Below, in pieces: positions 1 to 64,000 of a stretch of 64,000 bases of DNA. Origin of the DNA: Candidatus Methanoperedens sp. Its GTDB lineage: Archaea; Halobacteriota; Methanosarcinia; Methanosarcinales; Methanoperedenaceae. Position numbers and translations under genes: made by a program. The DNA lies in the NCBI GenBank assembly GCA_026552975.1, contig JAPMTR010000064.1, positions 1-64,000 of the forward strand. Reading direction: 5' to 3'. The notes beneath the pieces were generated by a model that searched no databases, was not told the DNA's origin, and worked only from the letters and a program-made list of their open reading frames with translations. Position 1 is the stretch's first letter; every line of letters begins with the position of its first letter.

Positions 1-4
1 AGAA

Positions 5-124
5 ATGCATAAGGCAACTTGTGCAGATTGCAAACAGGAAACAGAGGTACCTTTCGTACCATCAGGCGACAGACCCGTTTATTGCAGGGAATGCTACGCT
101 AAGCACAAACCAGCGAGATATTAA
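5..124 (+). CDS. CxxC-x17-CxxC zinc ribbon microprotein
   Basis: A 39-residue protein. Two CxxC knuckles (CADC near residue 6 and CREC near residue 27) are separated by exactly 17 residues, the spacing of the CxxC-x17-CxxC zinc-ribbon family of small archaeal and bacterial proteins. The four cysteines probably bind one zinc. The molecular role is unknown. The ATG at 5 is taken as the start, but the window edge is four bases upstream, so an N-terminal extension and the ribosome binding site cannot be judged. A terminator-like hairpin follows, so this is probably the end of its transcript. Confidence 0.6.
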   Translation: MHKATCADCKQETEVPFVPSGDRPVYCRECYAKHKPARY

Positions 125-145
125 ATAAGTTTTTTTAATAAAAAA

Positions 146-180
146 GAGGGCTTTTATATTATTGCCCTCATGCTTTTTTT
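146..180 (+). terminator. Stem-loop plus T-run after the zinc ribbon gene
   Basis: GAGGGC (146-151) pairs with GCCCTC (164-169) around a 12-base loop. A T-rich tract (174-180) follows. It sits between the zinc ribbon gene and hel308, so it should end the upstream transcript. An AT-rich TTTTATAT stretch inside the loop could also act as a TATA box for hel308. Confidence 0.5.
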
Positions 181-208
181 ACTATCATTTCATAAATATT
201 GAATTTAG

Positions 209-2482
209 ATGAAAAAGCCATCTGTTCAGATTCCTGAATTTATTGCAGGAAATAAAATTCAAAAGGTCTTCAAGAATGATAAAAACATCCAGATAAATGA
301 TCTTGACATTTCTCCTCTGGTTAAACAATTCTATATTGATTCAGGTATAACTTCACTTTACCCCCCACAATCAGCAGCCATCGACGCTGGCCTTCTTGAT
401 GGAAAAAATATTGTTGCTGCGATACCGACGGCTTCCGGAAAAACCCTTCTTTCTGAATTTGCCATGCTTAAATCAATATTAAACGACAAGAAAGGAAAAG
501 GCCTCTATATCGTACCACTGCGTGCCCTTGCAAGTGAAAAATATGAACGTTTCAGGAGCTTTGAGGCGATAAAAAAAAACGACGGAGTGGGTGTTTCAGC
601 CGGTATTGCAACAGGGGATCTAGATGCTCGCGATGATTGGCTCGGGCAATTTGATATTATTGTCGCCACATCTGAAAAGGTCGATTCACTCCTCCGTAAT
701 GGCAGCAGATGGATAGAAAAGGTGACTGTGGTTGTCGCGGATGAGGTTCATCTTATTGATTCTCCTGACCGCGGCCCGACACTTGAAATAGTGCTTGCTA
801 AATTGATGAAACAAAAACCACAGATCATCGCACTTTCGGCAACGATCGGGAATGCCGGGGACGTGGCTAAATGGCTTTCTGCACAACTGGTGGTTAGCGA
901 TTGGAGACCGATAATCTTAAAAGAAGGGGTCTTCTTTGTAAATGCCATAACCTTCGCAGACAGGACCCAGCGGGAGGTTAAAGGGTTCAACAAAGACAAC
1001 ACAATTTCACTTGTGGCCGATACCCTGAAAGAAGGAGGACAGTGTATTATTTTTGAAAGCAGCCGCAAGAATTCAGAAGGTCAGGCCGTTCGTACAGGAG
1101 TCGCCATATCCAAACTGATAGACCAGGACACCAGGGAAAAACTCAAAAACCTTTCTATGCAGATCATAGAAACAAGTGAAGTTGAAACCACAAAAAAACT
1201 TGCACAATGTATCGTGAACGGCAGCGCTTTTCATCATGCAGGACTTATTTCCGAGCAGCGTAAGATAGTCGAAAATGGGTTTCGCGATGGCACGATCAAA
1301 GTAATAGCTGCGACCCCAACGCTTGCAGCCGGTCTAAATCTCCCGGCGCGCAGGGTTATAATCAAAGGCTACAGACGTTATGATGTAAATTTGGGACAGG
1401 TGCCCATACCTGTCCTTGAATATAAGCAGATGGCAGGAAGAGCCGGGCGTCCGAGGCTTGACCCTTATGGTGAATCGGTCCTGGTCGCAAAGAATTATGA
1501 TGAAATGGAAGAGCTGATGAACCAGTATGTACTTGCTGGCGCTGAAAATATCTGGTCAAAACTTGGTACTGAAAATGCCCTGCGGACACATATCCTTTCA
1601 ATAATTGTCACAGGTTTTGCCAGAACCATGGATGAATTGCTCGAATTTATGAAGAATACGTTCTACTCCACACAGCAAGAACCCTGGAGTTTGAAGGTCA
1701 TAATCGACAAAATAATTAGTTTCCTGGTTGATAAAAAGATGATCATCCAAAAAGACGGGCTTTTTCCCACCCGCCTGGGTGAGATGGTATCACGACTGTA
1801 TATAGATCCTCTTTCAGCATCAATCATTATCGAAGGACTTGAAAAGATCGAAGATAAAGGCACCTCTTACACTGAATTAACCTTGCTCCATCTTGTTTCT
1901 ATGACGACCAACATGCGTCCACTTTATTTACGATCAAATGATTATTTGTGGTTAAGCGATCTTGTCATGGAACATCATACTGAATTCATAACGATACCCC
2001 CCCAGTCAAGTTCAGTCAGCTATGAATGGTTCCTTTCACAGGTTAAGACATCATGCGTTATGCTTGACTGGATAAATGAAAAAAAGGAAGAAGATATCGT
2101 TAATAAATTCGGAATAGGTGAAGGAGATATAAGAGCTCTTTCTGACATCACTCTCTGGCTTGTCCATTCGATGGCAGAACTCGCGGCATTCAAAAAACAT
2201 CCATCTGCAAATAGAGTGAGAGAACTTGAAAATCGGGTAGAGTACGGAGCAAGCCCTGAACTTCTTGAACTTATCCAGATCCGGGGGATCGGCCGGGTTC
2301 GTGCGCGCAAATTGTACAATGCAGGCATAATGGATATGGAGATGTTGCGATCGTGCGAACCAGGCCAGGTTGCAAAGATCATAGGTACGAAAATGGCAAT
2401 AAGAATATTAAAACAGATCGGGTCTGTGCCTCCTCCTGAAGAAAAATTGGATGAGCAGCGTAGACTTGAAGACTTTGGTTAA
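209..2482 (+). CDS. hel308: Hel308 superfamily 2 DNA helicase
   Basis: ATP-dependent 3'-5' DNA helicase of the Ski2-like Hel308 family, which acts at stalled or branched replication forks. Walker A (IPTASGKT) lies at residues 72-79, the DEVH box at about 178-181, the SAT motif at 210-212, and motif VI (QMAGRAGRPR) in the second RecA domain. A winged helix and ratchet region follow. A helix-hairpin-helix segment (ELIQIRGIGRVRARKLYNAG) lies near residues 690-715. At 757 residues it is slightly longer than many archaeal Hel308 proteins. The start ATG at 209 follows AT-rich promoter-like sequence. uppS follows 41 bases later but has its own TATA box. Confidence 0.95.
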   Translation: MKKPSVQIPEFIAGNKIQKVFKNDKNIQINDLDISPLVKQFYIDSGITSLYPPQSAAIDAGLLDGKNIVAAIPTASGKTLLSEFAMLKSILNDKKGKGLYIVPLRALASEKYERFRSFEAIKKNDGVGVSAGIATGDLDARDDWLGQFDIIVATSEKVDSLLRNGSRWIEKVTVVVADEVHLIDSPDRGPTLEIVLAKLMKQKPQIIALSATIGNAGDVAKWLSAQLVVSDWRPIILKEGVFFVNAITFADRTQREVKGFNKDNTISLVADTLKEGGQCIIFESSRKNSEGQAVRTGVAISKLIDQDTREKLKNLSMQIIETSEVETTKKLAQCIVNGSAFHHAGLISEQRKIVENGFRDGTIKVIAATPTLAAGLNLPARRVIIKGYRRYDVNLGQVPIPVLEYKQMAGRAGRPRLDPYGESVLVAKNYDEMEELMNQYVLAGAENIWSKLGTENALRTHILSIIVTGFARTMDELLEFMKNTFYSTQQEPWSLKVIIDKIISFLVDKKMIIQKDGLFPTRLGEMVSRLYIDPLSASIIIEGLEKIEDKGTSYTELTLLHLVSMTTNMRPLYLRSNDYLWLSDLVMEHHTEFITIPPQSSSVSYEWFLSQVKTSCVMLDWINEKKEEDIVNKFGIGEGDIRALSDITLWLVHSMAELAAFKKHPSANRVRELENRVEYGASPELLELIQIRGIGRVRARKLYNAGIMDMEMLRSCEPGQVAKIIGTKMAIRILKQIGSVPPPEEKLDEQRRLEDFG

Positions 2483-2483
2483 G

Positions 2484-2491
2484 TATAAATA
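2484..2491 (+). promoter_or_regulatory. TATA box for uppS
   Basis: TATAAATA lies immediately after the hel308 stop codon, about 33-40 bases upstream of the uppS TTG start. This predicts transcription starting only a few bases before the gene, giving a very short leader containing GAGTGAT as a possible Shine-Dalgarno sequence. It indicates that uppS can be transcribed independently of hel308. Confidence 0.5.
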
Positions 2492-2523
2492 CATCTCATA
2501 CTCTAACAGAACCGAGTGATATT

Positions 2524-3468
2524 TTGAGTTTATCAGGTTTATTGTATGGTGGTTATGAGGCATTACTTTCAAATGAAATTAAGGATAAACCGGTGCCATC
2601 ACATGTCGCCATCATTATGGATGGTAACAGGAGGTTTGCGCAAAAGCGTGGCCTTGCACAATATTACGGTCATTTTAAAGGAGCGGACACAACAGAAAAA
2701 GTCCTTGACTGGAGTTTTGATCTAGGCATCAAACAGCTTACTGTATACGCATTTTCGACCGAGAATTTTGACAGGAACGATCTTGAAAAAAACAAGCTTT
2801 TTGACCTTATCGGTATAAAATTTGATAAAATATGCGCAGATGAGCGCACGCACAGACGCAGAATGAGAGTAAGGGTGCTGGGAAATATAGACCTGCTCCC
2901 ACCAGGACTTAAGGCATCTGCCAAACATGCCGAGGAAATAACCAGGAATTATGATGGCGTGTATCTTAATGTCGCACTTGCCTACGGCGGGCGCCAGGAA
3001 CTTGTAGATGCGGCGCAGAGAATGGCGACAAAGATCAAGTGTGGAGAATTATCCCTGGACGATATTAATGAAGATACTATCTCTAAAAATTTATACCCAT
3101 CAAGCGGGTCTGTTCCATATGTTGACCTGATAATACGAACAGGAGGGGACGAGAGGATCTCAAATTTCCTTCCCTGGCAGGCAAACGGTAATGAGTGCGC
3201 AGCGTATTTTTGTGCCCCATTCTGGCCTGAATTTAGAAAGATCGACCTTCTGCGGGCGATTAGAACCTTCCAGAGACGAGAGCATGAAAAACAACTTAAT
3301 ACCGTTATGCGGATTGTTAAATTGATGAGTTACTATGGGATGGTAGAAGTGGAAGATGTAATTCGTGTTTCAAGAGGATTTATTACTATCCCCAAGGAAG
3401 AAGTTGTAAAGATCCTTCAGGAACTTACCCGAAGTAATGTTGTTTTGAATAATATGATAAAGTGGTAG
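2524..3468 (+). CDS. uppS: cis-prenyltransferase (undecaprenyl/tritrans,polycis-polyprenyl diphosphate synthase)
   Basis: Adds isoprene units in cis configuration to an allylic diphosphate, making the long polyprenyl lipid carrier for archaeal N-glycosylation and surface polysaccharides. Family signatures are clear: HVAIIMDGNRRFA with the catalytic Asp near residue 33, the YAFSTENF motif, and the C-terminal DLIIRTGGDERISNFLPWQ motif. The 314-residue length is usual for archaeal members. The start is a TTG codon preceded by GAGTGAT; no in-frame ATG lies close upstream. A TATA box just downstream of hel308 supports a private promoter. Confidence 0.93.
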   Translation: MSLSGLLYGGYEALLSNEIKDKPVPSHVAIIMDGNRRFAQKRGLAQYYGHFKGADTTEKVLDWSFDLGIKQLTVYAFSTENFDRNDLEKNKLFDLIGIKFDKICADERTHRRRMRVRVLGNIDLLPPGLKASAKHAEEITRNYDGVYLNVALAYGGRQELVDAAQRMATKIKCGELSLDDINEDTISKNLYPSSGSVPYVDLIIRTGGDERISNFLPWQANGNECAAYFCAPFWPEFRKIDLLRAIRTFQRREHEKQLNTVMRIVKLMSYYGMVEVEDVIRVSRGFITIPKEEVVKILQELTRSNVVLNNMIKW

Positions 3469-3626
3469 TTTTTAGTTCCTGGAGTTAATATCCCACCGTA
3501 GAAAGTCCTTTATCCTATTCCTTCGTTCCAATAATATTCTTGATGTTACCGCTCTTCTCTTAAATTTTCTTACTGATACCATGATTGCTCACGATTCATG
3601 GCAATGTTTTCACATTTTTATGAGTG

Positions 3627-4874
3627 TTAGTGTGAAATAGGTGTGAGAGAGATGTGATCAACAACTTCCTCAACTGAAAGCAACTCCTGTTTCCCGGTTG
3701 ACATGTCCTTGAGCGCCACTTTTCCAGCATCAAGCTCGTTCTTACCCACTATCACTACATGACTTGCACCGATGGTATTGGCATAAGCGATCTGGTCCTT
3801 GAACTTTCGCCCCATCACATCAAGATATGTGGCAATATGCATCCTGAGCTTCCTGGCGATAATGATGGCTTCTTTTCTGGTATCTTCGAATGAGACGACA
3901 ACTATGCTCTTTGAAACTTCTGGCTTTGACTCGCATATCTCCATTATCCTGTCAAATCCGATAGCATAACCTGTTGATTGCGTATCCTCGCCTCCGAATA
4001 ACTGTGCCAGTCTATATGACCCTCCGCCGCATACCTGATTTTGGGCGCCAAGACCTTCGCAGTAGATCTCAAAAACCATGCCTGTGTAATAATCAAGACC
4101 TCTTGCTATCCCCAGATCGACCTGGTATTCAACGTCATAAACATCCAGAAGGTCAAGAAGCACCTTGAACTGTTTGAAAGCTTCTATCTCGCCAACAAGC
4201 TCCTGCACTTCATGCATAGCATTCTCACCGCGAAGCCCTATTAAGCGGAACAATTTTCCACGAATATCATCAGGAGCATTTATCTGATCAAGGAAAGCTT
4301 CAAGACCTTTATCATCCTTTTTATCGACAAATCGCATTATTTTGCCCTGGTCCTCTGGCTGGATGTCTTTTAAAAGCGTGCGTACGATCCCGATATGTCC
4401 GATATGCAGATCACCTTTTACCCCTGCGCTTTTTAGCATTTCAGCTGCAAGAGCGATTATCTCAGCATCCGATTCCGGTCTGGAGCTTCCTATTATCTCA
4501 ACGCCGAACTGGAAGAATTCCCTGAAGCGACCTTTCTGGGGGCGCTCATACCTGAAGCAATTATCAAAATAAAAAAATTTCAGGGGCTTTGGCGATCTTT
4601 GGAGTTCTTCCACATACATTCTAACAACGGGAGCTGTGAGTTCTGGACGAAGCGCTATCTCACGATCCCCCTTGTCCTTGAAATTATAGATCTCGCCAAG
4701 AATGCCATCGCCTGATTTAAGAGTAAAAAGCTCGATATGTTCAAAAGTAGGGGTTTTTATCTCCCCGTATCCCCATCTCGTTGCAACCTGCCGCAATCTA
4801 TTCTCAATATGTCTTCTCCTTTCCATTTCTTCTGGCAGGAAATCACGTGTGCCGCGGGGTTTCTGGAGCTCCAT
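3627..4874 (-). CDS. hisS: Histidyl-tRNA synthetase
   Basis: Class II aminoacyl-tRNA synthetase charging tRNA-His. It has the N-terminal [11 protein letters not shown] segment, motif 2 ([18 protein letters not shown]), the histidine-binding [14 protein letters not shown] motif, and motif 3 ([12 protein letters not shown]). A C-terminal anticodon-binding domain begins near residue 325. The 415-residue length is normal. The gene stands alone on the minus strand, convergent with uppS. The 158-base gap to uppS shows no gene. Its promoter region lies in the divergent 106-base gap shared with the signal peptidase gene. Confidence 0.96.
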
Positions 4875-4980
4875 AAATTATCTTCCTTTTGTCTCAGATA
4901 CTTCCTGAGTGATAATAAAACCTTATGCTCTGTGCTTTCCTGGTATAAACAATAAATAGCAACATTTTGAATCCTTTTTC

Positions 4981-5637
4981 ATGAATAAATTAAATGGTAT
5001 CTTAATTATCAGGACAAGTCTTAATATAATGGGTGATATTATCTCTTCATATTTTATGGAACTTAGAGACAGAATTAAATATTTCAAAGAAAGTGATAAT
5101 TTCTGGATAGGACTTTTGCGGGATTTCCTGTTCGTACTTGTTGTTGTTGCGGTCTTTTCATCGATATCCTATATCGCCATGGGGCGTTTTTCACCTATGG
5201 TAGCTGTGGAAAGCGGCAGTATGATACCTCATATCCAGATAGGGGATATTATTTTTGTTGAAAGTGCCGATCGTACTACAATAACAACTTATGATCAGGG
5301 AAAAGAATCAGGTTATTCAACTTTTAATGAATACGGCGATGTCATTCTCTACAAACCACGAGGAAGAGATGGCGTAACTCCAATTATCCACCGCGCCATG
5401 TATTTTGTGGAAGAAGGGCAGCAAATGTGGCCTGGAGGGCCTGCAGCTCCTTTTGCGGGTTATATTACAAAAGGTGATAATCCAAAAACTAATTCTGCCT
5501 ATGACCAGCAGGGAAGCATAAGCCCACACATACCGGTCAAACCTGAATGGGTGATTGGTGTGGCTCGATTAGAACGCGTTCCATTGTTGGGTTGTGTTTC
5601 GCTGGCTTCCCGGGGGATTTTCACCTGTTTTAATTAA
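4981..5637 (+). CDS. Archaeal signal peptidase I (Sec11-like, S26B)
   Basis: Membrane-bound endopeptidase that removes Sec signal peptides. A cytoplasmic N-terminus precedes one transmembrane helix (about residues 46-67). The catalytic serine follows in VESGSMIPHIQIGD. The Lys of bacterial enzymes is replaced by His (PIIHRAMYF), as in archaeal and eukaryal Sec11. The conserved Asp region is YITKGDNPKTNSAYDQ. The C-terminus is short with no convincing second membrane helix. The ATG at 4981 has no Shine-Dalgarno, but an ATAAATAG box about 30 bases upstream suits a leaderless start. An internal ATG at 5029 is the alternative. Confidence 0.88.
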   Translation: MNKLNGILIIRTSLNIMGDIISSYFMELRDRIKYFKESDNFWIGLLRDFLFVLVVVAVFSSISYIAMGRFSPMVAVESGSMIPHIQIGDIIFVESADRTTITTYDQGKESGYSTFNEYGDVILYKPRGRDGVTPIIHRAMYFVEEGQQMWPGGPAAPFAGYITKGDNPKTNSAYDQQGSISPHIPVKPEWVIGVARLERVPLLGCVSLASRGIFTCFN

Positions 5638-5657
5638 TAAATAAAGAAAAATTAAGC

Positions 5658-6902
5658 TCAGGCGTACAACTTTGTCTGGTTGGGGAGCCTGAAGTTTTCA
5701 AGTGGTTTCAACCTGTAATCCTCAAATAGAACTCTTTTTGTACTTTCAGATGGCACGCTCAGGGAGATCTCCTTTGTTCGTCCATATCTTCCCTTACTTA
5801 CAACGGTCGCGTTCAGGATACCCATCATATCAAGTTCGGATATCAGATCTGTCACCCTTCGTTGTGTCAGTATCTCAATGCCGATCATTCTGCACATCTG
5901 CTTATAGATATTGTAGGCTTCGCCAGTAGTTATATTGTTATCTCCATTGAAACCGAGAAGTACAACACTTAAAAGGACAAGTTTGGATTGACTGGGTAAA
6001 GTCCTTACGACTTCCACCACCCTGTCAACTTCTATCTTATCCTGTGCCTGCCTGACATGAGCTTCCATGACCTTGTTTGATTTTATTCTCTCTGCGATCT
6101 CTCCAGATACCCTTAATAAATCTAGCGCACGCCTGGCATCTCCATGTTCCTGTGCTGCATAAGCCGCACATAAAGGAATTACCATCTCTTCCAGGACATC
6201 GACCTTAAAGGCCATCTCTGCTCTCTGGGTAAGAATATCCCTTATCTGATTGGCATCATATGGCGGGAAAATTATCTCCTCTTCGCCTAATGAACTTCTA
6301 ACCCTTGGATCAAGGAATTCTGTAAATTTAAGGTCATTTGTTACTCCGATGAGACTGACTTTAGCCTTTTTCAGGTCTGAATTTATCCTTGTAAGATTGT
6401 ATAATACATCATCTCCTTTGTTTGCAAGTTTATCGACCTCATCAAGGATTATTATGGCAATATGCTTGTCTGAATCCAGAGCAACTTTTAGTTCCGTGTA
6501 CACCTGATCTGTGGGCCAACCTGTCATCGGGATCTCTTTTCCAAAATGTCGCGCAATGGATGCCAGCAGACGATATTGCGTATCCACCACTTCACAGTTA
6601 ATATAAACCACAACGCAGGGGATACCATGTACTTCCCCGGTTTTCTCCAGTTCTTTTCCTACATGTTTTGCCACAGCGGTCTTACCTGTTCCTGTTTTTC
6701 CATATATTAATATATTGGAAGGAGTTTCACCTCTAAGAGCTGAAACCAGTATTGTAGCCAATCCTTTTACTTGATCGCTCCTGTGCGGTAAATAATCCGG
6801 TGTATATGTTGATCTAAGTACCTCTCTGTTCTCAAAGATATTAGCCCTCATTAGTATATCTTCGAAAATACCATTTATCATTGTTGAATTTTTAGTCTCC
6901 AT
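5658..6902 (-). CDS. cdc6: Orc1/Cdc6 replication initiator
   Basis: AAA+ origin-binding initiator that recognises origin recognition boxes and recruits MCM. Walker A (GKTGTGKT) lies at residues 68-75, Walker B is IIILDEVDKL, sensor 1 lies in SLIGVTND, and an arginine-rich DPRVRSSLGEEEI segment follows. A C-terminal winged-helix domain binds DNA. I chose the ATG at 6902 because AGAGGT precedes it and the resulting N-terminus matches the family; a TTG at 6926 would add eight residues. Immediately upstream lies an AT-rich region with repeated ORB-like motifs, the usual arrangement of an archaeal initiator beside its own origin. A partial ORB-like motif at 6921-6941 overlaps its promoter, suggesting autoregulation. 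Confidence 0.95.
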   Translation of the reverse strand: METKNSTMINGIFEDILMRANIFENREVLRSTYTPDYLPHRSDQVKGLATILVSALRGETPSNILIYGKTGTGKTAVAKHVGKELEKTGEVHGIPCVVVYINCEVVDTQYRLLASIARHFGKEIPMTGWPTDQVYTELKVALDSDKHIAIIILDEVDKLANKGDDVLYNLTRINSDLKKAKVSLIGVTNDLKFTEFLDPRVRSSLGEEEIIFPPYDANQIRDILTQRAEMAFKVDVLEEMVIPLCAAYAAQEHGDARRALDLLRVSGEIAERIKSNKVMEAHVRQAQDKIEVDRVVEVVRTLPSQSKLVLLSVVLLGFNGDNNITTGEAYNIYKQMCRMIGIEILTQRRVTDLISELDMMGILNATVVSKGRYGRTKEISLSVPSESTKRVLFEDYRLKPLENFRLPNQTKLYA

Positions 6903-6958
6903 CCTTGAACCTCTATCTATCTCCAATAGAAGGGCAGGTATTAAGACTTATGGTTATC

Positions 6959-6979
6959 CCCCCTTTATTTCCTATGGAG
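6959..6979 (-). promoter_or_regulatory. ORB-like Orc1/Cdc6 binding motif 1
   Basis: CCCCC-TTTA-TTTC-CTA-TGGAG. Same spacing as the motifs at 7088 and 7122: a C-tract, four bases, TTTC, three bases, TGGA. Read on the minus strand it gives CTCCA...GAAA...GGGGG, resembling the euryarchaeal ORB with its G-run. Confidence 0.65.
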
Positions 6980-7087
6980 AAGATCATTTCAACAATAATC
7001 TTTTTTATTATTATATCTCTATGATCAATGGTTTTTACGGAAAAATATGTTTTTTATTCATTCATAAAATGATATATGAATACTCAA

Positions 7088-7108
7088 ACCCCATGGTTTC
7101 TACTGGAA
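7088..7108 (-). promoter_or_regulatory. ORB-like Orc1/Cdc6 binding motif 2
   Basis: ACCCC-ATGG-TTTC-TAC-TGGAA. On the minus strand it reads TTCCAGTAGAAACCATGGGGT, very close to the known euryarchaeal ORB form (TTCCA-N3-GAAAC followed by a G-run). It is the best match of the set. Confidence 0.75.
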
Positions 7109-7121
7109 CTTTTTAATACCC

Positions 7122-7142
7122 ACCCCTTTATTTCGTATGGAA
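7122..7142 (-). promoter_or_regulatory. ORB-like Orc1/Cdc6 binding motif 3
   Basis: ACCCC-TTTA-TTTC-GTA-TGGAA. Same orientation as motifs 1 and 2 and only 34 bases from motif 2, so the two could be occupied cooperatively. Confidence 0.7.
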
Positions 7143-7287
7143 GTTTTAAAAAAACAGATTTGATATTAAATTATAACATTAGAAAAAACTGATGTGTCTT
7201 ACTAAGACCGTTACAGTATATAAAACTTTCGAAAAAAGAATAATATACAAACGCAGTAAATAATTAGATTTTTTTCTATAAATATCA

Positions 7288-7330
7288 AAAATAAAATAAA
7301 ATAAAAATAAAATAAAAATAAAATAAAAAT
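7288..7330 (+). repeat. Tandem ATAAAA tract in the origin
   Basis: Repeats of AATAAAATAAAAATAAAAT form a run of about 43 bases made only of A and T, between ORB-like motifs 3 and 4. It is a natural candidate for the easily melted element of the origin. Confidence 0.7.
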
Positions 7331-7358
7331 TCGATAAACAAAAACAATCTTAAAAAAT

Positions 7359-7379
7359 CTCCAGTAGAAATTATAGGGT
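7359..7379 (+). promoter_or_regulatory. ORB-like Orc1/Cdc6 binding motif 4 (inverted)
   Basis: CTCCA-GTA-GAAA-TTAT-AGGGT, the reverse complement of the consensus shared by motifs 1-3. It lies on the other side of the AT-rich tract, giving inverted ORBs flanking a putative unwinding element. Confidence 0.65.
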
Positions 7380-7426
7380 AGGTTCCCAAAAAAAGTCGAA
7401 AAATGAAAATAAAGACAATTATCTAA

Positions 7427-7708
7427 CTATCTATCAACAGGAATAGCTTCTAATTTACTGGACAATCCCCAGATCAAAGTCCTTGTATGAATAGGTATGT
7501 TAGGATCATTTCCAATATCATCGAGAGTAGATATCACTAAAGCTGCTCTTTTTGAGATAGGCTCTTTTTCATTTGAAAGTACATTTTTTATATTATCGGC
7601 TGAGCGTCTGATATTCCTGGGAACAGAATCGTCATTTACGATCCTTTCAAGCACATCAGTACACTGTTTTATGATTTCGCCGGAGTTTTGCGACACAGTT
7701 ATCACCAC
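7427..7708 (-). CDS. UPF0147 family protein
   Basis: A 93-residue all-helical protein of the archaeal UPF0147 family, recognised by the [19 protein letters not shown] segment and the later [30 protein letters not shown] region. Its function is unknown; it is widely conserved in archaea. The start is GTG at 7708 (a second GTG follows at 7705). The gene is on the far side of the predicted origin from cdc6 and is divergent from the p27-like gene. Confidence 0.9.
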
Positions 7709-7774
7709 ATGAATTAAATATGAAACAAGAATCGTTATTAAAGGTTATTAAAAGAAAAGACTTTCGGTGATACT

Positions 7775-8167
7775 ATGACAGGAAAAGAATCAGATGATAA
7801 AATAAAAATGATCACAAAACTTCTTGAAAAAGGAGGAACAATGCTCGCCACCCATCATGAATGCGGTGCACCTATGTTCAGGTACCAGGGGCAAGTCATA
7901 TGTCCGGTATGTGATTTCCAGAAAAAAAAAGAGCAAGAGCCACTAAATCCGAATGATCACAAAAAAAACAAAATCTCATCTGGAATTTCAGATATTTCAA
8001 ATAATTCATCAAAGCCAGCATTGCAGATCTCAAATATCATCGCGAATAAAATCCGAAGCCTTACAGCAAGCCTTGAAACTGAAACTGAACTTGGAAGGAT
8101 AAAAGATAAAATGGAATGTATCGAACGGGGAGTAAGAATATTGAGGATTTTGCGCGAGATCGACTAA
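7775..8167 (+). CDS. Sjogren's/scleroderma autoantigen 1 (p27)-family zinc protein
   Basis: A 130-residue protein with the p27 autoantigen signature LLEKGGTMLATHHECGAPMFRYQGQ followed by a CPVC knuckle (residues about 21-47). The single Cys plus CPVC suggests a zinc site. The middle is low-complexity and lysine-rich, and the C-terminal 50 residues are predicted helical or coiled. The archaeal role is not established. GGTGAT six bases upstream of the ATG is a good ribosome binding site. Its last four bases overlap the end of the convergent Rsm22-like gene. Confidence 0.82.
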   Translation: MTGKESDDKIKMITKLLEKGGTMLATHHECGAPMFRYQGQVICPVCDFQKKKEQEPLNPNDHKKNKISSGISDISNNSSKPALQISNIIANKIRSLTASLETETELGRIKDKMECIERGVRILRILREID

Positions 8168-9672
8168 TCTGCGATCCTGACGATAGTATTTCTGGTCACA
8201 AGAAGATTAATAGAAGATTGATTTTTATTCTCCCTTACGAGAACTCCAAATATCTCAACGATATCACCATACCCGGCTTCTGATAGCTCCCTGTTATTTT
8301 CACTCATATGATAGACAGGCATGATCGCATAGCAGGGTTCACGCGCCGTGCCATCGCATATCTTGAAAACTAATATCTTTTCGTTTCCCAGATTTTCGGA
8401 CATTACAGAAGCGGCGACGTTAATATGCTTCTCAATATGCATTTTAAGGTTTGAAAGGGCCATAAATTTTCCCTTTGCATGGTAATTGTGTTTAGATATT
8501 CCATCCTTCCTTAATATTACATAAGAGAATTTCATATCAATGTTCATATACCTGTAAGAGTCCGCAGTATCAGCTATCCTCTTCATGAAATCCGGCGCAG
8601 AAATGTCCCCGAGCTCCCTGAAACTCCAGCAATTATTTCCAGTGCAGGTTCTGCCCCACATGAATGAACACGGGCCATAGACATAAAAACCATTCCTGAC
8701 AAGGGTTTGCTGGGTGATCCGGAGAGCCTTAGAATTATCAAGATCTGCTGGCTCAATAATGATCAATGTTGGATCCTTGCTGGATGAGGCTATCCTTTCA
8801 ACTACATTCGCACGTTCGGGCGGCGTGGACTTAAGCTCAGCAAGCACATTTGAAAAAACGATAAGATCGGCATCCTTAGGAATAGGCGCATTTTCGATAG
8901 ATGATCGGACAGGCTCATCCATAATGATATTAGAGCTGATATCTCCGCTTCCAGACAGGTAATTTTTGATAAGTTCCTTATAACATACTATATTTTCCAG
9001 CTCATTCTCAATAGATCCGAACCTGATACTCAACTTGACATCCATGTTATTCCTAGAATAAATGTCCTGGAGTTTCCTGAAAAAATCGATCGTGGAAAGA
9101 GAAATTGTCCCTGGCCCTGAACCAGCATCAATTATCTTCATTTTATTAAAAAGCAAACCGCTTTTGAATAATTCAAATAGAAGGCGCTGGTACTGGCAGA
9201 AATATACGGGAAAATGGTATAGCAGGTAGGAAACGATCCTTATTCTTGGATATACAGATCCCCCCTCTCCTTTCCAGTATTCTTCTTTTTGAGAAACTAT
9301 ATTCTCGCGTATAAGCCGACCCGTGTCACCTGTACTCCAGTTCTTCCCGAAGTTGTGTTCAATATATGAATTCACAAGTTTTTCGATACGCAAAGGCAAT
9401 CCCGGATGCTTTAAGACCTCTTCAAGTTCCTTCACGATTGCTTCGTCTGAAGGAAGTGTTGTTTTCACGATCTTTGAACATTTGTGGTCAGGGCTGCAAT
9501 AGAGATTCAAGTTGAAAAAATTCATTTTCAGTATCTCAAAGAGCTCTTTTTCTTTGTATCCCTTGCTCAGGTACTGGTTCATTTCAGATAATGAAAACTC
9601 AAGGCGTGAGGCAGCTAGGTATTTTGCGAGAGATAATATTTCAGATGTCATAGGCAGGGCGGATAAATTCAT
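8164..9672 (-). CDS. Rsm22/METTL17-like methyltransferase
   Basis: A 502-residue protein with a class I SAM-binding fold: motif I is IIDAGSGPGTISL near residue 180, and DLIVFSNVLAEL follows. After the fold lies a Cys-rich segment CSFMWGRTCTGNNCWSFRE that matches the cysteine motif of the Rsm22/METTL17 family, where it binds an iron-sulfur cluster. A C-terminal OB-like region follows. Family members associate with the small ribosomal subunit; the methylation target here is unknown. An extra pair, CSPDHKC near residue 58, could also bind metal. The gene is convergent with the p27-like gene (4-base overlap) and divergent from the Lon-like gene. Confidence 0.75.
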   Translation of the reverse strand: MNLSALPMTSEILSLAKYLAASRLEFSLSEMNQYLSKGYKEKELFEILKMNFFNLNLYCSPDHKCSKIVKTTLPSDEAIVKELEEVLKHPGLPLRIEKLVNSYIEHNFGKNWSTGDTGRLIRENIVSQKEEYWKGEGGSVYPRIRIVSYLLYHFPVYFCQYQRLLFELFKSGLLFNKMKIIDAGSGPGTISLSTIDFFRKLQDIYSRNNMDVKLSIRFGSIENELENIVCYKELIKNYLSGSGDISSNIIMDEPVRSSIENAPIPKDADLIVFSNVLAELKSTPPERANVVERIASSSKDPTLIIIEPADLDNSKALRITQQTLVRNGFYVYGPCSFMWGRTCTGNNCWSFRELGDISAPDFMKRIADTADSYRYMNIDMKFSYVILRKDGISKHNYHAKGKFMALSNLKMHIEKHINVAASVMSENLGNEKILVFKICDGTAREPCYAIMPVYHMSENNRELSEAGYGDIVEIFGVLVRENKNQSSINLLVTRNTIVRIAD

Positions 9673-9759
9673 TAATTATTGGAAAACTCAAACCAATATA
9701 TGCCAATATAATAGTTTTAAGTATTTAACTAATATATTAGAATATTAAGGTAAAATGAA

Positions 9760-11634
9760 ATGATGAGGAAATTACATTTTTTAATATTGACTTGCATAAT
9801 ACTTTTAGTATTTAATCCTTTTATTGGTGCCAACGCTCTTGAAGATGGTGTTTCTATTCCCCTTGTCGCGGATAAGCTCACAGGGGACGGTGAAGAAGGT
9901 GCCCTCCTTGGAGCCCAGGTGATCGTTGTAAATGGGACAGGCCATGTTTTTGTGGACACGAATCCTTATACACAGGTCGATCTGCAGGGTTCGGCAAGAC
10001 TGGCAGCTATGGTAGCCTCAGATGTGCTTGGAGTAGATGAAAAGACATATGATTTCTATTATATTATCGATATAAGCTCTCCCATCATTGGAGGACCCTC
10101 GGCAGGAGCCGCCCTGACCGTGGCGACAATCGCAGCCATAAATAAATGGACATTAAAACCAAATGTTGTTATGACGGGAATGATAAATCCTGACGAATCC
10201 ATAGGACCGGTGGGTGGCATCCCTTACAAACTTGAGGCAGCAGCTTCGAAAAATTACACCCTTTTCCTGGTTCCAGAAGGCCAGACCACAGTAACCATAA
10301 CAAAATCCACATCATATTCAAAAGGTACCCAAATAATAATTGGGGACAGTGAGGAAGAGGTAGATGTTGTTGAACTCGGCAAAAAACTAAATGTGACGGT
10401 CAAGGAAGTAAGTACGATACAGGATGCGATCCTGGCATTTACAGATCATGAGATAACAAAACCAAAATATAAAGGTACGATCCTGACCACTCAATACATG
10501 GATCTGCTGAAACCACTTGCAAAGAATCTTAAAGATGAATCCGGGAACATGTATAAAGAATTGATCTCATCAGGGTCAAAAATGCAATTAACAGATCCTG
10601 CAAAGGAGATCCTGGACAGGGCAGATAAGATGTATGAGGACAAAAAATATTATGCTGCTACATCCTTATATTTCAATTCAATGTACACGATGCGCTTTGC
10701 GCAGTGGAAAGAAGGATATGATAAATCTTCAAACAAAGAACAATATCTTACTGAAATCGCAAATAGAGTTGAAAAGCAGATAAACGCATCTGAGAGTGAC
10801 CTTTCGAATTTTACCATGCATGGGATAACAGATGTTGAGGCCACGGGAGCAGCAGAGTCAAGGATAACAGTAGCAAGAATGAGGCTTGATGAAGCGAAGA
10901 AAAATAATAATACGGACGAAAAGATCTCAGGAATGGCATTTGCGAATGAAAGGGCAAGAACAGCTCAATGGTGGCTCATACTATCAACTCCCAGCGGTAA
11001 AGTCGTACCTGAAAAGATCCTGAAAGACCGGGCAGGATGGTACCTGAGCCAGGCTCAATCAATCAATACTTACATGATAACATTGATCACAGAGAGCGGT
11101 TCCCATCCAGAGATTATGGGGGGCGCAGCAGATGACATTGCCAGCGCCCAGAAGGAAATGGAACGCGGTTATTATGTCGGCTCGATATTTGATTCCCTGC
11201 AGGCGACTACAAAAGACAGCACAGCAATAGGATTAATGGGGCAGATCGAACCTCAAAAGAAGGTGGATCAGAGTTATGAAGCTGCAAAAGGGGCGATAAA
11301 CGAAGCCCGTCTTGCAGGAATAGAACCAACGCTCGCAGTGAGCGCATTCGAGTACGGGGAAACAATGACAAATCCCTATGATAAAATATCCCAGTATTCC
11401 TACGCAAAAATGATCGCCAAGACCTCAATAGTACTCAATTCCCATTCCATACCTTCAAATGAAACAGCGGTCAAGCCGGTCATTACTCCTTACGTTTCTG
11501 AACCCTTTAATGAATTAATACCTACTCCTGCGGCGACGACAAAGAGATCAAGGACAAAAATAGAAGTGCCAGGTTTTGAGGGCATAGCTGCGATCGCAAT
11601 TTTGCTGGTTGTTAGAAGGATAAGGAAGAAATAA
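9760..11634 (+). CDS. Secreted S16 (Lon-type) protease domain protein with PGF-CTERM anchor
   Basis: A signal peptide (residues 1-26) precedes a stand-alone Lon-type proteolytic domain without an ATPase. The catalytic serine is S114 in GGPSAGAALT and the lysine K157 in GPVGGIPYKLEAA. A long, mostly helical region (about 230-590) follows. The C-terminus has PGF at about 604-606, a hydrophobic stretch and a basic end (RRIRKK): a PGF-CTERM signal, processed by archaeosortase A in other archaea to attach proteins to the membrane lipid. The likely site of action is the outer face of the membrane. AAGGT precedes the ATG; a second ATG is the next codon. Confidence 0.87.
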   Translation: MMRKLHFLILTCIILLVFNPFIGANALEDGVSIPLVADKLTGDGEEGALLGAQVIVVNGTGHVFVDTNPYTQVDLQGSARLAAMVASDVLGVDEKTYDFYYIIDISSPIIGGPSAGAALTVATIAAINKWTLKPNVVMTGMINPDESIGPVGGIPYKLEAAASKNYTLFLVPEGQTTVTITKSTSYSKGTQIIIGDSEEEVDVVELGKKLNVTVKEVSTIQDAILAFTDHEITKPKYKGTILTTQYMDLLKPLAKNLKDESGNMYKELISSGSKMQLTDPAKEILDRADKMYEDKKYYAATSLYFNSMYTMRFAQWKEGYDKSSNKEQYLTEIANRVEKQINASESDLSNFTMHGITDVEATGAAESRITVARMRLDEAKKNNNTDEKISGMAFANERARTAQWWLILSTPSGKVVPEKILKDRAGWYLSQAQSINTYMITLITESGSHPEIMGGAADDIASAQKEMERGYYVGSIFDSLQATTKDSTAIGLMGQIEPQKKVDQSYEAAKGAINEARLAGIEPTLAVSAFEYGETMTNPYDKISQYSYAKMIAKTSIVLNSHSIPSNETAVKPVITPYVSEPFNELIPTPAATTKRSRTKIEVPGFEGIAAIAILLVVRRIRKK

Positions 11635-11663
11635 TGATTTCAGAAAGTTAAGGAGATAAATAA

Positions 11664-12095
11664 ATGACAAATGAAGATGATAAAGAAATATTCTATTTCA
11701 ATTACACAAGCACTATCGCTCACGAATTAAAAAAAATCTTTCCGGATGATCTTGTCTCGGTAGTTGTTTTTGGCAGCGCAGCAAGAGGAGAAGCTAGAAT
11801 GAACGACAATATTGATGTTCTGATAGTGGTTGAGAAATTTGAAAAGGTTGGTCGGGAAAAAGTTATTGATTCTATTGAGGATAATCTAAAGATGTCAGAA
11901 GAATATTTTGATCTTGTAGAAAATGACCTTTCTACCAATATAAATCCATTGTGTCTTACGCAATCTGAAATTGAAAAGAATCCTTCTCTGATTAAGGATG
12001 TTATCCCGGATGGATTTATGATTTATGATACCGATGATTTTATGGAAGATAATTTGAGACCACCGAGAAAGAAACGTAAGAAGAGTAAGAAATGA
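11664..12095 (+). CDS. Nucleotidyltransferase-fold (MNT-like) protein, active site altered
   Basis: A 143-residue protein of the minimal nucleotidyltransferase superfamily, shown by GSAARGEARMNDNIDVLIV near residues 37-55. In active members the motif ends DxD; here the first Asp is Asn (NID), so metal-dependent nucleotidyl transfer may be weak or lost. The C-terminus is very basic (RKKRKKSKK), suggesting nucleic-acid or ribosome contact. It follows the Lon-like gene by 29 bases and precedes the SEC-C gene by 18 bases, so the three may form an operon. It could be an MntA-like antitoxin relative, but no HEPN partner is adjacent. Confidence 0.7.
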   Translation: MTNEDDKEIFYFNYTSTIAHELKKIFPDDLVSVVVFGSAARGEARMNDNIDVLIVVEKFEKVGREKVIDSIEDNLKMSEEYFDLVENDLSTNINPLCLTQSEIEKNPSLIKDVIPDGFMIYDTDDFMEDNLRPPRKKRKKSKK

Positions 12096-12113
12096 ATTAT
12101 TGAAGGAGTAAGA

Positions 12114-12755
12114 ATGGTAGAAAAATATTCCGATGATGAACTGAAAAAAACACTTGATAAGACTTACGAATGGGGTAAAGCTTTCAGTGAAAGCAAGTAT
12201 TTTCAAGATTTAACAGAAGAACAACAGCATGAGTCTGAATTCATAGTCCAGACTTTTACCGAATATATGTATTCTTATAATCTATTGATCCCTGAAGAAT
12301 GGGATGAAAGGGGACTGGAAGAATGTTGTCTTGATACACTGCCAAGAAAGATCACCGCAGATGAGTCGTATTACAAGTCAATTGCCCCTGTCCTTTCTTC
12401 TTTCTTCAGTTTTTTAGAAAAAAAGGAACTATTGAGAAATGCATCGAAGCTTGCGAAAAAAGTTAAAAAAATCGACAAACAAATCGTAAAGAATTCATCT
12501 GACTCCAGCAGTTGGGGAATGGCAAAAACGATGTTCATGAATGCAAAGAAAGCCGGTGTCGATATAGAAAATGAAGATGAATTAAAAAAATTCATGTATC
12601 TTTTTAACCAGCAACAACTTGCGAATAAAAAAAAAGCTGATACAATTATTTCTTTGCCTGCCTCTAATCTCAAGAAAGAGAAGATTGGAAGAAATGATCA
12701 ATGTCCATGCGGCAGTGGAAAGAAATACAAGAAATGCTGTGGGAGAAATGAGTAG
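12114..12755 (+). CDS. SEC-C motif zinc-binding protein of unknown function
   Basis: A 213-residue helical, charged protein. Its last 22 residues form a classic SEC-C zinc motif ([19 protein letters not shown]) with the CxC...CC ligands. SEC-C tails occur on SecA and on many uncharacterised proteins, where they mediate protein or ribosome binding. The N-terminal 190 residues match nothing I recognise. GAAGGAGT lies a few bases before the ATG. Its position 18 bases after the altered nucleotidyltransferase suggests the two act together. Confidence 0.7.
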
Positions 12756-12849
12756 CTTATGAAATAAGTAAGGCGACTGGGGTAATTTCGTGAACTTTTT
12801 GCCACAGAATCATAGCTTTTATTTGGTAGAAAGTAGAAAGTAGATAAAT

Positions 12850-13113
12850 ATGGCTGAGAACATAGGTGTTAAAATAAGTTCAGATACGAAAATCATTCTT
12901 GATACGATGTATCAACAATTACGCAGCAGCGGGATTAAAATTACAGAAAAAAAGATCCTTGACATTCTCATCACCAATACAGATGTGACAACTATAAAAA
13001 AATATTTGAAAAAAGAAGATAATACCGCCCTCCAGATGTTGAAAAAACCTGGACATTGGGGAGTTGCAGATTCTTCTGAAGATATAGATCGTTATCTTTA
13101 TGGAAATCCATGA
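12850..13113 (+). CDS. Putative antitoxin of a VapBC-like pair
   Basis: An 87-residue protein directly upstream of, and overlapping by four bases (ATGA), a PIN-domain toxin gene. The N-terminal 50 residues (KISSDTKIILDTMYQQLRSSG) resemble a ribbon-helix-helix or short helical DNA-binding segment. The C-terminal tail (GHWGVADSSEDIDRYLYGNP) is the kind of segment that plugs a PIN active site. The antitoxin assignment rests mainly on gene order and overlap. Short direct repeats (GTAGAAA) just before the start may be operator or leader sequence. Confidence 0.6.
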   Translation: MAENIGVKISSDTKIILDTMYQQLRSSGIKITEKKILDILITNTDVTTIKKYLKKEDNTALQMLKKPGHWGVADSSEDIDRYLYGNP

Positions 13114-13514
13114 GCCTTCTTATTGATACTTCTGCGCTTGTCTCTGCCAGAAATGCTGATGATACAAACCATAATAAAGCGCTTGATGTCATGATAAGGG
13201 CATTAAAAGGTGAATTTGGCAAATTGTATGTCAGCGATTATATTTTCGATGAGGCAGTAACTATAGCTTATATCAGGACTGGTAATAAAAAGTTTGCGAA
13301 TGATATAGGCAGGTTCGCAAGAACTAAACCTATCGTATTTCGTTTCATTGAGCCGATCGATTTTGAAAAGGCATGGGAAATTTATCTTCAATTTCAAGAC
13401 AAGAATTTTAGTTTCACGGATTGTACGAATATTGCACTTATGGAAAGGCATGGTATTGATACGCTTTTCACTTATGATTCAGAATTTAATGGGATCGTAA
13501 GCTTAATAGGCTAA
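13110..13514 (+). CDS. vapC: PIN-domain ribonuclease, VapC-like toxin
   Basis: A 134-residue PIN-domain protein. The first acidic residue is in LLIDTSALVSARN (D6), a conserved Glu lies in SDYIFDEAVTIAY, and the last acidic cluster is FSFTDCTNIALMERHGIDTLFTYDSEF. The set agrees with a metal-dependent PIN nuclease. VapC toxins cut tRNA or rRNA and are neutralised by the partner encoded just upstream; the ATGA overlap indicates coupled translation. The target here is unknown. Confidence 0.82.
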   Translation: MSLLIDTSALVSARNADDTNHNKALDVMIRALKGEFGKLYVSDYIFDEAVTIAYIRTGNKKFANDIGRFARTKPIVFRFIEPIDFEKAWEIYLQFQDKNFSFTDCTNIALMERHGIDTLFTYDSEFNGIVSLIG

Positions 13515-13603
13515 TATTATCGATTACGGATATTATTTACTCACTTTTTTTTCACTCAAAATACTGCGCCTCTGTCCTTCTCTTCTTTTCCGCATCTTGA
13601 TGG

Positions 13604-16600
13604 TCACATAAAATCCGCCAGCCCCATCTGCTTCACCTTATCGCTCTGAAACAGAGATCTCATCTCGATCTCAAGCAACTCAAGCCTCTGCTTTGTATAA
13701 GGTCGCACATGATACTCATCCGCGATCCGAAGGGAGGTCTCAAGATACTTCCTCACAGAGCCCTCATGCACCGTAAGCACGATATTCCCCCCGCATTTCG
13801 GACATGACCCACGAAGAGGCGGGCGCCTGTACTTGGCACCGCATTTAGTGCACCGCACCTTCTGTTTTGAAAATGAGCGAAGGTTCCCGACAAGGTCGGG
13901 AAGGAAATGTGAATTTATGACCCTCTCAGCTACATCCTCCGGGTCAACAGCTTTTATTTTACGGGCAAGCCCAAGCTGTGCTTCCATTTTTTCGATCATT
14001 GTCCCCAGGGTCTTGTAGGCGCTGTTCCTGGGGCCTGCCGCGATATTGGTTGTATCATGCGTAAAGCCAAAACCCTCATACTGCGCCGGTGTTCCAAGCC
14101 TTCCACTTACCATATCCATGATCTTGACAAGGTCTTTGGGATTCGTATATGCCAGGGTCGCTTCATAAAATTCAAGCGGATACTGGAACCTGACATCCAC
14201 GTTATGCGCTTCCTTATCAACTTCATTCGGATCGATGCGCGATGTCAGAACAAGCGGTGCGTCCATCTGCCCGCCGCGCCTGTCGGGAAGATATGAACGT
14301 GAGAAGTTGAGGAGCCCGTCCATCAGCAGCATAACGCAGTCTTCGTCACCATCGCAGTTCCTTCGTTTTGCAGCATGGAAAAATGGATGTGCATAGCCCA
14401 CAGATGCATTTGTGAATCCCACAAGGCGCCCCAGCACTCCTGCCGATGTATGCGGAGCAAGCCCAATAACCAGTTCTCCGATAAGATCATTTATCTTTTC
14501 CAGATGATAATAGGATTCGACTTTATAATATTTGACCAGGAGATCATCAATGAACCGGGCGGTCTTGAGCAGATATTCGCCACAATCCTTTGAGACAACG
14601 ATATCCTGCACTTTAAGTTCAAGGATCTGGTTCTCATCGACCAGGGGATTTCCATAAGTGTCATTGACATAACCAAGTTCTTTAAGTTTAGAAACTGTAA
14701 CGCCGATCTCCTTTGGTTTTATGTGGGTAAGCGGCATATCCGACAGGTCATACCTGACAGTTCCGTCCTTGAACATCACTATGTCATGTTTAGCTCGAAG
14801 CGCCCCCTTTTCAAGCGGTTCAGGCGTCTTGTTCTTTGACATAAGTCCAAGCACGCATTTTATTTCAAGAGTGTCTCTCTCCCCAATGTTATTGAGAGCG
14901 AGGGCAACCTCGGATTTAAAATCAATATCCATTTCAGTGACACAGTTTGTCACTTTATTGCATTTCGGACATACGGGTTTGTTGACCTCTATTCCACATG
15001 ATTCACATTTCAAAAGCGGTAGAGTGAATTTTCCGCATGAGCACCTGTTCTTGAATGTCCGTATCTTGCAGAAAGAACATATACGCTCTCCGATCTCTAC
15101 TTTTATCGTGCCAACTTTTCCTTTCTGGATGGTCAAACCCGTCCTTAGATCGTTGTTTCTTCCATTCCCATCATCTTCCTCGACGTATTCCTTTGCATTC
15201 TGGAGCGACCTTCGCTTTCCGCCTGCATCCCCGATCGGAAAAAGCACATGCGGAGCGGGTTTCATTTCGCGTTTATCGGATTTTTCTGGCCGCCCCATCC
15301 TTGCCCCAATTCTTATGGGGGCGCGGGCATGGATGGTCATTCCGCTCACTTTCAAGAGCGTATCCATGATATTTGCTTCTGGAGTAGACCATGTTTTTTT
15401 GAGGGTTTTATCGATCCCAAGACACGTCATCAGAGGAAGCGGTTCTTCAATGATTATCTGTTTCTCGCGCACAATATGGGGAACGAGAAGCACTTCGAGA
15501 ATATCTTTTACCTTCTCATCCACCGGGAATGATAATTTTTCCGCATATTTCCCGTTTTTCTGGACATAATCGGCGAGAAGTGAATAATCATCAGTTGAAA
15601 TATCATGCCACAGGTATGTGTATTTCGGATGCAGTGGCACATTGTATTTCCGGGATAGAGCTAGCGCCTTTTCCTGGTCAGGATCTTTGAGGTCACTTTG
15701 CTCTTTTAGCTCTTTTATTGAGGTTTTTGCCGCAAGTTCCTGTATCCACCATTCATAGCAATATGACGAAGGCACAAGAGGGTGGTTATTCTCAAGAAAA
15801 TCCCCAAAATTGATCAAGATCTCCCCGATATCAAGGATCTTCTGGACAGATGGCCTCAATTTCAAAGCTTCTGCCTCAGTATCGATCCTTAAAACATCCC
15901 CATTGAACAGGCGAACCGTCGGTCCTTCCAGTGTATCAACAGGCCCCATAGCTGCTGCTTTTCCGGGTCGTTCTACTTTTAGCTGGGTTCCTGCTGCGAT
16001 GAAATCATCCATCATTACCATTGTGGCGGGGCTTGTCCCGGCAGCGGCAAAACTCGTATTCCTGCCCCTGCCGTATCTGAGCCGAAAGCCTCCAGGCCGT
16101 GAAGGATATGAAAACACAGGCCGACCTGCGATCAAGTCCTGGAGATATTTGTCCTTTGGTTTTAATTGTGAGGATGGATCATCGCTTTTGACCGTGACCA
16201 CGAATTTTTCAAGCCAGTCCCATCCTTCAAGTTTAAGCTTATCTACATGCTTTTTCACTTTTGGCGCTTTGAGGGCGATCCCTTCAGCAATAACAAGCGC
16301 CATGCCGCCGCGTATCCTGTTCGTTTCGATCCGTGCAAGGTCTCGCCGTCCTTCAACTTCAGCTTCCTCTGTTGGTTCACCGTCTATGCATATCGGGCAG
16401 TTCCTGACGATGAGGCGGATCTCATCATCTGAGGGAAGATACTGCAAATTCGCAACGCGCCTGTAGGCTGTGATCTCTTCCACGTACCGCTCAACTTCTT
16501 CTGGTCGCGGCACAAATCTTGCGATACCAAGGTTTGCACGTACATAATCTGCAGCAAGAACGGACAGTGCCTGTGCAGTGCCGCCCGCGCTTCGTATCGG

Positions 16601-17035
16601 GCCTGCATAATAGATCCTGATATAATCGGTGCCATCATCGTTTTTAGCAAGATCTATCTTGGCGATACCCTCTATCGGAGCAGCAACTACTCCTTCTGTG
16701 AGGACTGCCATTGCAACTCTAACAGCGGCTTCGATGGCATCTTTGTTAGAATCAAATTGTTGTATCTCTCCTTTTGCCACACAGATCGCTACCTGGAGGG
16801 CGGCTTCTTCACGCGACATGGTGGTTTCAAGTTCCCTGAGCTTCTTTGCCACGCCTTCGATGTTAAGAAGCTTCTCGACCCTGTCAGCAAGGTCTTTTGC
16901 TATCGGTATCTCACTCGATGGTGTGGGGTCGGCGCCGTTTGCGCGGGCGCGGTTGGCTAACTCAATGGCGTTGTTAAGTTCCTGTTCGAGGGTGTTGAAA
17001 TAGGCGAGCATCGTCTCGCTGGCTGCGAATTTCAT
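13604..17035 (-). CDS. polC: DNA polymerase D large subunit DP2
   Basis: Catalytic subunit of the archaeal replicative polymerase PolD, which works with the DP1 exonuclease subunit (not in this window). The active-site motif NCDGDED lies near residue 892, followed by [23 protein letters not shown] multi-cysteine zinc region spans about 650-700, and a second, CTKC...CPKC, lies near 1058-1080. The C-terminus KQMGLADFM fits a PCNA-interacting box (QxxLxxF). At 1143 residues with no interruption, there is no intein. The start is ATG at 17035. Confidence 0.97.
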
Positions 17036-17127
17036 GTGTTGGGGGTGCTCCGGTTGTATTGGATCGGGAAAAATGTGTCTTCTTTAAGGATAGTGTCTGT
17101 TAACTTGTTGGTGTTTTTTAGATTTCT

Positions 17128-17193
17128 CACCGCAAAGAATAACTCATCTGTGTTCAGATTAACAAATCTGCGTTCATCTGCGTTCATCTGCGG
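17128..17193 (+). repeat. Tandem CATCTGCGTT repeats
   Basis: Short units related to CATCTGCGTT, including two perfect copies at about 17166-17186, followed by ATCTGCGGTTT. They resemble the CGCAGATAAACGCAGAT units at 17421-17445 in opposite orientation, so both belong to one modular repeat family. No plausible protein is encoded; the long minus-strand reading frame is a by-product of the repeat. Confidence 0.6.
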
Positions 17194-17267
17194 TTTGTTT
17201 TTTCGGTTTCTATTGTTAAATGAAATGGATATTGACCGCGGATGGACACAGAATACGGGTGGGATGC

Positions 17268-17532
17268 AATAGAACACGGATTGCGCGGATGACGCGGATG
17301 CGAACGGATACGGGTTAATCCGCGGAATTCTTATTCCTCTTTTGAATTCATTAATTTTAGAAAATAGTTTAATATGAATTCCCCCGGCTCTTTCGCTCAA
17401 TGAAACGAATATTAGTTGGAGATAAACGCAGATAAACGCAGATGGAATACGATGGAACACGGATTGCACGGATGCATAAGTATCCGTGAATATCCGCGCA
17501 ATCCGCGTCATCCGCGTCATCCGTGTTCTATT
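17268..17532. repeat. Modular inverted-repeat element (MITE-like or REP-like), 265 bp
   Basis: The left end AATAGAACACGGAT (17268-17281) is exactly inverted at the right end (ATCCGTGTTCTATT, 17519-17532). Each end continues with shuffled copies of GCGCGGAT, GACGCGGAT and TGCACGGAT. An inner pair (17455-17473 with 17510-17528) can also fold into a hairpin. There is no transposase and no credible ORF. A related element with end AATAGAACGCGGAT is at 56981. The 538-base gap between polC and hepT (17036-17573) contains only this and the tandem repeats just described. Confidence 0.6.
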
Positions 17533-17573
17533 CAAACTTATTATTTCCATGGATTTCCTGAAAACTACAATTC

Positions 17574-17936
17574 TTAGCATCTTCCTTTATTGGACATCTT
17601 TTTTTCCAATATACGTTTGATCTCATCTTTTAACAACGGAAGATCATCTTTCAATATATACCAGACGATTTCCAGATTGACGCCAAAATAATGATGTATG
17701 AGCTTATCTCTTATGCCAGCCAGATCCTTCCATGGAATATCCGGATACTTTTCTTTAAAATCATCTGTTATGTTTTTTGCTGCTTCACCGATTATTTCAA
17801 AATTACGAATAACGGCATCTTGAGTCTTAAGATCTTCCAGAAATCCCCCATATTCCTTATCCTGGGAATATATTTCTAATCTCCGGGTAGCTTCGAAAAT
17901 ATCTTCCACTAATTCATCATTTCCTCTTTTAGACAT
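17574..17936 (-). CDS. hepT: HepT-like HEPN ribonuclease toxin (DUF86)
   Basis: A 120-residue HEPN-domain protein of the DUF86/HepT family. The RNase motif R-x4-H-x-Y is complete: R76, H81 and Y83 (RDKLIHHYF). In characterised pairs the Tyr is AMPylated by the MntA antitoxin, which shuts off the RNase. The gene overlaps mntA by eight bases on the same strand and is the last gene of the Wadjet operon. Its stop codon is about 40 bases from the inverted-repeat element. Confidence 0.9.
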   Translation of the reverse strand: MSKRGNDELVEDIFEATRRLEIYSQDKEYGGFLEDLKTQDAVIRNFEIIGEAAKNITDDFKEKYPDIPWKDLAGIRDKLIHHYFGVNLEIVWYILKDDLPLLKDEIKRILEKKMSNKGRC

Positions 17937-18231
17937 ATACGATGCTCTTTTTAATATTTTCTGCGACTTCTTTTACCCTTATACTGTTGATACCGGCAGG
18001 GGTCAGGATATCCACTTTTTTACCTAATAGGTTTTCGATATATTCTGATAGTTCAAAAAATTTCAAGCCTATCGGTCTTTCAAATTCCACGATTAGATCA
18101 ACATCGCTGTCTTCTTTTTGGGCTTCTTTTGAATATGAACCGAATATGCCGATTCTTTTGACACCGAAAATGGTTTTTAAATGGGGTAATTCTCGTCTTA
18201 AAATTGCAATAATTTCTTTTCTTGTTATCAT
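17929..18231 (-). CDS. mntA: MntA-like nucleotidyltransferase antitoxin
   Basis: A 100-residue minimal nucleotidyltransferase. The active-site motif GSYSKEAQKEDSDVDLIVEF is intact, with GS, the DxD pair, and a third acidic strand KKVDILTP. The known role of such proteins is to AMPylate and inactivate the HepT toxin encoded next to them; here hepT overlaps by eight bases. The ATG lies 19 bases after the jetD stop codon with AGGAG in between, so this pair is very likely transcribed with the Wadjet genes. Confidence 0.9.
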   Translation of the reverse strand: MITRKEIIAILRRELPHLKTIFGVKRIGIFGSYSKEAQKEDSDVDLIVEFERPIGLKFFELSEYIENLLGKKVDILTPAGINSIRVKEVAENIKKSIVYV

Positions 18232-18250
18232 AATTTTTAGTATTCTCCTA

Positions 18251-19432
18251 TCATTCTATCCAAAAATATTCTATTTTTCTTACGACAAATGATTGATTGA
18301 TTTTTTCCTGCTCTAAGCGATTTTTCTTATTTAGATTCAATAAATGTTTAAAAAGTTGATTTTCTTCTACTGTTAAATTTGTAAGTTGATCAATATTTGT
18401 TTCAGTTCCAGTTACAGTGAAATCTTTAAATTCATTAAATGTTTCAAAATCCATTAATAAGGATTGAGTGTGGGGAAAATATAAACGTAATTGAGAAAGA
18501 ATCTGAAAACCATGGACATCTATGTCACCCCAATAAATTATTTGTATATCATTTAACCACAGGGCATCTTTCAATAATCCAAGCCCAAAACCCCTTCCAA
18601 AAATTGCTATTGAATTTTTCATATTAGGTAAAGTAAGAAAATTTAAAATATTAGAAAAATTAGTTTTATTTTCAAGAATAAAAACTCTTTTGCACCTAAT
18701 ATTGAGGGTATTAAAATCAGTTTGAGGAATACTTAAATCGGTTAATCCACTAAAATATTTTTCTGCAATTTCCTCATCCAGAATCCTTAACCTTATTAAA
18801 GGTTCATCAAATTTAAGGTTAAATCTTCGTTCAAATTGACTTTCATCTTTATTACTATACTCTTCAATGAGAAAATCTAACAGGCTTCTCAGTACAGCTT
18901 TATTTTCTTCTACAAATTTAGTGTGAAGTTCTAACGGCAGTTCTCGGATATAACGATTGGGTCGTGGATTCCTTATAAAGAATCCACAAATTTTTATCAA
19001 ATCGTTCCATTTTCCAAGATGTTCAATAACTTTTAAAGGATTTTGCATTATCCATTCATTAAGATTTGGAATGGTATTGGTGATTTGATTAATTGCCAGT
19101 TTAAATTCCTGATATTCTTTTTCTTTATTAATAAACTTCAAATAATCAATTTCATTTTCAAAATAAATCCTATTGGGGAATTGTTGCTCGCCGATTTTTT
19201 GATCTTTTCTTTTGATGAAATCTATCAAATAACCGTAGCCTAATTGTTCCTTGGATTTGTTCCTTAAATTTTGTATTTCTTTATGGATTTTTGAAAAATT
19301 TTCAAGTGTTTGAGTTGGTTCTATCTTGCCAAATCGAATATCTTTCGGAAAAAAGTTTTCTCCTTTAATAAAAGCAATCAAAAAATCTTTATACCAGCGC
19401 TCAGCTTGTTTTCTTATTTCTTCAGGCTTCAT
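18251..19432 (-). CDS. jetD: Wadjet JetD nuclease (DUF3322/DUF2220)
   Basis: Nuclease subunit of the type I Wadjet anti-plasmid system, which cleaves small circular DNA that the SMC-like JetABC motor has fully extruded. The N-terminal region (about 1-200) matches the DUF3322 layout. The C-terminal toprim-like DUF2220 domain has the acidic residue in FILENKTN (E254) and the GDID pair near 302-305 (YWGDIDVHGFQIL). The 393-residue length is normal. Its ATG overlaps the jetC stop (ATGA). Composition is AT-rich like the rest of the island. Confidence 0.92.
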   Translation of the reverse strand: MKPEEIRKQAERWYKDFLIAFIKGENFFPKDIRFGKIEPTQTLENFSKIHKEIQNLRNKSKEQLGYGYLIDFIKRKDQKIGEQQFPNRIYFENEIDYLKFINKEKEYQEFKLAINQITNTIPNLNEWIMQNPLKVIEHLGKWNDLIKICGFFIRNPRPNRYIRELPLELHTKFVEENKAVLRSLLDFLIEEYSNKDESQFERRFNLKFDEPLIRLRILDEEIAEKYFSGLTDLSIPQTDFNTLNIRCKRVFILENKTNFSNILNFLTLPNMKNSIAIFGRGFGLGLLKDALWLNDIQIIYWGDIDVHGFQILSQLRLYFPHTQSLLMDFETFNEFKDFTVTGTETNIDQLTNLTVEENQLFKHLLNLNKKNRLEQEKINQSFVVRKIEYFWIE

Positions 19433-22400
19433 AGTTGTTGAATTTCGCTTATGCTGAGTATTTTTTCTTTTCGTTCCTTCTCTGTCCGATATTCTTGGAT
19501 AGTTAAGTCCTTAATAAGAGAATTACTGCCGTTCTCATTTGAAACAAAATGGACATAATGGATGTAATTTTCTATTATATTGATTTTTTGCAGTGGCGTA
19601 ACAATAAGTAATTGCAGGTTTAATTTACTGAAAAGCTCTAAACCATATCGAGTGCTTTCATCAGAACCCCGCCCAAAAGCTTCATCAATAACCACAAATC
19701 TGAATGACCTTGATTTTGGTTGACTCCATTCTAAGCCAAACTTATAAGCCAATGCAGCGGCTAAAATTGTATAAGCTAATTTTTCTTTTTGTCCTCCTGA
19801 TTTACCGGACGAATCGCTATAATATTCTTTTTCTAAATCATCTTCTGATAATCGCTCACTTGCACTAAAGGAAAACCAGTACCTTACATCAGTCACTTTA
19901 TTGGTCCAGCTAATATCTGCTGATGTGCCGCTATTGAATCTATCTAAAATTAATTTGACTTTGTTGAATTTTTCTTCACTATAAAGATTTGTCTCTCCAA
20001 AGGTATTTTCTAGGCAATTAACCAATTTAATCTGAAAATCTCTAATCTCGATATCTGAAGTTTTATCTGCTAATAATTTAATATATGTTTTAGAATTATA
20101 TTCAATCTCATTCAGTGACTTATTAATTTGCTTTATCTTATCTTCAATATCTTTTGCAAAACTGTTTAACTGGTTTTTAAAAATAGCAATATCATTGATA
20201 GTCCCCTCATTAAGTAATTCTCTGAACTTCTTCTCATGCTTAGGTAAGTCTTCCTCCTCTATTTTCTTTAGATACTGCTTAAATTCATGAATAGATTTTA
20301 TTGAGGCATCTACTTCGGTAGTTTCCGCTCGATATTCATTTATGTATTTTTGCATTTTGGAAATGATACCATCGCGCAACTTTTCTTCTATTTTGTTTTT
20401 ATCTTCCTTACTATTTTCAATATTTCCCCGTGTTTCCTCCTGTAATTTATCTATGGTTTTAATTTTAAATTCCATTTCAGGTAAGAATTTTTCAATTTTT
20501 GAAAAATGAAATTTTTGTTCATCTTTCAAAATCTCAGTAATTTGGTTGCAATCTTTTAACTCTTCTTCATAAGTTGTAATAGTCTTATTAATTACTCCCA
20601 TCTCTGTCTGCTTTGAACCTTGTTGCTTGTCTTTGTCAGTAATTTCTTTTTGAATAATCTCTAACTGCTTTTTTAATGATTTTAATTGGTCCGAGCTTTT
20701 TTCCAATTCTTCTTTATCTTTTTTGAGCGTTTCAATCTCAACTGCTGCCTTTTTCCAATTTATCTCAGAATAATCTTTGAATTTTATTAAGTCATGGAGG
20801 TTAATTTCTCTTGTTTTCAATTGTTTGTGTATATTTTCGATGGATTTTTTTTGCTTCTCAATATCTTTTATTTGAGTTTCGAGATTTAATGATTCAATCT
20901 CAATTGCCTTTATCTTTTCCAGATTGCTCCAACCTAAAATATAATTTTTTCGTTCAAAAATGCTCTTGCGATCATCTTTTTCATGTTTAGCTTTTCCACC
21001 CTTAATCTGTCCATTTTTGGTGATAGCTTTTGACTCTTTTTGAAATTGTTCTATAGTGTCGCAACAATCATAATCAAAGATTTCGGTTAAATAATTCTCA
21101 AGCCAATCATAAAAAAGTGTGTCAGATTTAATTTCAATTTTTGTCAGTAGAGAATTTTCTGAACTTTCTTTTTGTGTCACATATTTTCTCGAATCGTGAA
21201 CTTTGAAGTATACTAATCGTCCTTTTAGATTGGTTTTATCAACATAGTTGCTCACTCGCCTATAATGTTCTTCAGGTACAAGTATGCTTAATCCGAAGTT
21301 GTGTAGAACCCTTTCAATTGCACCTTCCCATGTCTTTTCTTTATCATTTACCTTTACAAGTTCACCAACAAAGGCTAATTCGTTTTCTTTTAGTGATAAG
21401 TCTCTTAGAATCATCTCGCGAATTTGTAGATTTGGCAATGGGATTTGGGTTTTTCTTTGCCTTAATGATTCAAGTTCTGTTTTGTAAAGGTTATAGGTTT
21501 CCTTAAGTTTATTCAGATTGATTACTAAATTATCTCTATTTTCATTTAGTTCTAATACCTCTTTCTGTATCTTCTCTTTGATGTCGCTAGCTTGAGTTAG
21601 CGATTGGTAGAATATCTCCTCATTTATTACGTTTGGAAATTCTAATAAATCCAATAGTTTCAAATATTCATTTTCCTTTTTTAGTTTATCTTGTTTTATC
21701 CTTTCAAGTTCTTTGAGTTCATTTTCAATTAATTTAAGTCTTTGACTTTCTTTATTATTGTCAATCGCAATTTTTACTTCAGATTCCTTGTTTCTTAATC
21801 GCTCTAAATCAATCCTAATCTCTTCGATTTGATTGTTAATTACACCCAGTTTTTGATTAAAAGATTTTAATTCGTCATGTAAGAGTTTAGATTTATGAAT
21901 AGCAAAGTAGATTGGCAGCAAATTTAGGCAACTTTGCAATTCTTGGATTTCAATACTTGTTTTTTCGAATTCATTTGTTTCTTGTACTAAAGGCTGCAAC
22001 TGCTGCAATTGTTTTTTAGCTATTTGAACAGCTTCATACGATTTTGTGAGATTCTCGAAGTTCTTTTTTAATCCTTCAATTTTTTCTTTTACATCGAATT
22101 TATCCAGCATATGATTTCTCACAAACTCCGTCAGGTTTCCGACAGATTTTAATGAAACTGTTTGATAAAACAAGTCAAGTGCCTTTTCAGATTTAATGCC
22201 AAAAATATTTCTAAATTTAGAGCTGTAGTCACTGAAGTTCTCAAAAATTTTTGTGCCGGCTAAATTCTTTAATCTCTTCTTAAGTGGAAAAATATCTTTT
22301 TCTTCGTTTTTAACCTTGAAATGATCAATAATATTTAAATCCTGTTCAGAGACCACAAAAAACTTCTCTATTTTTTCGTTTCTGTTCCAAAAAACCTGGG

Positions 22401-22803
22401 CTAATGTGATTTTTTGATTGTAGCCTTCATTACAAAAATTAGTTACTAAAACAGTATAATCGCTTTCACTTCTTAAAAATACAGGCTTAGAGGAGTTGTC
22501 TAGTTCATTTTTTCGATTTGTATACTCTCCCCGAACATATGAAAAAAGAGTTCTTTCTTTACCTTCTGCTCCAGCAGCTTTATTGTAAATAATTTTATGG
22601 TGTGGAACCAACATGGTAGTAATAGCGTCTACTAATGTTGATTTACCCGACCCAATATCACCAGTAAGCAAGGAATTGAAACCATAAGGCTCAATTTTCC
22701 ATATTTTTTTATCAAAAGTTCCCCAGTTAAACATTTCCAAGCGCTGTAGGCGAAAGCCTATCTGGGTTTTATCAGGTGTGAAATCAAGCAATAAGTTTTG
22801 CAT
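19429..22803 (-). CDS. jetC: Wadjet JetC SMC-like ATPase
   Basis: Motor of the type I Wadjet complex: a MukB/SMC-like ABC ATPase that extrudes DNA loops. Walker A (GDIGSGKST) lies at about 48-56, after RLEMFNWGTFD. Two long coiled coils flank a central hinge-like domain (about residues 480-600). The C-terminus has the signature SGKSGGQKEKLAY and Walker B FVVIDEAFGRGSDES. The 1124-residue length fits the family. The ATG at 22803 lies inside the end of jetB (20-base overlap) behind GAGGAG, indicating translational coupling. Confidence 0.95.
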   Translation of the reverse strand: MQNLLLDFTPDKTQIGFRLQRLEMFNWGTFDKKIWKIEPYGFNSLLTGDIGSGKSTLVDAITTMLVPHHKIIYNKAAGAEGKERTLFSYVRGEYTNRKNELDNSSKPVFLRSESDYTVLVTNFCNEGYNQKITLAQVFWNRNEKIEKFFVVSEQDLNIIDHFKVKNEEKDIFPLKKRLKNLAGTKIFENFSDYSSKFRNIFGIKSEKALDLFYQTVSLKSVGNLTEFVRNHMLDKFDVKEKIEGLKKNFENLTKSYEAVQIAKKQLQQLQPLVQETNEFEKTSIEIQELQSCLNLLPIYFAIHKSKLLHDELKSFNQKLGVINNQIEEIRIDLERLRNKESEVKIAIDNNKESQRLKLIENELKELERIKQDKLKKENEYLKLLDLLEFPNVINEEIFYQSLTQASDIKEKIQKEVLELNENRDNLVINLNKLKETYNLYKTELESLRQRKTQIPLPNLQIREMILRDLSLKENELAFVGELVKVNDKEKTWEGAIERVLHNFGLSILVPEEHYRRVSNYVDKTNLKGRLVYFKVHDSRKYVTQKESSENSLLTKIEIKSDTLFYDWLENYLTEIFDYDCCDTIEQFQKESKAITKNGQIKGGKAKHEKDDRKSIFERKNYILGWSNLEKIKAIEIESLNLETQIKDIEKQKKSIENIHKQLKTREINLHDLIKFKDYSEINWKKAAVEIETLKKDKEELEKSSDQLKSLKKQLEIIQKEITDKDKQQGSKQTEMGVINKTITTYEEELKDCNQITEILKDEQKFHFSKIEKFLPEMEFKIKTIDKLQEETRGNIENSKEDKNKIEEKLRDGIISKMQKYINEYRAETTEVDASIKSIHEFKQYLKKIEEEDLPKHEKKFRELLNEGTINDIAIFKNQLNSFAKDIEDKIKQINKSLNEIEYNSKTYIKLLADKTSDIEIRDFQIKLVNCLENTFGETNLYSEEKFNKVKLILDRFNSGTSADISWTNKVTDVRYWFSFSASERLSEDDLEKEYYSDSSGKSGGQKEKLAYTILAAALAYKFGLEWSQPKSRSFRFVVIDEAFGRGSDESTRYGLELFSKLNLQLLIVTPLQKINIIENYIHYVHFVSNENGSNSLIKDLTIQEYRTEKERKEKILSISEIQQL

Positions 22804-23365
22804 ACTCCTCCAATTTGTTTTTAACTTCTAGAAGTGTCTCAACCGGAACTTTAACTTTTAAAATTCGTTTCACTTCATATTTGCTTTCACTGTCATTGAG
22901 TTTCCTCAAAAATCCATATTTAACTAATTTATTAATGTTCTCATCTATATTGTCAATGAGTTTTACTTCATTGGTTTTGTCGGGCAGGAATATTCTAAGC
23001 ATTTCTTTGATTTCATCTTTATCTACTATCAGTCTGGTAGAATCTCCTTCAGTAGCATCAAATTCAATTATTTTTTCAACTAACAGGACGCAAAGTAAGG
23101 TTACAGGATAACTTAATTGCCTTTTCTCAATAAGATTTGGTAAATTAATTTCTTGCCCCTCATGAAATTGTTTCTGTTTTAAAAAAGCGAAACCCTCTGT
23201 TTCATAAATAAGAACATCTATCCCAATTACTTTAAAATATTCTTTTATCGGAACATGATATTTAATCAGGTTATCCCATAACTCTTTATCATCAATATAG
23301 ATTACACCTTGCAAGAGCTTTATAATTGCAGAGGCATAGGGATTCACAACATTAGTATCTGTCAT
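22784..23365 (-). CDS. jetB: Wadjet JetB kite-like subunit (DUF4194)
   Basis: A 193-residue protein of the DUF4194 family, the MukE/kite-like accessory subunit of type I Wadjet. Supporting signs: VVNPYASAIIKLLQGVIYIDD at the start, a winged-helix core with LLCVLLVEKIIEFDAT, and a C-terminal winged helix ending LLEVKNKLEEYAKL. It bridges JetC and JetA in characterised complexes. It begins 10 bases after jetA and overlaps jetC by 20 bases. Confidence 0.92.
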   Translation of the reverse strand: MTDTNVVNPYASAIIKLLQGVIYIDDKELWDNLIKYHVPIKEYFKVIGIDVLIYETEGFAFLKQKQFHEGQEINLPNLIEKRQLSYPVTLLCVLLVEKIIEFDATEGDSTRLIVDKDEIKEMLRIFLPDKTNEVKLIDNIDENINKLVKYGFLRKLNDSESKYEVKRILKVKVPVETLLEVKNKLEEYAKLIA

Positions 23366-23375
23366 TTATTCTCCA

Positions 23376-24812
23376 TTATTTGCAGAATATAATTTGAGGT
23401 ATTTTAATTTCAAAATATTTTTTAGTCTCTTTATTCGATATAATTATATTTTCGATTACTTCTTCATTAATATACGACTTATTACCCTTGGAAGCAATAC
23501 TATAATAAGTAATAATTTCAGATAGCCCTTTTTCTACTGGGTAGATTTCAGCTATTTGCTTTAATGTTATTTGAGTATTAAATTTAAGCAATTCTCGTAT
23601 TCTAATTCTTAATTCTTCTTGATCGATATACAACTGCTTATACAACACATCCATATTGATAGAATCTGAACAGCCCTCTTCCAACTCTTTATTTATAATT
23701 TCAGGGTTTTTAGGGACCTCGAACAGGCGGCGTTCCATTATGAGTTCAATTAAAGGACGATCATCAATAAATAAAAAATTCTTATTTTTTGGTAGATTGC
23801 CTTTTATTTGGATGGCAAGGGATTTGATTTCGCTAATAATTTCTATAGTTCGCTTGTTCTCAAGATAAGTTTTATTATCCAAATATCTTCTAACTTGCTC
23901 AATTAGTTGATGATTGGTTTTATTTACTTTATCTCCTGCATCTATTAAATTTACTTCAATTCTTTCTATGAAATCATCATGTTTGATATTTTGAATTTCA
24001 GGCAAATTACTCACAATTTTAATCAAATCATCAAGTTCATCTTGTTTTTTTTGGGACATTATAAATTCCCAAAATGCTTTGAAACTTCGTCCTTGATCAG
24101 TATCCGAAATAAAATCTTGATTTTTAAAAATATCTTCTAATAATTTTCCTTTTTTCAGATTGCTATTAACCTGTTTCTCTCTAACAGATCTAGCAAGTTC
24201 ACGAAAATTGGATTCAACTTCCCTAAAATCAGACAGCAGTTTGCGTGCAGTATCATATACATCAAAAAAGCGTTCTTTAATTTGTGTTTCATTTAGCTTT
24301 TCAATATTTCCAGATTGAATTTTTTCAATTTCTATCTCTATCTCATGTTTCTGTTTTTCCAATTCTTCCAGTCTTTTCTGAGGATCATCGGAGCTTTTGT
24401 AAACAATTTCCTTTAATATATCAAAAATTTTAAGTAGTCTTGATTCGGTACCTACAAACTCTTTCTTGTCTAAATCTTTTATCCATTCCAAAGCTTTTTC
24501 TGTTGCCGGTGTGAGTTCGAAGAATGATTCATCACTATTTGAGGTATAGTATTTTCTCAAAAAACTGTCATTTGACCATTTATCAAGATAATTTCGGGCT
24601 GTACCTGGATATGTGTTTTCCCCATAAATATGATTTAAATTATATAAATAATCTGAAAGGCTGGTTTTAAGTTCAGTATTTGAAATTACTATTTTGTTAT
24701 TCTTCTTAAATTCCTGATATAAAAAACTGAGGATAAGAGGAGCATTGTCTAATCTTAGAAGCTTAACTGTAGGATTATAATCTTTCAGGTACTTTATATT
24801 TTCGTAATCCAT
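23376..24812 (-). CDS. jetA: Wadjet JetA kleisin-like subunit (DUF3375)
   Basis: A 478-residue DUF3375 protein, the MukF/kleisin-like subunit of type I Wadjet. Family landmarks are plain: TVKLLRLDNAPLILSFLYQEF near the start, YLDKWSNDSFLRKYY, FELTPATEKALEWIKDL, FVGTESRLLKIFDIL, and LLSDFREVESNFRELARSVRE. It is the first gene of the operon. The AT-rich 140-base gap upstream must carry the promoter. JetA dimerises and links two SMC-like motors in known systems. Confidence 0.94.
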   Translation of the reverse strand: MDYENIKYLKDYNPTVKLLRLDNAPLILSFLYQEFKKNNKIVISNTELKTSLSDYLYNLNHIYGENTYPGTARNYLDKWSNDSFLRKYYTSNSDESFFELTPATEKALEWIKDLDKKEFVGTESRLLKIFDILKEIVYKSSDDPQKRLEELEKQKHEIEIEIEKIQSGNIEKLNETQIKERFFDVYDTARKLLSDFREVESNFRELARSVREKQVNSNLKKGKLLEDIFKNQDFISDTDQGRSFKAFWEFIMSQKKQDELDDLIKIVSNLPEIQNIKHDDFIERIEVNLIDAGDKVNKTNHQLIEQVRRYLDNKTYLENKRTIEIISEIKSLAIQIKGNLPKNKNFLFIDDRPLIELIMERRLFEVPKNPEIINKELEEGCSDSINMDVLYKQLYIDQEELRIRIRELLKFNTQITLKQIAEIYPVEKGLSEIITYYSIASKGNKSYINEEVIENIIISNKETKKYFEIKIPQIIFCK

Positions 24813-24935
24813 TCAAACATCTCGTTTACAAAACTATAGGTAATTTCCTATAAGGTGTTAATATCTAACTGTAGTAATTTAAGTTAATCGTTAAATTACT
24901 TTTGTCAAATCGTTTTTACTCATGTAATACCACCC

Positions 24936-24962
24936 CAAAAAAAGATGGGGCACTACTGCCCC
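24936..24962 (-). terminator. Terminator of the rpa operon with the stop codon in its loop
   Basis: Read on the minus strand, GGGGCA (24962-24957) and TGCCCC (24952-24947) form a 6-bp stem around the loop GTAG, followed by ATC and seven or eight Ts (24943-24936). The TAG stop codon of the RPA-associated gene is inside the loop. It separates the rpa operon from the Wadjet operon on the same strand. Confidence 0.75.
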
Positions 24963-25531
24963 CTCATCGACTCCACCGCCATCGAAACCATCGCCTTATA
25001 CTGCTCCACATCCGTAGAGTAATGCTCCCTCGCCTTCACAGCATCAGGTTCATTTCCGTTTAATTTAGCGATCCTCTTAGCAGTCAGGTTCGCGGTCTCA
25101 ACGACCCACCTGTCACGCGTTGCTGCATCCACGACATGCATGGACTCAGCCTTTATGGAAGCAAGAACATTTCCTTCTTTGGTCGTGAAGACCGTAGGCT
25201 TGCCGACAACTGCGATGAACTCAGGAGGCGCTGTTTTTGCAAGCACCTGAGCCGCTTCTTGCTGGTATTGCCCTGCTGTTACATAGAACGCGCCTGTTGG
25301 GTCAACGATACGACCGCGCCAGAAATCAGTCTCGTTTCCTATATTTTCGGTTTCCGTGAGCGTGCCAACGATGAAGACACGGTTGCATTTTGCTCCTGTC
25401 GGCGTAAGAAGAAACTGCTTCGGGAACTGTTCATCCTGTCCTTCTTTTGTCTGGAGATTTGATTCCTTAAGCTCTGCAGCAAACACGCGGTGTGCAACTT
25501 CGCGAACATATCCGGATCCATTTTCAGCCAT
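24953..25531 (-). CDS. RPA-associated protein RPAP (COG3390)
   Basis: A 192-residue protein with one OB-fold (about residues 40-130: FLLTPTGAKCNRVFIVGTLTETENIG...WRGRIVDPTGAFYVTAGQYQ). It is typical of the COG3390 RPA-associated proteins found beside archaeal RPA genes and thought to assemble with RPA in single-stranded DNA protection and repair. It starts two bases after the rpa stop. A terminator hairpin overlaps its own stop codon. Confidence 0.9.
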   Translation of the reverse strand: MAENGSGYVREVAHRVFAAELKESNLQTKEGQDEQFPKQFLLTPTGAKCNRVFIVGTLTETENIGNETDFWRGRIVDPTGAFYVTAGQYQQEAAQVLAKTAPPEFIAVVGKPTVFTTKEGNVLASIKAESMHVVDAATRDRWVVETANLTAKRIAKLNGNEPDAVKAREHYSTDVEQYKAMVSMAVESMRGQ

Positions 25532-25533
25532 AA

Positions 25534-26475
25534 TTACGCCTCCACTGCAAAAGGCATTGAAGTTGCTGCAAGTATCCTCGTGATGTCTTCTTCTATCGGT
25601 TTTACATCCGGTTTGATGGAATCTACCAGTATGAACCTGTCAAGTTTCTTTCCGGCAACCACATAGTAACGTCCCACGAGCATATTTTTCATAACATCAA
25701 GAACAACACCCTGGTCAAGCGCTTCTGTTGCCATTTCCTTTGCTTTATCAAGAGTGATACCGGTAAAAGCTTCGGTTATTTCCCTGTTCATCAAAATATC
25801 CTGCACCTTTTCGCCATCGTCAAGGACAGCTTTTATTCGCAAGTCATATTTCCCTTCAACTTTTCCGTGCTCGCCACATGCGCCTTTTATGAGAGCGCGG
25901 TTGCATTCAGGGCATCTTTTTATCAGACCAGAGCCGCTTTGCACATCCACGATAGCACCTGAGAATTCGGTAATGGTTGTGCCTACTTCGATATTTTCTG
26001 CGATCGGGATGATCTCGCTGGTTTTATTTAAACTGACACTAAATCGTTCCTGCCACAGCGAAGTTACCACATTCTTAAAAAGATAGCTTTTTCCTTCCTC
26101 GACCTGGGGAAGGTTCGCTTTTGACCATTTCTTGAATGCTATTGTTCCAGATTCATCGCCTAACAATCCAGCCTGGGAAAGAGATTCGTGATTTGCATCC
26201 CACAACTGGACTACTTTACAACGAAGAGTTATCCATTTTCCGTCTTCTTTGATATCGGATGCTTTTACCTGCGCTGTTTCCCGAGCTGTGAAAAAATCAG
26301 ACTTCGGGATATTGTGTTTCTTTAAAAAGTAATTTACAACATTGCGGCGAGCTTCTTCTGGCGGGACCTTGAATTTGTTTATCAACTGGTCAAGCTTTGT
26401 ATCGATTTCGCTCGTCTCTACCTTTACACCCAGTTCTAAGAATCGGGCTTCTATTTGTTTGGTTATTTCGTTCAT
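25534..26475 (-). CDS. rpa: Replication protein A (single-stranded DNA-binding)
   Basis: Single-stranded DNA-binding protein with two OB-folds (about 80-170 and 190-300) and a zinc-ribbon-like segment between them (RCPECNRALIKGACGEHGKVEG, with Cys-x2-Cys then Cys-His). It coats ssDNA in replication and repair. I take the ATG at 26475 as start, with GGAGG 13 bases upstream; an in-frame TTG at 26487 would add four residues but lies one base after the GGAGG. It forms a two-gene operon with RPAP and is near recJ-like, polC and XPF-like genes. Confidence 0.9.
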   Translation of the reverse strand: MNEITKQIEARFLELGVKVETSEIDTKLDQLINKFKVPPEEARRNVVNYFLKKHNIPKSDFFTARETAQVKASDIKEDGKWITLRCKVVQLWDANHESLSQAGLLGDESGTIAFKKWSKANLPQVEEGKSYLFKNVVTSLWQERFSVSLNKTSEIIPIAENIEVGTTITEFSGAIVDVQSGSGLIKRCPECNRALIKGACGEHGKVEGKYDLRIKAVLDDGEKVQDILMNREITEAFTGITLDKAKEMATEALDQGVVLDVMKNMLVGRYYVVAGKKLDRFILVDSIKPDVKPIEEDITRILAATSMPFAVEA

Positions 26476-26617
26476 AATTTTTCTCAAGCCTCCGGTTTAA
26501 TTTTTGTGTTTTAAGAGGCAACCCTACTATATCCTGCGAGAATATAAACCTTATGAGAGCGGGGTGAAAGTAATGCCATAATCAGCATAATCTGTTGATG
26601 TCCCGATAACGCTAAAT

Positions 26618-27982
26618 TTACTTTATCTGCACCCCAATTTTCAGATCAAGTATCTTAAGGAATTCAGTCATTGATTCGCGAGGGATAAAAGCGCCAGCCG
26701 CAATATCATGACCCCCTCCTGTCCCGCCTACTGCTTTTGCAGACTCGCTTAAAGCTGCTCCCAGATTCAATCCCTTCCTCAAAAGATCCTGGTTCCCCCG
26801 GGATGAGACCTTCACCCCTCCAATTGAATCAGCAAAAGCGATAATAGGCAGTTGCCTGTTATTGACGAATGATGAGCTCATCCCTGCAACGATGCCCACG
26901 ATGGTTTCCCTGATCTTGTTGCCGGAATCGAAATATTGAAGGTTCTGCAATTGTGTTATACCTTTTTCTTTCACGAAATTCAATCCTTCTACCAGGTTCT
27001 TCCTGTGTTCTGCAAGGAGGACGCAGGCTTCATCATAAATTTTGTCCCGGTCGCCCATACAAACTGCAAGTCCGATATCTGCATGGTCATAGCGGGCTGT
27101 GGAATTAAGAAGAGTGGAAAATTCCGAGGCGTCCCTGACTTCCATTCCCTCGCGTTCACATAATAATGTATATACTTCGCCAATAAGCTTCTCAACTTTA
27201 AAACCAGGGATCCCGGAGGAAAGGCCGAACTGGATAAGGGCTGAAACCACCTTTTGTTTTTCAGATGGCTCAAGATCTATCCACCGTCTCCACTTCTCAC
27301 CCTGTTGTCGAATGCCCAATTTTCCAAGGAATTCTATGCTTGCTTCTTCGCTTCCGGTCAATCCCGGAAAATAGATATCAGTCGAATATTGAAGTAATTT
27401 AAATACCGGGCGTGTCTGCCTTCCGAAAAGCATGAGGTCTTTCTCAAAAAAAAGGACTTTATTCTTTACTCCTTCTTCAAGTATGGTCCTGTTCAAACCA
27501 ATAAGCTGTCCGTGCCTTGAGTGCTGCAGATCTCCCACCGCCCCCACAATTGCAAGCGCTGCAAGATCTCCATTGTCGCCCATTTCCTTTGCTATGAAAT
27601 ATGCCATCCCTGCGCCGCTTGCTTCTATTCCCCCATTGATCCCGAAAAGATGGGGGTTCAGGTGAAATTCATATGTTCCCTGCGGCTGGTGATGATCTGC
27701 GATAACTGCATTGATCTTAAGAGATTTTATCGATTCAAGCATTCCACTGCCAAGATCTGTGAAAATAACAAGCTCATGACCCTGGCTTGCGATATCAGTG
27801 AGAATTTGCTGGTCAAGTTGTTTTACAAAATTGATCTTATACTTGATACCGGTGCGTTGAAGGGCTTTTGCAATTATGGCAGCAGATGTAAGCCCGTCAG
27901 CATCTATATGTGACACAACAAGAGCCGAAGAATGTTCCTTTATCCTGTTCGCGCATTCCTTAGCTTTTTTAATGAGGGTCAT
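26618..27982 (-). CDS. DHH/DHHA1 single-strand exonuclease, archaeal RecJ-like (GAN type)
   Basis: A 454-residue DHH phosphoesterase. The N-terminal metal motifs are [13 protein letters not shown] (about residue 26), VIFTDLGSG and VIADHHQP; the C-terminal DHHA1 domain ends [16 protein letters not shown]. Archaeal RecJ homologues act as ssDNA or RNA exonucleases and as GINS-associated nuclease in the replisome. The start is ATG at 27982; a TTG two codons upstream is less likely. It is divergent from gatE with about 83 bases between the starts. Confidence 0.9.
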
Positions 27983-28065
27983 TGGCAAATAAGGTAGTTA
28001 TGATTATTAATAAAGGCTTTGGGAATAACAATTTTTTTATAGATGGCATTATATCAGGAAACCTT

Positions 28066-29946
28066 ATGAGTCACGATTACAGGGCGCTTGGATTAAGATC
28101 AGGGCTTGAGATACACCAGCAGCTTGATACAAAAGAAAAACTTTTCTGCGGCTGCCCGACCCTTCTTCGCGACACAAAAGAGTCGAATTTTGAATTTTTC
28201 AGATACCTGCGCCCCACCCAGAGCGAAATGGGTGTTGTTGACAAAGCTGCGCTTGAAGAAATAAAGCTTATCAAGAAATTCATTTACAAAGCGTACGACA
28301 CTACCTGCCTTGTCGAGAATGATGAGGAACCTCCCCGCGAATTAAACCCGGAAGCTGTAGATATTACATTAATGGTCGCTCGCATGATGAACATGGAGAT
28401 CGTGGATGAACTCTACACCATGCGAAAGATCGTGATCGATGGCTCAAATACATCAGGCTTCCAGAGAACCGGGCTTGCTGCGACACAGGGACACATCGAT
28501 TCCAGTGCAGGACGGGTGGGTATAGATGTACTGTGCCTTGAGGAAGAAGCCGCGCAGAAGATCGAAGACAGGGGCGATTCTGTTATTTATTCACTCGACA
28601 GGCTGGGTATCCCGCTTGTAGAGATAGGCACTGCTCCTGATATCGTATCCCCGGCTCATGCAAGAGAAGTCGCTGAATTGATCGGTATGTTCTTGCGCTC
28701 AACTGGTAAAGTGAAGCGGGGCATCGGGACAATAAGGCAGGATGTGAATATTTCAATAGCAGGGGGAGCACGAGTTGAAATTAAAGGAGTGCAGGAGCTT
28801 GCACTTATTGAGACCATTGTAGAAAGGGAGGTTACAAGACAGGTCGCTCTTTTGGAAATAATGAAGGAACTCAATAACCGCAAGGCTGCAGTTTCAGAAA
28901 AGATCATTGATGTCACATCTGTTTTTGCCGGTACCACCTCCAAAGTGATCTTAAAAGCGCTAAAAGGAGGTGTGGTTTATGCGGTGAACCTGCCAGGATT
29001 TTCAGGATTTGTAGGAAAAGAGATACAGCCCGCAAGGCGCCTTGGGACAGAGTTTTCTGACCGCGCCAAGAAATCAGGCGTTGGTGGCATATTCCATACA
29101 GATGAGCTGCCAAATTACGGGATCACAAAAGAGGAAGTTCAAGCCTTAAGGAATGCAGTGGGCGCAAAAGATCTAGATTGTGTTATCATGGTCGCAGATT
29201 CAAAAGAAAAAGCACAGGGTGCAATGGAAGCCGTAATAATCAGGGCTGGTGAAGCCCTCAAATTCATTCCCGAAGAAACAAGGCGGGCGCTGCCTGATGG
29301 AAATTCGTCCTATATGAGACCGCTTCCCGGGGCAGCGCGCATGTACCCTGAGACCGATGTTCCTCCTGTTGTGATCACAGAAGAGAGAATTCAAAGTATC
29401 AAGCTTCCTGAATTGATAGGGGAGCGAAAAGCAAGATACATGAAACAATTCAATCTCAATGAAGAACTTGCAAACCAGATCGCACGTTCTGGCAATTTCA
29501 TCGTTTTTGATAAGATAATGAGCCAGATACCTCAGGCTAATCCGAATTCAGTTGTGCGGGTTCTTGAGACCATCCTGTATGAACTTGAAAAAGAAGGTGT
29601 TGATGTCAAGAAAATAACTGAAGATCATCTGATACAGCTTTTCAGGCTTCAGTCCGAGGGAAAGATCCCCAATGAAGCGATAGGGAATATCCTGAAAACA
29701 ATAGCTTCAAAGCCTGAACTTGCGGTTGAATCAGCATTGAAATCGCTTGGCATAGGCGGAGTTGGAAAAGGGGAATTGGAAACTGCCATTGAAAAGCTTA
29801 TCGAAGAGAAGATGGATTTCATTAAGGCAAAGGGCATAAATTCAGTAGGTCCTTTGATGGGCATTGTGATGAAGGATTTCAGGGGCAAGGTCAGCGGCGA
29901 GGAAGTCAGCAGTATTTTAAAGGAAAAAATAGCTAAAAAACTATGA
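28066..29946 (+). CDS. gatE: Glu-tRNA(Gln) amidotransferase subunit E
   Basis: tRNA-binding and kinase subunit of the archaeal GatDE amidotransferase, which converts Glu-tRNA(Gln) to Gln-tRNA(Gln). The start [31 protein letters not shown] matches the family, as do [25 protein letters not shown] and [13 protein letters not shown]. An AspRS-like insertion and the YqeY-like C-terminal tail (about 500-626) are present. The ATG at 28066 is preceded by AGGA; an upstream TTG at 27982 would overlap the RecJ-like start and is rejected. GatD is not in this window. Confidence 0.95.
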
Positions 29947-30065
29947 CGATGATATATTGTTATTTCACTTTCAAGAAACAAAACAAATACTTTCTCCCCG
30001 CACCTTAATTTACTATTTAACCCATCTTGTTAATCGATGATCCATATTTCAAGAAAATATGGGTC

Positions 30066-30710
30066 ATGAAGATAATTGTTGATCATCGGGAAAAGCGCTC
30101 AAAAGTAATAGTATCCCTTGAAAAGCTGGGAGCAGATATCGAGATCGCCACTCTTAAAGTCGGTGATTATGTCGTGAGCGATCGCGTAGCTTTCGAAAGA
30201 AAGAGAATTGATGATCTCTTCGCAACGCTTCTTGAAAGGCGCGAGCTATTTTCACAACTCAACGACCTTGCAAAGTCATACAAACGCCCGATCCTTATCA
30301 TCGAAGGTGATGACCCGTTCTTCTCATTGAACGGTAGAATGCACCCCAATGCGATCCAGGGCATCCTCAATGCTATCGCCATGATGCGAATTCCAGCCCT
30401 CTACACACTCAACGAAGCAGAGACCGCACAGGTAATCATTATGATCGCAGAAAAGGAGCAGGGCAACAGGAATAAACCTTTCAATCAGCACGGAAAGCGC
30501 AGCAGCCTATCACCCTGCGAATCGAAAGAATATGTTGTTTCATCAATACTGGGGATCGGACCAACTGTAGCAAGAAATTTGCTCATGCACTTTGGCAGCG
30601 TAGAAAGTATTATGACCGCGCCGCGGGAAGAACTCATGAAAGTGGAGCGCGTCGGATCAAACACTGCTGACAGGATCAGAGGGCTTGCAGGAGGAAGGTA
30701 TGACATCTGA
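30066..30710 (+). CDS. XPF/Mus81-family structure-specific nuclease (ERCC4 domain plus HhH)
   Basis: A 214-residue stand-alone ERCC4 nuclease. KIIVDHREKRSKV starts the fold, the GDYVVSDRVAFERKRIDDL segment holds the ERKxxD active-site motif, and two helix-hairpin-helix motifs (about 160-210: SILGIGPTVARNLLMHFGS and VERVGSNTADRIR) close the protein. Such enzymes cut flap and fork DNA 3' sides as dimers. There is no fused Hef helicase. The start MKIIVD at 30066 is preferred; a TTG at 30027 would add an unlikely hydrophilic leader. Confidence 0.9.
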   Translation: MKIIVDHREKRSKVIVSLEKLGADIEIATLKVGDYVVSDRVAFERKRIDDLFATLLERRELFSQLNDLAKSYKRPILIIEGDDPFFSLNGRMHPNAIQGILNAIAMMRIPALYTLNEAETAQVIIMIAEKEQGNRNKPFNQHGKRSSLSPCESKEYVVSSILGIGPTVARNLLMHFGSVESIMTAPREELMKVERVGSNTADRIRGLAGGRYDI

Positions 30711-30764
30711 AGAGTGCGATATAATCCTGACTACCCAACTCCTGATGGCTCGATAAAGCCGGAA

Positions 30765-30956
30765 TCATGCAAAATGATCGCCTCCAGCAGGCGGCGTCCT
30801 GAGAACTGCTTTCAGGTCGATATCGCTGATACTTGTATCTTCGCCGCGGGCTACCGAACCAAATACGAAGGATGAAATGAGTTCATCCCCGAACGTGGAC
30901 TTCAACAGCTCTACATATCGCTTCGCTGTCTTTATTTTAGCGGGCTTTATTCTCAA
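30765..30956 (-). pseudogene. Truncated MNT nucleotidyltransferase remnant
   Basis: A 63-codon frame starting at TTG 30956 carries an N-terminal helix and the complete motif GSVARGEDTSISDIDLKAV of minimal nucleotidyltransferases, then breaks off after LRTPPAGGDHFA. The rest of the domain, usually another 40-70 residues with the third acidic strand, is missing. No HEPN partner follows. It looks like the decayed remains of a toxin-antitoxin gene. The rest of the 30711-31028 gap shows nothing else. Confidence 0.55.
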
Positions 30957-31028
30957 CTGAGATTGCTCCAGAGTTCGTTTCAGTTCGTATTAGTTCGCTG
31001 CTTCATTGTTTTTAGATGTGCCCGGGTT

Positions 31029-33239
31029 TCAAATGAGCCCATAAGGAACCGGATAGGGCTGGTCATTCTTATAAGGCAGACTTATGCTGTTAATCTCACT
31101 GATGTCTTTCAGGTCATTCATAACGATCTTCCTTCCCGATATCGTATAAAGCACATCATCCATGAACAACGACCTTCGAACAGCGAAGGGTGAACCCCAG
31201 TAATAATACGTTACTTCGAAGTCATCGAAATGGGATATCTTGCCCTTAAGCTTAAATCCGTTCTCTGGCGTAACCCCAAAGACATAAGCGCCCTGCCACA
31301 CTCTTTGCCTGTAATAACCATATTGTCGATCATACTCTTCTTTCCCGGTGATCTCTCTTATGGGTATTACCAGAAGATCTTTCTTTTTATCAAAGAGGAA
31401 TGCCTTATGTTCCGCAAGTGCCTCGGAATCCGTACCTGGTTGTCCGATTTCGTATGTATCAATTTGTTTTGGATCATTGACATCCGATACATCGAACAAC
31501 GAGACCTTTACTCCTTTTGTAGATACTCCACCCCATTGATTCTCTCCGGTTTCTTTTCCAACACCGATAATGTGGTTTTCATCATACGGATGAAGATAGT
31601 CTGAGAATCCCGGGATTTTCAGCTTTCCAAGTATCTTTGGAGAAGCAGGATCTGACAGGTCTATCACGAACAGCGGATCCATTCTCTTGAAAGTTACCAT
31701 ATAGAGCCTGTTCCCGATGAATCGCGTGGAGTAGATCCTTTCATCAGGTGCTATTTCCTCGAGTTTCCCTGCAATTCCAAGGTCCTTATCCATCACATAT
31801 ACATTATTGTACTGGACACTGCCCTTTTGCGTCCAGAACTGGGATGTTGTGGCAACCCTGAAGTGATCGCCAGATTCATCCATGGAGAACTGGTTAAGAA
31901 GGCTTCCCGGAACCTCTCCTTTTGTCTGGTAAGTGATCTCACCTTTATCAATACTGATCTTCTGGATAACTGTTTTTTCCCTTTCCTGGGCGATCTTCAA
32001 TTCATATTCATCAACTGCTTTTTGAACCTTTTCACTGTAGTCCCTTTTTTCCTTTTCTGTCATAGAATTGAATTTTTCTTCAAGAATAGATGAGATCTGA
32101 TCCCATTTCTCATAAGAGCCCAGTTCGCTTGCTTTTATGGCATTTATTTTATCCTGCACATCTTTGGACAACTGTGGCACGACGACCTGGTAGAACCTGT
32201 CCTCACGCTGCAATTCATAATATCTTACAGGCTGGTTCTTCATGTATGTTATGTAGATATTATTCTGTGAAACATACAAATTGTCAGAGTAACCCATCAT
32301 GAAGGTCTTCGCGTTCATGGTATCGGGTTTCTTTATGTTGATCGAGGCGATCGTATGAAACACATAATTCTGTTCTGGATTATCAAAATAATACACATCC
32401 GGAGCCATGATTTTCACGTCACCTTTCCTGATAGAGGGCATATCCACAAAATCGCCATAATAATTTATGCTGTTTTTTGCTATTACATAAACAAAGTCCC
32501 CGATCATTCGCGACTGGAAATAATTGCCTGTTATGCTATAATTTGCAATCTTTTCGGGTTTTTTCCTGTCTGATATGTCATATACCACAACATCTGTCTT
32601 CATTGAGTCGATGGGTCTTGGCATATAATCATATTCCGGGATGCTATAGACCCTGCCCGTATTATCTGAAAATAGTATGAGCCTGTCGCCATTAATGAAT
32701 AGATCTTTTGGCGAGCCTTCTATTGAAATAGCAGAAAGTATCTTTGCCCCTGATGCAGGGAACGCATCCACGATTACGAGCTTATCCTGTGAAATGACGT
32801 ATATGTACTTACCATCATTCTTTACAAAATCAGCTTCATCAACACCTTCTACCTGGATATTCGTTTTAGAATAATCCGCCGCAGCATCACTGGTTGGTGC
32901 CTGGATGTTTGCTACTGATTTTCCAACAGCTCCCGAAGACATCGGAGCAGGCGCTCCAACTCCCATGACCGCTGACGACTCTGCTATTGCAAAATCTCTT
33001 CCCATACCAAAAGAATTATAAGAGCCTGAACTGACAGAACTTGCTTTCAGGTATTCGCGCAATTCATGCGCTGATGAGAATTTTTTCAGTTCCTGGGTCG
33101 ATCCTGTTGTTAATATATCTGTAATGGCATCAGGAGTTTTCTCATTTGTAATTGTTTTCGCATCCTTCTGGACGCATCCGCTAAAAATTGCAATGCCGAT
33201 AATTGACATCACTAACATCAATTTGATCATTTTTCTCAA
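31029..33239 (-). CDS. Secreted lipoprotein with beta-propeller domain (COG4880)
   Basis: A 736-residue exported protein. The N-terminus is a lipoprotein-type signal (MLVMSIIGIAIFSGC, lipobox Cys near residue 22). A low-complexity linker follows, then a large beta-propeller from about residue 130 that begins TNIQVEGVDEADFVKNDGKYIYVISQDKLVIVD, the start typical of the COG4880 family. A charged helical insertion (about 370-430) interrupts the blades. The ligand is unknown; such proteins sit on the outer face of archaeal membranes. The TTG at 33239 follows GGTGAT at good spacing; an ATG at 33230 is the alternative. Confidence 0.85.
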   Translation of the reverse strand: MRKMIKLMLVMSIIGIAIFSGCVQKDAKTITNEKTPDAITDILTTGSTQELKKFSSAHELREYLKASSVSSGSYNSFGMGRDFAIAESSAVMGVGAPAPMSSGAVGKSVANIQAPTSDAAADYSKTNIQVEGVDEADFVKNDGKYIYVISQDKLVIVDAFPASGAKILSAISIEGSPKDLFINGDRLILFSDNTGRVYSIPEYDYMPRPIDSMKTDVVVYDISDRKKPEKIANYSITGNYFQSRMIGDFVYVIAKNSINYYGDFVDMPSIRKGDVKIMAPDVYYFDNPEQNYVFHTIASINIKKPDTMNAKTFMMGYSDNLYVSQNNIYITYMKNQPVRYYELQREDRFYQVVVPQLSKDVQDKINAIKASELGSYEKWDQISSILEEKFNSMTEKEKRDYSEKVQKAVDEYELKIAQEREKTVIQKISIDKGEITYQTKGEVPGSLLNQFSMDESGDHFRVATTSQFWTQKGSVQYNNVYVMDKDLGIAGKLEEIAPDERIYSTRFIGNRLYMVTFKRMDPLFVIDLSDPASPKILGKLKIPGFSDYLHPYDENHIIGVGKETGENQWGGVSTKGVKVSLFDVSDVNDPKQIDTYEIGQPGTDSEALAEHKAFLFDKKKDLLVIPIREITGKEEYDRQYGYYRQRVWQGAYVFGVTPENGFKLKGKISHFDDFEVTYYYWGSPFAVRRSLFMDDVLYTISGRKIVMNDLKDISEINSISLPYKNDQPYPVPYGLI

Positions 33240-33418
33240 AGTCTATCACCTGATGGATTATATCAGACAGGATACAGATAAATATATCTTTGACTTCGAA
33301 TTGAATTGAAGCTATTACCAATTTAATCCATATGAACAAAAGCAACATTGTCTGAAATTAGTAAATGTTAAGTACTTTTCAGTCAGAATATAATCCTGCA
33401 TTAGACTCATCAAGACTT

Positions 33419-34495
33419 ATGATCACCCGTCACTCACTTTCCGTGTTTATTCTTATCGCGCTTGCAATATTCACGGCAGGGTGCATGTCTTATATCAGGG
33501 ATAGCTCCTACAATATGCGTTTTTCCTTGAACGAGACTGGTGAAGCCCTTGAAGGGGATGTCTATAACAACGATAATTTACTGGGTTATGCAACGAATGG
33601 CACTCTTGTCACCCCCATTGAAAAATTAAGACCCGGACTTATATCATTAAATGGAACGTATCAAAACCAGGGATTCGAATTCTTTTTCGAATTTCCAAAA
33701 GACAGCCTGAATTATAGCGGTATCAATTTCTCTCTTTCAAGAAGAGACCTCAATAAAGCGATCTTCAATGCATCAGCTATCGATATTCAAAAAATAGAGC
33801 GTGAGATCTTTGATGGCATCAATGAAATACGAAAAGTTTCAGGGACAAATATCCTGCAATGGAACAGCAAGATCGCACAGGTGGGGAGAAATTACAGTAA
33901 AACACTTTCCATTGAAGGATTCGCCCATAAAGACCTGGAAGGCAGGAATGTGGGGGACAGGCTCAAGGAAAATAAGATATTCTACACTATCGTGGCCGAG
34001 GACCTGTATATGCTAGAAGGCTTAAGCGATGAGAGTAATATGAGCAAAACGATCGTACAGGGCTGGATGAAAAGCCCGGGTCACAGGTCACCCATTGTTG
34101 ACCGGGACGGATTGTTCAGCGATGGGGGAGCCGGAGTATATTGTGAAAAGAAAAGCTGTTATGCTGTCATGGTCTTTGTGGGTCTTGAACATGACCAGAG
34201 CATAAAACTGGATCCAGGGTACCTGACATTTTTTTATGTATATGACCCTTCATATCCATTTGATTTTGATGTTCCTGTCTCCATAGATATCACATCAACC
34301 GGGTACATTGACATTTATCTTGTGCCAGACAGGGAACAATATAATGATTTCCTGAAAAATAGTAATATCAATTCAATATATGAGATCAAGAATGTAAGGA
34401 CATTTACCCGGAGTATCACAGCGCGAAAGGGTGAAGGGATCATTATACAATCGGATGGGGGTGCGAATGTTGATGCGCATTTGCGATATTCGTAA
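33419..34495 (+). CDS. Secreted CAP/SCP-domain lipoprotein
   Basis: A lipoprotein signal (MITRHSLSVFILIALAIFTAGC) is followed by a beta-rich segment and a CAP domain at about 140-260. Its features are INEIRKVSGTNILQWNSKIAQVGRNYSKT, GFAHKDLEGRNVGDRL, the QGWMKSPGHRSPIVD motif with conserved His, and CYAVMVFVG. A C-terminal domain of unknown type follows. The CAP function in archaea is unknown; secretion is clear. I use ATG 33419 so that the signal peptide is at the N-terminus, with AATATAATCC about 30 bases upstream as TATA box; ATG 33365 would put 18 extra residues before it. Confidence 0.82.
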   Translation: MITRHSLSVFILIALAIFTAGCMSYIRDSSYNMRFSLNETGEALEGDVYNNDNLLGYATNGTLVTPIEKLRPGLISLNGTYQNQGFEFFFEFPKDSLNYSGINFSLSRRDLNKAIFNASAIDIQKIEREIFDGINEIRKVSGTNILQWNSKIAQVGRNYSKTLSIEGFAHKDLEGRNVGDRLKENKIFYTIVAEDLYMLEGLSDESNMSKTIVQGWMKSPGHRSPIVDRDGLFSDGGAGVYCEKKSCYAVMVFVGLEHDQSIKLDPGYLTFFYVYDPSYPFDFDVPVSIDITSTGYIDIYLVPDREQYNDFLKNSNINSIYEIKNVRTFTRSITARKGEGIIIQSDGGANVDAHLRYS

Positions 34496-34619
34496 TTTTT
34501 TATAGCGGATGTGGTTCAAGGGGTAAATCACTTCAGCATGAAATATATTCATTTGACCAGGAACTAGACCGGAATTATTTATTACCCGTTAATGCCATTT
34601 AAGTCCCGGAGCATAAATT

Positions 34620-34916
34620 ATGGAATCAGTATATTATTATGAAGATACTAAAAATAAGGATGTCTTAGCCATATTGGAAGATGACTTTTTCAAGCGCACT
34701 GGATATACCGTACGTGAATGCAAACTTATGGGATCGCAGCGTAAGGGCTCTTTCCTTTACATCAAAGGAAGTCCTGAAGATATCGACCGCGCAGAAAAGA
34801 TGATGGCAGGATTAAAACTTTTAAAACTCGAAGGAGAGGAAAATACTAAAATAACTGCCGCATTTGTCGCGGAAGAAGAAAGCGCAGCAAGCGGAATGGG
34901 AATGATATTTGGTTAA
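34620..34916 (+). CDS. Small conserved-looking protein of unknown function
   Basis: A 98-residue acidic protein that I cannot assign. The alternating pattern in residues 1-75 (VYYYEDTKNKDVLAILEDDF, then VRECKLMGSQRKGSFLYIKG, then EDIDRAEKMMAGLKLLKLEG) suggests a ferredoxin-like alpha/beta fold. The tail is rich in Ala, Glu and Gly. It has an independent AT-rich promoter-like region (TTATTTATTACC) upstream and a pair of hairpins downstream, supporting a real single-gene transcript. Confidence 0.6.
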   Translation: MESVYYYEDTKNKDVLAILEDDFFKRTGYTVRECKLMGSQRKGSFLYIKGSPEDIDRAEKMMAGLKLLKLEGEENTKITAAFVAEEESAASGMGMIFG

Positions 34917-34932
34917 TGCGTTAGCAAACGCA
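34917..34932 (+). terminator. Short hairpin just after the 34620-34916 gene
   Basis: TGCGTT (34917-34922) pairs with AACGCA (34927-34932) around the 4-base loop AGCA, starting directly after the stop codon. Possibly a processing or termination hairpin, working with the larger stem-loop that follows. Confidence 0.4.
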
Positions 34933-34941
34933 TGAAATATA

Positions 34942-34962
34942 TCTGTGATAATTATTCACAGA
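34942..34962. terminator. Bidirectional stem-loop between convergent genes
   Basis: TCTGTGA (34942-34948) and TCACAGA (34956-34962) form a perfect 7-bp stem with a 7-base loop. A T-rich tract follows on the plus strand. It sits between the ends of the 34620 gene and the inositol-phosphate synthase gene and could terminate both. Confidence 0.5.
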
Positions 34963-34964
34963 TC

Positions 34965-36029
34965 TTATTCTTTTATAAATTCCTCAAGATTTTCCCGGGC
35001 ATCAACATCCCGTAACTGCACCGGGGGATGCTTCATAAAATAAGCAGATGCCGGGATGATCGGTCCGCCTATTTTCCTGTCAAGGGCGATCTTTGCCACG
35101 CGTATGGCATCAACAACCACACCTGCGCTGTTGGGACTATCCTCTACCGAAAGCTTAAGATCAATATAAGCGGGCACATCGCCAAAGAGCTTAAAATCGA
35201 TCTTCAGGTGACATACCTTGTTATCATTCAGGCAATCGATGCAGCCATTGGGGCCTGCATAAACATATGCATCGTATGGTATCTGAGAAGCTATGGATTC
35301 TGTTTTTGAGATCTTCTTCGATTTTAATCTTGCCTGGTCGGTCATATTCCGAAAATCTGTATTCCCACCAATATTTAGCTGGTATGTGCTGTCTATTTTT
35401 GCTCCTCTGTCAACGATCATCTGCGTTAGAGCGCGGTGTACAATGGTTGCGCCAACAAGACTTTTTATATCATCGCCTATTATCGGAAGTTTAGCTTTCC
35501 TGAATTTGTCTGCCCATTGCTTGTTAGAAGCTATGAAAACCGGGATGCAGTTAATAAAAGCACAACCTGCCTCAAGCGCCTGGGTCGCGTAATATTTTAC
35601 GGCTTCCTCAGAGCCAACTGGCAAATAATTGATCAAAACATCTGCTTTTGACTTCTTAAGGACGGCGGCAACATCAACTGGCTTTTGTTTATCGTCAACC
35701 CTGAAGTAATCCCCCATATGAGGAGCAACGCCATCAAGAACAGGGCCTTTCATTACCTTAACACCAAGCTCCGGTACATCCGAAAGTTTCTTCGTACAAT
35801 TAGGTTGTGAAAAGATGGCTTTTGAAAGATCAGTTCCTACCTTTCTTTTATCAACATCAAATGCAGCGACAGGTTTTATGTCACTGATAAGGTATCCTCC
35901 CAGTGAATTATGCATCAATCCAGGAATGAGTTTATCAGAATGCGATATGTTTTTATAATATTCAAGTCCCTGAATTAAAGATGATGCACAATTCCCTACA
36001 CCAGCTATTGCTATGTGAATACCTTCCAT
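34965..36029 (-). CDS. ino1: myo-Inositol-1-phosphate synthase
   Basis: NAD-dependent enzyme that converts glucose 6-phosphate to 1L-myo-inositol 1-phosphate. The Rossmann motif is IAIAGVGNCASSLIQG (residues 6-20). Further family segments are DVLINYLPVGSEEA, INCIPVFIASN, PIIGDDIKSLVGATIVHR, LNIGGNTDF and the C-terminal GPIIPASAYFMKHPP. The 354-residue length is normal for archaeal members. The next gene downstream in the reading direction is convergent; the gene just upstream encodes the CDP-alcohol transferase that would use its product, so the two make one pathway: archaetidylinositol phosphate synthesis. Confidence 0.94.
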   Translation of the reverse strand: MEGIHIAIAGVGNCASSLIQGLEYYKNISHSDKLIPGLMHNSLGGYLISDIKPVAAFDVDKRKVGTDLSKAIFSQPNCTKKLSDVPELGVKVMKGPVLDGVAPHMGDYFRVDDKQKPVDVAAVLKKSKADVLINYLPVGSEEAVKYYATQALEAGCAFINCIPVFIASNKQWADKFRKAKLPIIGDDIKSLVGATIVHRALTQMIVDRGAKIDSTYQLNIGGNTDFRNMTDQARLKSKKISKTESIASQIPYDAYVYAGPNGCIDCLNDNKVCHLKIDFKLFGDVPAYIDLKLSVEDSPNSAGVVVDAIRVAKIALDRKIGGPIIPASAYFMKHPPVQLRDVDARENLEEFIKE

Positions 36030-36082
36030 TTAAATTTCCTCGTAATGCAACTCAATGATATCGTGATATAACTTAAAATTTG

Positions 36083-36664
36083 TTATTTAAGTGCCTGTTT
36101 AACGTGTGCTATTCTCTGCAAGACTGTTATGAATGAAAGTATTGCTATCGAAAATATCGAAAAATTGACCATGTCGATAAAAGCGCCTACAATAAGAATA
36201 ATCATTCTAGCAGGACGGTCAGCAAACCCGACAGAAGCGCTGGCACCTGCGGCTTCGGCACGGGCGCGGGTATAACTTACCATCAGGGAACCAAATATTG
36301 CCAGAGACCCCGTAAGCCAGAAAGGGATCCAATACAGCTGGGTAAGTCCCCCATACATAGCCCCGATTATGACCGCAGCATCCGCGAACCGATCGCAGAC
36401 AGAATCCAGGAAGCCACCATAATTTGTCATCCTGTTATTTGTTCGTGCCACAAGCCCATCAAGGACATCAAAAAAACCGCTTGCGAGAAGAAAAAACCCT
36501 GCCAGGAGCAGTTCTCGCTTTGCGAAAAATATTGCAGAAATAAGGCTTAATGCAAGACCGACGAGCGTCAATGTATTTGGGTTTATCTCCGTGATCTTTC
36601 GCGCAAATGGGGTTAGTGCTTCCTGTATTGATTCTTTTATATCGGTTGACATTTGTATTTCCAT
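36083..36664 (-). CDS. CDP-alcohol phosphatidyltransferase, probable archaetidylinositol phosphate synthase
   Basis: An integral membrane enzyme joining CDP-archaeol with an alcohol phosphate. The motif DGLVARTNNRMTNYGGFLD with SVCDRFAD is the full DGxxAR...Gx3Dx3D signature (about residues 68-95). Five to six transmembrane helices are apparent. The neighbouring inositol-phosphate synthase points to inositol 1-phosphate as acceptor, making archaetidylinositol phosphate; this is inferred from context plus family. Start ATG at 36664; a second ATG lies four codons in. Confidence 0.88.
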   Translation of the reverse strand: MEIQMSTDIKESIQEALTPFARKITEINPNTLTLVGLALSLISAIFFAKRELLLAGFFLLASGFFDVLDGLVARTNNRMTNYGGFLDSVCDRFADAAVIIGAMYGGLTQLYWIPFWLTGSLAIFGSLMVSYTRARAEAAGASASVGFADRPARMIILIVGAFIDMVNFSIFSIAILSFITVLQRIAHVKQALK

Positions 36665-36793
36665 TGTTCCGGGGGATGATGAAGATTTCTTTGGAAAACC
36701 AGACCATCATGTGCCAGACAACATGCTCCTTTAAATACCTTTCAGTAAATTAAACTCACTGAAATTTAAATAAAAATAACTCGGAATTAGAAT

Positions 36794-37444
36794 ATGGATA
36801 TCAGGAATGCAAAAATATACGGGAAAAGTAAGATCGGAAAGAATGCAATATTTGGAGATGGGGTTATTATCGGATATCCCACAGCAAAAATCTTGAAAGA
36901 GGCGAAAACTTGCGGATTAGAGATCAAGGATATGGATTTTGAAGGCGCAAGTATAGGGGATAACGCCGTAATAAGATCAAATACCACTATTTATTCAGAT
37001 GTGAAAGCAGGAGTTAATCTTCGAACAGGACATAATGTTTTAATCCGGGAGGAAACACATATCGGCGATGATGTGCTTATTGGCACAAATTCGATCCTGG
37101 ATGGGCGAACAGTTATCGGTGACCATGTAAGTATCCAGGGAAATGTGTATATTCCTTTAAATGTAATTATTGAAGATAATGTTTTTATCGGGCCATGCGC
37201 AGTCCTTACCAATGATAAATATCCGATCCGATCAAAGTCAGACTTAAAAGGCCCAACCCTGAGGCGTGGGGCATCCGTAGGGGCGAATTCCACCATTCTT
37301 CCGGGTGTGGAAGTCGGAGAAGGGGCAATGGTTGCGGCTGGGGCTCTTGTAACAAAGGATGTTCCGCCCTGGAAACTTGCAATAGGTTTTCCGGCAATAT
37401 TCAAAGATCTACCAGAAGAACTAAGAACTTTAAATAATATTTAA
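36794..37444 (+). CDS. Left-handed beta-helix acyltransferase (WbpD-like sugar N-acetyltransferase)
   Basis: A 216-residue hexapeptide-repeat protein. Repeats of the form [LIV]-G-x4 run from residue 10 to about 190 ([65 protein letters not shown]). A loop [17 protein letters not shown] resembles the active-site loop of nucleotide-sugar N-acetyltransferases. Only six bases separate it from the DegT-family aminotransferase gene, so the pair probably aminates and then N-acetylates a UDP-sugar for surface glycans, as WbpE/WbpD do. Confidence 0.85.
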
Positions 37445-37450
37445 AATATT

Positions 37451-38536
37451 ATGATCCCGATAGCAAAACCAATAATAGGCGAAGATGAAGTCAGGGCGGT
37501 AACTGAGGTATTAAGGTCAGGGGTCATTGCAGAAGGGCAAAAGGTGAAGGATTTTGAGGCGGCTTTTTCACAATATTCAGGGACAGAATTTGCCATTGCG
37601 GTGAATTCAGGGACAGCAGCGCTCCATGCAGCACTTCTTGCCCATGGGATCGGACCCGGGGACGAGGTTATCACGACCCCCTTTTCATTTGTGGCTACAG
37701 CTAATTCTGTACAATTCACAGGTGCAAAACCTGTATTTGCAGACATCAAAGAAGATACTTTCAATATAGATCCTGAAAGTATTATTGAGAAAATTACACC
37801 AAAAACAAAAGCGATCATTCCCGTTCATCTTTATGGGCAGTCTGCGGACATGAAGGCGATAATGGACATCGCAGAGGATAAAAATCTCGTTGTTATCGAA
37901 GATGCCTGCCAGGCCCATGGGGCGACTTTTGAAGGAAAAAGCGTTGGCTCATTCGGCGAAGGAACTTTCAGTTTCTATCCTACCAAGAATATGACTACAA
38001 GTGAAGGCGGGATGATTACAACAAATGACAAAAATGTCGCAGAGAAAGCCAGGATGATCCGATCCCATGGTTCAAAACAGCGTTATCTTCATGAAATGCT
38101 TGGATTTAACCTGCGAATGACTGATATTTGCGCGGCTATAGGTCTGGTGCAACTGGGAAAAATTGGTGATTTCAACAGGTCAAGAATTAATAATGCACAT
38201 TATCTCACCAGAGATCTCCAAAAGATCAATGGACTTGTCCTGCCGCACGTTGATAAAAGATGTGGGCATGTGTTCCATCAATATACCGTCAGAATAAGGG
38301 GCGACTTGTCAAGGGACGAGGTTGTATCATCTTTAAATAAGATGGATATTGGGACCGGGATATATTATCCATTGCCCATCCATAAACAACCGTATTATAA
38401 GGAATTGGGATATAACGATTCATTGCCGATTGCAGAAGCAGCATCAAAAGAGGTTTTATCTTTACCTGTCCATCCATCGTTAAATAAGCTTGACCTTGAA
38501 ACTATTTGTGGAAAAATGCGCAAAATAATGAATTAA
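37451..38536 (+). CDS. DegT/DnrJ/EryC1/StrS sugar aminotransferase
   Basis: A PLP-dependent nucleotide-sugar aminotransferase of 361 residues. Signatures: VNSGTAALHAAL, GPGDEVITTPFSFVATAN, PVHLYGQSADM, VIEDACQAHGA, and SFYPTKNMTTSEGGMI with the Schiff-base lysine near residue 183. The C-terminal PLPIHKQPYY motif is also typical. Together with the acetyltransferase six bases upstream it likely makes an acetamido-sugar nucleotide. The oxidoreductase that would supply the keto-sugar is not in the window. Confidence 0.92.
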   Translation: MIPIAKPIIGEDEVRAVTEVLRSGVIAEGQKVKDFEAAFSQYSGTEFAIAVNSGTAALHAALLAHGIGPGDEVITTPFSFVATANSVQFTGAKPVFADIKEDTFNIDPESIIEKITPKTKAIIPVHLYGQSADMKAIMDIAEDKNLVVIEDACQAHGATFEGKSVGSFGEGTFSFYPTKNMTTSEGGMITTNDKNVAEKARMIRSHGSKQRYLHEMLGFNLRMTDICAAIGLVQLGKIGDFNRSRINNAHYLTRDLQKINGLVLPHVDKRCGHVFHQYTVRIRGDLSRDEVVSSLNKMDIGTGIYYPLPIHKQPYYKELGYNDSLPIAEAASKEVLSLPVHPSLNKLDLETICGKMRKIMN

Positions 38537-38699
38537 TAAAAGACGTTCAAAGAAGTATCAAGCCAGAGCCATACCTGATTCAATATTTGAAATCGGATAG
38601 AATATCTTTTCCAGCAATTATGAAGAGCGTTCCAATCGGCTCCGTACGCTAAACAAACTTTAAATAGTAACAGAACGAATAAAATAGCGGAGACTGAAT

Positions 38700-39815
38700 A
38701 TGACTAGAGAAGAATTACTTGAAAAATTAAAACTATCGCGCCCGGCTGTAACTGTTGTAGGACTGGGCGGCGCAGGCTGTAATATTACAACGTGGATATC
38801 TGACAAGAAGCTTGCCGGAGGTAAGATCATTGGAGCGAATACCGATGCGAACCATCTCAATTCGATGACAAGGGCAGATAAGATAATACTTCTTGGTGAG
38901 AAGCTCTGTAAAGGACATGGATGCGGAGGATACCCTGAAAAGGGGGCAGAAGCTGCGAGGGAGAATATTGCAGAAATAAAGGAAGAATTGGCAGGTACCA
39001 ATCTCCTGTTCCTGGTAGCAGGTCTTGGAGGTGGGTCGGGTACAGGTGCTATACCTGTTTTCGCATCAGTGGGAAAAGAAGTCGGTGCCCTTACGGTCGC
39101 ATGTGTCACTATCCCATTTGATATTGAACTGTTAAGACGTGAAAAAGCGCGCGAAGCAATAAAAGCACTTGCAGAGAATTGTGACTCTATAGTAGTCATA
39201 GATAACTCAAAACTAAGGGAAGTAGCTGGCAACCTTCCATTGAAGGAAGCATTATCAGTGGCAAATGCGCTTGTGGGTTCTTTCGTCAAGAATATAACTG
39301 ATACGATCACGCAGCCAAGCCTTGTGAACCTTGATTATGCCGATCTTCGGGCTGTGATGGAACGCGGTGGCATCTCCTCGATAGGTATAGGAGAAGGAGA
39401 TGGCGCAGACCGTGTGGAGAAAGCAGTATCACAGGCCATTTCAACACCATTGCTTGATATTACTGACATTTCAAACGCTTACGGTGTGCTTATCCATATA
39501 GTGGGAGGAGAAGATATGACCCTTGAGGAAGTGGCCATAGCAGGAGAACAGATTATGGAACATATCCCCAATACGAAACGAGTTATCTGGGGAGCCAAAG
39601 TCGATCCCGGCCTTTCAGGAAGAGTAAGAGTAATGGCAGTGGTGACCGGAGTAACATGCCCGTTCCTCAGCGGCATTCCAAAACCTGTGGCTGCACCCGC
39701 CCCAACCATCCCGAAAGAGGTTGCAAAACCCCTCAGGCAGGCGATGGAACAAATGATCGAAGCATTACCCCGGGAAACAATATCAAGAGCTGCTGTTTTT
39801 AGCAAAGAAAGATAG
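38700..39815 (+). CDS. ftsZ: FtsZ cell-division GTPase
   Basis: Tubulin-like GTPase forming the division ring. It has the N-terminal VTVVGLGGAGCN, the tubulin signature GLGGGSGTGA near residues 106-115, the T5-T6 region TIPFDIE, and the catalytic T7 loop NLDYADL, all consistent with an active FtsZ rather than CetZ. The 371-residue length is normal; the tail after residue 325 is Pro/Ala-rich. TTTAAATAG at about 38659-38667 is a likely TATA box, with GGAG eight bases before the ATG. A terminator hairpin begins inside the stop codon. Confidence 0.95.
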   Translation: MTREELLEKLKLSRPAVTVVGLGGAGCNITTWISDKKLAGGKIIGANTDANHLNSMTRADKIILLGEKLCKGHGCGGYPEKGAEAARENIAEIKEELAGTNLLFLVAGLGGGSGTGAIPVFASVGKEVGALTVACVTIPFDIELLRREKAREAIKALAENCDSIVVIDNSKLREVAGNLPLKEALSVANALVGSFVKNITDTITQPSLVNLDYADLRAVMERGGISSIGIGEGDGADRVEKAVSQAISTPLLDITDISNAYGVLIHIVGGEDMTLEEVAIAGEQIMEHIPNTKRVIWGAKVDPGLSGRVRVMAVVTGVTCPFLSGIPKPVAAPAPTIPKEVAKPLRQAMEQMIEALPRETISRAAVFSKER

Positions 39816-39840
39816 GAGTTCACACTCCTGTTTTTTTTTT
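39814..39840 (+). terminator. ftsZ terminator hairpin with ten-T tract
   Basis: AGGAGT (39814-39819) pairs with ACTCCT (39824-39829) around a 4-base loop, followed after one G by ten Ts (39831-39840). The stem starts within the ftsZ stop codon TAG (39813-39815). Confidence 0.75.
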
Positions 39841-39852
39841 AATAAAATAATT

Positions 39853-41133
39853 TCATCGTTCAAAATTGAAATTCTGTTTCACGATCTTAAGGGCGCAATA
39901 ATTCCCGCACATGGTACAGGCTTCTTCATCATTCGGGGAGCGGCTGTCCCGTACTGATCTGGCATATTTTGGATCGATAGCCAGTTCATACATTCTGTCC
40001 CACTGAAGGTCGCGTCTTGCTCGACCCATGTCAAGATCTTTCTGTCGATCTTTGTTCTTTACCATATCGCCTATGTGCGCAGCGATCCTTGCAGTTATGA
40101 CTCCCTGTCTTACATCATCGATATTTGGAAGCGCAAGATGCTCGGCCGGCGTAACATAACAGATAAAATCAGCTCCATACGCGCTTGAAAGGGATGCGCC
40201 TATCGCTGCCACAATATGGTCATAACCTGGTGCAATATCCGTAACAAGCGGCCCGAGCATATAGAATGGTTTCTCACCACTCAATCGCTTCATAAGTATG
40301 ACATTTGATTCTATTTCATCCAGGGGAATATGACCAGGCCCTTCAACAATGGTCTGGATACCTGCTGCGTGTGAAACATCTGATAATTCAGAGTTCATGA
40401 TAAGCTCCTGGATCTGGGCCCTGTCAGTTGAGTCGTGAATAGCTCCTGCTCGCATGCCGTTTCCCATGCTGAGTGTTACCTCGTGTTCTTTCATGATCTC
40501 AAGAAGGTAATCGAATTCGCTGTATAATGGGTTTTCTTTCTCATTGTGTAGCATCCACGCGGTCATAAAGGCGCCGCCGCGGGAACAGAGCCCTCCGAAG
40601 CGACCCTGTTTTTTCAGGCGCTCTACTGTGAAGAGATTTATTCCAGTATGGATCGCCATGAAATTCGTCCCAAGCTTTGCCTGCTCGGCAGTTACCTTAA
40701 AGAGCTCGTCTTCTGTCATGTCAACTACCGAGCCGTATTTGCGAATAGCCTCGATGAACGCCTGGTAAAGGGGTACGCTTCCCACAGAAAGAGTTGTGGA
40801 ATCAATGACCTTTTTTCTTATATCAAAGAAATCACCGCCTGTTGAAAGCTCCATGAGTGTGTCGGCGCCAGTTTCTTCTGCGACTCTTGCTTTTTCGATC
40901 TCCATATCAATGTCAACGATATCTGAAGACGTTCCGATCGAAGCATTCACTTTTGTTCGAAGTCCTTTCCCTATTCCACAGGCCTTTGTATAACGATATG
41001 GACTGACCGGGATCACTATTCGGCCGGTCTCTATGCCGCGGCGAACAAATTCAGGTTCAACACCTTCAATTTCGGCTACTTTTTTCATTTCTTCGGTGAT
41101 ATTGCCGTTTTTTGCTTCATTGATAAGACTCAT
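39853..41133 (-). CDS. thiC: Phosphomethylpyrimidine synthase ThiC
   Basis: Radical SAM enzyme converting aminoimidazole ribotide to the hydroxymethylpyrimidine phosphate of thiamine. The C-terminal cluster motif CTMCGNYCALK (CxxCxxxxC) is intact. Core segments include NASIGTSSDIVDID, GADTLMELSTGGDF, FMAIHTGINL, VSRGG-like CSRGGAFM, and IVEGPGHIPLDEI. I use ATG 41133 (426 residues), the usual N-terminus; a further 24 codons upstream are open but unlike the family. No TPP riboswitch is visible upstream. Confidence 0.95.
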   Translation of the reverse strand: MSLINEAKNGNITEEMKKVAEIEGVEPEFVRRGIETGRIVIPVSPYRYTKACGIGKGLRTKVNASIGTSSDIVDIDMEIEKARVAEETGADTLMELSTGGDFFDIRKKVIDSTTLSVGSVPLYQAFIEAIRKYGSVVDMTEDELFKVTAEQAKLGTNFMAIHTGINLFTVERLKKQGRFGGLCSRGGAFMTAWMLHNEKENPLYSEFDYLLEIMKEHEVTLSMGNGMRAGAIHDSTDRAQIQELIMNSELSDVSHAAGIQTIVEGPGHIPLDEIESNVILMKRLSGEKPFYMLGPLVTDIAPGYDHIVAAIGASLSSAYGADFICYVTPAEHLALPNIDDVRQGVITARIAAHIGDMVKNKDRQKDLDMGRARRDLQWDRMYELAIDPKYARSVRDSRSPNDEEACTMCGNYCALKIVKQNFNFER

Positions 41134-41240
41134 AAAAATTACCAGGGTTCGAAATGTAAGACTTATATTTAAAAGTGTTCTATCAAAAAAATTGATCCGT
41201 GGCACAGCTTATATATTCTTTTCCACTATTAACGATCTTA

Positions 41241-41543
41241 ATGGAGATCAGGCTATCCCGACCATGTGTTGACGACCCCACACGGTATATTGCAGAATGT
41301 CAGCTCGGGAAAAGACTCGATATGGAAAAATTATGCGATATCCTGCGCGGAATGGGAGCAAAGGAATTAAAATGTTCCCTGAACCTTGGCGTAGCACGAT
41401 TTGAACTCGAAGAAAGAAGCGTGATGTTATATAAAAGCGGGCGTGTGGATATAAGGAAGATCAGAACGACTGAAGAAGCACGGATCTTCCTTGAAAAAAT
41501 AACTTCAATGGTAAGCGAATCGTTCAGCGATAAATCCTCTTAG
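41241..41543 (+). CDS. Small archaeal protein of unknown function (TBP-like half-fold?)
   Basis: A 100-residue protein that I do not recognise with certainty. Residues 25-90 (KRLDMEKLCDILRGMGAKELKCS, then GVARFELEERSVMLYKSGRVDIRKI, then a helix) have a helix-strand-strand-strand-helix pattern resembling half of a TBP-type saddle; this is inference only. The ATG at 41241 sits about 30 bases after CTTATATATT, so it is probably leaderless. Its last 20 bases overlap the convergent membrane protein gene. Confidence 0.6.
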   Translation: MEIRLSRPCVDDPTRYIAECQLGKRLDMEKLCDILRGMGAKELKCSLNLGVARFELEERSVMLYKSGRVDIRKIRTTEEARIFLEKITSMVSESFSDKSS

Positions 41544-41844
41544 AGAATTCGCCGATAGAAGAGTTCGTCTTCTCTACGAACGCATCCATTTTCTTTTCCA
41601 GGTGTTCTTCGACTCCCTGGATATTTATCCTCAGTGAGCGATCCCTGATCTCAAGTGTTTCTTCAATGGTCTTTAATCTCGTATCAAGCGATAAGATCAA
41701 TCCTGCAAGTGATCCTATCAACAGGACAGCTGCCAGCACGATCACCGGATCAGAACTATAATTTAGTCTCGTCAACCATTTATGGGTCAATACTACTGAT
41801 GACAGTGTCATTACCACGGCAAGAGTTACGTTCTTTGTGTCCAT
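41524..41844 (-). CDS. Small membrane protein with coiled-coil tail
   Basis: A 106-residue protein with two hydrophobic helices (about 7-24 and 34-53) and a charged helical C-terminus (LDTRLKTIEETLEIRDRSLRINIQGVEEHLEKKMDAF in shorter segments) predicted to form a coiled coil. No family is recognised. It is convergent with the preceding gene with a 20-base overlap. ATG at 41844 is preceded by GAGGTGG. Confidence 0.6.
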   Translation of the reverse strand: MDTKNVTLAVVMTLSSVVLTHKWLTRLNYSSDPVIVLAAVLLIGSLAGLILSLDTRLKTIEETLEIRDRSLRINIQGVEEHLEKKMDAFVEKTNSSIGEFSKRIYR

Positions 41845-42018
41845 TCATCCACCTCGTTTGTATTGCATCAATATTCTTTTGCACACATATATATTTAGTC
41901 TTATTTCCTCACAATATTTATATCTATCCTGATCACAATTAAAACTCGATATTCGGAGGGATGAGCTATTCGCGGATACGATGACGACAGGAAATGGAAG
42001 ATATTTATTATAATATCT

Positions 42019-43380
42019 TTGATCGGAGGAATAATTGCAGGTATCGGAGGAACCAGGTTGGTAAGCGGTTACCTTGAATCCTCGCAATTGTATATAATTG
42101 GTGTTCCAGAAAATATAAGCGTTGGAAACCCTGCAAACTATACTTTCATAACATTTGGGAATGGTGAAAGTGTCGATAATGCTAATATAACGATTGATGG
42201 CGCGGCATTTACAACAGGTTTAACAGATCAAAAAGGTATGGCCGTACTGACAATTAATGCTACAACGAACGGAATTATCAATGTGACCGCACAAAAAACA
42301 GGATTTAAAAATGCATCATATTCGATCAAAGCAATTCCCGGACTTGTGATTAATGCCAATCCATCATCCATAACGTCAAATACACCTTCCTATGTAACAT
42401 TTTCAGTAAGCAGCGTAGGTAAACCCATTAGCGGGGCTTATCTGAACCTGACCGGTGCAAATGTTTCATTAGATGGGATAACGAACATGAACGGCGAGAT
42501 CGTTTTACAGTTAAATGCTCCAAGGACAGGAAGCATAATGGTGATAGCTAAGAAAGCAGATTTCAGTGACGGCTCAGTCACCGTCTCATCAACAAGCCAG
42601 CCAAAACTTAGCGTTTCATCAAGCCACAATTCAGTAACGATCAATGTCCCGATGTATGTAACATTTACGGTAACAGCAGGGAACTTTGCAGTGGGCGATG
42701 CCCTTGTAAGCCTTTCAGGGACAGCATCAGGAAGCGGTATCACCAATCAGGAAGGAAAAGCCATCATTCTTGTCAACCCCGACAGTGCGGGAACAATTAC
42801 TGCATCAGCTAACAGGACAGGTTTCGCTGGAGGATCGATCGCTATAACATCAACAAGCGCACAGGCATTATACATCACATCAAATCCTGCATCAGTAACA
42901 GTCGGAATTCCGGCGTATGTCACCTTTACAGTGATAAGCGGCAGCAGCGCAGTTGCTGAATCCACAGTTACTCTTACAGGGATGGCAAGCGGAAGCGGCG
43001 TTACGAACATGAATGGACAGGTTATTTTATATTTAAATTCAACAAGTTCGGGCGCGATCACAGCAACAGCAACAAAGAATGGATATTCTGCAGGAAGTGT
43101 CAGCATTAGTGCAACAGGTATGCAATCACTTGATATCACCGCAAGCCCGTCCAACATAACCAATGGTGCAGGCGCCTATGTGACCTTTACAGTTACAAAA
43201 GCAGGTTCAGCCCTGGGAGGCGCTACAGTTAGCGTTTCAGGAGGCGGGATCAGCGCTGATGCCGTGACAAATTCGGCTGGACAGGCGACACTGCTCCTTA
43301 ATGCGGGAGCATCAGGCACTATAAGCGTAACTGCACGAAAAACAGGATATATTGATGGGCTGACAACAATAGCCCATTAA
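42019..43380 (+). CDS. Membrane-anchored surface protein with five Ig-like repeats
   Basis: After an N-terminal transmembrane helix (IIISLIGGIIAGIGGTRLV), the protein consists of five tandem repeats of about 87 residues. Each starts like LxI.xxPxxIT..xPxYVTFTV and ends like TNxxGqaxLxLNxxxxGxIxVTAxKxGF. This is the bacterial Ig-like/invasin-type pattern of extracellular stalks. It is rich in Ser, Thr and Asn glycosylation sequons. The frame is open back to 41965, but the only in-frame codon of usual start type is TTG 42019, inside the helix; the true N-terminus is uncertain. Confidence 0.75.
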   Translation: MIGGIIAGIGGTRLVSGYLESSQLYIIGVPENISVGNPANYTFITFGNGESVDNANITIDGAAFTTGLTDQKGMAVLTINATTNGIINVTAQKTGFKNASYSIKAIPGLVINANPSSITSNTPSYVTFSVSSVGKPISGAYLNLTGANVSLDGITNMNGEIVLQLNAPRTGSIMVIAKKADFSDGSVTVSSTSQPKLSVSSSHNSVTINVPMYVTFTVTAGNFAVGDALVSLSGTASGSGITNQEGKAIILVNPDSAGTITASANRTGFAGGSIAITSTSAQALYITSNPASVTVGIPAYVTFTVISGSSAVAESTVTLTGMASGSGVTNMNGQVILYLNSTSSGAITATATKNGYSAGSVSISATGMQSLDITASPSNITNGAGAYVTFTVTKAGSALGGATVSVSGGGISADAVTNSAGQATLLLNAGASGTISVTARKTGYIDGLTTIAH

Positions 43381-43461
43381 TTTTGTACTGCCATAAAAAG
43401 GTAAATTTGTCACTACAACAAACCTTATAATCTATAATGTGAATGTAGCCTTGCCCTCAAT

Positions 43462-43533
43462 GCCAAGGTGGCGGAACGGCTACGCAATCGCCTGCAGAGC
43501 GATTCCAATCCAGTTCGACTCTGGGCCTTGGCT
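43462..43533 (+). tRNA. tRNA-Cys (GCA)
   Basis: The acceptor arm GCCAAGG (43462-43468) pairs with CCTTGGC (43526-43532), followed by discriminator T, as expected for tRNA-Cys. The anticodon loop CTGCAGA carries GCA, closed by ATCGC/GCGAT. The T arm is CCAG-TTCGACT-CTGG. CCA is not encoded. A TATA-like TTATAAT at about 43425-43431 and a T-run right after the gene give it its own transcription unit. Confidence 0.95.
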
Positions 43534-43644
43534 TTTTCTATTCTAGTTCACTTCGATCAGTCTTTAATAAAATCGTTAACCTTTTCTTCCAGTAATAACT
43601 ATTTATGATTGCGTATAATAAAACTCTTGTAGAAGAGGAGTAAA

Positions 43645-45912
43645 ATGGATAAATCAATCAGGTTAAAAGTGGCTGAAGCAGACCAGCGGGATGTAGGGAA
43701 GGGCATTGTAAGGATAGATGAGAAATTCCGAAATACAATAGGGCTGAGTATATTTGATGTTGTTGAATTAAAAAGTGAAGAACGATCAACATCTGCGATC
43801 GTGGGAAGGGCATATCCCCAGGATGAAGGTCTTGATGTCATAAGAATGGATGGGCTGATCCGCACAAATGCCCGGACAAGCCTGGGAGAATATGTTGAAG
43901 TGGCAAAAGCCAATTGGAAAGAAGCAAAAAAGGTCACGCTTGCCCCCGTTACTCAAAATATCCATATTTATGCACCCAGTGAAAGCCTTCGGGCGATCTT
44001 CCATAACAGGACAGTTTCAAAAGGGGACATCATTTCAACCACAAGCGTTCGCCGACCAAAGGAATCTTATGGAAATGAAGTGATGTTCGAGGAGGTATTT
44101 CCTGAATTTTTCGGCGGTTCATTTGGCCTGGGGGAGATAAAACTTCATGTTGTTGCCACCACACCCGGGGGAATAGTCAAGATCACAGATATTTCGGAAG
44201 TGGAACTTTTACCTGAAGCAGTACCCCTTCCCCAGGAAATACCAGAAGTGATGTATGAAGACCTTGGAGGCATAAAACCTGCGCTCAGTAAGATCAGGGA
44301 AATAATAGAACTGCCTCTTAAGCACCCTGAACTCTTCAGCAGGCTCGGTATCGATGCGCCAAAAGGTGTCCTTTTGCATGGTCCGCCCGGAACAGGAAAA
44401 ACCATGCTGGCAAAAGCAGTTGCCAATGAGAGCGAGGCTTATTTTATCACAATAAATGGGCCTGAGATAATGTCCAAATATTATGGAGAAAGCGAGCACA
44501 AACTGCGCGAGACTTTTGATGTGGCAGAAAAAAATGCCCCTGCGATCATATTTATCGATGAGATAGACAGCATCGCCCCAAAGCGTGCTGAAGTGACAGG
44601 TGAAGTTGAAAGACGGGTGGTTGCACAGCTTTTGTCTCTTATGGACGGCCTGAAATCAAGAAAGAACGTGATCGTAATAGGTGCGACCAACAGACCAGAG
44701 GCACTTGATATGGCGCTTCGTCGTCCCGGCAGGTTTGATCGTGAGATCGAACTGCGAGCTCCTGACCGTGAAGGGAGGTATGAAATATTCCAGATCCATA
44801 CACGAGGGATGCCGCTTTCGGAAGATGTTAAACTTGACGGACTTGCCGATCGGACATATGGTTTTGTGGGCGCTGATATCGCAGCTTTATGCCGTGAGGC
44901 TGCAATGACATCCCTTCGTCGGATCCTTCCTGAAATAGACCTTGAGCAGAAAGAGATCCCAAAGGAAACACTCGATAAACTGGTCATTAAATCTTCCGAT
45001 TTTGAAGATGTTATGAAAGAAGTCCAGCCCTCAGCACTTCGTGAAATACTTTTTGAAATACCTAATGTTTCCTGGAATGACATTGGCGGCCTTGAGAATG
45101 TGAAAGCACTCCTTTCTGAAGCTGTGGAATGGCCGCTTCGTTATAGTGAATCATTCAAAAGGATAGGCGTTGAAGCCCCCAAAGGAGTTCTTTTATATGG
45201 GCCGCCAGGCACTGGAAAAACACTTCTGGCAAAAGCCATTGCCAATGAAAGCGAGGCAAATTTCATAACCGTGAAGGGAAGTGATATTCTATCAAAATGG
45301 TATGGAGAATCCGAAAAGCATATAGCAGAGATCTTTAAGAAGGCAAGGCAGGTAGCACCTGTCATTATATTCCTTGATGAGTTGGACGCTCTTGCCCCGG
45401 CGAGGGGTTCATCAGAAGGTGAGGCGCATGCAACAGAGAGGATCGTCAATCAATTACTTTCAGAACTTGACGGGCTTGAAGAACTCAGGGGGGTTGTTGT
45501 AATAGGTGCCACGAACATGCCTTCAATAATCGATCCTGCCCTCCTCAGGCCCGGAAGGTTCGATGAAATGATACTTGTGCCTGTTCCAGATCCAAAAACA
45601 AGATCTGAGATCTTTAAAGTCCATACCAAAAAGATGGCGCTTTCTGATGACGTAAATACAGGAGAACTTGTAAGGATAACTGATGATTTTACTGGTGCTG
45701 ATATCGCCTCAGTTTGCAAGAAGGCGGGACGCTTTGCAATGCGTGAGAACATAAATGCCGAAAAAGTGAGCCAGAAGCATTTCCTTGCAGCTGTTGAAGA
45801 TACTGGTCCTTCGGTGACTCCGGATATTATGCGTTATTATGAAAAGCTAAAAGATGAACTTCGAAAGAAGCGCTCAAAACAGATAGAAACGAGTCCAGGG
45901 ATATATGCATAA
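43645..45912 (+). CDS. cdc48: CDC48/VCP-like AAA+ ATPase
   Basis: A 755-residue double-ring unfoldase (p97/VAT) that extracts and unfolds proteins, likely feeding the proteasome. The N-terminal double-psi barrel (1-100) and four-stranded domain are present. D1 Walker A GPPGTGKT lies near residue 246 with IIFIDEIDSIAPKR; D2 Walker A lies near 518 with IIFLDELDALAPARG. Arginine-finger segments ALRRPGRFDRE and LLRPGRFDE follow each. GAGGAG sits before the ATG. The AmmeMemoRadiSam enzyme gene begins immediately after its stop codon. Confidence 0.96.
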   Translation: MDKSIRLKVAEADQRDVGKGIVRIDEKFRNTIGLSIFDVVELKSEERSTSAIVGRAYPQDEGLDVIRMDGLIRTNARTSLGEYVEVAKANWKEAKKVTLAPVTQNIHIYAPSESLRAIFHNRTVSKGDIISTTSVRRPKESYGNEVMFEEVFPEFFGGSFGLGEIKLHVVATTPGGIVKITDISEVELLPEAVPLPQEIPEVMYEDLGGIKPALSKIREIIELPLKHPELFSRLGIDAPKGVLLHGPPGTGKTMLAKAVANESEAYFITINGPEIMSKYYGESEHKLRETFDVAEKNAPAIIFIDEIDSIAPKRAEVTGEVERRVVAQLLSLMDGLKSRKNVIVIGATNRPEALDMALRRPGRFDREIELRAPDREGRYEIFQIHTRGMPLSEDVKLDGLADRTYGFVGADIAALCREAAMTSLRRILPEIDLEQKEIPKETLDKLVIKSSDFEDVMKEVQPSALREILFEIPNVSWNDIGGLENVKALLSEAVEWPLRYSESFKRIGVEAPKGVLLYGPPGTGKTLLAKAIANESEANFITVKGSDILSKWYGESEKHIAEIFKKARQVAPVIIFLDELDALAPARGSSEGEAHATERIVNQLLSELDGLEELRGVVVIGATNMPSIIDPALLRPGRFDEMILVPVPDPKTRSEIFKVHTKKMALSDDVNTGELVRITDDFTGADIASVCKKAGRFAMRENINAEKVSQKHFLAAVEDTGPSVTPDIMRYYEKLKDELRKKRSKQIETSPGIYA

Positions 45913-46920
45913 ATGATCAAAGAAGGTGTTTTATTCGAGAGGCTGCCTGGAAATAAAGTAAAATGCCAGATATGCTCCCACAGATGTACTATTTCAGAGG
46001 GTAAACTTGGTATTTGCAGAACAAGGCAGAATAAAAATGGGATACTTTATACTCTGATCTATAATACAGTTTCAGGTGAAGCGGTCGATCCGATAGAGAA
46101 AAAACCCCTTTATCATTTCATGCCTGGAACGCTTTCGTATTCTATTGGCTCGATAGGATGTAATTTCAGGTGCCAGCACTGCCAGAACTGGAACATATCA
46201 CAGGTGGAGCTTGATGATGCTCATACGATGGAAATAACACCTGAGGCTGCAGTCAAACGCGCGCTTGCATCAGGTTCAAAGTCTATTTCCTGGACATACA
46301 ATGAACCAGCTATCTGGCACGAATATACGTATGATAGCGCAGTGCTTGCAAAAAAAGCGGGATTAAGAACGATCTATGTGACCAATGGCTACATCACCCC
46401 GGAAGCCCTGAGGCACATCGCTCCTTACCTGGATGCATATCGAGTGGATATAAAATCTTTCTCGGATGATTTTTACAGGAAAATATGTGGGGTAAGCCTT
46501 GCTCCGGTCCTTGAATCCACAAAGCTTGCAAAAGAGCTGGGGATGCATATTGAAACCATAACGCTTGTCATTCCCACGAAGAACGATTCACCAGAGGAGA
46601 TCACGCAGATCGTTAGATGGGTACATGAAAATCTGGGTGCTGATACGCCAATGCATTTTACAAGGTTCCATCCAATGTATAAGATGAACGATCTTGAGCC
46701 AACGCCACTGGGAACTCTTGAGATGGCATATGATATTGCAAAGAAAGGCGGGATGAGGTTCGTATACCTGGGAAATGTGTATGGGCATAAATATGAAAAC
46801 ACATATTGCCCGAAGTGCAATGCGTTGCTTATCGATCGGTTGGGATTCAGGGTGAGCAAGGTAAGGATAAAGGGTGGGAAATGCCCGGAATGTGGTGAAA
46901 ACATAGCGATCGTGCTATAA
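45913..46920 (+). CDS. amrS: AmmeMemoRadiSam-system radical SAM enzyme
   Basis: A 335-residue radical SAM protein related to pyruvate formate-lyase activases. The cluster motif is CNFRCQHCQN (CxxxCxxC) near residue 78. An N-terminal zinc-like knuckle (CQICSHRC) and a C-terminal CPKC...CPEC rubredoxin-like site match the AmrS family. Its substrate is not known. It starts at the base after the cdc48 stop, so it is co-transcribed; the AMMECR1 and Memo partners are not in the window. Confidence 0.9.
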   Translation: MIKEGVLFERLPGNKVKCQICSHRCTISEGKLGICRTRQNKNGILYTLIYNTVSGEAVDPIEKKPLYHFMPGTLSYSIGSIGCNFRCQHCQNWNISQVELDDAHTMEITPEAAVKRALASGSKSISWTYNEPAIWHEYTYDSAVLAKKAGLRTIYVTNGYITPEALRHIAPYLDAYRVDIKSFSDDFYRKICGVSLAPVLESTKLAKELGMHIETITLVIPTKNDSPEEITQIVRWVHENLGADTPMHFTRFHPMYKMNDLEPTPLGTLEMAYDIAKKGGMRFVYLGNVYGHKYENTYCPKCNALLIDRLGFRVSKVRIKGGKCPECGENIAIVL

Positions 46921-47016
46921 CTTGAATTATAGTATTCATGAGAATTCAAGAACATGCTCATGGATATATAAGCACCAAAACATTTATCCGGTTTGTTACC
47001 ACATCTTTGCTGGCTC

Positions 47017-47595
47017 ATGTCAGAATATTATCATATCCTTACAAAAATAATGGCAAACAGGCAACTGTCCATCAGCAGCATAGCCAGGGAGCTTAAAAAG
47101 AATGGATATGACCAGCACAGGTTGATCCTGACAGGATACCTTCGAGCTTTGCATGATGTGGGATATATGGATGAGATCGATATACCTCCATCAAAGGTAT
47201 ATATTTCTAAGGCCGGCATGAAACGTGATGTTTATACTATCTTGAAAGATCACCTGAAAGATATTGATATCTCTGAGAGGCTCGAAATAGCTGTTTTTGT
47301 CCTTTCTTCATTGTTCCATCGACCATGTTTCAAATGCGAACTTGAACTATTAGGGATAGAAGCTCGCAAGACCGAAACAGTCCGGGAATCAAAAGACGGA
47401 AGACTGAAAGAACACAGGACTGCTGTGACTCGAATAAAGATCCCCGTAGACGATATGGCTTTTGAGCTCAATATGGATCGTATGGATAAAAGTAATGTAT
47501 TGTTTCGAGGGAATAAGGTATTGATCGATATTCTCAACGATTTGATCGATCTTGATGGATTAAAAGCGAAATCACAGCAGATGAAATTGGCATAA
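47017..47595 (+). CDS. Winged-helix-like protein of unknown function
   Basis: A 192-residue protein. The first 75 residues (ILTKIMANRQLSISSIARELKKNGYDQHRLILTGYLRALHDVGYMDEID) read as a winged helix that ends in an alternating strand, suggesting a DNA-binding regulator. The C-terminal half has no match I recognise; it includes one CFKCEL pair. ATG 47017 is chosen because TATATAAG at 46965-46972 predicts a transcription start near 46995; an upstream frame start at 46993 adds eight unlikely residues. Confidence 0.65.
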   Translation: MSEYYHILTKIMANRQLSISSIARELKKNGYDQHRLILTGYLRALHDVGYMDEIDIPPSKVYISKAGMKRDVYTILKDHLKDIDISERLEIAVFVLSSLFHRPCFKCELELLGIEARKTETVRESKDGRLKEHRTAVTRIKIPVDDMAFELNMDRMDKSNVLFRGNKVLIDILNDLIDLDGLKAKSQQMKLA

Positions 47596-47622
47596 CTGGG
47601 GCAGGGTAATTATAAGAAGGAA

Positions 47623-47910
47623 TCAGTCAGGTGAATTGATTTCGATCTCTTCAAGAGTCTTTTCGACATCACTCTCTTCATCAAGCCTTGAAAGCACATC
47701 CATTACCTTTGCGATCGTTACATCGATATTTTCTGCGATACTGGAGATCGAATATCCTTTCCTGTGATATTCAATAATAAGCTCCTCTGTTACTCCTCTG
47801 GCGATGTATTTCCTCGCAATTGCAGATATCGGAAGATACTCTTCTTTTGATTTGCGTTTGAGGTAGCCTGCGATCAAATCAGGAAGTGTCACATTGATAT
47901 TTGTTCCCAT
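47623..47910 (-). CDS. UPF0175-like antitoxin
   Basis: A 95-residue protein with IARKYIARGVTEELIIEYHRKGYSISSIAENIDVTIAKVMDVL, the layout of UPF0175 proteins: a helical N-terminus, then a helix-turn-helix like YRxGkiSxxxAAexxgvxxxxfxxxL. UPF0175 members are antitoxins of DUF3368 PIN toxins. It starts four bases after the PIN-like gene on the same strand; here the toxin comes first, the reverse of the common order. Confidence 0.65.
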   Translation of the reverse strand: MGTNINVTLPDLIAGYLKRKSKEEYLPISAIARKYIARGVTEELIIEYHRKGYSISSIAENIDVTIAKVMDVLSRLDEESDVEKTLEEIEINSPD

Positions 47911-47914
47911 ATTT

Positions 47915-48382
47915 TCACCAACTCTCTATTCTTTTCAAGATTTTATCAATATCCCTCGGTCTAATATATATTTTCTTTAAAATATTCATGAATTTTACAC
48001 ATTGCTGTTTTGTAATTACACCTTTTTTCAATTGATATGCAGCAAACTCAGGCGTAGTGTAGCACTTTATATCATTTTCCGACGCTGCATTTTTTAACAG
48101 CAGATCATCACTTACCAGGATGCATCCTTTTCTATGTACATGGCAGGTTTTCAATAGATTAATGTCAGTTGTTGAAAGCCGCCCTTTTTTATCATTACCA
48201 AGATCAAGTTTTCCAGATCCGTTTTGAATTATTTCGATATTGGAAATATTAATGTTTATCCCAAGCTCATTTTCAATTTCAGTAGCTACGTTTTTTATGG
48301 TGAATAGCTTCATTTCCCGCAATATTTCGGGTTCGGTTCTTAAGGTATTTATTAGAAATGTGGCATTTACAATGATTTGCAT
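47915..48382 (-). CDS. PIN-like toxin, DUF3368 type
   Basis: A 155-residue PIN-like protein. The N-terminal IIVNATFLINTL has Asn where most PIN domains have the first Asp, as in the DUF3368 group (VxNTSPLI). Later motifs are GRLSTTDINLLKTC and CILVSDDLLLKNAASE, with the remaining acidic residues. The C-terminus is a helical extension. ATG 48382 fits a leaderless start about 30 bases after TTTAAATATTTA; ATG 48400 is an alternative. It forms a toxin-antitoxin pair with the UPF0175-like gene. Confidence 0.7.
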   Translation of the reverse strand: MQIIVNATFLINTLRTEPEILREMKLFTIKNVATEIENELGININISNIEIIQNGSGKLDLGNDKKGRLSTTDINLLKTCHVHRKGCILVSDDLLLKNAASENDIKCYTTPEFAAYQLKKGVITKQQCVKFMNILKKIYIRPRDIDKILKRIESW

Positions 48383-48513
48383 AAATTGTGTAATTAGCAT
48401 AAATACATGTAAATATTTAAAAGTATTGTATCAAAGAGCACAATGTAGTTTTAAAGCATCGAACATAAATATTGTGAAAATCAATTATTGAATAAATTAA
48501 GGAAAGTGGACTT

Positions 48514-49032
48514 ATGGATGTAAGCACAGCAATTCGATCAAGACGCAGTATAAGGGAATATGATCCCCGTGAAGTGGAAGAAGATAAATTAAAAAGAGTT
48601 CTGGATGCTGGCAGGCTCTCACCTTCTGCAAGTAACCGTCAGGAAAGAAGATTTATTGTGGTCAAAGATGCTGCAAAACGACAAAAGCTATCAGAAGCTG
48701 CAAAGAATCAGCAATTCGTGGCACAAGCCCCGGTGGTAATTGCAATTTGTTCAGTTGAACAGGAATATGTCATGGCATGCGGTCAACCAGCTTATTCCAT
48801 TGACACTGCCATCGCCGTTGATCACATGACCCTTGCAGCAGTTGAAGAAGGACTCGGAACCTGCTGGATAGGCGCATTTTATGAAAACAAAGTCAAAGAA
48901 ATATTGAATATTCCTGCCAATATTCGGGTTGTCACTCTTTTGCCTCTTGGGTATCCTCTAAGTATCCCTCGCCCCACGCCTCGAAAAAGCCTGGATGAGA
49001 TCGTAATGCGGGAACAATGGAATAGAAATTGA
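48514..49032 (+). CDS. Nitroreductase-family FMN oxidoreductase
   Basis: A 172-residue protein of the nitroreductase superfamily. AIRSRRSIREYDPREV at the N-terminus and LSPSASNRQERRFIVV hold the FMN-binding Arg and Ser residues. DHMTLAAVEEGLGTCWIGAF and VVTLLPLGYP form the core and the second FMN contact. Substrate unknown; family members reduce quinones, flavins or nitro compounds with NAD(P)H. It is a single gene with TAAGGAAAGTGG before the ATG. Confidence 0.9.
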   Translation: MDVSTAIRSRRSIREYDPREVEEDKLKRVLDAGRLSPSASNRQERRFIVVKDAAKRQKLSEAAKNQQFVAQAPVVIAICSVEQEYVMACGQPAYSIDTAIAVDHMTLAAVEEGLGTCWIGAFYENKVKEILNIPANIRVVTLLPLGYPLSIPRPTPRKSLDEIVMREQWNRN

Positions 49033-49109
49033 CTAAAATCTTCTCCTGAAACTCTCTCTCTTTTCTATTCATCCATTATCTAAACATCAAGTGGAACGTA
49101 TTTGTAGAT

Positions 49110-49679
49110 TTAATCCATTTCCACCATTTCTATCCAGTTTATTTTCCCCGGAAAAAATTCCTCAGGAATTTTTCCATGCTTTATGCCATCGATTATCGAA
49201 ATAACTGACTTTACCACTGACAGAAGATTTTTATCTGTGGTATTTATTTCAAAAACATTCTTATTCAATTCGACCGATTCCACAAGAATTACATCAAGCG
49301 CCTCTGCATTGGCATTTTCCCTGACTTTAGCGAGGGAATAATTCATCCTTTTTCCAAGACGCTTGCGAATAGCCAGAGGATGCGCCCTCAGGACGATTAT
49401 GGCCTCCACAGGAAGCAGATGAGAAAGGTGGCCTTCAAGAATTATGTCAATGGAAGATGGAAATTTATGGATTTCTAAATCAACACGCTCTTTAAGTTCA
49501 TCCATATCAGCTTCATAGGTGTCCCGCGCTTCATCCTTCCCTGTGTAGAGCTTTTCTCCAAGGACTATTTTATTTATATCTATGATGCAGTATTGCTTTT
49601 TGTATCGAGAATGATCTCTTATAACATCACAGACGGTTGTTTTTCCAGTCCCAGGTGTGCCTGTGAGCGCAATGATCAT
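49110..49679 (-). CDS. AK6/Fap7-type adenylate kinase (COG1936)
   Basis: A 189-residue P-loop kinase with GTPGTGKTT at residues 7-15, IIDINKIVLGEKLYTG, ILEGHLSHLL and the lid-like segment RKRLGKRMNYS. This is the archaeal relative of eukaryotic AK6/Fap7, which phosphorylates AMP and has a role in small-subunit ribosome maturation. Its ATG overlaps the hisC stop by four bases, so it is the last gene of an argD-hisC-adk operon. Confidence 0.88.
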   Translation of the reverse strand: MIIALTGTPGTGKTTVCDVIRDHSRYKKQYCIIDINKIVLGEKLYTGKDEARDTYEADMDELKERVDLEIHKFPSSIDIILEGHLSHLLPVEAIIVLRAHPLAIRKRLGKRMNYSLAKVRENANAEALDVILVESVELNKNVFEINTTDKNLLSVVKSVISIIDGIKHGKIPEEFFPGKINWIEMVEMD

Positions 49680-50767
49680 AAAATCTCATGAAAAGCAGAA
49701 ATGACTGACTCGTTTTGCTCTTTTGTCCCCACAGTTATCCTGATCAGCGACTGGCCTGCTCCCCTGAAAGAAGTGCAATCCCGGACAATTATTCCCTTTT
49801 CCAGCAGGGACTCACAAATATCTTTTGCGTTTCCGGGAGAAACATCGATAAGGATAAAATTCGCATCAGAAGGATATACTTTACATAATTTCCCAAGGTC
49901 TTTTAAAAGCTGCTCACGTCCGTTTTTAACCATATTTATGCTCTTATCAAGATATTTTTCATCCTTAAGAGCTGCAATACCTCCCACGGTTGAAAGAACA
50001 TCCATGGAGAACGGCGTCATCACTTTCAAAAATTCCCTGGCGATCCATTCAGGCACAATGGCATAGCCCATGCGCATACCGGCAAGCCCGAATGCTTTTG
50101 AAAATGTGCGTCCAATTATGAGATTATCGTATTCTTTCACAAGTTTTGAAAGACCACTATCTGCGAACTCCACATATGCTTCATCTATGAACACGAGAGC
50201 ATTGACTGATCCCAGGATCTTTCTCACATCCTTTTCTGGAATTGAATTCCCCGATGGGTTGTTAGGGGAGCAAAGAAAGATCATCTTTGTATTTTCGTTC
50301 ATTTTATCAATGATCTTTTCAAGCTCGATATTAAAATCAGGATCTCGTTCTACAAAAACCGGTTTTCCCCCATTTGCAAGAGTGGCTATTTCATAATACG
50401 AGAACGTGGGTATGGGTATTACTGATTCGGCTCCAGGTGTCATAAAAAGCCGCATCATTGTATCAAATATACCATCCATGCCGTTACCCGAGACAACGAT
50501 ATTGCCGGCAGGATAACCGGTATAAGCACCGATAGCATTCCTTAATTCAAGCGCATCCGATTGCGGATACAGGTGTACTTTACCAATTTGTTCCTTAATC
50601 GCTGCAACTGCAAGGCGGGACGGGCCAAGAGGGTTCTCGTTTGAGCCCAGTTTGATTATCTTTTCTGGATCAATGTGATATTTGCTGGCTATCTCCTCTA
50701 TGGATTTACCCGGAACATACTCTTTTATATCCCTGACCGTTGGGCGGACCAGTGTTTCAAATTTCAT
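49676..50767 (-). CDS. hisC: Histidinol-phosphate aminotransferase
   Basis: A PLP enzyme of histidine biosynthesis converting imidazole-acetol phosphate to histidinol phosphate. The 363-residue chain has KLGSNENPLGPS, VVSGNGMDGIFDTMMRLF, IFLCSPNNPSGN, VFIDEAYVEF, and GRTFSKAFGLAGMRMGY with the Schiff-base lysine. It overlaps the end of argD by 11 bases and the start of the kinase gene by four, so translation is coupled across all three genes. Confidence 0.94.
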   Translation of the reverse strand: MKFETLVRPTVRDIKEYVPGKSIEEIASKYHIDPEKIIKLGSNENPLGPSRLAVAAIKEQIGKVHLYPQSDALELRNAIGAYTGYPAGNIVVSGNGMDGIFDTMMRLFMTPGAESVIPIPTFSYYEIATLANGGKPVFVERDPDFNIELEKIIDKMNENTKMIFLCSPNNPSGNSIPEKDVRKILGSVNALVFIDEAYVEFADSGLSKLVKEYDNLIIGRTFSKAFGLAGMRMGYAIVPEWIAREFLKVMTPFSMDVLSTVGGIAALKDEKYLDKSINMVKNGREQLLKDLGKLCKVYPSDANFILIDVSPGNAKDICESLLEKGIIVRDCTSFRGAGQSLIRITVGTKEQNESVISAFHEIL

Positions 50768-51914
50768 TGAGCACCGACACTACTGTATCGATCTGTTCTT
50801 CTGTGATCGTAAGGGGTGGGACAAAGCGAAGTACTGATTCCGATGTACAATTAAGGAGAACGCCGTTATCACGTGCTTTTGTCACGATATCCTCGCATTT
50901 TATTGAAAGTTCCATGCCAACCATCAGGCCTTTGCCCCTGATCTCCAGAACATATTCCTTTTTAAGCCCTTTTAGTTTCTTAACAAGATAATTTCCCATA
51001 TCCTGTGACCTTTTAACAAGTTTTTCTTTCTTGATCACTTCAATATTTGCAAGAGCTGCAGCACAGGCAAGAGCGCCGCCGCCAAATGTTGATGCATGGT
51101 CACCGCGCACGAAATTTGATGCTATATCTTCTTTTGCAAGCATTGCTCCCATGGGAAAACCTCCACCTATTGCTTTTGCGGTCGTTATGATATCCGGAGT
51201 GATCCCCGAATGCTCCCGCGCGAACCATTTACCGGTCCTTCCAAAGCCTGTCTGCACTTCATCCAGGATCAATAATGTGCCTTTTTCGTCGCATATTTCC
51301 CTGACTTCTTTTAGATAATCATCAGAAGGTATGATCACACCGCCTTCACCCTGAATGGGTTCAAGGATGATGCCTGCGGTATCATTTGTTATCGCAGATC
51401 TTATGGAATCTGCGTCATTATATGGGACAAATTTTGCAGGCGCAAGTGGTTCAAAAGGTTTCCTGTATTTTTCTTTATGAGTAACACTGAGAGCTCCAAG
51501 AGTACGTCCATGGAATGCATGTTCTGTTGCGATGAATTCCTTTTTTCCTGTGGTTTTGCGGGCAAGTTTCAGGGCACCTTCAACGGCTTCAGTTCCTGAA
51601 TTGCAATAGAATACCCTGTCCATTCCAGAAAGTCCGGCAAGTTCCTCTGCAAGAAGCGCCTGGTTCTCGATATAGTAAAGATTGGAAACATGAATTAACT
51701 GCTCTGCCTGCCGTTTTATTGCATCGACAACAGTAGGGTGGCAGTGTCCAACATTATTAACAGAGATCCCTGCCACACAGTCAATGTATTCTTTTCCATT
51801 GACATCTGTCACAAGCGCGCCCTTTGCGCTCTTGATGGCTATTGGCTGACGTGTATAAGTCTGGAAAACATATTTTTCATATTTCCGGGTTATTTCATCA
51901 TAATTGAGTGACAT
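50757..51914 (-). CDS. argD: Acetylornithine aminotransferase
   Basis: Class III PLP aminotransferase making N-acetylornithine for arginine synthesis. The 385 residues include DCVAGISVNNVGHCHP, YCNSGTEAVEGALKLARK, the HAFHGRTLGALS motif, LILDEVQTGFGRTGK and ITTAKAIGGGFPMGA with the PLP lysine. The end of the protein is short and standard. It is the first gene of the argD-hisC-adk operon. Confidence 0.94.
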   Translation of the reverse strand: MSLNYDEITRKYEKYVFQTYTRQPIAIKSAKGALVTDVNGKEYIDCVAGISVNNVGHCHPTVVDAIKRQAEQLIHVSNLYYIENQALLAEELAGLSGMDRVFYCNSGTEAVEGALKLARKTTGKKEFIATEHAFHGRTLGALSVTHKEKYRKPFEPLAPAKFVPYNDADSIRSAITNDTAGIILEPIQGEGGVIIPSDDYLKEVREICDEKGTLLILDEVQTGFGRTGKWFAREHSGITPDIITTAKAIGGGFPMGAMLAKEDIASNFVRGDHASTFGGGALACAAALANIEVIKKEKLVKRSQDMGNYLVKKLKGLKKEYVLEIRGKGLMVGMELSIKCEDIVTKARDNGVLLNCTSESVLRFVPPLTITEEQIDTVVSVLNEI

Positions 51915-51978
51915 CTTTTATCTCTCCGTATTGATCTCGCTTCTGGTATCAAAAAAGGTGATATTAATATTCATATTC

Positions 51979-52182
51979 TCATGGATGTGCCAGAAACCGG
52001 TTTTTCTTGAATTCATTAATAATAAGTTCTTTTGCTGGAATATCTTCGTCGTTGCATTTTTCTTCTTTCCATGCCTCAAGTGAGCGAAAAATGAAGAACA
52101 TCCCATCTTTTTTCTTAGAAGCCTTAAGATTTGGATCGTCTTCTGTTTCAAAAAAAGATTTGTATCCATCTAATACTGTCAT
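51979..52182 (-). CDS. Small charged protein of unknown function
   Basis: A 67-residue frame from ATG 52182 (GTG two codons earlier is possible). Composition is protein-like: rich in Lys, Glu, Asp and Phe, with KKKDGMFFIFRSLEAWKEEK in the middle. No Shine-Dalgarno and no family recognised. It lies in the 310-base gap between argD and purQ on the same strand. A second overlapping minus-strand frame exists, but its composition looks worse. Confidence 0.4.
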   Translation of the reverse strand: MTVLDGYKSFFETEDDPNLKASKKKDGMFFIFRSLEAWKEEKCNDEDIPAKELIINEFKKNRFLAHP

Positions 52183-52224
52183 GCCCACATATTATTGAGC
52201 TAATCGGATATGAATTTTACTGAT

Positions 52225-53010
52225 TTACAAATTTTCTTTCATATGTTCTACAGCATTTCGAAATATAGCAATGCCTGCCCCTTCTTCAGGCAATTCCTCT
52301 CGCGTCCATCCCGGGTGGTTCGTCCTGTGCTGGAAAGCCTCAGGATGCGGCATCATGCCAAATACCCTCCCTGTCTCATCGCAAATGGCTGCGATATTCT
52401 CTATCGAACCATTGGGATTTTCTGGATATCCAGGATTTTTTCCTACACTGTCAGTGTACTGGAACACAATATGTCCACCTTTTTTCAATCTCGAAAGCAC
52501 CTGCGGACCTTTTACCACGAACTTGCCTTCACCATGGCGCACAGGAAGGAATATGTTCTCAATCCCTTTTGTGAATATACAATTTGATCTCGTATTCGCC
52601 TTCAGGTACACCCACCTGTCCTCGAATCGTCCTGAATCATTAAATGTGAGTGTTACATCCTGCGTCCCATAATCACCGTCAAACGCCGGTAATAACCCCA
52701 TCTTGACCATTGCCTGGAAACCATTGCAGATACCGAATATCAGTTTTCCCGAATCGATGAATTCCTGAATCTGGTCGCCAAGATTATATTTGATCATGTT
52801 AGCCAATACTTTTCCAGAGGCGATATCATCTCCGAAAGAAAAGCCGCCCGGGAATGCGAGGATATGAAAATCCGATAATTTTCTTGCGCCGTTTATCAGG
52901 TCGTTGATATGAACTCGTTCTGCTTCTGCTCCTGCAATTTTGAAAGCATGCGCTGTTTCGATGTCGCAATTTATTCCAAAGCCAGTCAGGATGAGCGCTT
53001 TAGTGGTCAT
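52225..53010 (-). CDS. purQ: FGAM synthase glutaminase subunit PurQ
   Basis: Class I glutamine amidotransferase feeding ammonia to PurL in purine synthesis. The nucleophile is in IFGICNGFQAM, and the catalytic His-Glu is in MMPHPEAFQH. FPGGFSFGDDIASG is the family segment near the start. At 261 residues it is longer than the usual archaeal PurQ of about 230, with extra sequence around 120-170 and before the His-Glu. GGAG precedes the ATG. It lies downstream of the PurS-PurL fusion gene. Confidence 0.92.
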   Translation of the reverse strand: MTTKALILTGFGINCDIETAHAFKIAGAEAERVHINDLINGARKLSDFHILAFPGGFSFGDDIASGKVLANMIKYNLGDQIQEFIDSGKLIFGICNGFQAMVKMGLLPAFDGDYGTQDVTLTFNDSGRFEDRWVYLKANTRSNCIFTKGIENIFLPVRHGEGKFVVKGPQVLSRLKKGGHIVFQYTDSVGKNPGYPENPNGSIENIAAICDETGRVFGMMPHPEAFQHRTNHPGWTREELPEEGAGIAIFRNAVEHMKENL

Positions 53011-53017
53011 TAGTATA

Positions 53018-53107
53018 TTATCTCCATAATTTTAGAATATGCTTCTTTTTTGCCTGTTCCTGCAACCTGAGGATAATATCTGGGATTTCTGGATTATCTT
53101 TTCTCAT
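53018..53107 (-). CDS. Possible 29-residue microprotein between purL and purQ
   Basis: A 30-codon frame (MRKDNPEIPDIILRLQEQ and a basic remainder) begins 13 bases after the purL stop with GGAAAGTGAT before its ATG, and ends seven bases before the purQ ATG. It could be a real microprotein, a translational relay between purL and purQ, or chance. Confidence 0.25.
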   Translation of the reverse strand: MRKDNPEIPDIILRLQEQAKKKHILKLWR

Positions 53108-53120
53108 AAAATCACTTTCC

Positions 53121-56051
53121 CTACCACCGTAACGTCTTCTGCCAGGCATCCTTAAGCTCTTCGATCCCGATGCGGATCACCATTTTTTCGCCATCTTTCA
53201 CGATGAACTCCTGCTGCTTTGTAACTTCACCCACATCAGCGAACACCGTACCTTTCATGATCCCCTGGAACCTGGCAACATTTCCAGGCGCCACTGTCAC
53301 AACAAAACGGCTCTGGGATTCGGAAAACAGTATCGTATCCGAGCGACTTATATTCTCAACAGGGACTTTTGTAAGGCTAATGTTCATCCCAAAACCTCCG
53401 GAAAATGCACTTTCAGCAAGTGCAACGCCAAGACCGCCGTCAGAACAGTCATGACATGAAGCGACAACACCCTCATTGATGGCTTTTTCAAGAGCGAGAT
53501 ACAATTTTCTCGCAGAAAGCGCGTTCACCCTGGGGACATCGTTGCCGATAAACCCGAGAGATGCATAATATTCGGACGCTCCAAGCTCGTCTCTTGTCAT
53601 TCCCAGGACGTAAACCCTGTCGTTGGGTTTCTTAACATCCATGGTCACTGCTTTCCTGACATCCTCTATCTTTCCTATGGTTGAAAAAAGAACAGTTGGA
53701 GGAATGGAGATCTTGCGCCCTCCTATCTGGTAATCGTTCTTCATGCTGTCTTTCCCGGAAATGCAGGGGACCCCGTATGCTTTTGTATAATCATACAGCG
53801 CCATGTTAGCCCGCACAAGCTGGGCAAGCTTATATTCCCCATCAGGCGTCTTTTCAGATTTCTCAGGGTCGCACCAGCAAAAATTATCAAGACCTGCTAG
53901 ATGGTCAAATGAACCGCCTACTGCAATGTGGTTTCGCACAGCTTCATCAATGGCGCACGCGGTCATGTGGTAGGTATCGATATCCCCGTATCTCGGACAG
54001 ATACCGTTTGCGACTACGACACCTTCCATGCTGTCAAGAAGCGGACGAATAACAGCGGCATCACTTGGTCCATCACATGTGAGTGGTTTTATCACTGATC
54101 CTGCCTGGACTTCATGATCGTACTGCCGTATGACATACTCTTTTGAGCAGATATTCAATCGTGATAGGAGGGTTTTAAGCGTCGTTTCCATGTCCACCAC
54201 CCCGATAACAGGCTCTTCGAACCTGCGCTTGACCCAGCAGGCATTGAGTTTCATCTCTGGAAGTCCATTATGCAGGAATTCCATATCCAGGTAAGCCACA
54301 GTTTTATCGCCATATTTTACATGGAATTTCCCTGAATCAGTAAATGTTCCTATCACTGTCGCCTCGACATCCCTTGTTCCTGCCAGGGTAAGGAATTCAT
54401 CTATCTTTCCCGGAGACACAGCAAGTGTCATTCTCTCCTGCGATTCGGAAAGAAGTATCTCCCAGGGATCAAGACCCGGGTATTTCAACGGACATTTATC
54501 AAGTTCTATGAGGCATCCACCAGATGTCTGTGCCATCTCGCCCACAGATGATGAAATACCCCCTGCGCCGTCATCAGTTATTGAATTATATACTCCCCTG
54601 TCTCGCGCTTCAAGAAGAAAATCCACCATCTTCTTCTGGGTTATGGGGTCGCCTATCTGGACAGCAGTCACGGGTGAATCTTCATCAAGCTGGAGTGATG
54701 AAAATGTGGCGCCGTGGATGCCGTCTTTCCCGATGCGCCCTCCTGTCATTACAATGAGGTCACCGTTATTGATCTCTTTGAGATGGGATGGTTTTCCGTT
54801 GATCACGGATGGCATTATTCCACCGGTTCCGCAATATACAAGAGGTTTTCCAAGATAGCGCTCATCAAAAACTATACATCCATTAACAGTTGGGATGCCG
54901 CTTTTATTCCCGCCATGTTCAACGCCGCGCCTTACTCCTTCAAATATTCTTTTTGGATGAAGGAGCCGCGGAGGCATTTCTTTGTCATAGAAGGGGGAGG
55001 CAAAACAGAATACATCTGTGTTAAATATCAATCTGGCTCCAATGCCTGTGCCAAGAGGATCGCGATTGACGCCAACGATGCCGGTAATGGCGCCGCCGTA
55101 CGGATCAAGGGCAGAGGGGGTATTGTGGGTTTCCACTTTCATGACAAGATTATAATCGTCATTGAATTTGATCACGCCAGCGTTATCTGTGAAAACAGAA
55201 ACAAGCCAGGATTTGTTTATTTCCTTTGTAGCGCGCTTTATGTAAGTATTAAATAACGAGTTTATGACATGGGTTTCTTTTTCATCAGAATAAGTGATAT
55301 GGCTATTGAATATCTTATGTTTGCAATGCTCTGACCATGTCTGCGCAAGCACTTCAATTTCAACATCTGTAGGTAGTTTTAGACCAAATTCAACTCTTTG
55401 CCCTGAGACTTTTTCATCGTTAAAATATCCCTGGATGGCTTTCATTTCTGCGATGTTTAAGGCCAGAAGTTTCTGGTTGCTCATTTCCTTTAATTTTTTG
55501 TCGCTTATATTGAGGTTGATCAGGGCGACTGAAGGAGTATGTGTTCCCTTCACTACCGGAATTGGAAGATGTACATGTTCTCCTTTTGCATGGTCTTCAT
55601 CTGATATAATTTCCCATCGTTCAATAAGACCATTTGCAAGAAGTCCTCCTGCTATCTTTTCTGCATCTTCTTTTGTGATCTTCCCCTTTAAAAGATATTG
55701 TCTTGAGAAATAGACGCCTTTTATGGAAATTCCAAGTATATCTTCACATGCTCGTTTTGCAGTCGCACCCACATTATCTGTTACGCCGGGTTTAAAGCCA
55801 ACTTCTATGATCCATGAAAAATCCTTAGCAAGCGCCTTATCTGAAAAAACCTGTATAATAGGGTCGGAGAATAGTTTTTCTCCGAGGATCCTGACCTGTT
55901 CGTCCTTAAGATCGGCATCAATAGAATAGACTTCAATTGTCCTCACAGCATCCACATTAATATGGATGTCTTCTATTATCCTTTTCTTGACACTATCGCC
56001 AAGAGCATCTTTCATTCCTTTTTTAAAGCCGACTTCGATCCTATTTACCAT
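53121..56051 (-). CDS. purL: FGAM synthase PurL with two N-terminal PurS-like domains
   Basis: Phosphoribosylformylglycinamidine synthase of 976 residues. Residues 1-75 and about 79-165 are two PurS-like units: NRIEVGFKKGMKDALGDSVKKRI is echoed by SWIIEVGFKPGVTDNVGATAKRA. The ATP-grasp-like PurL body follows, with WSEHCKHK, KVETHNTPSALDPYGGA, the HGGNKSGIPTVNG motif, DDGAGGISSS, GKDSMKND and SCHDCSDGGLGVALAE. Most archaea have PurL of about 720 residues with separate PurS. The fused form plus the long PurQ is more typical of some bacterial lineages. Confidence 0.93.
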   Translation of the reverse strand: MVNRIEVGFKKGMKDALGDSVKKRIIEDIHINVDAVRTIEVYSIDADLKDEQVRILGEKLFSDPIIQVFSDKALAKDFSWIIEVGFKPGVTDNVGATAKRACEDILGISIKGVYFSRQYLLKGKITKEDAEKIAGGLLANGLIERWEIISDEDHAKGEHVHLPIPVVKGTHTPSVALINLNISDKKLKEMSNQKLLALNIAEMKAIQGYFNDEKVSGQRVEFGLKLPTDVEIEVLAQTWSEHCKHKIFNSHITYSDEKETHVINSLFNTYIKRATKEINKSWLVSVFTDNAGVIKFNDDYNLVMKVETHNTPSALDPYGGAITGIVGVNRDPLGTGIGARLIFNTDVFCFASPFYDKEMPPRLLHPKRIFEGVRRGVEHGGNKSGIPTVNGCIVFDERYLGKPLVYCGTGGIMPSVINGKPSHLKEINNGDLIVMTGGRIGKDGIHGATFSSLQLDEDSPVTAVQIGDPITQKKMVDFLLEARDRGVYNSITDDGAGGISSSVGEMAQTSGGCLIELDKCPLKYPGLDPWEILLSESQERMTLAVSPGKIDEFLTLAGTRDVEATVIGTFTDSGKFHVKYGDKTVAYLDMEFLHNGLPEMKLNACWVKRRFEEPVIGVVDMETTLKTLLSRLNICSKEYVIRQYDHEVQAGSVIKPLTCDGPSDAAVIRPLLDSMEGVVVANGICPRYGDIDTYHMTACAIDEAVRNHIAVGGSFDHLAGLDNFCWCDPEKSEKTPDGEYKLAQLVRANMALYDYTKAYGVPCISGKDSMKNDYQIGGRKISIPPTVLFSTIGKIEDVRKAVTMDVKKPNDRVYVLGMTRDELGASEYYASLGFIGNDVPRVNALSARKLYLALEKAINEGVVASCHDCSDGGLGVALAESAFSGGFGMNISLTKVPVENISRSDTILFSESQSRFVVTVAPGNVARFQGIMKGTVFADVGEVTKQQEFIVKDGEKMVIRIGIEELKDAWQKTLRW

Positions 56052-56175
56052 TTCATACTCATTTGTGCGATTAAAATTTATTCGCCAAATAGGCCATACT
56101 ATGATTCAGAGGATATAAAATAATATGCAAAAAACAAACATTCTTTTACTATGTAAATAATCATTTGGAAATGTT

Positions 56176-56841
56176 ATGTACTCGGTTAAAGCCATAGAAG
56201 AAATAGACATCACCAGTCCTGATTTCCATTGTGATTTTCTAAATATTCAGGCTTTAATGGAAAAAGGAGCTCCCGTGAGCATACTATTTACAGATGAAGA
56301 AGGCGAACCATCCCTTCACTTATTTTGTGAACTGATCCAGAAAGCAAGATCAGGCGAATCCTTTCTAATAAAGAACCAGGGTTGTAGGGTCGGGGCATAT
56401 GTGCTGGGTGATACAGAAAAAACACCGCTTGATTATTACTATGGATCCAAAAGATATGCAAATCTGGATGCTGCAAGAACTGCCACACAGAATCTGTACA
56501 GGATAACAACAAAGGGAAGATCAATAAAAATAGCCCCATTCACAGGAGAAAGTGCAGATATTCTTATTCTTTTCCTGAAGCCAGAAAGAGCGATGAGAAT
56601 GATCCAGGCCATGTCATTCATAACAGGAGAACCATTTGAAATGAGGACAGGCGGTATTGCTTCAATATGCAGCGATTGCACGGTATATCCCCTTCAGGGA
56701 AAGATAGGGATCTCGCTGGGATGCAAGGGTTCAAGAAAACACAGCAAATACGGGGATGATGAAGTAGTGGTGGGAATACCATTCAAATTGGCAAAAGAAC
56801 TGGATGAAGCACTGGGGAAGATACCAGGAACTAATGACTGA
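56176..56841 (+). CDS. DUF169 family protein
   Basis: A 221-residue protein of the DUF169 (COG2043) family, common in methanogens and anaerobes. Typical segments: FCELIQKARSGESFLIKNQGCRVGAYVLG with the conserved Cys, then IAPFTGESADILILFLKPERAMRMIQA, and GIASICSDCTVYPLQGKIGISLGCKGSRKHSKY with CxxC and a late Cys. Function unknown. It is a single gene convergent with dnaK. Confidence 0.88.
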   Translation: MYSVKAIEEIDITSPDFHCDFLNIQALMEKGAPVSILFTDEEGEPSLHLFCELIQKARSGESFLIKNQGCRVGAYVLGDTEKTPLDYYYGSKRYANLDAARTATQNLYRITTKGRSIKIAPFTGESADILILFLKPERAMRMIQAMSFITGEPFEMRTGGIASICSDCTVYPLQGKIGISLGCKGSRKHSKYGDDEVVVGIPFKLAKELDEALGKIPGTND

Positions 56842-56980
56842 ATTCTTCGGGCTTGTATATAAATATTAATCTATATGTTATGAAATTTGATGTTTTTTGT
56901 AGGTATAAAAAGTGACTATATAAAGAAAGAAAAAAAGTCTTCGCTCCATCGCAAGTTTTTCCTGATGCTTGTGTCATGAA

Positions 56981-57062
56981 AATAGAACGCGGATGACGCT
57001 GATTACGCGGATTTGCACGGATAATCAAATCCGTGTATATCCGCGTAATCTGTGCAATCCGT
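56981..57062. repeat. Second modular inverted-repeat element, near-perfect hairpin
   Basis: The end AATAGAACGCGGAT (56981-56994) matches the ends of the element at 17268-17532 in 13 of 14 bases. GATTACGCGGATTTGCACGGAT (57001-57022) and its near-complement (57029-57050, 19 of 22 positions paired) form a long hairpin with a 6-base loop. It lies between the convergent DUF169 and dnaK genes, so it could also act as a transcription end for both. Confidence 0.65.
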
Positions 57063-57081
57063 CGATCATGCGGGTTTTCAC

Positions 57082-58947
57082 TTATTTTTTATCTTCATCC
57101 ACTACTTTATATTCCGCGTCAGTGACATTCTCATCCTTCTTACCTTCTTCTGTGGGTGCTTCCTGCTGTCCTTCACCAGGTTGGCCCTGCTGTTGCTGCG
57201 CCTGCTGCTGGTAAAGAATGGTGCTTATGGCATGCATCTCTTTAGTGAGGTCTTCGATAGTTGATTTTATCCTGCTGACATCCTCGCTCTTAAGGGCATC
57301 CTTCAGGTTCTCAACAGCCTTTTCAGCCTTTTGTTTCTGGTCGCTGCTGACTTTATCGCCAAGATCCTTGAGCGTCTTTTCGGTACTATATATAAGTGTA
57401 TCAGCCTGGTTCTGGAGTTCCACTTTTTCCTTTCGCTGCTTATCTTCCTCTGCGAATTTCTCAGCGTCCTTGATCTTTCGGTCGATTTCATCCGAAGACA
57501 TCTTAAGAGGCGCAGTGATGGTCATCTTTTGTTCCTTGCCTGTTCCCATATCTTTTGCAGTGACGTGAAGGATACCATTCGCATCAATATCAAAAGTAAC
57601 CTCAATTTGTGGAATTCCGCGTGGCGCAGACGGTATTCCTACAAGGTTGAACCTGCCAAGGGTAACATTGTCATAAGACATCGCCCTCTCACCCTGGAGC
57701 ACCACGATCTCAACAGTTGTCTGGCTATCAGCCGCAGTTGAGAAGGTCTGGCTCTTGCGAGTAGGAACTGTAGTATTCCTGTCTATCAGCTTTGTCATTA
57801 CATGCCCAAGGGTCTCGATACCAAGAGTAAGCGGAGTAACATCAAGAAGCAGGATATCCTTTACTTCACCTGAGAGCACACCTGCCTGGATAGCAGCGCC
57901 CATTGCGACACATTCCATGGGGTCAACACCCCCTTCCACTTTCTTTCCCACATAATCCTCAACGAACTTCTGGATTATCGGCATTCTTGTAGGTCCGCCA
58001 ACAAGGATTACCTTATTAATATTATCTTTTGTAACTTTTGCGTCGGATATTGCCCTCTCCAGGGGAGCACGGCACCTGTCTATGACGGGACGGACAATTT
58101 CTTCAAGTTTTGACCGTGACAAAGACATTGTAAGATGTTTAGGACCGCCTGCATCCGCAGTTATGAATGGCTGGTTGATCTCGGTCGTAATGGTTGTTGA
58201 AAGCTCGATCTTTGCTTTCTCTGCCGCATCCCTTAATCTCTGGTTTGCAACCCTGTCATTTCGAAGGTCAATGCCATGTTCTTTCTTGAATTCCTCTGCT
58301 ATATAAGCCACAAGGAGATTATCCATATCAGTACCGCCAAGTGCGGTATCGCCTGCAGTGGATTTTACTTCAAATACGCCGCCTCCCATCTCCATAATGG
58401 TTACATCAAGTGTGCCTCCCCCAAGGTCAAATACCAGGATCTTCTGGTCACCGGTTTTATCAAGACCAAATGAAAGTGATGCAGCTGTTGGTTCATTGAT
58501 GATCCTTACGACCTCAAGACCCGCAATCTCTCCTGCGTCTTTGGTTGCCTGTCTCTGGTTATCATTGAAATACGCAGGTACGGTTATTACTGCTTTATCG
58601 ACCTTGTCTCCAAGAAATGCCTCTGCATCCTGTTTGATTTTCTGGAGCAGAAAGGCTGAAAGTTCCTGTGGCCTGTAATCCTTGCCGCGGATACTGTACT
58701 TGAAATCCGTCCCCATCTTTCTCTTGAATGCATATGCGGTGCCCTCAGTATTTGTCACAGCCTGTCTTCGTGCCGGCTCCCCGGTCAATCTCTGCCCATC
58801 CTTTGTGAATGCCACGTATGACGGGAATGCTTTTCCGCCAAGGGATACACCCTCTGCGCTTGGTATGATTACTGGTCTGTTCCCCTGCATTACAGCTGCA
58901 GCTGAGTTGCTTGTACCCAGATCTATTCCGATTATCTTTGCCATCAT
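57082..58947 (-). CDS. dnaK: Hsp70 chaperone DnaK
   Basis: ATP-driven chaperone of 621 residues. The ATPase domain has [51 protein letters not shown] and [11 protein letters not shown]. The substrate domain includes [16 protein letters not shown], and the C-terminal lid ends in a Gln-rich tail. Bacterial type; archaeal copies are known from early transfer. Its ATG overlaps the grpE stop by four bases. DnaJ is not adjacent; the inverted repeat and DUF169 gene follow instead. Confidence 0.97.
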
Positions 58948-59543
58948 TTCACCTCATTTTCTGTTTCTATAGTTGATTCTTTTTTATAAGGAGTTTCAAA
59001 TTTCGATACTCTCACTTTAGAATAACGAATGACTTTTCCATTTAAAATATAACCTTTTGCAAATTCTTCAAGTATTGTATCCTCTTCACAATCATTTGTA
59101 AGCGTTTGCATCATAGCTTCATGCCTGTAGTGGTCGAATTTTTCACCCAGTGCTTTTATTGGGGAAAGACCATTTTTTTCAAGCACGACCCTGAATTTCT
59201 TATATACAAGTTCCATTCCTTCGATCAATTTATCTTTATTATCAGTCTTCTTTGCATTTTCAATTCCCCGTTCGAGACTTTCAAAAACATCGATAAATTC
59301 CTGTATGATCTTCTCACCGGCATATTTTATGAATTCTTCATGGTTTTTAACTGCTCTTTTGCAGGAATTGTCGAATTCAGCGTTCAGGCGAAGATACCTG
59401 TCTTTTTCGTCCATCAGTTGTTTCTTGAGATGGTCTATTTCGTTCTGGAGTTTTTCCTCCGCTGATAGCTCAGTCTCCTCAACTTCCGGAATTTCGGTTT
59501 TTTCCTCGGTTTCATCAATGTTATTGTTCGGGTTTGTTTTCAA
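58944..59543 (-). CDS. grpE: GrpE nucleotide-exchange factor
   Basis: Exchange factor for DnaK. A disordered acidic N-terminus precedes a long helix (about 25-75: [25 protein letters not shown]) and the core [15 protein letters not shown]. The C-terminal beta domain has the [13 protein letters not shown] segment. I choose TTG 59543 because GGAG sits eight bases upstream; ATG 59591 adds 16 residues, lacks a Shine-Dalgarno and gives a sequence unlike GrpE. A TTTAATAAT box at about 59625-59634 is a likely promoter. Confidence 0.88.
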
Positions 59544-59651
59544 ATAAAAATCTCCATTAAAAATATTAAAATAATTGGATTTCCAATTCATTGTACACTA
59601 TACCACTTTCACCTTCTGGTATTATTAAATTAGATCTTATTCTATTTATTT

Positions 59652-61295
59652 TTAATCTTCTCCTACGTCTGGAGCCTGGATACCATCATAGAAATTTGCG
59701 GTATGTTCAGGTTTGACATCCATCATGCCGGTTTCTTTTGCCATGAGGATATCGTTTATCCTGAGGATCATTACTGCAGCATCAGTAGCTGATTTTATTT
59801 CCTGGGTCTTTACCCTGAGCGGCTCTATGACCCCGATTTTTAGCATATCTTCGGATTTTCCAGAGAACACATTCAAACCTGCAGTCTTCTGACCTGTATT
59901 ATGTTTGTTTCTCAGGTCAACAATGATATCTATTGCATCATGGCCTGCATTTTCAGCGATCGCTTTTGGTATTTCTTCAAGCGCATCAGCAAAGGCCATA
60001 ATCGCAAGCTGTTCCCTCCCACCGTATGTAGTGGCGTATTTACGCAGCCTTATGGCCATTTCTATTTCCGGAGCGCCGCCGCCTGCTACTATCTTTCCAT
60101 CTTCTATGACTACACCTACAACATGCAGGGCATCATCAAGAGCACGCTCAACTTCATCAGCGACATGTTCTGCGCCACTGTATATCAGGATAGAAACTGC
60201 CTTTGGATTTTCGCATCCTTCTATATACATCATCTTATAATTGCCAACGCCGCGCTCTTCCACGACCGCAGCTTTACCTATATCTTCAGGTCCAACCCCG
60301 TCCACTTTTGAAACCACACGTGCGCCTGTGGCTTTTACTATTTTCTTTATCTCTCCATCATTACATCTTCTGACTGCAAGAATTCCTTTCTTCGCAAGAA
60401 AATGCATTCCGGCATCATCTATGCCTTTTTCAGTGAATACGACGTTAACACCTGTTTTTGCAAGTGCTTCCACTCTCTCCTCAACGAGCTTACTTTCTTC
60501 AAGCCTTGCTTGTGCGAGCAATTCCGGGGTTTTTATTTTAAGTGTTGATTTCACTTGGGTCTTTTCGATCTCGATGCCTGTGTCCAGTACGGCTATTTTA
60601 GCGTTTTCAACGCGTTTTGGCATGTTCTTGTGGGCCCTTGCTTTGTCGATGACGAGGCCGTGGATGAATTTAGTATCTTTTATGCTTCTTCCGCGCTGGT
60701 GGATGATATTGATATTCTCTTTGATGTTGACTTTTCCACCATCTTTTATCGATTTTGCGGTCTCAACACACAGTTTGACCAGTGAATCAAGAGCCATATC
60801 TGCGCTTTTTCCGCCAAGTGCGGTCTTTGCGATATTTTCAAGGACTTCTTCTGAGGCATTGATGGTCAGATCATCCAGGACCTCAAGGGCTTTGACCGAT
60901 GCAAGGCTGTAACCTCTTACGATCGTTGTTGGATGAACTCCCTTTTCCACGAGTTCATGGGCTTTGCTTAAAAGCTCACCTGCAAGAACGACCACGCTTG
61001 TGGTTCCATCTCCTGCTTTATCTTCCTGAGTGCGGGCGACTTCCACCATCATTTTTGCTGCAGGATGTTTGATATCCATTTGCCGCAAGATCGTGGCACC
61101 GTCGTTTGTTATAACAATGTCCCCTACGGGATTGACGAGCATTTTGTCCATGCCTTTTGGACCAAGTGTTGTTCTAACTGCATCAGCCACGGCTTTTGCC
61201 GCAGAGATATTAAATCCAAGGGCATCTCTTCCCTGGGTTCTTGTTTTGTCTTTGTCTAATATGATAATAGGCTGTCCGCTTAGTTGTCCTGCCAT
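59652..61295 (-). CDS. thsA: Thermosome subunit (group II chaperonin)
   Basis: A 547-residue chaperonin subunit. Family motifs: [30 protein letters not shown], the ATP-binding [15 protein letters not shown], and [17 protein letters not shown] with the catalytic Asp region that follows. The C-terminus ends QAPDVGED and lacks the Gly-Met tail of many thermosomes. The ATG is preceded by GGAGGT, with TCTATAAATA (61341-61350) as TATA box. It is next to grpE-dnaK, so both folding systems may share stress control. Confidence 0.96.
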
Positions 61296-61340
61296 GATGA
61301 ATTTACCTCCAAAGTAAAGATATTTCTAAGTGTTTGTAGT

Positions 61341-61350
61341 TCTATAAATA
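61341..61350 (-). promoter_or_regulatory. TATA box for the thermosome gene
   Basis: On the minus strand TATTTATAGA lies about 46-55 bases upstream of the start codon. A transcription start about 25 bases downstream would leave a leader of roughly 20-30 bases containing GGAGGT. Confidence 0.5.
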
Positions 61351-61480
61351 CTTTACTTACAGGGGAAGAGATTTTTTCACCTTTATGGTACGAAAATAAT
61401 AACTAAACAATGCGAACCTAATCGAACTCTAGCAGCGTGAGTTAGTAAGGAGTTAATACAAGTTCGTTGTTGAATTTCAC

Positions 61481-62056
61481 TCATTCTCGCATCTTCATTA
61501 GCGCAGCCTTGATGAGCGCTTCCACGGACCCACCATTTATCGAAACAGCTTCCACCGCCCTTTGCGCATCCTGCCTCGGGAACCCTAGAGAAACAAGCGC
61601 TGAAACGGCATCATAATTATCACTGCCCGGGGGAAGTACAACTCCTTCCATCTTCTTTTTCATCTTATCCTTCAATTCAAGGATCAACCTTTTCGCATTC
61701 TTTGCGCCCACACCTGATATGCGTGTCAGGACTTTTTCATCGTCATGGATTATGGCCGCTGCAAGCTCTTCTATCTTAATCTGGGACAAAATGTTTATTG
61801 CAACAGCAGGCCCAACTCTTGTAACACTTATCAGGAGCTTGAACATCTCAAGCTGGCTTTGATCTTGAAAACCGTAGAGAATAAGAGCGTCTTCCCTGAC
61901 ATGAAGATATGTGTGAAGTTTTATTATTTCTTTCTTGCCTGCGAGGTCATATGATATTGATTTTGGAACAAACACCTGGTATCCGATACCTGCCACATCA
62001 ATTACGACATATCCATCACCGGATTGCGCTATCTCGCCTGTTATGTGTGAGATCAT
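61481..62056 (-). CDS. ruvA: Holliday junction protein RuvA
   Basis: A 191-residue RuvA. Domain I is an OB-fold with the acidic pin Glu-Asp in LHVREDALILYGF (about residues 52-58), which separates strands at the junction. Domain II has two helix-hairpin-helix motifs (VTRVGPAVAINILS and ISGVGAKNAKRLILEL). The flexible linker and domain III (ALVSLGFPRQDAQRAVEAV), which contacts RuvB, are complete. RuvAB is a bacterial system reported only in some archaea. No ruvB or ruvC lies in this window. Confidence 0.93.
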   Translation of the reverse strand: MISHITGEIAQSGDGYVVIDVAGIGYQVFVPKSISYDLAGKKEIIKLHTYLHVREDALILYGFQDQSQLEMFKLLISVTRVGPAVAINILSQIKIEELAAAIIHDDEKVLTRISGVGAKNAKRLILELKDKMKKKMEGVVLPPGSDNYDAVSALVSLGFPRQDAQRAVEAVSINGGSVEALIKAALMKMRE

Positions 62057-62113
62057 ATACCATCTTATTATATTTCTTTGGTATAGAACTTTGCAGAATA
62101 TATTTATTATTTC

Positions 62114-62674
62114 CTAATATCCGGCTATAAACATGATCCCAAAAACAATGAACATTACAGCTGCACTCAGCTTGATCTTTGATAGCGGCGCTATGTCACA
62201 AAGCTTCTTTCCGGCAAATATCCCAAGAAGACTGATCAAGACAAGGGCAAGGACAGCTCCAGAGAAAACAAGATATGGGGAGCCATATTTTGCTGAAAGA
62301 GTGATGGCTGAAAGCTGCGTCTTATCCCCCATTTCTGCCAGAGCTATCATGCTGAACGTAGAAATAAATGGATTAAGTACGCGTGTTTTTTCTTCTTCCT
62401 CATTTTCTTCCTTTGCTAATAACATCCAGATCCCGAAGACCACGAACATGATACCTGCGATAGTTTTGATCAGGTCTTCCGGGATAATCTTCAATAATCC
62501 TTCACCCACCAATACGCCAAGTCCTGTCACGAGAATGAAAGCAAGGACAACGCCTGAGAATACTTTTTTTCGATCGTACCTTGCGGATAATGCAATTACA
62601 GTGAGCTGAGTTTTATCACCAAGTTCAGCCAGGGCGATAAGGCCGAAAGTTGAGATAAAAGGGGTGAGTTCCAT
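62114..62674 (-). CDS. GDT1/TMEM165 (UPF0016) cation transporter
   Basis: A 186-residue membrane protein with six helices and two inverted halves. Each half carries the family motif E-x-G-D-K-T: LAELGDKTQLTVIALSARY near residue 15 and LAEMGDKTQLSAITLSAKY near 113. An acidic linker (KEENEEEEKTR) joins the halves. Family members move Mn2+ or Ca2+ in exchange for protons. Start ATG 62674. Confidence 0.93.
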   Translation of the reverse strand: MELTPFISTFGLIALAELGDKTQLTVIALSARYDRKKVFSGVVLAFILVTGLGVLVGEGLLKIIPEDLIKTIAGIMFVVFGIWMLLAKEENEEEEKTRVLNPFISTFSMIALAEMGDKTQLSAITLSAKYGSPYLVFSGAVLALVLISLLGIFAGKKLCDIAPLSKIKLSAAVMFIVFGIMFIAGY

Positions 62675-62705
62675 TAATTTCTCATAATATTAGTTCATTT
62701 ATTCA

Positions 62706-63113
62706 TTACTTGCGTTTTGATTTCAATATTTCCAGAAGCTTTTCAGGTCCATTCAGTTTTATTAACAGGTTATCAAGAACAGCAAGTCCCAACAGAAGTT
62801 CATTACAGTCTGGCATTGTCCAAACATCAATGGTCATTTCGAGATTTTCGATGCGCAACTTTGCAGGAGCACTCCTGATCTTTATTACCATCCCCGCGAC
62901 CGTTTCCAGCAGGGGGGACTCTGAGGCAGGATTCTCATACTTATGGAAACCGAGTTTTTTGTATAATTTTAAGGGAATCAGGATATTTCCTTCAAATCCT
63001 GTATCAACAATAAAAGTCAGATCCTCCATTTTTGAGGGGCCAGCCAGAATTCCATTGATTACTGGATGAAACCTTTCATTGATTTCCTCGTAATCATATT
63101 TCATACGCATCAA
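62706..63113 (-). CDS. Retropepsin-like (clan AA) aspartic protease
   Basis: A 135-residue protein with TFIVDTGFEGNILIP near residue 35, the DTG catalytic motif of clan AA proteases, and a late hydrophobic-Gly motif LLLGLAVLDNL that shapes the dimer active site. Length fits single-domain, homodimeric retropepsin-type enzymes. It overlaps the preceding RHH/DUF5678-like gene by 20 bases, so the two are translationally coupled. Substrate unknown. Confidence 0.75.
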   Translation of the reverse strand: MMRMKYDYEEINERFHPVINGILAGPSKMEDLTFIVDTGFEGNILIPLKLYKKLGFHKYENPASESPLLETVAGMVIKIRSAPAKLRIENLEMTIDVWTMPDCNELLLGLAVLDNLLIKLNGPEKLLEILKSKRK

Positions 63114-63486
63114 TCACTGCCATTCTCAGAGAGCTACCACGTATTTTCGCATGTTTCGGCTTTTTTTCAATTTTTGTCACAAGCGCATTCTTATGTTTGG
63201 ATGCCAGAGCCCATGCGTTATCAAGTGTGTCCTCTGCTCCAAGAAATTTACCATCAGCTATTACAATGGTTTTACCGGAAAAATCCTTTACTAATTGTTT
63301 TTTCATTTTTTTAAATATGACATCGTTTAATGCCTGGTCATCTGATAGTTCACTACTGCCAGATATCCACACTCCGATCGCTTCTTCAAAAGCTCTGTTA
63401 AGTGAAATATGCCTATTTACAGCTGCGCTTTTAAAAAGCCTGTATCGCTTTTCATTAACTTTTCTCAGATGTACATTTATTGTCAT
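63094..63486 (-). CDS. RHH-like and DUF5678-like two-domain protein
   Basis: A 130-residue protein. Residues 1-45 (NVHLRKVNEKRYRLFKSAAVNRHISLNRAFEEAI) resemble an antitoxin-type ribbon-helix-helix. Residues 65-100 (KDFSGKTIVIADGKFLGAEDTLDNAWALA) fit the DUF5678 pattern of a short strand pair and helix. It precedes a retropepsin-like protease with a 20-base overlap, a toxin-antitoxin-like layout. I cannot name the function. Confidence 0.65.
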   Translation of the reverse strand: MTINVHLRKVNEKRYRLFKSAAVNRHISLNRAFEEAIGVWISGSSELSDDQALNDVIFKKMKKQLVKDFSGKTIVIADGKFLGAEDTLDNAWALASKHKNALVTKIEKKPKHAKIRGSSLRMAVIDAYEI

Positions 63487-63546
63487 TAAAATAATAATGG
63501 TTGATTTGGTTGATATAGTTTACATCTGTACTTTTTCCATGAATAA

Positions 63547-63930
63547 CTATTTTCGCCGCTCAAACTGCAGCATATAAAGATTCGGTCTTGGCGTTTTGCC
63601 TTCGCCACGCGCGAAGTCAGGGTAGCAGCGCTGGCACAGTATGCGCCAATTAAGAGAGGCCACGATAGAACTTCCAGGTACAAGGAACGCAAAAGTAGCT
63701 GTCGGTTTTACATCCAGATTTGCGGCCATTTCCTTGAGGATCACTAACAAATGCGGTTCAAAAACTTCGAGGTCATCAACTTCCAACCCGCGCATGTTGG
63801 CGGTGATTCCTGCGCACCCGCATGGCAGCGCAAACATATCAAGTTCAATCAAAAGTATTGGTCTTCCTATCAGTTTTCGAATTTTATCTTCTAATGCTGC
63901 CCTGTTCTTTAAAAGTTCTGTTGTGATCAT
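63547..63930 (-). CDS. Hypothetical protein with two Cys pairs
   Basis: A 127-residue protein not assigned to a family. It has FALPCGCAGI near residue 40 and ILCQRCYPDF near 105, a possible CxC plus CxxC metal site. ATG 63930 follows GGTGA at good spacing; an ATG eight codons upstream is the alternative. It is on the same strand as the RHH/protease pair, 60 bases upstream of it. Confidence 0.6.
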   Translation of the reverse strand: MITTELLKNRAALEDKIRKLIGRPILLIELDMFALPCGCAGITANMRGLEVDDLEVFEPHLLVILKEMAANLDVKPTATFAFLVPGSSIVASLNWRILCQRCYPDFARGEGKTPRPNLYMLQFERRK

Positions 63931-64000
63931 GTTTTCACCGAATATGGTTCCCATGGCTGGAGTTTTTCTGATTCTGTTCCACCATTTGAATATACCTGCG

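Follow-up and report, generated by a model that had tools for sequence, protein, structure and literature searches.

The six genes at positions 17574-24812 of the window, a stretch of 64,000 nucleotides from a 2.57-Mb archaeal genome of Candidatus Methanoperedens (G000), are probably the current cargo of a defense hotspot bounded by core genes, in which an autonomous Wadjet was inserted in front of a toxin-antitoxin (TA) tail already resident at the site. The parts are ordinary, since Wadjet, HEPN/MNT TA pairs, and core defense hotspots are all known kinds; it is the instance in ANME archaea that is new. The initial annotation described the row as type I jetABCD joined to an MntA/HepT pair. 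All six genes are intact minus-strand open reading frames, and an ORF check confirmed every coordinate along with the spacing: jetA and jetB are 10 nt apart, jetB and jetC overlap by 20 nt, jetC and jetD overlap in ATGA, 19 nt that include AGGAG separate jetD from mntA, and mntA and hepT overlap by 8 nt. This spacing by itself suggests a single transcript for all six genes. GC content is 28-31% in the jet genes and 34-35% in the TA genes; the RPA genes and polC on either side have 43-51% (Table 1).

Table 1. Features of the hotspot and its flanks (positions in the window).
Feature	Coordinates	Strand	Evidence or remark
RPA (OB-fold replication protein A), conserved left flank	25534..26487	-	Found at the retrieved hotspot loci of the genus, next to the OB-fold gene
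RPA-associated OB-fold gene, immediate left flank	24953..25531	-	Cargo begins past its stop
Terminator-like hairpin and T-run, end of RPA operon	24947..24962	-	6 pairs, 5 of them G-C; consensus match only
Inverted repeat TATAGG-AAATTA-CCTATA 5' of jetA, candidate operator/promoter element	24835..24852	.	Sequence
JetA (kleisin, DUF3375)	23376..24812	-	Pfam; PADLOC JetA1, E 8e-175
JetB (KITE/MukE-like, DUF4194)	22784..23365	-	Pfam; PADLOC JetB1, 7e-69
JetC (SMC ATPase)	19429..22803	-	PADLOC JetC1, E 0; PDB 8as8, 8dk2 JetC
JetD (Toprim nuclease)	18251..19432	-	PADLOC JetD1, 2e-154; JetD_C/DUF3322; PDB 8b7f MksG, 7til and 8q72 JetD
MntA-like minimal nucleotidyltransferase (antitoxin)	17929..18231	-	PF01909; GSx10DxD; PDB 1wot
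HepT-like HEPN ribonuclease (toxin)	17574..17936	-	PF01934, E 8e-30; Rx4HxY
Dispersed palindromic repeat, right cargo boundary	17268..17545	.	Repeat DNA of CGCGGATTGCGCGGAT / GCAGATGAACGCAGATG types extends over 17166 to 17545; matched 48 times across the G000 genome
PolC, DNA polymerase II large subunit (DP2), right core flank in G000 and G018	13604..17035	-	95% identical in G018

The gene identities held up as well, with PADLOC and Pfam in agreement. The best PADLOC match of each of the four jet genes, which stand in the order jetA-jetB-jetC-jetD, is a type I model, and every Pfam match in the row (DUF3375, DUF4194, JetD_C/DUF3322, NTP_transf_2, HepT-like) exceeds its gathering cut-off. The motifs that had been called intact were all found so by direct reading. 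JetC carries a GDIGSGKS Walker A motif, an SGGQ signature, and an IDEAF Walker B motif, and its match to the solved JetC proteins 8as8 and 8dk2 spans the full length; JetD carries E254 and GDID at 302-305, with E254, D303, and D305 invariant across six homologues, and aligns with 7til and 8b7f. No relatives of JetD were found in viral contigs; its named relatives belong to Candidatus Methanoperedens, which identifies the genus of the 31 genomes compared below. Wadjet is a shape-sensing nuclease of small circular DNA that cuts circles smaller than about 100 kb (PMC10586767), and as judged from its sequence the G000 jetABCD is most likely an ordinary, autonomous type I Wadjet directed against plasmids, whose proteins would extrude and cut small circular DNA alone. 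In the two remaining proteins we read GS31-32-x10-D43xD45 (MntA) and R76-x4-H81-x-Y83 (HepT). GSx10DxD together with Rx4HxY is the published signature of the class I HEPN/MNT TA systems (PMC7641770), and the two proteins adjoin and match PF01909 and PF01934. Because they fall below the NCBIfam equivalog cut-offs (38.1 bits for MntA and 46.4 for HepT, against 60), we name them MntA/HepT-like, by Pfam and motif. MntA matches the solved structure 1wot; a solved relative of HepT was not found at E 0.001. MntA would be expected to AMPylate HepT and so silence its RNase, the pair acting autonomously.

The left boundary of the site is a core one. The RPA-associated OB-fold gene was matched in 31 of 31 genomes of the genus (in G025 by a weaker homologue only); most of these genomes are fragmented MAGs in which some cargo ends are unseen. 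To the right, polC and the same palindromic repeat adjoin the site in G000 and its sister G018; the right-hand neighbors in other clades are different. In G018 an orthologous copy of the repeat precedes polC, so that this genome shares the RPA flank, the repeat, and polC with G000 and differs in the intervening cargo alone. We recognized no integrase beside the site, and the sole tRNA of the window lies 17 kb away. The inverted repeat 5' of jetA was considered as an operator and rejected, as conservation lends it no support: at six further loci, the DNA before jetA does not contain it. A sigma-70 promoter scan, built on a bacterial consensus, is uninformative for an archaeal host. On the opposite side of polC, at 11664-13514 on the plus strand, a second AT-rich cluster comprises genes for a 143-aa minimal nucleotidyltransferase and a SEC-C-motif-like protein, plus a VapBC-like pair in which an antitoxin-like gene of 87 aa overlaps one that is PIN-domain-like; TA-like genes thus flank polC on both sides.

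What occupies the site varies from genome to genome. AT-rich cargo of differing content lies directly 3' of the RPA-associated gene in many members of the genus, and a few have little or none. Wadjet is present in G000, G007, G017, G002, and G008 (truncated by the contig end); the other occupants are CBASS (G005), a ThsA-type macro protein with an ART (G028), an OLD-like ATPase with a PIN protein (G011), an XPD/DinG-like helicase (G010), a metallo-beta-lactamase-fold (MBL) protein with HEPN/MNT genes (G018), and a DUF1848 protein (G020). The 3' end of the cargo holds MNT/HEPN or Fic genes whether or not Wadjet is present, and cargo without Wadjet usually ends in MNT/HEPN genes. Varied defense cargo beside a flank found in every genome marks this as a core defense hotspot, one that would take up exchangeable defense cassettes 3' of the RPA operon. 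Some of the cargo deserves mention in its own right. The CBASS-like pair in G005 (L038, 11832-13917, minus strand) combines a CD-NTase that has a weak SMODS match with a Cap15 receptor. In G028 (L051, 1835-3076, minus strand) the ThsA-type macro protein adjoins a HYD1-type ADP-ribosyltransferase, possibly an unstudied NAD/ADP-ribose defense pair. A protein of 370-380 aa followed by a DUF1848 protein occurs in two genomes at different sites (L082, 34-2192; L032, flipped, 5051-7170) and is a candidate defense pair; the L032 copy has no Pfam family.

The joint between Wadjet and the TA pair is not peculiar to G000. Among the genomes of the genus, jetD-mntA-hepT is found once more, in G007, where a 7-nt overlap takes the place of the 19-nt gap. 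The two joints look independent when the sequences around them are compared. The two Wadjets are only 45% identical. Compared with the RPA-site Wadjets of other genomes, that of G000 is 45-47% identical; its closest relatives (76-77%) are in G014 and G024, at another site and with no TA. The JetC proteins of G007 and G002 share 92% identity, where core genes of the two reach 77-78%, yet the genes that follow differ, the order being jetD-mntA-hepT-MNT132 in G007 and jetD-MNT132-HEPN169 in G002. In G017 a Fic gene, apparently frameshifted, accompanies Wadjet. The differing genes after jetD in these three genomes indicate that the association of Wadjet with TA genes is modular. Beyond the hotspot, MNT/HEPN genes follow jetD in none of 11 type I Wadjets, seven of them in this archaeal order and four on bacterial plasmids; a genome-wide contig scan with the JetD alignment gave only 7 loci, and the bacterial survey accordingly drew on plasmids. 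The comparison with three of four at the hotspot gives a Fisher p of 0.009, calculated by hand on loci that are not independent.

These observations bear on the proposal that HepT is a back-up abortive effector, freed when Wadjet is overwhelmed or blocked, the six genes forming one two-layer system. A selected partnership would look like the tight G000 operon, with its 19-nt gap and intact motifs, and like its recurrence in G007. The state of HepT could also hint at a link to Wadjet: it is intact at both Wadjet-MntA loci and absent beside MntA at the three hotspot loci that carry the same MntA family without Wadjet (G001, G028, G011). Against a partnership stand the occurrence of MntA at the site without Wadjet and of Wadjet without MntA, the different TAs on Wadjets that are 92% identical, the count of zero among 11 Wadjets elsewhere, and the differing histories of Wadjet and MntA described below. 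We regard a partnership as quite unlikely, and for the release of HepT upon defeat of Wadjet we found no positive evidence. What survives of the original "joined" description is the operon-like layout; a conserved module dedicated to Wadjet would call for a conserved junction and concordant histories, and the joints are non-homologous and the histories discordant. The solitary MntA genes lie at L048 7237-7759, L051 (flipped) 8126-8920, and L052 (flipped) 9964-10266. In L048 a UPF0175-like reading frame stands in place of the HepT start, and its overlap with mntA is again 8 nt.

The history of MntA follows the site. Of the five closest relatives of the G000 protein, all 70-74% identical to it, four are at the hotspot (G007, G001, G028, G011). 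The fifth, in an MntA-HepT pair on contig 28 of G024, is away from the RPA site, 39 nt past an XPD-like helicase named from sequence alone, which indicates that the pair can move. MntA identity correlates with RPA identity (rho 0.80, exact permutation p 0.010), but JetC identity shows no such correlation (rho 0.03, p 0.31), in small samples of five to six MntA copies and six full Wadjets. On this comparison the TA pair is tied to the site and not to Wadjet. MntA-like genes are enriched at the hotspots about 30-fold (7 observed vs 0.21 expected, p 3e-9), and five remain when the two Wadjet loci are removed (p 3e-6). Chance adjacency, in which Wadjet and MntA/HepT were inserted independently, had no site history in common, and became random neighbors in an AT-rich region, might be entertained given how common such genes are (5 HepT-like and 12 NTP_transf_2 matches in G000); in view of the enrichment, and of the recurrence of the site with cargo in many genomes, we consider it extremely improbable.

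Addiction was the other function suggested by the initial annotation, and it fares differently according to what is thought to be retained. In its Wadjet-specific form, MntA/HepT kills cells that lose the operon and so stabilizes the Wadjet genes. A HEPN/MNT pair does stabilize a plasmid in E. coli (PMC4621449), and the two systems probably share a transcription unit, to judge by the spacing. Yet MntA tracks the site rather than Wadjet, it stayed while Wadjet was swapped or lost, and HepT has been lost at three hotspot loci; we therefore hold this form of the idea to be improbable. Addiction to the hotspot is another matter. The plasmid stabilization makes addiction to the locus plausible, and it may help to keep the hotspot in place, even if the loss of HepT beside MntA in G001, G028, and G011 indicates that such addiction can be escaped.

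We favor, then, a sequence of events in which MntA/HepT was already resident when Wadjet was inserted upstream of it. The pair would be a tail cassette of the site, apparently without a conserved promoter of its own. No shared promoter-like block was found 5' of mntA across the five contexts compared, and the DNA there is non-homologous among them, except for a HEPN169 end common to G028 and G011. In all six copies the start of mntA is no more than about 70 nt from a co-directional gene that precedes it. The lack of a conserved upstream region, taken with this placement, suggests that the tail is probably transcribed by read-through from the promoter of whichever defense payload sits upstream. 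In a broader scheme, which we think unlikely, MNT/HEPN pairs in Methanoperedens would form a tail cassette of general use, lacking a promoter and selected for co-transcription with any hotspot defense system (Wadjet, CBASS, OLD-like, or helicase); whatever the payload, they would provide the same abortive back-up or guard the locus.

The findings carry some wider implications. They place a defined core defense hotspot in an anaerobic methane-oxidizing archaeal genus, offer the gene after RPA as a marker for locating further defense systems, and caution that a tight row of six genes can be a mosaic. Among the papers searched, none mentions both Methanoperedens and Wadjet, and those that name Wadjet and HepT, judged by their titles and abstracts, do not appear to describe such an operon. 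The elements known from Methanoperedens, circular plasmids of some 156 and 192 kb (PMC9674854) and the linear Borgs, lie outside the range of Wadjet, which cuts circles of less than about 100 kb (PMC10586767). That Wadjet helps select for large-plasmid or linear elements in these archaea is speculation.

Each component can be set beside a known system. The jet genes resemble type I Wadjet (JetABCD) in gene order, in the four protein families, in the SMC ATPase motifs, and in the JetD Toprim residues; the G000 operon differs in being archaeal and AT-rich and in having a HEPN/MNT pair 19 nt past jetD. That pair resembles the class I HEPN/MNT (MntA/HepT, type VII) TA systems in its two Pfam families and both motifs, and in an antitoxin gene that comes first and overlaps the toxin gene. 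It differs in scoring below the equivalog cut-offs and in being, here, the 3' tail of defense operons with an upstream region that is not conserved. The site as a whole is most like the core defense hotspots cDHS1/2 of Pseudomonas aeruginosa (PMC10250203), which likewise have a core-gene flank and low-GC cargo and at which diverse defense systems are swapped at one site with no single mobile element seen. Unlike cDHS1/2, the Methanoperedens site is in an ANME archaeon, its right flank varies by clade, and each cargo amounts to a single system a few kilobases long, most often with MNT/HEPN or Fic genes at the end.
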